DNA of 38,239 bases, from positions 1 through 38,239 of the forward strand of contig JAHCJH010000013.1 in NCBI GenBank assembly GCA_026126345.1, given 5' to 3'. Each line of letters opens with the position of its first letter. Position 1 is the stretch's first letter. The notes under the pieces were generated by a model that ran no database searches, was not told the origin of the DNA, and was given only the letters and a program-made list of their open reading frames with translations. Shown piece by piece: positions 1 to 38,239 of the stretch. The translations under genes were made by a program, and so were the position numbers. The DNA is from Phycisphaeraceae bacterium (GTDB lineage Bacteria; Planctomycetota; Phycisphaerae; Phycisphaerales; UBA1924).

Positions 1-941
1 ACCTCATCGCGGCGAGCGAGCGGTACGCGAAGCTGGTGCTGGCGCTGACGCGGGGCGAGCGGTTCGACGTTGTGCACGCGCACGACTGGCTGACGTTCCC
101 GGCGGGGATCGCGGCGGCGCGGGCGACGGGGCGGCCGCTGTTGGTGCACGTGCATTCGACGGAGTTCGACCGCGCGGGCGACGGGGTGAACCAGCGCGTG
201 TACGAGATCGAGCGGCGGGGGATGGTGTCGGCGATGCGGGTGATCTGCGTGTCAGAGCTGACCAAGAGCATCGTGGTTCGGCGGTACGGCATCGACGCAT
301 CGCGGGTGGACGTGGTGTACAACGGGATCGAGAACAGCCGCCTGCAGCCGCACGCGGGGGACCGAATCCAGAAGAACGACCGGATCGTGCTGTTCCTGGG
401 CCGGATCACGATGCAGAAGGGGCCGGAGTACTTCATCGGCGCAGCCAAGAAGGTGCTGGAGAAGGTGCCGGAAGCAAAGTTCATCGTCGCGGGGTCGGGC
501 GACATGGAACTGCGGATGGTGGAATTGGCGGCGGAGATGGGGATCGGCCACCGGGTGCTGTTCACGGGGTTTCTACGCGGGGCGGACGTGGACCGCGTGT
601 ACCGGATGGCGGACTGCTACGTGATGCCGAGCGTGTCGGAGCCGTTCGGCATCGCGCCGCTGGAGGCGATCCGCAACGACTTGCCGACGATCATCAGCAA
701 GCAGTCGGGCGTGAGCGAGGTGCTGACGCACGCGCTGAAGGTGGACTTCTGGGACACGCACGAGATCGCCAACAAGATCGTGGCGGTGCTGCGGCATCCG
801 CCGCTGGGCCAGACGCTGCGCCAGCACGGCGCGCTGGAACTCCACCGCCTGACGTGGGACGGGGCTGCCAAAGCCTGTGAACAGGCCTACGCCAAGGCGC
901 TGGAAGCGCAGGGCAAACCCCTCACGGCGGCGCGGGCGTGA
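1..941 (+). CDS. Glycosyltransferase family 4 (GT-B fold), 5' end missing
   Basis: The frame is open from base 3 and the gene begins before the window; about 312 residues remain. It shows the GT-B signature of GT4/GT5 enzymes: VVHAHDWLTFPAGI at the end of the N-terminal Rossmann lobe, then LFLGRITMQKGPEYFIGA opening the C-terminal nucleotide-sugar lobe, and the E-x7-E motif in EPFGIAPLEAI (about base 650), which binds the donor sugar nucleotide. The family transfers a sugar from a nucleotide-activated donor to a growing glycan. The HAHDW element is closest to glycogen-synthase-like members, but donor and acceptor cannot be read from the sequence. An internal GTG at base 36 is open but lies inside the conserved lobe, so it is not the start. 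It converges on the small gene at 966-1223, with 24 bp between them containing only a weak GCCC/GGGC hairpin. Confidence 0.9.
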   Translation, partial: LIAASERYAKLVLALTRGERFDVVHAHDWLTFPAGIAAARATGRPLLVHVHSTEFDRAGDGVNQRVYEIERRGMVSAMRVICVSELTKSIVVRRYGIDASRVDVVYNGIENSRLQPHAGDRIQKNDRIVLFLGRITMQKGPEYFIGAAKKVLEKVPEAKFIVAGSGDMELRMVELAAEMGIGHRVLFTGFLRGADVDRVYRMADCYVMPSVSEPFGIAPLEAIRNDLPTIISKQSGVSEVLTHALKVDFWDTHEIANKIVAVLRHPPLGQTLRQHGALELHRLTWDGAAKACEQAYAKALEAQGKPLTAARA

Positions 942-965
942 AACGCTGAGCCCGGACGGGCGTGG

Positions 966-1223
966 TTACTGAGCGCCGGCGGCGGAACGGCGAGCGGGCG
1001 GGGTCTGCTCGAACTTGGCCTTGTTCTTCTCGGCCTCTTCGTTGGTGATCTTCTGATCATCCGCGGACATGGTCGGCGTGTTGGAGCCGCCGCCGCCGAA
1101 CGACAGCAGACCGAAGTTCCAGGCCAGCAGCCCGCCCGCAACCGCCAGACAGACGACGGCCGCGACGAGCTTGACGGTCTGGTTGTTGCCCCCGGACGAC
1201 TTATTCTTCGAGGAAGTAGCCAT
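966..1223 (-). CDS. Small single-pass membrane protein, unknown function
   Basis: This 85-residue protein starts MATSSKNKSS. A Ser/Asn/Lys-rich N-terminus is followed by one hydrophobic segment (about residues 17-40) and a Gly-rich hinge. The charged hydrophilic tail (about 50-85) ends near PPARRSAAGAQ. The frame stays open upstream of base 1223, but the ATG at 1223 is preferred for two reasons: it gives a normal short N-terminus, and a TACGCT -10-like hexamer sits 6 nt in front of it. That hexamer would make this a leaderless single-gene transcript. I do not recognise the family. With only one anchor helix and no motif, it could be a membrane adaptor or an uncharacterised lineage-specific protein. 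It lies downstream of the ABC permease at 1308-2669 on the same strand, but its own -10 suggests independent expression. Confidence 0.65.
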   Translation of the reverse strand: MATSSKNKSSGGNNQTVKLVAAVVCLAVAGGLLAWNFGLLSFGGGGSNTPTMSADDQKITNEEAEKNKAKFEQTPPARRSAAGAQ

Positions 1224-1229
1224 GACACA

Positions 1230-1235
1230 AGCGTA
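1230..1235 (-). promoter_or_regulatory. Putative -10 of a leaderless promoter (TACGCT)
   Basis: Read on the minus strand, TACGCT is followed by TGTGTC and then the ATG at 1223. A transcript starting 6-7 nt after a -10 would begin at the start codon. No convincing -35 is seen at 16-19 nt. Four other first-gene starts in the window show the same arrangement. Confidence 0.5.
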
Positions 1236-1307
1236 CCACATTGGCGGCACCGGCGCGGAAATGCCGGGCGCGCCGGGCGCGACCAGTCCGAACATCGCAC
1301 GAACGGC

Positions 1308-2669
1308 TCACCCGACGTCGCGGTTCTGGAACAGCAGGACAGCCAAGGCCAGGAACAGCCCGATCTGCATCGCGGCGTAACCGAGCACGAGCGCCAGGTG
1401 GCCGAACGGAACGGGCTGGTTCTGGCTGACCGCATCGACCATCCAGAAGGCCTGGAAGTTGGGCACGATGCCCCAGGCGGCCAGAGCGAGCGCATTGGTC
1501 TGAGTGGGAGTCTTGAAGACGTAGTCGCCTTCGCGCGGTGGGCGGGAGACGTTGACGCCCCGCTCGCCGATGTTGCGCACGGTGAGCGTGAGGTCTTTCA
1601 CGTCGGTGACGACGAGGCCGGGCTCGGAGCCGGCCCGAATGAGATCGTCGGGATTGAAGGGGCCATCGGGAGCGGTTCGCGGCTCGAAGGATCCGGATTG
1701 GAGATCGAAGCCGTTGGGATAGGGGCCGTAGTAGAGGCTGTCGCCGGGGCGGAGCGAGCGGCTGGGGCCGGTCTTGAGGGTGATCAGGTAGACATCACCG
1801 AGGCTGGAGAAGGGCTCGAAGCGGTCTTTCTCGGGGACGGCGCGGAGGACCGCGGCCAGCGGGGTGTTGCTGAAGGCGTAGCGGCCGAGCACGGGGCCGG
1901 AGAGCAGACCGAAGAGCATGACGACGAGGCAGATGACGATGGTCATGACCTGCCCGAGGCGGGCGGAGGCGGCGATGGCCACGGCGGTGAGCACGAGCAA
2001 CGCCGCGCCGACCGAGACCGAGGCGATGAGGATCTGCGGCTTGAAGTCCCTGGACAGGGGCTGGACCTGCCAGTTCTTGTTGATGAGCAGCACGAGCACC
2101 CAGGCAAGGACGATGAGCGGGCAGAGCAGCAGCGAGGCGGTCTGGGTGAAGGACCAGCCGTAGAAGAAGTTCCCCCAGACGGCGACGGCCAGGGCGATGA
2201 ACGCGGCGGAGAGGCCGAAGACGACGACGGGCTTGTCGACGTCGTCGGCGGCGGTGGACTGCACGCCGTGCCGCAGCGCCAGCTGGAGGAACACGAGCAT
2301 GATGATCGTGGCGATGAGCATGGATGCGGCCACGCCGACGAACTTGCCGAGCACGAGCACGGGACGCGGGACGGGCTTGGAGACGACGGTGAGGACGGTG
2401 CGGCGCTCGATCTCGCGGCTCATGGCGCTGGTGGCGATGAAGCCGGCCAGGAGCGTTCCGGCGACGAAGACGGTGGCCAGGCCGATTTCGAGCAGCGACT
2501 TGTTGTCGCCGGAGACTTCACCGGTGGAGCGGTACTCCATGGTGAAGCCCGTGGACCAGGTGACCAGGACCATGGCGATGCCCGAGAGCACCAGCAGGAT
2601 GAAGTAGATGGGCTGGCGGACGCTTTCGAGGAACGTGGTCCGCGCGATGGTCAGGGTCTGGGAGATCAT
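1308..2669 (-). CDS. ABC-2 type transporter permease
   Basis: This 453-residue membrane protein starts MISQTLTIARTTFLESVRQP, the amphipathic N-terminus typical of ABC-2 permeases. Helices are visible at about 21-40, 61-82, 107-132, 148-170, 178-196, 214-235, 240-262 and 425-447. The cytoplasmic SREIERRTVLTVVSKPVPRP element (about 84-103) is the usual ABC-2 coupling region, followed by LGK. A hydrophilic region (about 270-415) between the last two helices should be extracytoplasmic. No ATPase gene adjoins it. The nearest is at 7558-8775, across a divergent promoter region, in an operon that has its own permease; the two permeases share the KP..(x)..LGK element. The frame is open far upstream to 3065, but that extension is Pro/Arg-rich shadow sequence, so the ATG at 2669 is chosen although no clear Shine-Dalgarno precedes it. 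Confidence 0.85.
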   Translation of the reverse strand: MISQTLTIARTTFLESVRQPIYFILLVLSGIAMVLVTWSTGFTMEYRSTGEVSGDNKSLLEIGLATVFVAGTLLAGFIATSAMSREIERRTVLTVVSKPVPRPVLVLGKFVGVAASMLIATIIMLVFLQLALRHGVQSTAADDVDKPVVVFGLSAAFIALAVAVWGNFFYGWSFTQTASLLLCPLIVLAWVLVLLINKNWQVQPLSRDFKPQILIASVSVGAALLVLTAVAIAASARLGQVMTIVICLVVMLFGLLSGPVLGRYAFSNTPLAAVLRAVPEKDRFEPFSSLGDVYLITLKTGPSRSLRPGDSLYYGPYPNGFDLQSGSFEPRTAPDGPFNPDDLIRAGSEPGLVVTDVKDLTLTVRNIGERGVNVSRPPREGDYVFKTPTQTNALALAAWGIVPNFQAFWMVDAVSQNQPVPFGHLALVLGYAAMQIGLFLALAVLLFQNRDVG

Positions 2670-3009
2670 GGGGGAGGGCGCGGCGGCGGTCCAGCGGGGC
2701 CGGAGCGGTTGGACTTTGGATGGGCCGAGCGGCCCGGGGTCTGTCCAGACGAGCGTCGGAGCATAGTGGTTCGCACCGGACGGGTCGAACCGGTCGGCCG
2801 GATGGTCGTATGGAGGGGGCGCTGCCCGCGATCTGGTGGGAAGTGGATGCGGACGGTGGAAAGTCCGCGGCGCTTCGGGCAGAATACGGCCCCTTCGTTC
2901 TGAAGGGTCGTCCAGACACCGCCGGCGTGCGCGCGGTGCGCGGGGCGGGGCAAGCCGGTCGAGGGGCATGGGAGCCGGGGAACGAATCCCCGTCGCCAAC
3001 GGAGTCTCC
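2670..3009. promoter_or_regulatory. Divergent 340-bp intergenic region between ABC permease and SPFH operon
   Basis: No gene is credible here. On the minus strand TTCGAC (2784-2789) and TATGCT (2760-2765) are 18 bp apart, a possible promoter for the permease with about 80 nt of leader. The spacer holds an inverted repeat GTTCG-N12-CGAAC (2769-2790). On the plus strand a small CGGGG/CCCCG hairpin (2976-2992) precedes the GGAG Shine-Dalgarno site (3001-3004) of the SPFH gene. I could not find a convincing plus-strand promoter by eye. Confidence 0.35.
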
Positions 3010-5034
3010 ATGAAGCCAGACGTGCTGAGTTTCGCCAGAGCCTCGAGCGCCGCGCTGCTGGGCATGGTGCTGCAGGGTGTGCTGGGGGTGGTGCTGCTGA
3101 TCTACGGGATCGTGGGGGCGGACCTGGCGGCGCAGAGCGCGGCGTACACGATCCTGGCGGGACTGGTGATCTGGATCACGCTGGCGGTGCTGTTCGATCA
3201 GCACCGGCGGGAGCGCATCGAGGCGATCGAGGCCGAGACGCTGGGCAGCGCGCCGGGGCGGGCGGGGTCGGTGTTCGAGACGTCGGCGGAGGACCTGCGG
3301 GTCGCGGCACGCCGGCTGCAGTCGATGCACGCGTACCTGGTGCCGACGGTGTCGCTGCTGCTGGCCGCGGGGCTGCTGGCGCTGGCGTGGTGGCGGTTCA
3401 GCGTGGGCGAGCCTCGGGCGGCGATCGAGGAGTTCGCCAAGGTGCGTCCGACGGAGCGTGGGTGGGCGATCAGCCTGGGGCTGGCGATTGCGGTGGTGGG
3501 GTTCGTGTTCGGGCGGTACGTGTCGGGCATGGCCAAGCAGAAGGTGTGGGCGAACCTGCGGGGCGGCGCGGCCCAGGCGGTGGGCGCTTCGCTGCTGGGG
3601 CTGCTGATCGCGCTGTCGCACCTGATCGACCTGGCGGGCTCGGACTGGCTGCTGCGGATGTCGCTGGTGATCGTGCCGGCGTTCACGGGCCTGCTGGGGC
3701 TGGAGATCGTCGCGAATTTCCTGCTGAACCTGTACCGCCCGCGGAAGGCCGGGGAGATTCCCCGGGCGGCGTTCGATTCGCCGATCCTGGGGTTCGTCGC
3801 GTCGCCGGACCGGATCGCCAGCACGATCGGCGGGGCGATTTCGTACCAGTTCGGCGTCGACGTGACTGGGTCGTGGGCGTATCGGCTGCTGTCGCGCGCG
3901 GTGCTGCCGCTGGTGCTGTTCGGGGCGCTGGTGGTGGGTCTGATGACGACGATCACGGTGGTGGGCCCGAACGAGCAGGGGCTGCTGCTGCGGGGCGGCC
4001 GGCTGGCGCGGACGCTGCCGCCGGGGCTGCACCTGAAGTGGCCGTGGCCGTTCGAGTCGGTGGACCGGGTGGACGCGACGGGGCTGCGGGAGCTGACGCT
4101 GGCGACCCCCCGGCCGGGCGAGACGATCCAGGCGGTGCTGTGGACGAACGACCACGGGATCAAGGAGGGGGAGACGTTCGTGCTGGTGCAGCCGAACCTG
4201 GGCGCGGGCGGCACGGACGCGGCGACGGCGGGCGTTTCGAAGATCGCCGTGGAGATCCCGCTGGTGTACCGGATCGCGGATGTGCAGGCCTACGAGCGGT
4301 TTGCGCCGGCGCCGATGCGTGACGGCGTGCTGCGGGCGATCGCGCGGCGTGAGATGCTTGCGTACTTCGCGACGGTCAACGAGGACCAGCTTCTGGGCGC
4401 TGGGCGCGGGGACGCGGGGCGGGCGTTGCGGGAGCGACTGACCAAGGCGTACGAGCGCGCGGGGACGGGTATCGAGGTGGTGTTCACCGGGATCGAAGGC
4501 GTGCACCCGGACAAGGACGTGGCGCCGAAGTTCGAGGAAGTCGTCAAGAGCCAGCAGCAGTACGAGCAGTTGCTGGAGATGGGAACGACCGAGGCGATCA
4601 GCGCACTGACGATCACGGCTGGGAACCTGGACCTGGCGCGGCGGATCGCGGCGGAGATCGACGCGCTGTCGGCGATGCAGGGCAAGGCCGAGCCGGTGGC
4701 GATCCGTGCGCAGGAACTGAAGATCGAGGAACTGATCTCCCGCGCCGGGGGCCAGGCGGGCGCGACGCTGGCGCGAGCTCGGGCCGAGCGGTTGGGCAAA
4801 GCGATGACCGAGCGCGGGCGGGCCGAGGCCATGAGCGGCCGGCTGGCGGCGTACCGCGCCAACCCCGGCCTGTTCAAGGCGCGCCAGTACTTCGACGTGG
4901 TGCGCAGGGCGATCGAGGATGCGCGGGTCTACGTGACCGCGGACAACCTCCCGGACCTGCGCATCCAGGTGGACCTCAAGGACATGGGCACGGGCGACAA
5001 CGTGTTCACCAACCCGACCGTCAGCCCCAAGTGA
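3010..5034 (+). CDS. Multi-spanning membrane protein with C-terminal SPFH (HflK-like) domain
   Basis: This 674-residue protein joins a polytopic N-terminal half to an SPFH/Band 7 domain. Hydrophobic segments lie at about 13-33, 46-62, 110-128, 152-169, 187-206, 217-240 and 294-316. The SPFH domain then starts with VVGPNEQGLLLRGGRL and LPPGLHLKWPWPFE (about 318-348), the classic HflK/HflC opening. The C-terminal part (about 520-640) is charged and helical, as in SPFH oligomerisation regions. HflK/HflC proteins form membrane cages, in Escherichia coli around FtsH; no FtsH is encoded here. The usual HflK has a single anchor, so seven segments is unusual. The ATG at 3010 is supported by GGAG 5 nt upstream. 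The next SPFH gene starts 64 bp downstream. Confidence 0.88.
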   Translation: MKPDVLSFARASSAALLGMVLQGVLGVVLLIYGIVGADLAAQSAAYTILAGLVIWITLAVLFDQHRRERIEAIEAETLGSAPGRAGSVFETSAEDLRVAARRLQSMHAYLVPTVSLLLAAGLLALAWWRFSVGEPRAAIEEFAKVRPTERGWAISLGLAIAVVGFVFGRYVSGMAKQKVWANLRGGAAQAVGASLLGLLIALSHLIDLAGSDWLLRMSLVIVPAFTGLLGLEIVANFLLNLYRPRKAGEIPRAAFDSPILGFVASPDRIASTIGGAISYQFGVDVTGSWAYRLLSRAVLPLVLFGALVVGLMTTITVVGPNEQGLLLRGGRLARTLPPGLHLKWPWPFESVDRVDATGLRELTLATPRPGETIQAVLWTNDHGIKEGETFVLVQPNLGAGGTDAATAGVSKIAVEIPLVYRIADVQAYERFAPAPMRDGVLRAIARREMLAYFATVNEDQLLGAGRGDAGRALRERLTKAYERAGTGIEVVFTGIEGVHPDKDVAPKFEEVVKSQQQYEQLLEMGTTEAISALTITAGNLDLARRIAAEIDALSAMQGKAEPVAIRAQELKIEELISRAGGQAGATLARARAERLGKAMTERGRAEAMSGRLAAYRANPGLFKARQYFDVVRRAIEDARVYVTADNLPDLRIQVDLKDMGTGDNVFTNPTVSPK

Positions 5035-5098
5035 ATCGACCGATCGAGCGACCCGACCTGACGCCCGGGGCGACCCCCGGCGGACCGGAGCCTGAACC

Positions 5099-6058
5099 GT
5101 GCAGAACCTGCTGAGAATCGTGGTAGCGGCCCTGATCGTGCTGGGGATCGTCGCGTACATGACGACCTACTCCGTGCGATTCACGGAGGTGGCGGTGGTG
5201 ACGACCTTCGGCGGCGCCGACGCCGAATCGGTGCGCACCGAGCCCGGGCTGGGCTTCAAGTGGCCGTACCCCATCCAGACCGTGACGAAGTACGACACCC
5301 GCTGCGGTTCTGGACACGGGCCGATCAGGTGGCCACTGTCAGACGACCGGCAGGTCGTGGTGACGGCGTTCCTGACCTACCGCGTGAAGGACCCGCTGAA
5401 GTTCCTGCAGAGCTTCGGCACGGCGGGCGGCCGCGCGAGCGAGCAGTTCGCCCAGGCGGACAACGCGCTGCGCCTGAAGCTGCGCAGCGCGCTGGGGCAG
5501 GTGAGCAAGTACCGCCTCAGCGACCTGCTGTCGGCCTCGGCCGCGGGGAGCAAGCTGCCGGAACTCGAGTCGCAGATCATGCAGCAGCTCGGCGACGCCG
5601 CGTCCAGCGGGATCGAGCCGCTGGTCGTGGGCATCAGCGGCATCGAGCTGCCCGAGGCGACGACCAAGGCGGTGTTCGACCGGATGAAGGCGACGCGGCA
5701 GCGGATCGCGTCGGAGGCGGTGACGCGTGGCCAGGCGGCGCGGGAGAGCACGCGGGCGGACGCCGACGCGGCGGCGAAGAAGATCCTGGACTTCGCTGAG
5801 CGTCGGGCGGCGGTGATCCGCAGCCAGGGCGAGGCCGAGGCGGCGCAGTACTACGCCCAGCAGAAGGCCGACCCGGACCTGGCGGTGTTCCTGCAGCAGC
5901 TGGACTTCCTGCGGAACGCGTACTCCAAGAAGAAGATCACGCTGGTGATCCCGGTGACGACGCCGGGGTTCGGGCTGATGCAGCCGATCCCCCCCACCGT
6001 CATGCCCCAGCTGACGCTGCCCGGCGGTGAGACGACCGGCGGGAAGGGGGCCAAGTGA
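5099..6058 (+). CDS. SPFH/Band 7 domain protein, HflC-like
   Basis: This 319-residue protein has one N-terminal helix (about 4-24), then an SPFH domain beginning SVRFTEVAVVTTFGG and EPGLGFKWPYPIQTV (about 25-63). YRVKDPLKFLQSFG follows, as in HflC. A long charged helix (about 185-250, rich in Glu/Arg/Ala) matches the stalk of SPFH oligomers. The Gly/Pro-rich tail is probably extracytoplasmic. Expected topology is one anchor with most of the protein outside the cytoplasm. The GTG start at 5099 follows GGAG (5087-5090) at 8 nt. Its stop overlaps the next gene's start as GTGA, implying translational coupling and perhaps a hetero-oligomer with both neighbouring SPFH proteins. Confidence 0.9.
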   Translation: MQNLLRIVVAALIVLGIVAYMTTYSVRFTEVAVVTTFGGADAESVRTEPGLGFKWPYPIQTVTKYDTRCGSGHGPIRWPLSDDRQVVVTAFLTYRVKDPLKFLQSFGTAGGRASEQFAQADNALRLKLRSALGQVSKYRLSDLLSASAAGSKLPELESQIMQQLGDAASSGIEPLVVGISGIELPEATTKAVFDRMKATRQRIASEAVTRGQAARESTRADADAAAKKILDFAERRAAVIRSQGEAEAAQYYAQQKADPDLAVFLQQLDFLRNAYSKKKITLVIPVTTPGFGLMQPIPPTVMPQLTLPGGETTGGKGAK

Positions 6059-7509
6059 GCCAGATGAGCCAGGATCCGGGCAACCTGCCGGACCCCCAGG
6101 CGCCGGCCAACCCGGCGATGGTGGTGCGTCGCCGGCCGGCGAGCGTGACGCTGCGCGGCCAGAGCGGCGAGCCGACGGGCTCGACGCTGCTGGACCCGGC
6201 GAACCAGTCGCTGGCCGACGCGCTGAAGATCACCTACCGGCTGCTGCAGCTGGGCATGGTGGCGCTCGTGGCGGTGTTCGTGCTGTCGGGGTTGCAGTCG
6301 GTCAAGGAGGGCGAGCGGGGCATCCGCGTGGTGTTCGGCAAGGTCGAGAGCGACGATCTGCCGCCGGGATTCCAGTTCAGCCTGCCGCGGCCGATGGGTG
6401 AGATCGTGAAGGTGCCGACGGGGCAGCAGTCGATCGTGCTTCTGACGGAGTTCTTCCCGGGCCTGCGCCGGGAGGACATGGACAAGACGGACCAGGACCT
6501 GGCCAAGATGGCCAAGAACACGCTGGACCCGATCGGGGACGGGTCGCTGCTGACGGGCGACCTGAACATCGCGCACACGCGGTGGGAGATCCGGTACCAG
6601 CGGCAGCCGGCGCAGATCCGCCAGTACGCGGCGAACGTTGACCCGGACACGGAGCAGCGCATCGTCCGCGCGGCGGCGATGCAGGCGGTGGTGCAGGCGG
6701 CGGCGGGGCTGACGATCGACGAGCTGTTCAAGAACCTGCCGGACGCTTCGCGGACGGGGGCGTTCATGACGGTGGAAGAGCGTGCCAAGAGCCTGGCGCA
6801 GCGGACGCTGGACCGGATGCGGACGGGGATCGAGATCGAGTCGATGAAGATCATCCGCAAGATCCCGCCGATGAACCTGATCAACGACTTCGAGCAGGTG
6901 AACACCAGCGTGCAGACGGCTCAGAGCGTCGCCGAGCAGGCCGAGCAGGAGCGGCAGGCGACGCTGGCGGGGACGGCGGGCGACGCGGCGGGGCTGCTGC
7001 TGCGGCTGATCGGCGCGTACGACACGGCGCTGAGCGCCGGCGACCGTGCCGCGGCCGACGCGGCGCTGGAGCGGATCGATGCGGTGCTGGACGACAAGCC
7101 GGTGGAACTGGACGGGCGGCCGGTGAGCGTGCGGGTGACGGGGCGGGCCGCGGCGCTGCTGGCCGAGGCGCGGCAGTATCGCGCGAGCGTGGTGAGCCGG
7201 GCGCAGGCCGAGGCGAAGCTGTTCGAGGTGAAGCTCGCCAGCTACCGTGCGAACCCGCAGGTGGTGCTGGCCGGCGACTGGGCGGAGGCGTTCAGCGCGT
7301 TCCTGGCGCGGGACACCGTGCAGGTGTTCTGGCTGCCGGGGGGCACGCGGACGCTGGAGCTGTTCCTGAACCGCGACCCGGACGTGCAGCGCGAGCAGGA
7401 GCAGGCCCGGGCCAAGCGCCTGGCCGAAGAAGTTGCCCGGCAGCAGGCCAAGGAGCTGCAGGATCGGCAGTTCCAGCCGACGAACGAGATCAAGGCCCGC
7501 ATCGAGTAG
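6055..7509 (+). CDS. SPFH/Band 7 domain protein, HflK-like
   Basis: This 484-residue protein has a Pro/Gly-rich cytoplasmic N-terminus (about 1-58) like that of HflK, one helix (about 62-80) and an SPFH domain opening with VKEGERGIRVVFGKV and LPPGFQFSLPRPMGEIVKV (about 83-120). A helical stalk rich in Gln/Glu/Ala follows (about 280-400), interrupted by a segment at 310-350. After a short hydrophobic stretch it ends in a charged coiled coil (QREQEQARAKRLAEEVARQQ). The GTG at 6055 overlaps the previous stop (GTGA); an ATG at 6064 (MSQDPGN) is an in-frame alternative. Three SPFH proteins in a row is more than the usual HflK-HflC pair. The ABC ATPase gene starts 48 bp downstream, which suggests that the SPFH assembly serves the transporter. 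Confidence 0.88.
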   Translation: MSQMSQDPGNLPDPQAPANPAMVVRRRPASVTLRGQSGEPTGSTLLDPANQSLADALKITYRLLQLGMVALVAVFVLSGLQSVKEGERGIRVVFGKVESDDLPPGFQFSLPRPMGEIVKVPTGQQSIVLLTEFFPGLRREDMDKTDQDLAKMAKNTLDPIGDGSLLTGDLNIAHTRWEIRYQRQPAQIRQYAANVDPDTEQRIVRAAAMQAVVQAAAGLTIDELFKNLPDASRTGAFMTVEERAKSLAQRTLDRMRTGIEIESMKIIRKIPPMNLINDFEQVNTSVQTAQSVAEQAEQERQATLAGTAGDAAGLLLRLIGAYDTALSAGDRAAADAALERIDAVLDDKPVELDGRPVSVRVTGRAAALLAEARQYRASVVSRAQAEAKLFEVKLASYRANPQVVLAGDWAEAFSAFLARDTVQVFWLPGGTRTLELFLNRDPDVQREQEQARAKRLAEEVARQQAKELQDRQFQPTNEIKARIE

Positions 7510-7557
7510 CGGGCCGCAGAGTGAACACGCGCCGCCGCGGGGCGGCCAGGAACGCGC

Positions 7558-8775
7558 ATGGCCACCGAGAGCGCCCGACAGCCGATCGTCGCCGTCCAGG
7601 GACTGGTGAAGACCTTCAAGGACTTCTGGATGCGCACGCGCGCTCGGGCGGTGGACGGGGTGACGTTCCACGTTGACCCGGGGGAGATCTTCGGGCTCTT
7701 GGGGCCGAACGGCTCGGGCAAGAGCACGACGATCAAGATCGTGCTGGGGCTGCTGAAGCCGACGTCGGGCCGGGTGGCGGTGTTCGGCAAGCCCCCCACC
7801 GACGTGGGCGTCAAGAAGCGGATCGGCTACCTGCCTGAGGAGTCGTACCTCTACCCGTTTCTGAACGCCCGCGAGACGCTGGACTACTACGGGAAGCTGT
7901 TCGAGCTTGACCACAAGGTGCGCCGGCGGCGCACGGACGAATTGCTGGACATGGTGGGACTGGCGGGGGTGCAGTTCCGAGCGGTGCGGGAGTATTCCAA
8001 GGGCATGCAGCGTCGGATCGGCCTGGCGCAGGCGCTGATCAACGACCCGGACCTCCTGATCCTCGACGAGCCGACGACGGGGCTGGACCCGATCGGCACG
8101 CGCCAGGTGAAGGACCTGATCCTGGCGCTGGGGCGGCGGGGCAAGACCATCGTGCTGTCGAGCCACCTGCTGTCGGACGTGGAGGATTGCGTCAGCCGGA
8201 TGGTGATCCTGTACGGCGGGACGATCCGCGCCGAGGGGACGTGCGACGAGCTGCTGACCAGCCGCAGCGCGAGCCTGATCGAGACGGACCTGCTGGACGA
8301 CGGCACGGTCGCGGAGATCGACGCGCTGCTGCGGCGGCGCGGGGGCCTGGCGGTGAACCGGGTGAGCAAGCCGCGCCAATCGCTCGAGTCGCTGTTCATC
8401 GACATCGTGGAGCGGGCGGTCCGCGAGAAGGTGGCGACCAGCGGCGCTCAGCACACGGGGGACGTGGCGGGCTTCCTGAAGGCGGCTCCGGTGGAAGGCG
8501 CGGCGCTGATCAGCGAACTGGTGGAGGCGGCGCGCCGCCCCGAACCGGCGGCCCCCGCGACGGCGCCGCAACCGGCGGCGGCCCGGAGCGGCCCGGACGC
8601 CGACGTGCTGGGGTCGCTGCTGGCGCCCAAGGAAGCGGCGGCGACGGGCGAAGCTCCCGCGGGCGGGAAGACGCCCGCGCCGGCCGCGAAGGCGCCGACC
8701 CCGGCGGCGAATGTTGACAAGGGCGTGATCGACGCGCTGCTCAACGGCGGCGAGCAACCGGGGGCCAAGCCGTGA
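7558..8775 (+). CDS. ABC transporter ATP-binding protein with long C-terminal tail
   Basis: This 405-residue nucleotide-binding subunit is of the ABC-2 exporter (drug/polysaccharide/CcmA-like) class. Walker A GPNGSGKST is at 49-57, the YLPEE element in place of a standard Q-loop at 91-95, signature YSKGMQRR at 146-153, Walker B LLILDE at 166-171, D-loop GLD at 175-177 and H-loop His at 203. All catalytic residues are present. The region 240-325 resembles the accessory domain common in this class. Residues 326-405 form an Ala/Pro-rich linker with two short hydrophobic motifs, DADVLGSLLA and VIDALLNGG, the second like the EIDALL peptide of FliM. AGGA precedes the ATG at 7558. The stop overlaps the next gene's GTG as GTGA, so this ATPase should energise the 8772-10805 permease and might also serve the divergent permease. 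Confidence 0.93.
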   Translation: MATESARQPIVAVQGLVKTFKDFWMRTRARAVDGVTFHVDPGEIFGLLGPNGSGKSTTIKIVLGLLKPTSGRVAVFGKPPTDVGVKKRIGYLPEESYLYPFLNARETLDYYGKLFELDHKVRRRRTDELLDMVGLAGVQFRAVREYSKGMQRRIGLAQALINDPDLLILDEPTTGLDPIGTRQVKDLILALGRRGKTIVLSSHLLSDVEDCVSRMVILYGGTIRAEGTCDELLTSRSASLIETDLLDDGTVAEIDALLRRRGGLAVNRVSKPRQSLESLFIDIVERAVREKVATSGAQHTGDVAGFLKAAPVEGAALISELVEAARRPEPAAPATAPQPAAARSGPDADVLGSLLAPKEAAATGEAPAGGKTPAPAAKAPTPAANVDKGVIDALLNGGEQPGAKP

Positions 8776-10805
8776 CGTTCTCGGAGCGTTTGGCGCGGCT
8801 GAACAGCCTGCAGCAGGGGCTGTGGTTCAAGCTGGTCGCCACCGGGGTGGTGGTGGCGCTGGCGGTGGCGGCGCTGGTGACGTACTCGGTGCGGTCGGCG
8901 GCGCTGCAGCGGGCGGAGGCCGACACGCTGATCACGATCCCGACGGCCGAGCCGAAGGCGCCGGGCTCGGCCGAGGACGACCGGACCAAGGCCCCGACGG
9001 CCGAGGCGCAGGCGACGGAGGAGATCCGGCGGATGGCCGAGGCCAACGCGCGGGTGATCCGCAACATCCAGCTGACGCGGTACAGCGTGGGCTCGATCGC
9101 CGTGGGGCTTGGGCTGGGCGTGCTGGTGTGCCTGGCGGTGGTGTGGATCGGCTCGGGGCTGACGTACCTGGCGGTGGCGACGGCGGCCCTGGTGACGGCG
9201 GCTCCGCTGGTGGTGTTCGGGAACGAATCGTGGCGCGGGTTGGGGCTGTTCCTGTCGTTCGCGCTGACGCTGGCGTCGGTGTTCAGCGGGCTGATGCAGG
9301 CGCTGCGGGTGGCGCTGAGCGCCTCGAACCCGGTGACGGCGATCGCGCGGAACGTGGTTTCCGAGGCGGTGCGGATGCGGATCACGGTGGTGTTCATGGT
9401 GGTGCTGATCGTGGCGCTGGCGGCCTTGCCGGGCACGCTGGACGCCAACACGCCGCTGCGCTACCGCGTGCAGGCGTTCCTGCAGTACGGCGCCGGGGGC
9501 GCGTTCTGGCTGGTGTCGCTGCTGACGGTGTTCCTGGCTGCCGGGAGCGTGGCCTTCGAGCAGCGCGACAAGATCATCTGGCAGACGATGACCAAGCCGG
9601 TGAAGGCCTGGCAGTACGTGCTGGGCAAGTGGCTCGGCGTGGCGGGCGTGTCGGCGGTGCTGCTGCTGGCCAGCGCCGCGGGCATCTTCCTGTTCACGGA
9701 GTACCTCCGCAACGGCAAGGCGCCGGACGAGCGAGCCCCGTTCGTGCCGGCCGACGAGACGCTGGCGGTGACCGAGGACCGGCTCGTGCTGGAGTCGCAG
9801 ATCCTGGTCGCGCGGGAAACGGTGCGGCCGACGATCCCGCCGGCGGACGCCGCGGCGATCAACGCGGAGGTGAAGCGCCGGTTCGACCTGGCGATGCAGG
9901 AGTTCAACAACGATCTGACGCAGGTAACGCCGCGCCCGGACGAGCAGCGGATCATGATGGACGTGGCGCGGGACCGGCTGACGGAGTTCCTGTCGATCCC
10001 GCCGAACCTGGACCGGCCGCACCTGTACGAGTTCGACGGTTTGAAGGCGGCCAAGGACCTGGGGCGGCCGCTGACGTTCCGCTACCGCTTCAACGCGGGG
10101 AGCAACCTGCCGACGGATCTGTACCGGGTGACGTTCCTGGTGCCGGGGTGGAACCCGCAGATCGTCTCGGCCCCGCTGGGGCAGACGCTGTCGATGACGC
10201 TTTCGGCCTCGGCGATCACCGAGAAGCAGGTGCAGAACAACGACGGCTCGACCAGCACCGACTGGGTGCTGCCGGTCTACATCTTCAACGGCGACCTGTC
10301 CCGCCAAACGGTGAACCGCGAGACGATCGTCTTCCCGCCCGACGGGCTGGAACTGTCATACCCGGTGAGCGACTGGCGGTGGAACTTCGTCCGCGCGGCG
10401 GTGGTGCTGTGGCTCAAGACGACGTTTCTGGCGATGGTGGCGATCGCGGCTTCGACGTTCCTGTCGTTCCCTGTGGCGTGCCTGACGGCGTTCGGGGTGC
10501 TGTGGATGGCCGAGGGGGCGACGTTCCTGGCCAACGCGCTGGACAACTACGGCACGATCCAGGGCAGCGAGCGTGAGTTCCTGTGGTGGCGCGTGCCCAT
10601 CATCGCCATCGCGACGCCGATCAGCACCATCTTCAGGTTCTATTCGGATCTGTCGCCGGTAGCCAACGTGGTCGAGGGGCGGCTTCTATCGTGGAACCTG
10701 CTCGTGCAATCGACGATCATCCTGGGCTCGCTGAACGCGGCCCTGTTCGCCATCGGTTCGTTCATCTTCCGCCGGCGCGAACTGGCTACCTACTCGGGCC
10801 AGTAG
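8772..10805 (+). CDS. Large ABC-2 type transporter permease
   Basis: This 677-residue protein is polytopic. A first helix at about 23-42 is followed by a charged Pro/Ala/Glu stretch (about 50-100). Further helices lie at about 110-130, 134-152, 160-180, 205-223, 238-260 and 290-312. A long soluble region (about 315-540) probably lies outside the cytoplasm, and the last helices span about 545-600 and 645-668. The element FEQRDKIIWQTMTKPVKAWQ followed by LGKWLGV is the ABC-2 cytoplasmic loop and aligns in kind with SREIERR...SKPV in the divergent permease. It ends with FRRRELATYSGQ, an arrangement common in ABC-2 permeases. The GTG start overlaps the ATPase stop. The substrate is unknown; the large soluble region suggests contact with an envelope partner. 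Confidence 0.85.
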   Translation: MTFSERLARLNSLQQGLWFKLVATGVVVALAVAALVTYSVRSAALQRAEADTLITIPTAEPKAPGSAEDDRTKAPTAEAQATEEIRRMAEANARVIRNIQLTRYSVGSIAVGLGLGVLVCLAVVWIGSGLTYLAVATAALVTAAPLVVFGNESWRGLGLFLSFALTLASVFSGLMQALRVALSASNPVTAIARNVVSEAVRMRITVVFMVVLIVALAALPGTLDANTPLRYRVQAFLQYGAGGAFWLVSLLTVFLAAGSVAFEQRDKIIWQTMTKPVKAWQYVLGKWLGVAGVSAVLLLASAAGIFLFTEYLRNGKAPDERAPFVPADETLAVTEDRLVLESQILVARETVRPTIPPADAAAINAEVKRRFDLAMQEFNNDLTQVTPRPDEQRIMMDVARDRLTEFLSIPPNLDRPHLYEFDGLKAAKDLGRPLTFRYRFNAGSNLPTDLYRVTFLVPGWNPQIVSAPLGQTLSMTLSASAITEKQVQNNDGSTSTDWVLPVYIFNGDLSRQTVNRETIVFPPDGLELSYPVSDWRWNFVRAAVVLWLKTTFLAMVAIAASTFLSFPVACLTAFGVLWMAEGATFLANALDNYGTIQGSEREFLWWRVPIIAIATPISTIFRFYSDLSPVANVVEGRLLSWNLLVQSTIILGSLNAALFAIGSFIFRRRELATYSGQ

Positions 10806-10842
10806 CACCGCAAGACCTCTGCCCGACCGCCGGACACCCCGC

Positions 10843-12825
10843 ATGCGAGCTTTCGCCCGAACCCAGATCGTCGCCTCGATCGCCCTGGCGGTATCGCTGG
10901 CCGCCAGCGGGCTGCTGACGGTGCGGATCGCATCGTCGGCGGGCCGGCACCAATTGACGTACACGGGCAAGGCCGAAGAGGGCATGACGCGGGAGGAGGC
11001 GCTGGGGGTGGCGCTGGGGGCGTTCCGCGGGCTGTTCGTCAACTGGCTCTGGATCCGCGCCAACGAACTGAAGGAAGCGGGCAAGTACTACGAGGCGGTG
11101 GACCTGGCGCGGTCGATCACGCGCTTGCAGCCGCGGTTCCCGCGGGTGTGGGCGTTCCACGCCTGGAATCTGGCGTACAACATTTCGGTGGCGACGCAGA
11201 CTGCCGGGGAGCGCTGGCAGTGGGTGAACGCGGGGATCCGGCTGCTGCGCGACGAGGGGATCCCCGCGAACCCGTCGGACCTCCTGCTGCACAAGGAACT
11301 GGCCTGGATCTTCCTGCACAAGGTGCAGGGGGTGATGGACGACGCGAACAACGTGTACAAGCGAGAGCTCGCGCGGGAGTGGACGATCGCGCTGGGCCCG
11401 CCGCCGCCCCGGACCAAGGAGACGCGGACGGTCGAAGCGATCACGGCGCGGCACGTGGAGTGGCTGCAGCGCATCGCCAACGGCCGGAACACGATCGAGG
11501 AGGTGCGCGCATCGGGCCCGCAGGCCGTGGCGCTCATCGATCGGCTCAAGGCCGAGGCGGGCCTGGACCCCGCGACCCTCCAGGGCCGGCTGGAGATCCT
11601 GAGGCACATCGAGGAATCCCGCTCGGCCGTGCGGAAGATGGAGGCGTTCGGGGTCGAGAGCCAATTCCCCGGTAACCTCAACGCGTCGCTGATCCGGCTG
11701 CTCTCCGACGCTTCGTTGCGGCCGGGGTGGGAGGCGCTGTCGCCCTACCTGCGCAAGCGGCTGCTCATCGACCACTACCATATGGAACCGGAGCGGATGG
11801 TCCGCTTCACGCAGAAGTACGGGCCGATCGACTGGCGGCATCCGTGCGCCCATTCGCTGTACTGGGCCGCGCGGGGCGTCGAGGAGGCATTGACGCGGCT
11901 CAACGAGTACAACGAGCGCAACATGGACTTCGTGAACACCGACCGCCTGGTGCTCCAGAGCCTGCAGGAGCTGCGCCGGGGCGGGCAGGTGATGTACGAC
12001 ATCCTGCTGCCGGACATGTACGTGCAGATCCCCAGCGGCGACTTCATCAAGAGCTACGAGGGGGTGATCGAAGAGCTCATGGAGCGCGAGGCCGACCAGA
12101 TGGCCCTGCAGGGGGCCGACATGAAGCGGCGGGTCTTCCGCTTCTACGCCGCGGCGTACGAGAATTTCCTGAGCGATGCGCTCGCGTTCCTCTACCGGCG
12201 TGGTCAGGTGGAGGAAGCCAAACGCTATCAACAGAAGCTGGCGACGTGGGAAGGCCGGAACCTGAACGACCTGGAGCAGGACCGGATCCGCAAGCTGCCG
12301 ATCGACGAGTACATCCTGCAGAACCTCAAGGAACGGATGACCGACCCGTCGGTGGCGCGGAGCGAGGTGTGGGCGGGCCTGTTCGGCGCGTACCTCAACG
12401 GGTTGTACGTCGGCGATGAGGACCTTTTCCGCTCGCAGTTCAACTACGCGCAGATGGTGCACCGCACGTACATGGACGAGCAGCTTCGGCTCACGACGGT
12501 GGACCTGACGCGGGCGCGGATGGAAGTAATGGACCGGGACTTCCGCGTGGAGGCATCGCGTGCATTCGTCGCCATCGCCGGGGCGCTGAGTCCGTTCGAC
12601 TCCGCGCTCATGTTCCAGCGGACGCCCAACGACCTGCGCCTGGCGATCTACTACCTCATGGACCGGGCCAAGATGGTGCCCATGAATGAAGACGGGTCGC
12701 CGGCCACGCCGGAACTGGGCAGGCTGTTCCCGACGCCGCCGGACTACGCGGCGTACCGGGCTGCCCGCGATGCGCAGGAAGCGGCCCGAAAGGCCCAGGA
12801 CAAGGCGAACCAGGACCTGAAGTAG
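10843..12825 (+). CDS. Membrane-anchored helical-repeat (TPR-like) protein, unknown function
   Basis: This 660-residue protein has one N-terminal helix (about 8-28) and then an almost entirely helical body. Early repeats look TPR-like (WIRANELKEAGKYYEAVDLA, then TRLQPRFPRVWAFHAWNLAY), and similar aromatic-rich helical pairs recur to the end. The protein ends in a charged Ala/Lys tail. I recognise no catalytic motif. It begins 37 bp after the permease stop on the same strand without an obvious promoter, so it probably belongs to the SPFH-ABC operon and may act as a periplasmic scaffold or assembly factor. No strong Shine-Dalgarno precedes the ATG at 10843. It converges on purC with 18 bp between stops. 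Confidence 0.75.
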   Translation: MRAFARTQIVASIALAVSLAASGLLTVRIASSAGRHQLTYTGKAEEGMTREEALGVALGAFRGLFVNWLWIRANELKEAGKYYEAVDLARSITRLQPRFPRVWAFHAWNLAYNISVATQTAGERWQWVNAGIRLLRDEGIPANPSDLLLHKELAWIFLHKVQGVMDDANNVYKRELAREWTIALGPPPPRTKETRTVEAITARHVEWLQRIANGRNTIEEVRASGPQAVALIDRLKAEAGLDPATLQGRLEILRHIEESRSAVRKMEAFGVESQFPGNLNASLIRLLSDASLRPGWEALSPYLRKRLLIDHYHMEPERMVRFTQKYGPIDWRHPCAHSLYWAARGVEEALTRLNEYNERNMDFVNTDRLVLQSLQELRRGGQVMYDILLPDMYVQIPSGDFIKSYEGVIEELMEREADQMALQGADMKRRVFRFYAAAYENFLSDALAFLYRRGQVEEAKRYQQKLATWEGRNLNDLEQDRIRKLPIDEYILQNLKERMTDPSVARSEVWAGLFGAYLNGLYVGDEDLFRSQFNYAQMVHRTYMDEQLRLTTVDLTRARMEVMDRDFRVEASRAFVAIAGALSPFDSALMFQRTPNDLRLAIYYLMDRAKMVPMNEDGSPATPELGRLFPTPPDYAAYRAARDAQEAARKAQDKANQDLK

Positions 12826-12843
12826 CGTCCGCGTCCGTGGAAA

Positions 12844-13803
12844 TCAGCGGCAGAGGCGTTCGAGCGCTTCGGCGTACCGGGCCTGGGTGCCGCGGACGAT
12901 GTCGGCCGGCAGTTCGGGGCCGGGCGGGGACTTGTCCCACGCGCGGGACGCCACGAGCGATTCGAGGTATTCGCGGAGGAACTGTTTGTCGAAGCTGCGC
13001 TGCGGGCGTCCGGGCGCGTAGCCGTCGGCCGGCCAGAATCTCGATGAGTCGGGGGTGAGCACCTCATCGATGAGGATCGGCGGCTGCCAGACGCGGCCCT
13101 GGCGCGACGCGCCGCCCTCGGGCAGGCCGAATTCGAACTTGGTGTCGGCGATGATGATGCCGCGGCCGAGCGCGTACTCGGCGGCGGCGGCGTAGATGGC
13201 GAGCGTGGTGTCGCGGAGGACGGCCATGGTCTCGAGCCCGACGATCTCGGCGGCGCGGTCGAAGGAGATGTTCTGGTCGTGCCCGCTTGCTTCCTTGGTG
13301 GCTGGCGTGAAGATGGGCTGGGGCAGACGGTCGCACTGACGCAGGCCGGCGGGCAAGGCAACGCCGCAGACCGAGCCCGTGGCCTGATACTCCTTCCACC
13401 CGGAACCTTCCAGGTAGCCGCGGGCGACGCACTCGATGGGGATGACCTCGCAGCGTCGTGCGATGGTGATGCGGCCGTCCAGCCAGGCGGCGAGTTCGGA
13501 CCCCGGGGGCGCCAAGCCCGGCGGCAGGTCGGCGACGCTGGTGGACAGCACGTGCGTCTCGGCGAACCGGCGATCGCGCACGAACCCGAACCAGAACGAA
13601 GACATGGCGGTGAGGGTCCGCCCCTTGCCCGGTACGGGCGTGGGCATGACCACGTCGAAGGCGGAGATGCGATCGGTGGCGACGATCAGGAGCCGGCCCT
13701 CGCCCCCCGGGCGGGCGGGGGGCAGGGCGTAGACGTCACGGACCTTGCCGCGGCGGACCAGCGGCAGGTCGATGGGCGGGGGGGCGTCGGCTCGGGTGGT
13801 CAC
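12844..13803 (-). CDS. purC: Phosphoribosylaminoimidazole-succinocarboxamide synthase (SAICAR synthetase)
   Basis: This 319-residue enzyme joins CAIR and aspartate with ATP to give SAICAR in purine synthesis. Visible marks are the glycine-rich ATP loop LVRRGKVRDVYALP (about 15-28), ATDRISAFD (42-50), the CAIR-binding IPIECVARGYLEGSGWKEY region and SFDKQFLREYLES near the C-terminus. The length fits the roughly 300-residue bacterial/yeast Ade1-type form rather than the short 240-residue form. The frame continues 16 codons further upstream, but the GTG at 13803 is chosen because it gives MTTRADAPPPIDLPLVRRGK and a TACCTT hexamer ends 6 nt before it. It stands alone, away from purE-purK at 26-28 kb. 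Confidence 0.96.
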   Translation of the reverse strand: MTTRADAPPPIDLPLVRRGKVRDVYALPPARPGGEGRLLIVATDRISAFDVVMPTPVPGKGRTLTAMSSFWFGFVRDRRFAETHVLSTSVADLPPGLAPPGSELAAWLDGRITIARRCEVIPIECVARGYLEGSGWKEYQATGSVCGVALPAGLRQCDRLPQPIFTPATKEASGHDQNISFDRAAEIVGLETMAVLRDTTLAIYAAAAEYALGRGIIIADTKFEFGLPEGGASRQGRVWQPPILIDEVLTPDSSRFWPADGYAPGRPQRSFDKQFLREYLESLVASRAWDKSPPGPELPADIVRGTQARYAEALERLCR

Positions 13804-13809
13804 GCCCCC

Positions 13810-13815
13810 AAGGTA
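13810..13815 (-). promoter_or_regulatory. Putative -10 of a leaderless purC promoter (TACCTT)
   Basis: On the minus strand TACCTT is followed by GGGGGC and the GTG start at 13803, so transcription would begin at or near the start codon. The GGGGGC is too close to act as a Shine-Dalgarno site. No clear -35 is seen. Confidence 0.45.
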
Positions 13816-13913
13816 GCGGCGCCGCCACGTTCGGGCGAGCCGAGCATGCACCGGATTGGAGCCGGGCCGCTATCCTCCGTTTCTCGCGGTTCGACCCCTC
13901 CGATGCCCCGACC

Positions 13914-15581
13914 ATGCTGAAGTTTGCGGTCTTCGACGAGTCCGGCCCGGCCACCGCGTGGAACCTGCGCCACCAGCACCTCATCGGGTCGGACGACGTG
14001 GTCGTGCCGTCGGAGATCGCGTTCGAGGGGGGCCTGATCCAGTGCCGCAAGCGGATCGACGGCTCGGCGGCGCTGGGGCTGCAGTTCCCGGTCGCCGACG
14101 AATCCGGCGGCGAGGGGAGCCTGCTGACGCTGCGGACGTGCCTGCTGCGCGACCGGGAAGAGCCGTATCTGCTGTCGCTGGAGCTGGCGCGCTACCGCAT
14201 CCTGCTGCTGCTGAACAAGCTCGAAGAGTGGGCCCTGTTCGGCGAACCGGCGGACGACCCCGCCATGCGACTGGTGGAACAGGCCCGCGACGCGTTCACG
14301 CACGCCCTGGTGGAGCAGCACTACTCGGCGGCGGTCAAGGGCAGGGGCGGGTACACGCCGGCCGCGGACCGTGCCGCCCGGTCGGCGCTGGCGCTGGCGC
14401 TCAAGGCCGGGGAGGCGCTGGCGCTGCTGCAGAGCCGGGTGATGTACGCGCGGCGGCTGAACGGCACGCTGGCGGCGATCGCGTCGCAGTCGCCGCCGGC
14501 CAACGCGATCACGGACCATGAGGCGCGGGCGGGCCGGGCCGCGCTGCTGGGCAGCCCGGGGGTGATCCTGCCGGAGCCGGCGCGGATCGGCTGCTCGGTG
14601 AACCCCGCGCAGTTCACGCCGGAGTTGTGCGCCCTGGCGCAGCAGGCGTGCGACTTCGTAACGATCCCGATGCGATGGGTGGAGATGGAGCCGACCGAGG
14701 GCAAGTACGCCTTCGCGCGCACGGACAAGTGGATCGAATGGGCGGTGACCAAGGCCAAGCTGCCGGTGACCGCCGGCCCGGTGGTGGACTTTCACGCGCG
14801 GTCGGCGCCGCGCTGGCTGGGAATCTGGGAGCACGACTACGAGACGCTGCGGGACGTGGTGTTCGAGCACGTCAAGGCCCTGGTGACGCGGTACCGCCGG
14901 ACGGTCGGGGTGTGGACCGTCTGCTCGGGCCTGCACGCGGGCAACGGGTTCTCGCTGACGCCCGAGCAGGCGATCGACCTGACTCGCACGTGCGTCATGG
15001 TGGTGCGGAAGCTCCAGCCCACGGCCAAGGTTCAGGTCGAGATCGCCCAGCCCTGGGGGGAGTACACGGGCGAAGCTGGCCCGAAAGGGGCGCGGTCCAT
15101 CCCCCCCACCGTCTATTGCGACTTCATGCAGCAGGTGCAGTGCCACGTCGATGCGTGGGCCGTCCGCCTGCAGATGGGCCAGCCCGAGCCGGGCAAGTCG
15201 GCCCGCGACCTGCTGGCAATTTCGGCGATGCTCGATCGGTTCGCGGCGTTCGACGTTCCCGTCGCGGTGACGGCGATGGGCTGCCCGGCGGCGCCCCTGC
15301 CCGCGCCCGGCGATGGAGAACTGGAGCCCGGGCACTGGCGGCGGCACTGGAACCCCGAGCACCAGGCCGAGTGGATGGCTCACCTCGGCGCGATCATCGC
15401 GGCCAAGCCGTTCGTCACCAGCCTGTGCTGGCAGGACCTGTACGACCCGTCGGCGCAGGCCGAGATGCCCGCCGGCGGCCTGGCGACGGCGAGCGGGGCC
15501 GCCCGGCCGGTGGCCCGCGTGCTGAGCGAACTGCGGGGTGCGCTCCGGGGCGGCAGACCGATTCTGCCCGGATCGGCGTAG
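13914..15581 (+). CDS. GH10 xylanase-like protein lacking catalytic glutamates
   Basis: The 555 residues contain an unassigned N-terminal domain (1-215, strands then helices) and a C-terminal barrel (about 220-545) that follows glycoside hydrolase family 10 landmarks. CDFVTIPMRWVEMEPTEGKY matches the family's VTxENxMKWxxxEPxxG strand, VVDFHARSAPRWL matches HxLVWHxQxPxW, VTRYRRTVGVWTV matches RYKGxxxxWDVVNE, and VTSLCWQDLYDPS matches the last WGxxDxxSW strand. The acid/base Glu position is Gly (VWTVCSG, 334-339) and the nucleophile position is Ala (VAVTAMG, 450-456), so hydrolysis is not expected. There is no signal peptide. It diverges from purC, and TATCCT at 13871-13876 is a possible -10. 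Binding or structural use of the barrel is an inference. Confidence 0.75.
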   Translation: MLKFAVFDESGPATAWNLRHQHLIGSDDVVVPSEIAFEGGLIQCRKRIDGSAALGLQFPVADESGGEGSLLTLRTCLLRDREEPYLLSLELARYRILLLLNKLEEWALFGEPADDPAMRLVEQARDAFTHALVEQHYSAAVKGRGGYTPAADRAARSALALALKAGEALALLQSRVMYARRLNGTLAAIASQSPPANAITDHEARAGRAALLGSPGVILPEPARIGCSVNPAQFTPELCALAQQACDFVTIPMRWVEMEPTEGKYAFARTDKWIEWAVTKAKLPVTAGPVVDFHARSAPRWLGIWEHDYETLRDVVFEHVKALVTRYRRTVGVWTVCSGLHAGNGFSLTPEQAIDLTRTCVMVVRKLQPTAKVQVEIAQPWGEYTGEAGPKGARSIPPTVYCDFMQQVQCHVDAWAVRLQMGQPEPGKSARDLLAISAMLDRFAAFDVPVAVTAMGCPAAPLPAPGDGELEPGHWRRHWNPEHQAEWMAHLGAIIAAKPFVTSLCWQDLYDPSAQAEMPAGGLATASGAARPVARVLSELRGALRGGRPILPGSA

Positions 15582-15585
15582 GCCC

Positions 15586-15614
15586 TTGGTTGGCGGGGAC
15601 GGATCCGGTAGGCT
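15586..15614 (+). promoter_or_regulatory. Putative leaderless promoter, TTGGTT-17-TAGGCT
   Basis: TTGGTT (15586-15591) and TAGGCT (15609-15614) are 17 bp apart, the optimal sigma-70 spacing. Only GCGGCC separates the -10 from the ATG at 15621. This is the clearest of the leaderless-type starts in the window because the -35 half is also visible. Confidence 0.55.
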
Positions 15615-15620
15615 GCGGCC

Positions 15621-16088
15621 ATGGGCGGCGGAACTGAACGCGACGACTGGACGGACGGCCCGGCCAAGTGGGCCGCGGTGATCGTGCTCGCAATCGCGTC
15701 GGCGGCGGGGCTGGCGTGGGCGGTGCTGCGGCCGGTCGGCCCGCCGGTGGTTCGGGCGGCTGTCGAACCCCGGCCCGCGCCGGTCGATGAATCGGAGACC
15801 CTGGACGGCTCCCGGCCCGTTCCGACGAGCGGCCGGGCAGAGACGCGGGCGGCCTCGGCCGATGCGCCAACACCCGCCAAGCCCGCGTTCAGCGGCACGC
15901 TGAACATCAACACCGCCAGCGCGGCGGAACTGGAGGCGTTGCCGGGCATCGGCCCCGCGCTGGCAGGGCGGATCATCGACGATCGCGCGGCCAACGGGCC
16001 GTTCCGCACGGTGGACGACCTGGATCGCGTTCGCGGCATCGGACCCAAGACGCTGGAACGGCTGCGGCCGTACCTGCGCGTGCAGTGA
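15621..16088 (+). CDS. ComEA-like helix-hairpin-helix protein
   Basis: This 155-residue protein has an N-terminal anchor helix (about 17-36), a Pro/Ala/Glu-rich linker (about 40-92) and a ComEA-type double helix-hairpin-helix domain (about 94-153). The domain shows [20 protein letters not shown] and [16 protein letters not shown], with the two GIG hairpins that hold DNA backbone. ComEA binds incoming double-stranded DNA outside the membrane during natural transformation. The layout (anchor, flexible linker, HhH at the C-terminus) fits this. No ComEC or other competence gene is adjacent, although the pilus/secretion genes start just downstream on the other strand. HhH proteins of this size are also found without competence, so the role is inferred. 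Confidence 0.85.
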
Positions 16089-16119
16089 GGCGTCGGCGGA
16101 GCGGCGTGGGCGAAGACAA

Positions 16120-16157
16120 GCCGCCCGGCGATTCCCCGAAGGGCTCCGCCGGGCGGC
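16120..16157. terminator. Strong hairpin between convergent genes, probable bidirectional terminator
   Basis: An 11-bp perfect stem, GCCGCCCGGCG (16120-16130) with CGCCGGGCGGC (16147-16157), encloses a 16-nt loop that can itself pair CCC with GGG around CGAA. It lies 32 bp after the comEA-like stop and 31 bp after the pilin stop on the opposite strand. No T-run follows, so intrinsic termination is probable rather than certain. Confidence 0.6.
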
Positions 16158-16188
16158 TCGAAGGTGGGTGCGGGATGATCGTCGCGGA

Positions 16189-16665
16189 TCAGTAGGTGTT
16201 GTACTTCACGCCGCGGGCGTCGGTCTCACCGTCGGCGCAGTTGGCCTTGATGGTGCCGTCGGCCTCGGTGTAGATCCAGCCGATGTTGGCGGCGTCGGCG
16301 GCGGCGATGCCGCTCTTGCCCTTCTTGGCGCCGACGGGCAGGGCGGGGATGGCGCGGATGTAGGGGCCGAAGACGAAGGTGCTGCTCTTGGAGGCATTGG
16401 TGGCGCCGGCGTCGTCGGAGTAGAGGGTGAGCTGGTCGGCGATGGTGGCGGCCGCGGGGTAAGTGTTGTTGTGCTCGGTGTAGAACAGGTCGATGGCGTT
16501 GCGCAGGACCTTGAGGTTGGCGGTGAGCGTCGCGTCGGAGGCGCCGGCGGAGCCGCGCGACATCCGGGGAATCGCGATCGCGGCGATGATGCCGATGATC
16601 ACGACGACGATGACCAGTTCGATGAGGCTGAACGCGCGCCGGCGACCGGCAAACGAGGCGACCAT
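16189..16665 (-). CDS. Type IV pilin-like/GspG-like major pseudopilin
   Basis: This 158-residue prepilin has a short basic leader MVASFAGRRRA and then FSLIELVIVVVIIGIIAAIA, the class III signal. Cleavage is expected between Ala11 and Phe12, leaving Glu at mature position 5 (Glu16). Ala at -1 in place of the usual Gly is tolerated in some pilins. The body has an alpha-1 helix with TANLKVLRNAIDLFYTEHNN, then a globular part with WIYTEADGTIK and a single Cys near the C-terminus. GspG-type pseudopilins build the type II secretion piston and similar planctomycete proteins are major pilins; which applies here is not decided. The ATG at 16665 has AGGAG upstream; the frame extends further, but those codons would precede the leader. 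Confidence 0.88.
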   Translation of the reverse strand: MVASFAGRRRAFSLIELVIVVVIIGIIAAIAIPRMSRGSAGASDATLTANLKVLRNAIDLFYTEHNNTYPAAATIADQLTLYSDDAGATNASKSSTFVFGPYIRAIPALPVGAKKGKSGIAAADAANIGWIYTEADGTIKANCADGETDARGVKYNTY

Positions 16666-16769
16666 GGTGTGCTCCTGTGTCAGTGCGTTTCTTGTGACCC
16701 TTGCGTGTTGGCCGGGAAACACCGGCGCCGATACTCCGGATCGACCGCTTCGCGACGCCGCTTAAGGGA

Positions 16770-16794
16770 CTCGGCCCGGGATCGTCCGGGCGAG
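16770..16794 (-). terminator. Hairpin after the PilM-to-PilP-like operon
   Basis: On the minus strand CTCGCCCGG pairs with CCGGGCCGAG around a short loop, 4+5 bp with one bulged base. It begins 15 bp after the stop of the PilP-like gene and lies before the pilin gene. A short TCCCTT follows instead of a T-run. The rest of 16666-16808 holds no gene and should contain the pilin promoter; I could not place a convincing -10 there. Confidence 0.4.
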
Positions 16795-16808
16795 CGACGT
16801 CGGCGTGG

Positions 16809-17390
16809 TTATGGGGCCGGGGGCTTGGCGCGGATGACGGCGGGTTCGTTGTCTCCGGGCGCCTTGCCGGGCAGGTAGACCTCGGTGGTGTGCTCCGCGC
16901 CGATGAACGTGGCGCTCGACTCGCCGATCCGCCGCAGCGTCATGCCGAGGTACGAATCGCCCTCGCGCATCACCTGGCCGTCGATCAGGACCACGCGACC
17001 GCCATTGGGGACGGTCATGATCGCGCCGAGGCGCTTGCCGGCCAGCGGAGAAGGGGTCTGCGGCCCGGCCTGGCCGGCGGGGGCGGCGACTCGGGGCGCC
17101 CAGTCGGCCGGCGGTTCGAAGGCATCGCCGACGTCGCCGGTCGGCGTGGCGGCCCGGATGGCGTTCAGTCGGGCGGCCATCCACGTGTAGGCGGTCGTCC
17201 CCGTCTCGGCGCGCTGGGCCCGTGCCGTGCGCGACGGAGCTTCGGTCGCGCCCGAGAGCTCGGCCGGCGACGCGTCGGCGCCGGCGGGTCCGCTGAGCGT
17301 CGAGCCGAGGAAGACGCGGTCGATGAACAGCGCAGCGCCGGACAGGCACATGATCCCCGCGATGATCTTGCGTTGCTTGCTGACGGCCAT
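16809..17390 (-). CDS. PilP/GspC-like inner-membrane protein
   Basis: This 193-residue protein has an N-terminal anchor (about 8-28) and a low-complexity Ala/Pro/Thr linker. A C-terminal domain of about 55 residues (119-173) contains LGAIMTVPNGGRVVLIDGQV, followed by a REGDSYLGMTLRRIG stretch. This small beta domain after a linker is the architecture of the GspC/PilP homology region, which contacts the secretin from the inner-membrane side. The sequence match is weak, and the call leans on its place as the last gene after pilM, pilN and pilO. The ATG at 17390 is chosen because it gives MAVSKQRKIIAG just before the helix. It starts 20 bp after the pilO stop and is followed by a terminator-like hairpin. 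Confidence 0.6.
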   Translation of the reverse strand: MAVSKQRKIIAGIMCLSGAALFIDRVFLGSTLSGPAGADASPAELSGATEAPSRTARAQRAETGTTAYTWMAARLNAIRAATPTGDVGDAFEPPADWAPRVAAPAGQAGPQTPSPLAGKRLGAIMTVPNGGRVVLIDGQVMREGDSYLGMTLRRIGESSATFIGAEHTTEVYLPGKAPGDNEPAVIRAKPPAP

Positions 17391-17410
17391 GGGGTGCTCT
17401 CGCGCTGGGG

Positions 17411-18022
17411 TCAAGGGCTGGAAGGCGCGGCGCTGACGGTCCGGGCGGCGCCGCGCGCCTGGGCGGGCAGTGCGAACCACGCCAGTTCGACGGTGAACCT
17501 CGCGGCGCCGGGCGCGGACCCGTCGCGGGCGATCTGGATCGCGGTGATCTCGGTGTCCTTGAACGACGCGTGGAGCGACGTCAGGAGTTCCGCGAACCGG
17601 GGGTAGGCGCTCTGGCCGCTGAGCCGGATGGGCACGATCTCGAACCGGCCGCTGCGGGCGGTCTGGCCCGGGGTGATCTGGCTGAGCTTCACCTCTCCGG
17701 GCCCGATCGACTCGCCGAGGGCCGCCAGCGCGGCCAGGCGGGCGTTGATCTCGTCGACCCGGCGCAGCTGCACCGGCGCCCGGTCGGCCTGCGCCCGCAC
17801 TTTGCCCAGCCGCTCGTGGGCGTCGCGCAGAACCTCGTCGGCCCGCGTCACCTCTTCGCGCCGCTGCTCCAGCAGGGACGTGCGCTCGGACAGCTCGGCC
17901 GAGGCAGCCCAGCGCGGTCCGAGGAACAGCGCGTAGACCACGAGCGTCGCCAGGATGATGGCGGCCAGCCCGGCGCCGTCGATCAGCGCGGTCGTTCGGT
18001 GCGCCCGGTTCGTCGTGTTCAT
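17411..18022 (-). CDS. pilO: PilO-like type IV pilus/type II secretion assembly protein
   Basis: The 203 residues comprise a short cytoplasmic N-terminus, one helix (about 15-33) and a coiled coil (about 38-85, Glu/Arg-rich). The C-terminal ferredoxin-like domain contains IVPIRLSGQSAYPRFAELLT and the long-range beta strands typical of PilO/GspM. PilO pairs with PilN in the periplasm to form the alignment ring between inner-membrane motor and secretin. The ATG at 18022 overlaps the pilN stop (ATGA), and GGAGGAG lies just upstream inside pilN, so it is well supported for re-initiation. The frame is open far upstream, but only as a shadow of pilN. Confidence 0.83.
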   Translation of the reverse strand: MNTTNRAHRTTALIDGAGLAAIILATLVVYALFLGPRWAASAELSERTSLLEQRREEVTRADEVLRDAHERLGKVRAQADRAPVQLRRVDEINARLAALAALGESIGPGEVKLSQITPGQTARSGRFEIVPIRLSGQSAYPRFAELLTSLHASFKDTEITAIQIARDGSAPGAARFTVELAWFALPAQARGAARTVSAAPSSP

Positions 18023-18696
18023 GTGCTCCTCCCGCCCGCTCGCGATCGCGGTCCTTCGGGCGTTGCCGCCGGCGGCTGCGCTTCGCAACGGATGCGGAAC
18101 GCGGTCGCGGGCGCCCCGTGCGACTCTGTGGGCGCGGTTTCGGCGATCTGCACGCGCGTGAACAACCCGGTCTGCTCCAGTCGGATCGCCAGCTGCGCCA
18201 CGGCCGAGGGTGTGCGGGCGGCGCCCGAGAGCGTCAGCGTGAACAGCTCCGGCGCGCCCGGCCGGGCGGGGGCGGACGCTTTGGGAGCGGGCGATCCCGG
18301 GGGCGCGGCCGACCCGGCGCCCATGGGACGCGGGCCGGAAATCTCGACGGCGTCGAGCACCGCGTCGTCCTGGCGCAGGCGCGACACCAGGTCGATGAGG
18401 ATCGACCAATCGGGGTGCTCGGTCACCGATCGCGTCGCGTCGATGTCGCCCTGCACCTCGAGCAGCTTGGGCCTCAGCTCCTTGAGTCGAGCTTCGGCGG
18501 TTTCGAGCCGCTGGCGGGCTTCGGCCAGCGCGCGATCGGTTTCGGCGGCGGCCGACGACACGTCGGGCCCCAGCAGCGGCGCGGCGGCGAGCAGGCCAAC
18601 GCCGTAGACCGCGCCGATGATGCTCCAGGTTCGCACGCGGGACCGGGCGGCGAGCCTGCACTTCCGCGTTCCGGGGAGCAGGTTCACGCTGTTCAT
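18019..18696 (-). CDS. pilN: PilN-like type IV pilus/type II secretion assembly protein
   Basis: This 225-residue protein starts MNSVNLLPGTRK, the conserved cytoplasmic NLLP motif with which PilN binds PilM. One helix follows (about 26-44), then a coiled coil (about 50-85) and a ferredoxin-like periplasmic domain with ILIDLVSRLRQDDAVLDAVE and FTLTLSGAARTPSAVAQLAI. A Pro/Ala/Gly-rich insert (about 125-150) interrupts that domain. The start overlaps the pilM stop (ATGA) and its own stop overlaps pilO. The order pilM-pilN-pilO is the canonical one, which makes the assignment firm despite low expected identity in this family. Confidence 0.87.
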   Translation of the reverse strand: MNSVNLLPGTRKCRLAARSRVRTWSIIGAVYGVGLLAAAPLLGPDVSSAAAETDRALAEARQRLETAEARLKELRPKLLEVQGDIDATRSVTEHPDWSILIDLVSRLRQDDAVLDAVEISGPRPMGAGSAAPPGSPAPKASAPARPGAPELFTLTLSGAARTPSAVAQLAIRLEQTGLFTRVQIAETAPTESHGAPATAFRIRCEAQPPAATPEGPRSRAGGRST

Positions 18697-19757
18697 GGGA
18701 CGGTCACCTCCGCGGCCACGCGTTGGCCGTGCAGCGCCAGGCCCGCCGCGAGCATGAGTCCGACGCCCCCGGCGTGGAGCTCGTGCCCCGACGTGTCGGC
18801 CAGGCGGTCGAGGGTTACGGGCACCCCCGAGCCGCCGAACACCTTGGACAGCTCGGCGCTGACGCCGGGGAACTCGCTGCCGGCGCCCACGAAGGCCACC
18901 GTCTCGTCGGCGGCGCTCGAGGGGTACTTCTGCGACACGTAACCGAGCGAGAGCTGAAGCTCGCGACGGAGGCTCTCGCAGAAGTCCCGGATCGTCGCGC
19001 CGGCCTCTTCGAGATCGGCCCACGGAGACTGGAGCGTCTGACGCTGGGCAACCAGCACGCCGACGGTCTGCTCATCGACCGAGAGCCGGCTTGCCAGCGC
19101 CCTGATCAACTGCGCAGCGCCGTGCTCGGGCAGGTGCCGCTGGAGCACCACGGCGCCGTCGCGCACGGCAATGACCAGCGAGGAGCCCATGCCGACGCTC
19201 ACGAACGCTCCGGCACGCGGAGCGGCTGGCGTCACCGAGCGCTGCAGGGCCAGCGCCGGCGCGTCGATGGCGATCACCTCGAGGCCCGCCCGCTCGAGGG
19301 ACTCGACGGGCCGTTCCAGGTCCGCGGCGCGGGCGGCGACGACCATGCAGGGTGCGCCGGTGAACTTCTGGCCCGCGGGCGGAGCGATCTCCCACAGACC
19401 GACCTCGAGCCCGGCGGGATCGCACTTGTGGGTGCGGGCCATCTCGGCCGCGGCGATCACGTCGACGGGCGCGCCGCTGCGCCGGGGCGGCAGGTCGAGC
19501 ACGCCGGTGAGCAGCTGCTCCTGCGGGGCCGCGATCACGCACCGGTTGCCCGAGAACCCCTGGCGGCGCAGCACCTCGGCCAGGCGCTCGGCCTCGGCGT
19601 CGCCCAGGGGGCGCCCGGGCTCGGCGCGTTCGATCTCCGCCGCGGCGGCAAGCGCCGGGCGCGTTCCGGCGCAGCGCAGCTGGACGGCGCGGATGCCGGT
19701 CGGCCCGATGTCGATCCCGATGGGCGTGAGCCCGCGTGAGAACCTGTTCAGCATCAT
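18693..19757 (-). CDS. pilM: PilM-like actin-fold assembly protein
   Basis: This 354-residue protein has an actin/FtsA-type ATPase fold. The phosphate-1 element PIGIDIGPTGIRAVQLR lies at about 12-28, and a second phosphate element begins GAFVSVGMGSSLVIAVRDGA. An adenosine-binding part includes VAFVGAGSEFPGVSAELSKV. In pilus systems PilM is the cytoplasmic ring that binds the PilN N-terminus and contacts the assembly ATPase. The start codons at 19757 and 19754 are adjacent (MMLN), and the first overlaps the upstream stop. The long open frame beyond 19757 is a shadow of gspF. No frameshift or truncation is seen. Confidence 0.88.
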   Translation of the reverse strand: MMLNRFSRGLTPIGIDIGPTGIRAVQLRCAGTRPALAAAAEIERAEPGRPLGDAEAERLAEVLRRQGFSGNRCVIAAPQEQLLTGVLDLPPRRSGAPVDVIAAAEMARTHKCDPAGLEVGLWEIAPPAGQKFTGAPCMVVAARAADLERPVESLERAGLEVIAIDAPALALQRSVTPAAPRAGAFVSVGMGSSLVIAVRDGAVVLQRHLPEHGAAQLIRALASRLSVDEQTVGVLVAQRQTLQSPWADLEEAGATIRDFCESLRRELQLSLGYVSQKYPSSAADETVAFVGAGSEFPGVSAELSKVFGGSGVPVTLDRLADTSGHELHAGGVGLMLAAGLALHGQRVAAEVTVP

Positions 19758-20991
19758 CCACCTCCCGCGCCGGCGCTGGTCAGGTCGAACAGCGGCAGGA
19801 ACATGCTCATGGCGACCAGGCCGACCGCCACCCCGAGCACCACCAGGATCAGCGGCTCGATGATCGAGGTGAGGGTCTTGACGACGACTTCGTTGTCCTC
19901 GTCGAGGAAGTCGGCGATGCTCAGCAGCACGGGGGCGACCTGACCGGTGCGCTCGCCGCTCCGCAACGCTTCGACCACCGATGGGCTGATGAGTGAGGAC
20001 CCCTCCAGGGCCGAGGTCACGGTCTCGCCGCGGGTCACGTTCTGCTCGGCTCGCTCGATGAGCGCGGCGTAGAGGCTGTTGCCCGAGGCCTGGCGGGTCA
20101 GGGCCAGGGCGTCGAGCAGGGCGACCTTTCCCTCGAGCAGGACGCCCAGCACTCGGGCGATGCGGGCGGTCGCGAACGCGCGGGTGACCTTGCCGAGTTG
20201 GGGCAGGCGCACGGCGGCCCGGTCGAACGCCAGGCGACCCGCGTCGCTGCGGAGGAACGCCACCAGTCCTGCCACCGCCGCCAGCAGCGCGCCGCCGTAG
20301 AAGTACCAGTGCTGGCGCAGCTCGCGACCCGCGTCCATCAGGATCGCGGTGCTGGGCGGCAGCGGGGCGCCGAGCTGCTCGAACAGGCCCTCGAACCGCG
20401 GCATCACGAAGCCGATCATCAGCCCCATCACCGAAACGGCGACGCACATCAGCACGGCGGGATAGACCATCGCGCCGGCGACGGCCCCGCGGATCTTGAG
20501 TTGCTGGCGGGTGAGCGCCGAAAGCCGAACCAGCATGTCGCCCAGCTTGCCGCGCGATTCGCCGGCGGCGATCAGGCTGCGGCAGACCGGATCGAACCAG
20601 CCGGGGTGCGCCTCCAGGGCGGCAGACAGCGTGGAGCCTTCCTCGACGCGCCGGCGCACGTCGGACACGACCGTTCGCCAGGCGCCGTCGGGCAACTGCC
20701 GCTCCAGGACGGTGATGGCCTCGACGGCGGGGGTGCCGGTGGAGATGAGCACGCTGAGCTGGCGCATGAACAGCGCCAGGTCCTTGAGGCGGCGGGTCTT
20801 GCCCCAGGTGACCAGGCGGTCGGCTCGCTGCGACCCGGCCGACGGCGCGGAGTCGCCGGCGCCGGCGGGGCGCACCTCTGTAACGAAGAGTCCCTTGCGG
20901 CGCGCGGCGTCGCGTGCCTCGTCGGCGGTGGCCGCCTCGAGAACGCCGCGGGAAGCGGCGCCCGAGCCGTCGAAGCCGGCGTACGCCCACT

Positions 20992-20995
<4 letters not shown>
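19754..20995 (-). CDS. gspF: GspF/PilC-type inner-membrane platform protein
   Basis: This 413-residue protein starts MKWAYAGFDGSGAASRGVLE, the small beta N-domain common to GspF/PilC. It then has two copies of the T2SSF helical domain (about 65-190 and 265-395), each ending in membrane helices at about 165-190, 215-235 and 375-400. Typical family phrases are LALFMRQLSVLISTGTPAVE in the first repeat and ATARIARVLGVLLEGKVALLDAL in the second. The protein is the membrane platform turned by the assembly ATPase. The length is normal. The ATG overlaps the gspE stop (20992-20995) and its stop overlaps pilM. Confidence 0.94.
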
Positions 20996-22835
<1,840 letters not shown>

Positions 22836-22839
<4 letters not shown>

Positions 22840-23171
22840 AGGAAGCTCCTCACGGCCGTCTGCACGTCCTGGTAGTGCTCGAAGTAGCGCGCCGTTTCGG
22901 TGAGCTCCAGCGTTTCACGCAGGGTTTCGCCCTCGCCGCACAGGCGCAGGGTCTGCCCGCTCTCGGCCAGGTCGGCGCTGACCTCGACCAGCACCTCGAG
23001 CCCACGGCTGTCCAGGAACGGCACGGCCGACGCGTCGACCACGAACCGGCCCAGCGACCGGCCGACGACCTCGGCGACGTGCTTCTTGAACTGCTCGGCG
23101 TCGGCGCCGACCAGCGCGCCGATCGGCTTGACCACCGTCACCGCGCCCTGTCGCTGCTCGTCGATCTGCAC
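22836..23171 (-). CDS. STAS-domain protein (anti-sigma-factor antagonist type)
   Basis: This 111-residue single STAS domain is of the SpoIIAA/RsbV kind: a beta strand VTVVKPIGALVGADAEQFKK, then RFVVDASAVPFLDSRGLEVL, whose Ser55 occupies the position phosphorylated in anti-anti-sigma factors, and helix 2-strand LAESGQTLRLCGEGETLRET. Such proteins bind serine-kinase anti-sigma factors or act as phospho-switches in larger complexes. No anti-sigma kinase or sigma factor is next to it. The GTG at 23171 is chosen because AGGAGG lies 6 nt upstream; a GTG at 23192 overlapping the kinase stop (GTGA) is the alternative and adds seven residues. It lies between a histidine kinase and gspE in one transcript, which suggests control of the secretion/pilus machine. 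Confidence 0.85.
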
Positions 23172-23177
23172 GCCGAT

Positions 23178-23183
23178 CCTCCT
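23178..23183 (-). promoter_or_regulatory. Shine-Dalgarno site AGGAGG deciding the STAS gene start
   Basis: On the minus strand a perfect AGGAGG is followed by ATCGGC and the GTG at 23171. It lies downstream of the competing GTG at 23192, so it can serve only the later start. Confidence 0.65.
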
Positions 23184-23188
23184 GCCGC

Positions 23189-25072
23189 TCACGCCGCCTG
23201 GGCCCGGAACGGCAGCGACAGCGTGAACGTGCTGCCCTTGTCGACCTGGGAGCGCAGCGTGATGTCGCCGCCGTGCAGGCGGACCACCTCGCGCGCCAGC
23301 GCCAGGCCGATGCCCGAGCCGGTGATCCCGCTGATCCGCTTGTCCTTGGCCCGGTAGAACCGCTCGAACACCAGCTCGTGCTCCTCCTCGCGGATGCCGA
23401 TGCCGTTGTCGACCACCTCGACCTCGAACGCCGCGTCGGTGGTCCGGGCCCGGACGGTGACCTGCCCCCCCACCGGCGTGTACTTGATGGCGTTGCCCAG
23501 CAGGTTGTGCAGGGCCATGACGACCTTGTCGCGGTCGGCCTGGAGCACGGGGAGCTTCGGGGGAAGATCGAAGGTGAGCTCGATCTGCTTGGCGGCGGCC
23601 ATCGCTTCGTAGTCGCGGCGCAGCTCCTCGAACAGCGTTTCGCACCGGCAGTCGCCCCGGTGGAGCTTCATGGACCCGGCCTCGATCTCGGCAACGCTGA
23701 GCATGTCCGAGACGATGCGCTCCAGCCGGCGGGACTCCTGGCTGATGACGTTGATGCTCTTGGCCCGCGCACCGGCGTCCGAGTCGCCGTCCTCGATCAG
23801 CTGCTCCACGTACAGGCGGATGTTGGTCAGCGGGGTCCGAAGCTCGTGGGCCGCCTGGCCCACGAACGCGTTGCGCGCATCGTCGGCGACGCGCTGCTGC
23901 GTCACGTCCTCGATCACCACGATGACCGACGCAGAGTCCTCCCGACGCATCGGACGGACGCTGAACCGAAGCACCACCGGCGCTGCGGCCGTCGGGGCCG
24001 CTTTGCCCCGTCGGTCGGAACCGTCGTCCAATCGGGGGCCCGCGGCGGACTCGCCGGGCCGGCGGACCTCGACCGTGCTCTTGCCCCGGGCGCGCCCGGC
24101 CACGACGTTTCCGATCGCCTCGGCCACGGCGGGCTCGGGCATCCACGTCGCGATGGCCGAGCCGAGCAACTGGTCGCGCTTGGCGCCCAGCAGCACCGCC
24201 GCCGCGCCGTTGCAGTACCGGACTTTCAACCCCTCGTCCACGAACAGCACGCCGTGCCACAGCGCGTCGAACCCGCTGGACAGGTCGCTCTCGCGCCCGG
24301 TGCGGGCGCTGAGACGCTCGCCCGCGGCGGCGCCCTCGGCCTTGAGCCGAAGCTGCTCGCGCTCGGCGATCAGTCGGTTCCACGCCGTCGCCTCGGCGCC
24401 CAGCCGCTCGCCCACGCGCAGGGCGTCGGGCGAACGCTCACCCCGCTCGGCGGCGGCCAGGGCCTCGCGGATCGCCGACAGCGCCCGCAGGCGCGATCGC
24501 ATGAGCCGGTACGACACCAGCAAGCCGCCGAAGCCGACGAGTGCAATGAGACCCACGCCGACTCGGGACTCCCAATCGCTCAGCAACGGGGCCGGTTGTC
24601 CCGCGCCCATGCTCAGCAGCGCCGGTCCGCGCCCGGGCACGTTGAGCGTGCTGGTCAGCACGCCCGGCTGGGGCTCCGCCGCGTTCTTCAGCGGCGGGAA
24701 CGTCTCGGGCAGGGCGGCGGCCTTGCCCTGCGACCGCGAGAAATCGGAGTCGATGAGCACCGTGCCGTCTCCCAGAACAACACGGCAGCCACCCAGGTGA
24801 TGGTTGGCCACGGCTTCAGCAATCAGGCGGCGCGCCCCGGCCAGATCGCCGGCGGCCAGCAGCTCCGGCACGCTTCGGCCCAGCAGGTCGGCGGAGATCG
24901 CCAACCGCTCGGACTCGGCGGCGGCGTGAGCCCGCTGCTGCACGCGCACGATCCACCAGGCCGAAGCCGCGATCGCCAGCCCGAGCGTGAGCGTGCCGAC
25001 CGCCCCGACCGAAGCGACCACACCCTCCCCCTGGGGCATTCGCCGGGCCAGCACCCGCATCCAGTTGGTCAC
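23189..25072 (-). CDS. Membrane sensor histidine kinase with PAS domain
   Basis: This 627-residue kinase has helices at about 22-43 and 171-189 flanking an extracytoplasmic sensor region (44-170), then a HAMP-like segment (190-245). A PAS domain follows (about 268-390), beginning LWHGVLFVDEGLKVRYCN. The HisKA H-box is AFVGQAAHELRTPLTNIRLY (phospho-acceptor His409). The ATPase domain shows the N-box NLLGNAIKYTP, G1 VVDNGIGI and G2 GSGIGLALAREV. All catalytic boxes are present. No response regulator is adjacent, so the output is not visible; it heads the operon carrying STAS, gspE, gspF and pilMNO. The GTG at 25072 has GAGG 6 nt upstream; an ATG four codons later is an alternative, and the upstream open frame lacks domain character. 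Confidence 0.9.
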   Translation of the reverse strand: MTNWMRVLARRMPQGEGVVASVGAVGTLTLGLAIAASAWWIVRVQQRAHAAAESERLAISADLLGRSVPELLAAGDLAGARRLIAEAVANHHLGGCRVVLGDGTVLIDSDFSRSQGKAAALPETFPPLKNAAEPQPGVLTSTLNVPGRGPALLSMGAGQPAPLLSDWESRVGVGLIALVGFGGLLVSYRLMRSRLRALSAIREALAAAERGERSPDALRVGERLGAEATAWNRLIAEREQLRLKAEGAAAGERLSARTGRESDLSSGFDALWHGVLFVDEGLKVRYCNGAAAVLLGAKRDQLLGSAIATWMPEPAVAEAIGNVVAGRARGKSTVEVRRPGESAAGPRLDDGSDRRGKAAPTAAAPVVLRFSVRPMRREDSASVIVVIEDVTQQRVADDARNAFVGQAAHELRTPLTNIRLYVEQLIEDGDSDAGARAKSINVISQESRRLERIVSDMLSVAEIEAGSMKLHRGDCRCETLFEELRRDYEAMAAAKQIELTFDLPPKLPVLQADRDKVVMALHNLLGNAIKYTPVGGQVTVRARTTDAAFEVEVVDNGIGIREEEHELVFERFYRAKDKRISGITGSGIGLALAREVVRLHGGDITLRSQVDKGSTFTLSLPFRAQAA

Positions 25073-25101
25073 CGTCTTCCTCAAGGCGCACGTCCCCTGC
25101 G

Positions 25102-25119
25102 GCCGGCCACCGTGCCGGC
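25102..25119. other. Hairpin in the leader of the kinase operon
   Basis: Two GCCGGC hexamers around CACCGT form a 6-bp stem, extendable by a G-T and a C-G pair. It lies about 30-47 nt upstream of the kinase GTG on the minus strand. Function is unknown. Confidence 0.4.
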
Positions 25120-25169
25120 TGGAAGATGGGATCGGCTGAGTCTCGGAGGCCTTTGAGCCAGACCTGTGA

Positions 25170-25190
25170 TTCGCCCCCCCTCCGGGCGAA
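25170..25190. other. Perfect 7-bp hairpin in the divergent intergenic region
   Basis: TTCGCCC (25170-25176) pairs with GGGCGAA (25184-25190) across a 7-nt pyrimidine loop on the plus strand. The rest of 25073-25356, the 284-bp spacer between the kinase and the rubrerythrin-like gene, contains no credible gene. TACTGT at 25332-25337 is a possible plus-strand -10. Confidence 0.4.
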
Positions 25191-25356
25191 GGCGGACGGC
25201 TTCTCGGACGGTCGCGGAACCGACAGGCCGGACTTGTGGCGGCCTTGGCGTCGATCTGCGGCGATTGCGCCGAGTTTCTGGGCCGAACACGCGGGAATGC
25301 GCCGTCTGAATCCAACCCGCCCGTGAAGGCGTACTGTTCGGTGAAGGGAGCCGACC

Positions 25357-26022
25357 ATGGTTAACGCCACACCCGCCCGGATCGTGCTTCTGGCTGTTCT
25401 GCCGGCGTTGTGCTTGAGCACCGGGGGCTGTGTTGGGTGGGCCGTTGCGGCTCAGCCGGCGGCAGGCGCGGCGTCGGAGCCCAGCACGGTGGTGGAACAC
25501 CTGCAGGGTGCGTTCAGCCGTGCGACCCACGATGTGGAAGTGCTGTCGCGCTTCGCCCGGGCCGCCGACGACCGGGGGTACACCCAGGTGGGCAGCCTGT
25601 TCCGCGCGGGGGCACGGAGCCGACAGGTGCAGCGCGCGACGTTCGAGCGGCTGATCAAGGCCGCCGGTGGCACGCCGAAGGCAGAAACGTTGGCGATGCC
25701 GGAGTTCAAAGGTGTGAAGGAAGCGCTGACGGCGGTGCGCGATGCGGCGCTGGCCGAGCGCGACAAGCCGCTGGCGGCGGCGATGACCAAGGCGACAAGC
25801 GACAAGGACGCCGACGCCCGCAAGGCGTTCCTGGCGGCGCGGGAGGGGCTGTTCGAGCTCAGCCAGTACTGCAAGGACGCGCTGGCCGACGTGGAGGCGT
25901 ACCGCAAGGGCAAGCGCGACTACTTCGTGTGCAAGGGGTGCGGTTACCTGCTGGACCGGCTGGACATCCGGCGGTGCCCGGTTGACAACTCGCCCCGCGA
26001 GAGTTTCGAAAAGGTCAACTGA
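25357..26022 (+). CDS. Exported rubrerythrin-like protein with degenerate metal sites
   Basis: This 221-residue protein has an N-terminal signal-like helix (about 8-33, possible AVAA cleavage) and a four-helix ferritin-like body (about 43-182). The C-terminal knuckle resembles rubredoxin, FVCKGCGYLLDRLDIRRCPV (190-209). The body follows rubrerythrin phrasing (VVEHLQGAFSRATHDVEVLS; GYTQVGSLFRAGARSRQVQR), but the usual GE and ExxH ligands read RA and RSRQVQ, and the last ExxH reads REGLF. The fourth rubredoxin Cys is Asp (CPVD). Rubrerythrins reduce peroxide with a di-iron site; a redox role is not expected here. AAGGGAG (25344-25350) lies 6 nt before the ATG. Its end overlaps the purK end by 8 bp. 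Confidence 0.8.
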   Translation: MVNATPARIVLLAVLPALCLSTGGCVGWAVAAQPAAGAASEPSTVVEHLQGAFSRATHDVEVLSRFARAADDRGYTQVGSLFRAGARSRQVQRATFERLIKAAGGTPKAETLAMPEFKGVKEALTAVRDAALAERDKPLAAAMTKATSDKDADARKAFLAAREGLFELSQYCKDALADVEAYRKGKRDYFVCKGCGYLLDRLDIRRCPVDNSPRESFEKVN

Positions 26023-27130
26023 TCCGGCCGGCGCGGCGCACTTCGCGCTCGACGGCCCGCATCACGCGCTCGCGCTGCGCAGCGCTGGGCGCTGAGACGT
26101 TGACGTGTCCCACCTTGCGCCCGGGTCGGGGCTGCTTGTCGTAGAGGTGAACCCGGGCCCCGTCGATCGCGGCCAGGCGCGCCAGGGGCGGCCAGTCGCC
26201 GATGAGATTCACCATGCCGGCGGCGCCGAGCGCACCGGTCGGGCCCAGCGGCAGGCCCAGGATGCCACGCAGGTGGTTCTCGAACTGGCTGCACGCGGCG
26301 CCGTCGATGGTCCAGTGCCCGCTGTTGTGCACGCGCGGCGCCATTTCGTTGGCGAGCAGCGAACCGGCACGCTCGAAGAACTCGATCGCCAGCACGCCCA
26401 CGTACTCGACCTCGGCCAGCACACGCCGGGCGTGGCGCTCGGCCAGACGCTGCAAGGCCGCGGCCCCGCGGCCGGGCAGCGGGGCGCGGCTGGTCCGGAG
26501 GATGCCGGCGGCGTGCACGTTCTCCGTCAGCGGGTAGAACGCGGTGCTGCCGTCGGCCGACCGCACGCCGATCACCGACACTTCGCGGTCGAACCGCACG
26601 AACTGCTCGGCGATCAGGGGAATGCGTCCGGCGCCCAGTTCAGCCGCCGCGGCGGCGGCCTGGCCGGTGGTGCGCACCAACGCCTGGCCCTTGCCGTCGT
26701 AGCCCAAGCGGCGGGTCTTGATCACGGCGGGCAGACCGACGTGGGCCAGCGCCGCAGGAACATCGCCGGGTCCGTCGATGGGCGCGAACCGAGCCGTCGG
26801 GATTCCCAGGCGAGAGAACAGGGTCTTCTCGTTGAGGCGATCCTGCGCCTGGCGCAGCGCCTCAGGGCCCGGGTAGACCTTCAGGGTGCGGCTCAGGCGC
26901 TCGACGAGCGCCGCCGGGACGTTCTCGAACTCGTAGGTCACCAACGACAGCCCGCGCACGAACTCCGACAAGCGACGGGGTCGATCGAAATCGTCCACGA
27001 TCAACTCGCCCACGTGGCGGGCCGGAGCTTCGGCCGACGTGTCCATGAACCGCACGCGCACACCCAGATTGGCCGCGGCCAAACCCAGCATGCGTCCCAG
27101 TTGCCCGCCGCCGAGCACGCCGACGATCAT
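26015..27130 (-). CDS. purK: N5-carboxyaminoimidazole ribonucleotide synthase
   Basis: This 371-residue ATP-grasp enzyme makes N5-CAIR from AIR, bicarbonate and ATP. It starts [19 protein letters not shown], the pre-ATP-grasp nucleotide-like fold. RLGYDGKGQ follows in the ATP-grasp flexible loop, then [20 protein letters not shown] and the catalytic [18 protein letters not shown] segment with [10 protein letters not shown]. All expected motifs are present and the length is normal. Its ATG overlaps the purE stop (ATGA, 27127-27130), so the two consecutive pathway enzymes are translationally coupled. The open frame beyond 27130 is a shadow of purE. Confidence 0.96.
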
Positions 27131-27756
27131 CGCCGGCCCCCGCGACGGCCCCCGCGACGAATGGCTCGTTGGCGCGCGGGCGGCTCGTCCTTCGGCGCCC
27201 GGTTGCCCATCACCGCCGCGGTCTGGCGCGACCGGAACGAACGCAGGGCGCCCGCGACGGCGGGGCGGAAGCAACCGACGATCGCAGCCGCCAGCAGCGC
27301 CGCGTTGATCGCGCCGGCTCGCCCGATCGCCAGCGTGCCGACCGGAATCCCGGGGGGCATCTGCGCGATCGACAGCAGCGAGTCGATGCCGCGGAGCGCG
27401 GCGCTCTCGATCGGAACGCCCAGCACCGGCAGCGACGTCTTGCTCGCGGTCATCCCCGGCAGGTGGGCGGCGCCGCCCGCGCCGGCGATGATGACTTCCA
27501 GCCCGCGCTCGGCGGCGGATTCCGCGTACCGGAACATCGCGTCGGGCGTGCGGTGCGCCGAGACCACCTGCGCCTCGTAGGGCACGCCCAGTTCGTCGAG
27601 CGTTTCGGCCGCGTGGCGCATCGTCGGCCAATCGCTCTGCGAACCCATGATGATGCCCACCAGCGCGGGCCCGCGCGCCGAACCCCGTCGAACCGGACCG
27701 ACGGACAGACGCCCCCCGCTGTTCCTGCCGCCGCTGGATCGTCGTTTGGCCGCCAT
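27127..27756 (-). CDS. purE: N5-carboxyaminoimidazole ribonucleotide mutase (class I PurE)
   Basis: This 209-residue enzyme converts N5-CAIR to CAIR. Class I signatures are [28 protein letters not shown] with the catalytic His, and [15 protein letters not shown]. The presence of purK confirms class I. Compared with the usual 160-170 residues it carries an Arg/Lys/Gly-rich N-terminus (about 1-30) and a 38-residue basic C-terminus ending [10 protein letters not shown]. The ATG at 27756 is chosen because a TAGAAT hexamer ends 7 nt upstream; an ATG at 27765 would overlap that hexamer, and no Shine-Dalgarno supports either. It diverges from the beta-propeller gene at 27864. Confidence 0.95.
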
Positions 27757-27763
27757 CGCCGCC

Positions 27764-27769
27764 ATTCTA
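27764..27769 (-). promoter_or_regulatory. Putative -10 of a leaderless purEK promoter (TAGAAT)
   Basis: On the minus strand TAGAAT, matching 5 of 6 bases of the sigma-70 -10, is followed by GGCGGCG and the ATG at 27756. Confidence 0.5.
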
Positions 27770-27852
27770 GAACCGGGCCGACACCGCACGGCTTTGCACA
27801 ATCTTGATCGGCGCACGCGGCGGAAAGGCCCCGCGTCGCGAAGCTCCGGGGC

Positions 27853-27858
27853 TAGTCT
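27853..27858 (+). promoter_or_regulatory. Putative -10 of a leaderless promoter (TAGTCT)
   Basis: TAGTCT is followed by GCGCC and the ATG at 27864. It argues for this start over an in-frame TTG at 27804 that would put 20 hydrophilic residues in front of the signal peptide. No -35 is obvious. Confidence 0.5.
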
Positions 27859-27863
27859 GCGCC

Positions 27864-29463
<1,600 letters not shown>

Positions 29464-29483
<20 letters not shown>

Positions 29484-31173
29484 TCTCGGCCTCGGTCGTC
29501 AGGCCCTTGGCGACCTTTTCGCGGGCGTCGTCAATCATGCTCTTCATGCCCGAGGCGCGGGCGGCCTCGGCGATGGTGACGGCGTCGGCCTGCTGGGCGG
29601 TCAGGCGGCGCAGCGTGTCGTTCATGCGCATGACTTCGAAAACGCCCTGGCGGCCGTAGAAGCCGGTGCCCAGGCAGCGGTCGCAGCGGTCGCCATCGGC
29701 GGCCTTGCCGGAGCCTCTGCAGGTCTGGCACGTGCGGCGGACCAGGCGCTGGGCGATCACCGCCAGCAGCGTGCTGGTGACCAGGTACGGCTCCATGCCG
29801 ATGTCCAGCAGGCGGGCGATCGCGCTGGGGGCGTCGTTGGTGTGGAGCGTGGCGAGCACGAGGTGGCCGGTGAGCGAGGCCTGCATCGCGAGTTCAGCAG
29901 TCTCGCGGTCGCGGATCTCGCCGACGAGAATCACGTCGGGGTCCTGACGCAGCAGCGACCGCAGGCCGGAGGCGAAGGTGACGCCCCGCTTGACGTTGAC
30001 CTGGGTCTGGCTGATGCCGTCGAGGTGGTACTCGACGGGGTCCTCGACGGTCATGACGTTGCGGCTGGTGCGGTCGACCTGGCCGAGCGCGCCGTAGAGC
30101 GTGGTGGTCTTGCCGCTGCCGGTCGGGCCCGTGACCAGGATGATGCCGGTCGGACGGTTGATGAGCTCGACCAGCACGCGCTTGACTTCCTCCGGCATGC
30201 CGATCTGGTCGACCGAGAGCTGGGTCTGGCTCTGGTCGAGCAGTCGCATCACCAGCCGCTCGCCGTACACCGTCGGGACGCACGAGAAGCGGATGTCGAT
30301 CTTGCGGTTGCCGACGCGCACGCTGGTGTGGCCGTCCTGCGGGCTGTGGCGGTTGGCGATGTCCAGCTCGGTCATCACCTTGAGGCGCGAACTGATCGCC
30401 GGCGCCAGGCTCAGCGGCGGGCTGAACGCATCGATGAGCATGCCGTCGATCCGGAACCGGATGACGAGCTTGTTCTCCATGGGGTGGACGTGGATGTCGC
30501 TGGCACGCCGGCGCAGGGCCTCGAACAGGATCATGTTCACCAGGCGGATGACCGGCGTCTGACGGGCCAGTTGCAGCAGGTCGTTGGAGGCCTTGAGGCT
30601 GCCGGCGGCCGACTCGATCGCCCGGTCGTCGAGCGGCATCTCCTCGACGATCTCGGTGACCAGGTCCTGCTTCTGCTCGTACCCGCGGTTGATCAGGTTG
30701 GTCACCGCGGCCCGCGGCGCCAGCACCAGCCGGATGGGCATGCCCAGCCGGTCCTCCACCACGCCGAACACCGCCGGCTGCATCGGCTGGCTCGTCGCCA
30801 CAACCATCACGGCGCCGTCGCTGCTGACGCCGGCGATCTGCTGCTCGCGCGCCGTCGATGCCGGCACGCGCTCGTAGAACAACGCCGCGGAGTCCTGGAG
30901 CTTTGGCTCGGTGGAGAACGGCAGGCCCGTCCGCTGGCTCAGCCGCTCGAGCCCGGCGTGCTCGTCGATGGCCAGCAGGCCGAGCACCACGTCCCACGGT
31001 TCGGTGTCGCTTCCCGGCAGGTCGGGGAACGACTTGATCTGCTCGCCCTTGAGGCCCAGGGGACCGAAGAGCTCCGCCAGCCGTCCGTAATCGCGCACCG
31101 CCGGCGCGGCGGTCGCCGCGTCGATCACCTCGCCACCCCCGCCCGCTCGTTTGGCCAATCCGTTCTTCGCCAC
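29464..31173 (-). CDS. gspE: Second GspE/PilB-type assembly ATPase
   Basis: This 569-residue ATPase has a diverged N-terminal region (about 27-180) without the tandem LG...G..L motifs of a c-di-GMP-binding MshEN domain. The motor region has SDIHVHP (225-231), Walker A GPTGSGKTT (349-357), TVEDPVEYHLDGI (375-387), Walker B DVILVGEIRD (413-422) and TGHLVLATLHTND (435-447). The zinc site CQTC (482-485)/CDRC (497-500) has a short 11-residue spacer. The GTG start at 31173 follows GGAG at 5 nt. It lies 61 bp after the secretin stop on the same strand, so it probably forms a gspD-gspE operon. It is a separate paralogue of the 20992-22839 ATPase, not a recent duplicate. Confidence 0.94.
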
Positions 31174-31234
31174 GGTCGCTCCGGTGCTGCCCGAGGCTCC
31201 GCCGCGGGCGATCCGACTGCCTGACTCTACGCGT

Positions 31235-33865
31235 TCACGGCTCGATCGTGCTGGGGGAAGGGGCCGGCGGCTCGTCCCGAGTGCGGGGCATGGGGTCCGG
31301 GCCGACGATCGGGCGCGGGCGGCCCGCCCGTTCCACCTCGATCATGGCCGGCTCGGGGTCGGGGAGATTCTCGTTGAGCTTCGCCCGCTCCAGCGGGCCC
31401 TTGGTCAGCAGCCGCAGGTCCTCGAAGTTCTGGTCGCGCATGATGCGGGGCGTGAGGAAGACGTAGAGCGTGGTGGTCCGCTTGTTCTTGCGCTCGTCGC
31501 GGAAGAGCTGCCCGATGAACGGGATGTCGCCGATGAGCGGGATCTTGTAGACCGTGGTGCCGATCTGCTCGAACGTCAGGCCGCCGATGACGATCGTGGA
31601 ATCCGAAGGAACGGTCACCGAGTCGCTCTTGACCTTGCTCTCCTGCTTGTTCGCCGGCACGCCTGCGCTCGGCGGGTCGCCCACGAAGCTCGAGAGCTCC
31701 ACCTCGTACTTCAGGCGCAGGTAGTCGCCGCTGCTGATCTGCGGCTTGACCTTCAGCTTGGGGCCGGCGGGCTCGAAGCCGCCGAAGGCGGTCACGGTGC
31801 TGCCGGCGCTGGAGGCCTGGCTGGTCGTGGTCGTCGCCTGCTGGTCGAGGCTGGAGACTTCCGCCTCCTCGTTGTCGTCCACGAGCAACTGGGGCGTCGC
31901 GACGATCCGCGTGTCCACCGTGTTGGCCAGGGCGGTGATGACGATCGGCACCTGGTCGCTCTTGATGATCGCCATGGTGATGCCGCGGAGCGGGTTCACG
32001 CTGGGGTTCGTGAGGATGTTGCCGCCGCTGGGCGTGCTGGTGGGCGAGCCGGGCGGCGCGTTGAAGAGCGTGCGCAGCACGCCGCCGGTCCCGTTGGCGT
32101 TGATGAGCTGGGTTTCGAAGGCCAGGCGGAAGTCGTCCGACGCGGAAATGGCGACGATCTTGGCCTCGATGTAGACCTGCGGCCGGCGCTGATCCAGCCG
32201 TTCGATCAGCCGGGCGAAGGTCGCCTGCAATCGGCGCGGCGCCTTGACCACGATCTGGTTGTTCTCCTTGTTCGCCAGCACGAAGATGTCTTCGGTGGCG
32301 ACGATCTGACCGATCTCGCCCGCCGCCGCCGCCAGTTCGGGCGTGGTCGCGCCCGCAGCGCCCGGCCGACGCTGGTTCGCCGCGGTGCCCTGACGCCCCT
32401 GCTGCCCGCCGGGCAGCAGGGGGCTCGAGCCCCCGCCCGTCACCGTGTTGCTGATGAGCCCGCGGATCAGGTCCGCCGTTTCCTCGGCCTTGGCGTGCTT
32501 GAGCTTGTAGAACTCGTAGACCACCGCCTCGCTCTTGGTGAGTTCCTCGAACTCCTTCTGGAGCTGGTTGACCCGCGCGTGCTGCTCCTCGGTGCCGTAA
32601 TACATGAAGCCCCGCCCCTCGGAATCGAGCACGAACACCGGTCCGCCGGCGATGTCGGCGCTCTGCCCCGGCTGGCCGGGAGGGGTTGGCGGCGTGGGCG
32701 CGCCGGCGGTGTCGCGCTGGCTCTGCAGCGTGATGACGTCGCCCAGGCCCATGCGCTTGCCCTGCTGGGCGAGCTGCAGCGCGGCGCTGCCGACCGGGTA
32801 CCAGCGCGGCACCAGGCCGTTGGGCACATCGACCAGGTCGATCAGCCGGCGGAGCTGCTCGGCCTCCTCCGCCCGACCGCGGAACAACAGCGCGTTGTCC
32901 TGGAAATCGGGGGTGAGCCGGTCGGCAAGGTTGGACAGCGAGCCTGCGGTCGCCAGCGCGCCCGCCTGTGCCGCAGCGGCGGCCGCCGCGGCCGCGGCGG
33001 CGGCGTTCTGATCCGCTCCGGTCGCCCGGACGGCCCGGCCCTGCAGTTCGAGGATTCGTGTCCGGGCGGTGGGCGCGGCGACGTGCTTGATCTTGAACCG
33101 GGTCCACTTGACGGCGGCCTGTTCCTGCCCGATGGCGTTGACAACGTCAACAACGGTCTGGATGCGCCGGGGCGAATCGGTCATGACGATCACGCCCAGA
33201 TCGTCGAGATAGGCGATGGACCCCTGGCCGGGGGCGGGCGGCGCGCCCGGTGCGGCGCCGGAGCTCTTGAGCGCGACGTTGATGGCGTTGGCCATGGACG
33301 ACGGCTTGAGGCCGACTGTGGTGATGATGCGGGTGGTGGAGAAATCGTCCTTGCCCACCTGGCCGATCATCTCGGTGGAAGGACGGACGAAGTAGATGCC
33401 GGTGGACGGATCGCGCGACAGGGTCTGGCCGTTCTGCTCCAGCAGCAGCGACAGGAACCGCAGCAACTGGTCGCGCGGAATCTCCAGCACCGTCGGCAGC
33501 AGGATATCTTTGTCCCCCAGGGCCTTGTCGGTGCCGATGACCTGAATCTTCAGCAGGTCCACCACGGTGTCGAGCAGCAGCTTGACCTTCACCGGCTCGG
33601 GGAAGGGCCCGAAGCGGAAGACGTTCTCATCGGCGGGCGGGGGCGTGCCGGGGGTCGAAGGCTTGCCGGCCGGTCCGGGGCGACCGGAGGCGCCCTTGCC
33701 CTGATCGGCCGGCTTGGCCTGATCGCCGGGCTTCTCCGGCGGCACGGGCCTGAGCAGATCGCCGCTCTTGATGCCGTCGTCGGGCTGTGCGCCCGCCGCG
33801 ACGCTCACGGTCAACCCGGCCACCGCCGCTACCAGCGCCACGCTCCATCCGCTGTGTCCGTTCAT
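31235..33865 (-). CDS. gspD: GspD/PilQ-family secretin
   Basis: This 876-residue outer-membrane secretin begins with a signal peptide (about 1-26, cleavage near VAAGA-QP) and a Pro/Gly/Lys-rich stretch (30-80). N-domains follow (about 85-560) with RIQTVVDVVNAIG and VYEFYKLKHAKAEETADLIR motifs. The secretin barrel domain (about 590-810) contains VPIVITALANTVDTRIVATP, and the family signature DSTIVIGGLTFEQIG...IPLIGDIPFIGQLF spans about 755-788. Two low-complexity loops interrupt the N-domains, including a run of 12 alanines. The Pro-rich tail (840-876) is unusual but is not the pilotin-binding type that I know. GGAGG lies 8 nt before the ATG at 33865. It should be the outer-membrane pore for the machine encoded at 16-25 kb. 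Confidence 0.93.
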   Translation of the reverse strand: MNGHSGWSVALVAAVAGLTVSVAAGAQPDDGIKSGDLLRPVPPEKPGDQAKPADQGKGASGRPGPAGKPSTPGTPPPADENVFRFGPFPEPVKVKLLLDTVVDLLKIQVIGTDKALGDKDILLPTVLEIPRDQLLRFLSLLLEQNGQTLSRDPSTGIYFVRPSTEMIGQVGKDDFSTTRIITTVGLKPSSMANAINVALKSSGAAPGAPPAPGQGSIAYLDDLGVIVMTDSPRRIQTVVDVVNAIGQEQAAVKWTRFKIKHVAAPTARTRILELQGRAVRATGADQNAAAAAAAAAAAAQAGALATAGSLSNLADRLTPDFQDNALLFRGRAEEAEQLRRLIDLVDVPNGLVPRWYPVGSAALQLAQQGKRMGLGDVITLQSQRDTAGAPTPPTPPGQPGQSADIAGGPVFVLDSEGRGFMYYGTEEQHARVNQLQKEFEELTKSEAVVYEFYKLKHAKAEETADLIRGLISNTVTGGGSSPLLPGGQQGRQGTAANQRRPGAAGATTPELAAAAGEIGQIVATEDIFVLANKENNQIVVKAPRRLQATFARLIERLDQRRPQVYIEAKIVAISASDDFRLAFETQLINANGTGGVLRTLFNAPPGSPTSTPSGGNILTNPSVNPLRGITMAIIKSDQVPIVITALANTVDTRIVATPQLLVDDNEEAEVSSLDQQATTTTSQASSAGSTVTAFGGFEPAGPKLKVKPQISSGDYLRLKYEVELSSFVGDPPSAGVPANKQESKVKSDSVTVPSDSTIVIGGLTFEQIGTTVYKIPLIGDIPFIGQLFRDERKNKRTTTLYVFLTPRIMRDQNFEDLRLLTKGPLERAKLNENLPDPEPAMIEVERAGRPRPIVGPDPMPRTRDEPPAPSPSTIEP
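32969..33004 (-). repeat. Run of 12 alanine codons inside the secretin
   Basis: Twelve consecutive GCN codons (GCC, GCG, GCT, GCA mixed) encode a poly-Ala stretch in an N-domain loop, flanked by GADQN and QAGALATAG. The codons are mixed, so it is not a pure trinucleotide microsatellite. Confidence 0.9.
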
Positions 33866-34124
33866 CGCCTGTGCCTCCGTGCCGGTCCCGTGACCGTCGT
33901 TGCGCTGGATCCCCCGATTCGATCACTCCCGTTCGCCCGATCCCGCCTCCGGGCCGCCCGCTCCCGCCCCAGGCGGGGCCCCACTGCCGCCGCCCCGAGG
34001 CCCCCATTATCGGCATCCCGAGGCACGCCGCGGGACGCGCCGGCCAGACACCGGAGTTATACCGTTTCCGCCCGGGTTTCGCCGCATCCGAACCCGCTCT
34101 CCGACCCCAGCAACCGCGCCCCCA
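33866..34124. promoter_or_regulatory. Divergent intergenic region between secretin and cobalamin-binding gene
   Basis: No gene is credible in these 259 bp. Minus-strand -10 candidates for the secretin operon are TATAAC (34056-34061) and GATAAT (34006-34011), neither with a good -35. TTATAC (34057-34062) overlaps the first on the plus strand. GCCCC-AGGC-GGGGC (33966-33979) is a small hairpin that would fall in the secretin leader. Confidence 0.35.
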
Positions 34125-35114
34125 ATGACCGGTACGCCGCCCCGCATCGTGAGCCTGCTGCCTTCGGCGACGGAAATCGTCGCGGCGATCGGCGCTGGGC
34201 CGTGGCTGGTGGGCCGTTCCCACGAGTGCGACCACCCGTCTGGCTTTGACCACGTGCCCGTGCTGACGGCACCGCGTGTCGCGTACACCGCCACGGGCGA
34301 CGCCGCGGCGGTCGATCGGGACGTCCGTGCGGCGTTGGAGCAGGATGCGTCGCTGTACCACCTGGACGCGGACCGCCTGGCGGCTCTTCGACCGGACGTG
34401 ATCATCACCCAGGACCTGTGCCGGGTCTGTTCGATCGATCTGGCGACCGTACGGCGCATCGCGGCGTCGCTTCGACCGACGCCGCGGATCGTTTCGCTGA
34501 ACCCGACGACCCTGGAAGGGGTGCTGGACGACGTGCTGATCGTCGGGCGCGAACTGGGGATGGAGCCGGCGGCGCAGGAGGTGGTGGCGCGGCTCCGGGA
34601 GCGGCTGTACGGTGCGCAGGACTTCGTCAACCCCTACAGCGACGGCCCATCGGTGGCGATGCTGGAGTGGACGGACCCGCTGTTCGTCGGCGGGCATTGG
34701 ACTCCGCAGTTGATCGAGCGGGCCGGCGGACGCAGCCCGCTGAACCCGACCGTTCCGGTTGAGCACGCCGGGGCCGCCAGCGGACCGATCGGCGTCACGC
34801 AGCGCACGGCGGGGCGCTCGCGGCAGGTTGCCTCGGCTGAGTTCATCGCGTCCGCCCCCGAGGCGATCGTCATCGCCCCGTGCGGCCTGACGCTGGAGCA
34901 AACGCGCGCCGAGGCCGCGCGGCTCGCGGGCTTGGCATGGTGGCGAGCGCTGCCGGCGGTGCGACATCGACGGGTGGCGCTCGTGGACGGCAATCAGTTC
35001 TTCAACCGGCCGGGTCCGCGCTTGATCGACGCGTTCGAGTTCCTGGTGGGCTGGCTGAACGATCGGCCGGAGCTGATTCCCCCCGGGTTCTCATGGGAAC
35101 CGATGGCGTCGTGA
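34125..35114 (+). CDS. Cobalamin-binding-protein (BtuF-like) family protein without signal peptide
   Basis: This 329-residue protein has the two-lobe periplasmic-binding fold of the BtuF/FepB type. The N-lobe is RIVSLLPSATEIVAAIGAGP and GRSHECDHP, followed by RPDVIITQDLCRVCSID, a phrase common in proteins annotated as cobalamin-binding. The C-lobe contains VAMLEWTDPLFVGGHWTPQL and RVALVDGNQFFNRPGPRLID. BtuF hands cobalamin to a BtuCD importer, but this protein starts MTGTPPRIVSLLPS with no signal peptide or lipobox, and no BtuC/D is adjacent. It may act in the cytoplasm, or a distal start may be missing; the upstream in-frame codons (33900-34124) are Arg/Pro-rich and not signal-like. The ATG at 34125 has no clear Shine-Dalgarno site. 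Confidence 0.8.
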   Translation: MTGTPPRIVSLLPSATEIVAAIGAGPWLVGRSHECDHPSGFDHVPVLTAPRVAYTATGDAAAVDRDVRAALEQDASLYHLDADRLAALRPDVIITQDLCRVCSIDLATVRRIAASLRPTPRIVSLNPTTLEGVLDDVLIVGRELGMEPAAQEVVARLRERLYGAQDFVNPYSDGPSVAMLEWTDPLFVGGHWTPQLIERAGGRSPLNPTVPVEHAGAASGPIGVTQRTAGRSRQVASAEFIASAPEAIVIAPCGLTLEQTRAEAARLAGLAWWRALPAVRHRRVALVDGNQFFNRPGPRLIDAFEFLVGWLNDRPELIPPGFSWEPMAS

Positions 35115-35132
35115 AGTGATGGTCCGGGACGA

Positions 35133-35930
35133 TCAGGCCGCGGGCACGGCCCGAGGTCGCTCGGCCTTGTGGGCCATGAGCAGGGCGGCGCCGATGATGA
35201 CGCCGAGCATGGAGAAGCCGGCGCCGGGAAGGGTCCAGCCCATGCTGTCGACGGCGTCGGACTTGTACTTGTAGCGCGACGCGTAGAGCTTGGGCATGGC
35301 CCAGAGGGCGGCCTGCCATTCCCAGGAGCGCTCCTCGATGGGCCGCACGTCGGCGGTGCTGTCGGCCTTGAGCGCGGGCAGGTCTCCCTTGCGGTCGCGG
35401 AACTGCATGGTTCGGCGGACCAGCCCCGGCGTGCCGCCCCGGGAGAGCTCGATCAACTCGAACGTCCAGAGCTTGGAGCCCACGAGCGCCGAGGGATCGT
35501 TCTCACGCTCCACGGCCGGGTGCCGCACGACGATGACCAGCCGCACGGCGGGCTTGCCGTCGACCTCGGTCTGCACGCGCCCGGCGACCATGGGCGCGAA
35601 GGCCAGCACGCGCAGGCTCTCCTCGTAGCCGGTGAGGTCCTTGAACTTCTCGATCGGCGGGGCGATGACCGGGACGATGGCCTCGTCGGTCCCGTAGCGG
35701 ATGCGGACGGCGGCCCGGCCGTCGGCGGTCTTCTCGTCGGTGATGGAGACGGGCACGCCGTCGACATCGAACGAGCGGTCGGTGGCGGCCTTGAAGTAGA
35801 ACTGAGGCGGGGGCGAGGCGTCGTGGTAGTCGCGGATGCGCAGCGCCATGGCCACGCCGCTGACGATGAACAGCAGCGCCGAGCCCAGCGTCACCGCCAA
35901 CCCCGCGGTCCCGAGCCGGCTGGATGCCAC
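35133..35930 (-). CDS. Two-helix membrane protein of the cytochrome oxidase cluster, unknown function
   Basis: This 265-residue protein has an N-terminal helix (about 9-31), a soluble region of about 200 residues, and a second helix (about 235-253) before a short basic tail. The soluble part is probably extracytoplasmic. It includes FYFKAATDRSFDVDGVPVSI and the charged segment RTMQFRDRKGDLPALKADST, with no Cys or His pattern that would suggest copper or heme binding. I do not recognise it. Its topology resembles SURF1 (two helices flanking a periplasmic domain), but I see no SURF1 signature. The GTG start at 35930 has GGGAGG 4 nt upstream. It follows the subunit IV gene by 22 bp, so it is probably an accessory or assembly factor. 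Confidence 0.7.
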   Translation of the reverse strand: MASSRLGTAGLAVTLGSALLFIVSGVAMALRIRDYHDASPPPQFYFKAATDRSFDVDGVPVSITDEKTADGRAAVRIRYGTDEAIVPVIAPPIEKFKDLTGYEESLRVLAFAPMVAGRVQTEVDGKPAVRLVIVVRHPAVERENDPSALVGSKLWTFELIELSRGGTPGLVRRTMQFRDRKGDLPALKADSTADVRPIEERSWEWQAALWAMPKLYASRYKYKSDAVDSMGWTLPGAGFSMLGVIIGAALLMAHKAERPRAVPAA

Positions 35931-35952
35931 AGTACCTCCCGCGTTCGCCGCG

Positions 35953-36861
35953 TTACGCGCCGCCCTTGTGATCCGCGCCGCCCGCGGGCTTGGCCGGCTC
36001 GGCGCCGTGACCGCCCGGCTCGCCGTGCCCGGCGGGCGCCAGGCCCGGCATGGTGACGCCCCGCTTGACGCGGCTGCGGTCGGGAGACGACCCGGGGCCG
36101 GGGTTCTCGTGCCAGGCCTTCTCGAAGTGGTGGAGCCACCCGGGCACGGGCTTGCCGGCCTTCTCGAGCGCGGCGGCGCCCTGCAGGAGCTTCTCGGCGT
36201 GGGCCGCGAGCTCCTTCGGCAGCGCCTTGCCTTCCTCGCGCAGTTCCAGGATCTCGTGCATCCGGTGGTCCTGGTACTTGGCGGCGGCCTTGTCGGCGAT
36301 GTCGGTCCCGGCGGCCAGGGCCTCGTCGATGATGCGCTCGACGCGGGCGCGGCTGAAGGCGGCGATGGACTCGTTGGGGTTGAGGGATGTGTCCTTGCCG
36401 TCGCGCTTGGAGATCGGCAGGCCGCCGGTGCCGCCGGCGACGATGGGGTCCATCTTCTCGCGGTAGATGCGGTCGCGGCTGGTGAGGTCGATGGCGGTGA
36501 AGCCCAGGAAGAACGCCAGGACGAAGAGCGTGAAGATGACGACGATGGAGTTCATCGGGTTGTCGTACTTGAGCTGCATGAAGAACATCACGACGATGAT
36601 GCTCTTGATCGTGGCGATGGAGAGCGCCACGGCGACGTTGACCCACTGGGGGATGACGACGTCGAAGGTGTGGGAGATCCACTGCTCGGCCTGGGCGGCG
36701 CCGACGGTCAGCAGGGTGAAGAACATCAGCACGCCCAGGACGCTCAGCAGGACGCGCTTGGGCACGATGACGTGCCCGTGGTGGCCGTGGGAGTAGCTGG
36801 CGCCGGCCGGGTAGAGGTCAACGACGGCGTCGGCGGCGGGCGACTGGTGTGCGTGGGACAT
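35953..36861 (-). CDS. Cytochrome c oxidase subunit IV-like protein with long C-terminal extension
   Basis: The first 125 of 302 residues are a prokaryotic COX4-type subunit: a His-rich N-terminus (SYSHGHHGHVIVPKR) and helices at about 37-56, 74-95 and 103-124, with ATIKSIIVVMFFMQLKYD as the family hallmark. A normal subunit IV ends near residue 110-130. Here a further 175 residues follow, helical and charged (about 155-245, including ARVERIIDEALAAGTDIADK), then a Gly/His/Pro-rich tail. The extension has no recognisable domain. The last helix places it opposite the N-terminus across the membrane. The gene follows ctaE by 78 bp. The ATG at 36861 lacks a strong Shine-Dalgarno site. Confidence 0.82.
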   Translation of the reverse strand: MSHAHQSPAADAVVDLYPAGASYSHGHHGHVIVPKRVLLSVLGVLMFFTLLTVGAAQAEQWISHTFDVVIPQWVNVAVALSIATIKSIIVVMFFMQLKYDNPMNSIVVIFTLFVLAFFLGFTAIDLTSRDRIYREKMDPIVAGGTGGLPISKRDGKDTSLNPNESIAAFSRARVERIIDEALAAGTDIADKAAAKYQDHRMHEILELREEGKALPKELAAHAEKLLQGAAALEKAGKPVPGWLHHFEKAWHENPGPGSSPDRSRVKRGVTMPGLAPAGHGEPGGHGAEPAKPAGGADHKGGA

Positions 36862-36939
36862 GGGTGAACTCGCGTGCTCGTCGAAGGTTCGCGCTGGTGA
36901 TTCGGTCGATCGGTCGGGGTCGTCGGGCGGGTCGGCGCG

Positions 36940-37620
36940 TCAGTGGATGAGGTACAGCATGGGGAACAGGAAGATCCAGACGATGTCGACGATGTGCCAG
37001 TAGAGGCCGACGCCTTCGACGGCGTTGTAGTGGCGCGGGCCGAAGTGGTTCTTGCGGGCCCGCAGGTAGAGCCAGAAGAACAGGCCCATGCCGATGATCA
37101 CGTGCGAGGCGTGCACGCCCGTGGCGGCCCAGTACACGCCCCACCAGTGCACCTCGTAGGGGCTTTCCCACCCCGCGTAGGAGTAGAACATGCCGGGGAG
37201 CTTGCCCTCGGCGTACTTGGGCCCGTACTCGAACACGAACTTGATCGCCAGGAACGCCAGGCCGCAGAAGAACGTGATGAGGATGTTCCGCTTCAGGGCC
37301 GAAGTCTCGCCCATCTGGGCGTTGCGAACGGCGGCGGCGACGGTGTAGGACGAGTAGAGCAGCACGACGGTGTTGAGCAGGCCCCAGCGCCAGTCGAGCA
37401 GGCTGGAGCCGTGGATGAAGGCCTCGGGGTGCATCATCCGCATGATGCCGTAGTAGACGAACAGCCCAGAGAACAGCAGGATCTCGGTGCTGAGGAAGAG
37501 CCAGACGCCGAACTTGACCGCGTCGAACTCGTGGTCGCGGTCGCGGAAATGCTCGGCGGCGCGGTACGTCTCGGCGTACGTCATGCCGGTCAGGTTCTTG
37601 TCGGCTGGGAGGGTGCTCAT
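36940..37620 (-). CDS. ctaE: Cytochrome c oxidase subunit III
   Basis: This 226-residue protein has the five-helix bacterial subunit III architecture: FGVWLFLSTEILLFSGLFVY (with the conserved Glu), WGLLNTVVLLYSSYTVAAAV, ILITFFCGLAFLAIKFVFEY, GVYWAATGVHASHVIIGM and a last helix VDIVWIFLFPMLYLIH. The first two helices of the seven-helix form are absent, as in many aa3/caa3 oxidases. Subunit III stabilises subunit I and its proton uptake. GAGAGG lies about 7 nt before the ATG at 37620. It follows ctaD by 43 bp on the same strand. Confidence 0.95.
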   Translation of the reverse strand: MSTLPADKNLTGMTYAETYRAAEHFRDRDHEFDAVKFGVWLFLSTEILLFSGLFVYYGIMRMMHPEAFIHGSSLLDWRWGLLNTVVLLYSSYTVAAAVRNAQMGETSALKRNILITFFCGLAFLAIKFVFEYGPKYAEGKLPGMFYSYAGWESPYEVHWWGVYWAATGVHASHVIIGMGLFFWLYLRARKNHFGPRHYNAVEGVGLYWHIVDIVWIFLFPMLYLIH

Positions 37621-37663
37621 TCGTTGCCTCTCGTGCGATCGGTTGGGGCCCGCGCGTTGACGA

Positions 37664-38239
37664 TCAGTGCCCGGCCGGGCCGGTGCGGATGGTGGTCACC
37701 TGGCGCGACGGCAGCGGCGGGGGCATGGGGAACTCGCCCTTGCGGGTCTGCGGGGGCTCGACGTCGTCGAAGTCGTACGGGCCGTGGGTGACGACCGGCT
37801 CGTGCGAGAAGTTGTGCGTCGTGGGCGGGCTGCCGGCGTCGGTCCACTCCAGGCTCAGGCCGCCCCACGGGTTCGGCGGGGCCTTGGGCCCGGCCGCCAG
37901 CGAGTGCAGGAACGTGCCCAGGTGCACCAGGAAACCGGCCAGGAGGACCCACGACCCGACGGTCGAGAGCTGGTGGTAGATGATGAACTCGTCGGCGTAG
38001 CTGGCGTAACGGCGGGGCATGCCGTGGGCGCCCATGATGAACTGGGGGAAGAACGTCAGGTTGAAGCCGATGAACACGAGCCAGAAGCCGATCTGGGCCC
38101 AGAACTCGTTGTACATCTTGCCGAACATCTTCGGCCACCACATGTGGATGCCGCCGATGAACGCGATGATCGTGCCGCCCATCATGACGTAGTGGAAGTG
38201 CGCCACGACGAAGTAGGTGTCGTGCAGCGCGCGGTCGAC
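37664..38239 (-). CDS. ctaD: Cytochrome c oxidase subunit I, C-terminal part (5' end outside window)
   Basis: About 191 C-terminal residues of the heme-copper oxidase catalytic subunit are present. The fragment begins at the window edge with DRALHDTYFVVAHFHYV, in which HD binds the Mg/Mn site and the two His of HFH ligate the hemes. Three further helices follow, including GFWLVFIGFNLTFFPQF and GSWVLLAGFLVHLGTF, plus the conserved MGAHGMPRRYASY. The tail (about 60 residues, Pro-rich, with SLEWTDAGSPPTTHNF) matches A-type aa3/caa3 oxidases. Subunit I reduces oxygen to water and pumps protons. The gene heads, within this window, a ctaD-ctaE-subunit IV-unknown order; subunit II should lie beyond the edge. 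Confidence 0.96.
   Translation of the reverse strand, partial: VDRALHDTYFVVAHFHYVMMGGTIIAFIGGIHMWWPKMFGKMYNEFWAQIGFWLVFIGFNLTFFPQFIMGAHGMPRRYASYADEFIIYHQLSTVGSWVLLAGFLVHLGTFLHSLAAGPKAPPNPWGGLSLEWTDAGSPPTTHNFSHEPVVTHGPYDFDDVEPPQTRKGEFPMPPPLPSRQVTTIRTGPAGH

Follow-up and report, generated by a model that had tools for sequence, protein, structure and literature searches.

A family 10 glycoside hydrolase barrel without its catalytic glutamates appears to be a conserved core protein of Phycisphaerae

What does a xylanase-type barrel do in a cell after both of its catalytic residues have gone? This question is raised by one gene in a stretch of 38,239 nucleotides (the window, contig JAHCJH010000013.1 of assembly GCA_026126345.1) from a Phycisphaeraceae bacterium, whose genome is a 3.0 Mb draft within the Phycisphaerales (Planctomycetota). 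A sequence-only reading of the window had described the product as a barrel of glycoside hydrolase family 10 (GH10) that had lost both catalytic glutamates, and had offered two explanations, a pseudo-glycosidase of the cytoplasm that now serves in binding or structure, or an enzyme with different chemistry. The open reading frame is a real gene. Its frame and coordinates (Table 1) are right, its G+C contents at the three codon positions (0.71/0.51/0.94) are coding-like, as in the neighbouring genes, and it is kept across the class, with the start ATG at the same place in 20 relatives. A promoter scan around the gene found none. The Pfam GH10 family (PF00331) covers residues 225-336 of the 555-aa protein (E = 1.8e-7) with a score of 31.1 bits, which passes the curated cut-off of 22.1 bits. 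No second match to this family occurs in the source genome, and 41 of 43 homologues of the protein match it as well (E ≤ 0.01).

A full-length AlphaFold2 model, built from an alignment of 21 orthologues, consists of two domains (mean pLDDT 89.7, pTM 0.91). In the second domain, eight strands and helices alternate between residues 224 and 546, with the strands at 224-228, 248-251, 285-287, 331-338, 372-377, 414-420, 450-456 and 501-506. This agrees with the sequence-only reading, in which the GH10 landmarks had been placed at residues 220-510. When the model was searched against the PDB with Foldseek, the best 50 matches were all GH10 proteins or designs on GH10 scaffolds, so the barrel is GH10-like, which settles one of the refuting conditions set by the sequence-only reading. 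The top match was 8b73 (E = 1.1e-15), the TM-scores by target length of these 50 ranged from 0.48 to 0.77, and the identity to solved GH10 structures was about 12-18%. The protein thus belongs to GH10 both by the type of its barrel and by its Pfam score. Two foreign origins were also considered and rejected: the best viral fold matches were weaker and were mostly phage GH5 proteins, and there were no matches in 72,556 plasmids, which speaks against a mobile element.

In GH10 enzymes, strands 4 and 7 end with the two catalytic glutamates. The corresponding positions were located by alignment and by the modelled strand assignment, and the residues of 98 pseudo-GH10 homologues were compared with those of 26 GH10-like proteins encoded at other loci of the phylum. 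Where GH10 enzymes have WDVVNE, the protein has W334-T-V-C-S338-G339. Positions 338-339 are SG in 64 of the 98 homologues and the acid/base Glu occurs in none of them, whereas Asn-Glu is kept in 26 of the 26 other proteins. At the nucleophile, Thr-Glu is replaced by Thr-Ala, and a Glu at position 454 is absent from 96 of the 98 homologues, compared to its presence in 22 of the 26 other proteins (the rest being three gaps and one Lys). Both replacements reported earlier were therefore seen again, and catalytic loss extends across the orthologues and is not a property of one sequence. The two homologues with a nucleophile Glu, L107 from genome G077 (VSEL) and L058 from genome G058 (VTEL), have both lost the acid/base Glu; they are possibly intermediates or reversions. 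Because both catalytic glutamates and most of the other sugar-contacting residues are gone, the protein is, judging by alignment and model, unable to hydrolyse glycosides by the GH10 mechanism. Since both glutamates were looked for and found missing, we do not file it as an active GH10 enzyme, and on the same grounds we class it as a pseudoenzyme with the GH10 fold, which belongs to the family by fold and sequence.

Table 1. Features of the pseudo-GH10 gene and its immediate neighbours in the window
Feature	Position	Strand	Remarks
purC (SAICAR synthetase)	12844..13851	-	Divergent neighbour, 62 bp away
Pseudo-GH10 gene	13914..15581	+	555 aa plus stop; ORF, frame and coordinates verified
N-terminal domain	13914..14510	+	Residues 1-199; without known family or solved fold
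Clade-specific invariant stretch	14136..14231	+	T75..L78..R81..PY85.L87..E90LAR93 and W106, in the N-terminal domain
GH10-type (beta/alpha)8 barrel	14583..15551	+	Residues 224-546; complete; model and fold matches
G288, after strand 3	14775..14777	+	At the conserved GH10 His (GHxLxWH); Gly in 95/98
S338-G339, C-terminal end of strand 4	14925..14930	+	GH10 Asn-Glu (acid/base) position
E376, end of strand 5	15039..15041	+	At the Asn of the GH10 ND motif; charge partner of 418
R418, strand 6	15165..15167	+	At the Gln of GH10 QxH; charge partner of 376
T453-A454, strand 7	15270..15275	+	GH10 Thr-Glu (nucleophile) position
ComEA-like protein	15621..16088	+	One transmembrane stretch plus helix-hairpin-helix DNA-binding domain; TIGR00426 above cut-off

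The former sugar-binding cleft has been altered as well. An orthologue alignment of the cleft, which the sequence-only reading had proposed as a check, showed that the sugar-contacting positions 288, 292, 376-377, 418, 420 and 507 are replaced. Beside the change at 288, a GH10 Trp has become Asp or Ser at 292 in the pseudo clade, Asn-Asp has become Glu-Ile at 376-377, Gln-x-His has become Arg-x-Gln at 418/420, and another Trp, at 507, is now Gln, His or Ser. With almost every other sugar-contacting position changed along with the catalytic ones, it is unlikely, as far as the alignment can tell, that the old cleft was reused as a site for xylan-type sugars. A broader proposal is that the altered cleft binds a glycan or a nucleotide-like ligand, the protein being a cytoplasmic lectin or sensor. 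Such a role has a precedent in the GH18 chitinase-like lectins, in which the glycosidase barrel was kept though catalytically dead and binds sugar (PMC3662789), and the residues W255, W301, W305, W475, W479, R431 and D432 of the former catalytic face are still conserved here. However, most of these conserved face residues are common to the nearest active GH10s and may just hold the fold, while the positions that contacted sugar are themselves the replaced ones, so that the cleft lacks the conserved contacts by which a lectin-type protein would be recognized, although other residues might bind a sugar. We consider this role unlikely.

Some of the new residues in the cleft vary together. The residues at 376 and 418 are oppositely charged in 65 sequences, and no sequence has two charges of the same sign there; most relatives of the window have Glu-Arg and eight sequences of the other main branch have Arg-Glu, although the swap is largely one clade-level event and few independent events lie behind the count. 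The pattern is consistent with a salt bridge that would fill the old active site. The same residues are involved in the proposal of an enzyme with different chemistry, in which R254, D292, E376, R418 and Q420 would form a working cluster at the barrel mouth. TIM barrels often acquire new activities at their catalytic face, and all five residues are well conserved inside the window's own family. Across the clade, however, the set varies: D292 is found in 68 and E376 in 66 of the 98 homologues, and in other branches E376 is replaced by R, G, S or T, R418 by E, and D292 by S, C, N or R, whereas a core gene with a single activity would be expected to retain its catalytic residues. Because no acidic pair at the barrel mouth is kept throughout the clade, new acid-base chemistry is argued against, and the second explanation of the sequence-only reading, left without support, is in our view very unlikely. 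Glu residues supplied to the catalytic places by other strands were rejected as well, since D292 and E376, the main acidic candidates at strand ends, are each missing from part of the clade. Conservation is slightly higher in the loops of the former catalytic face than in those on the other side (mean 0.44 versus 0.37); like the conservation of the five residues inside the window's own family, this counts against the reading that we prefer, a barrel serving as a platform, and may reflect a ligand or new chemistry in the pocket.

If the protein no longer cuts sugars, its distribution may tell how much it matters to its hosts. The gene was found by tblastn in 60 of 61 relatives, and it is present in 193 of 198 Phycisphaerae genomes and in 152 of the 154 of good quality. 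Because so many genomes of the class keep the gene and no homologue carries the acid/base Glu, the catalytic losses did not arise by chance. The one relative of the 61 without it (G005, of the same family) has a genome that is 87% complete, and the absence is possibly a sequencing gap. A profile search of 294 genomes of the phylum gave 42 matches with E < 1e-100, 22 of them inside the class and 20 outside (families f49, f90 and f99), followed by a gap down to 1e-69, where the proteins with NE begin. When a maximum-likelihood tree was built from the barrel, a single branch (support 96/87; present in 98% of bootstrap trees) set the pseudo sequences apart from the others. They divide into sequences of the Phycisphaerae and sequences from outside the class, and, leaving aside L190 on a very long branch, the active proteins closest to them are L097, L098 and L101. 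The divergent purC gene adjoins the locus in 26 of 61 cases, among them 7 of the 14 outside the class; because this adjacency persists outside the class, it supports vertical descent rather than transfer.

The three closest pairs of orthologues gave dN/dS values of 0.10, 0.11 and 0.10. The gene is under purifying selection, which has continued after the loss of catalysis. It is hardly credible that the gene is decaying, dispensable or a prediction artefact: loss of catalytic residues would be the expected first step of decay, but the gene is near-universal in the class, is present in one copy per genome, has a dN/dS of about 0.1 and keeps residues that are invariant between two distant branches. 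It appears that catalysis was lost once, early in planctomycete history, and that a former sugar-cutter is now a conserved core protein. We are very confident that a dead GH10 is being kept under selection.

The barrel is preceded by a further domain. The sequence-only reading had noted an N-terminal domain of unknown kind with 215 residues, and this description holds for about 200 residues. In the model, residues 2-74 are mainly beta-strands and are followed by helices at 87-105, 116-141 and 149-182; modelled alone, the domain has a pLDDT of 92.5. It had no match in Pfam or among the PDB sequences, and none among the PDB folds at E < 0.001; CorA, NEAT and filamin, the top fold matches, were rejected with probabilities of at most 0.30. 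A confident model is thus at hand for a domain that matches no solved fold. Of 101 genomes of the class, 96 carry a single copy of the domain, which is found only at the barrel's own locus; the one extra copy is a fragment at the end of a contig.

We called residues clade-specific when they vary little or not at all within the pseudo clade and differ in the three nearest active GH10s. They are T75, L78, R81, P84, Y85, R93, W106 and A131 in the 199 residues of the N-terminal domain, compared to D271, G288, Y327, G422 and P449 in the 323 residues of the barrel, a comparison made against three active relatives only, whose own N-terminal parts match weakly. Mean conservation is 0.62 over residues 69-106, the highest of any part. 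Because the new invariant residues concentrate in this domain and conservation peaks at 69-106, it may be the working surface of the protein. A pairwise hhalign comparison of the N-terminal parts of the pseudo clade and of the nearest active GH10s (E 0.002, probability 13%) is only suggestive of a domain common to both, and we do not claim one.

Where such a surface would work is indicated by the start of the protein. A hydrophobic N-terminal stretch is missing from all 98 homologues, in keeping with the earlier claim that there is no signal peptide, and because no export signal was found, the protein is probably not secreted and resides in the cytoplasm. The gene is followed after 39 bp by that of a ComEA-like protein. 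Among 36 genomes of the family, 30 have this gene next in line with the same orientation (the exceptions being G002, G004, G012, G026, G028 and G033), and across the phylum it is adjacent at 35 of 61 loci; outside the class this neighbour was not found beside the pseudo-GH10 gene. Many Phycisphaerales have an Mfd-like gene next (cluster 3, with a product of about 1130 aa recognized from its sequence). Gene order thus points, only weakly, to the ComEA-like protein or a DNA-handling process as the first partner candidate. If the ComEA-like protein is oriented as ComEA is, its helix-hairpin-helix (HHH) domain would be outside the cytoplasm, which, the pseudo-GH10 protein having no export signal, argues against direct contact between the two, and we think a functional link unlikely. 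In G005, HHH_3 matches are weak and all lie in long ORFs, and a standalone ComEA-like gene is apparently absent too.

Farther from the gene, positions 2836-12825 of the forward strand encode three consecutive Band_7/SPFH proteins, followed by the ATPase of an ABC transporter, a membrane protein of ABC-2 type and a 660-aa protein that has no Pfam match, and the ABC ATPase, the ABC-2 protein and the 660-aa protein (clusters 4-6) occur together upstream of purC in about 11 loci. Positions 16189-34967 of the reverse strand hold genes of the type IV pilus / type II secretion kind, whose products are pilin-like, PilM-like, T2SSF, two T2SSE ATPases and a secretin; genes for a histidine kinase, a purK-like product and a choice-of-anchor I protein break up the series. 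The genome also has a Competence-domain (ComEC-type) gene, at G000:C221:5075-5935, far from the ComEA-like gene.

We suggest that the product resides in the cytoplasm and that its GH10 barrel, though complete, would be incapable of hydrolysing glycosides by the GH10 mechanism. The old active site may be packed by new side chains, the charge pair at 376/418 among them, and the barrel would be a rigid body or a platform for docking; the N-terminal stretch 75-106 would bind a partner, a protein or other ligand, in a housekeeping process. As a whole this explanation is likely. Somewhat more surely, the protein works by binding rather than by any catalysis, and there is about an even chance that binding is mainly through the N-terminal domain. 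The first explanation of the sequence-only reading, a cytoplasmic pseudo-glycosidase for binding or structure, is accordingly the favoured one, given the GH10 fold, the Glu losses, the missing export signal and the strong selection. Near-universality suggests a role in a core process of these cell-biologically odd bacteria. It is a tentative and rather doubtful idea that a xylanase barrel and a previously unseen N-terminal fold were combined into an ancient core scaffold or regulator of housekeeping, perhaps in membrane DNA handling, which we mention because of the ComEA-like and, in many relatives, Mfd neighbours.

It is unusual for a glycosidase to lose catalysis once and then to be kept in nearly every member of a class. 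Because the GH10 match passes the Pfam cut-off, automatic annotation can call the protein a xylanase, and the number of GH10 enzymes tallied for Phycisphaerae may be too high by one dead copy in each genome. A literature search for a GH10 pseudoenzyme in planctomycetes, with subscription papers mostly outside its reach, found no paper and no experimental data on a non-catalytic function. Part of a CAZyme survey of 1425 planctomycete genomes names GH10 among the xylanases (PMC11131199), and GH10 goes unmentioned in a paper on Phycisphaerae genomes (PMC11266412).

Compared with the GH10 xylanases of PF00331, such as AcXyn10A (PDB 8b73), the protein shares the complete (beta/alpha)8 barrel, but both catalytic glutamates and most sugar-contacting residues are replaced, the export signal is missing and an N-terminal domain is added. 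Closer to it in the barrel tree stand L097, L098 and L101, planctomycete GH10s with Asn-Glu, whose N-terminal region is about as long as its own and which have R431, D441, Q484 and W487 in common with it. They keep WxxxNE, and L097 and L098 keep TE, while the T75..R93 motif is absent from them. In retaining a glycosidase barrel after the loss of catalysis, the protein resembles the GH18 chitinase-like lectins, narbonin and concanavalin B. The dead glycosidases of other families come from plants and animals, where most of them are secreted or serve for storage. Unlike the dead glycosidases of GH18, the one described here comes from another family and is a core gene of a bacterial class.
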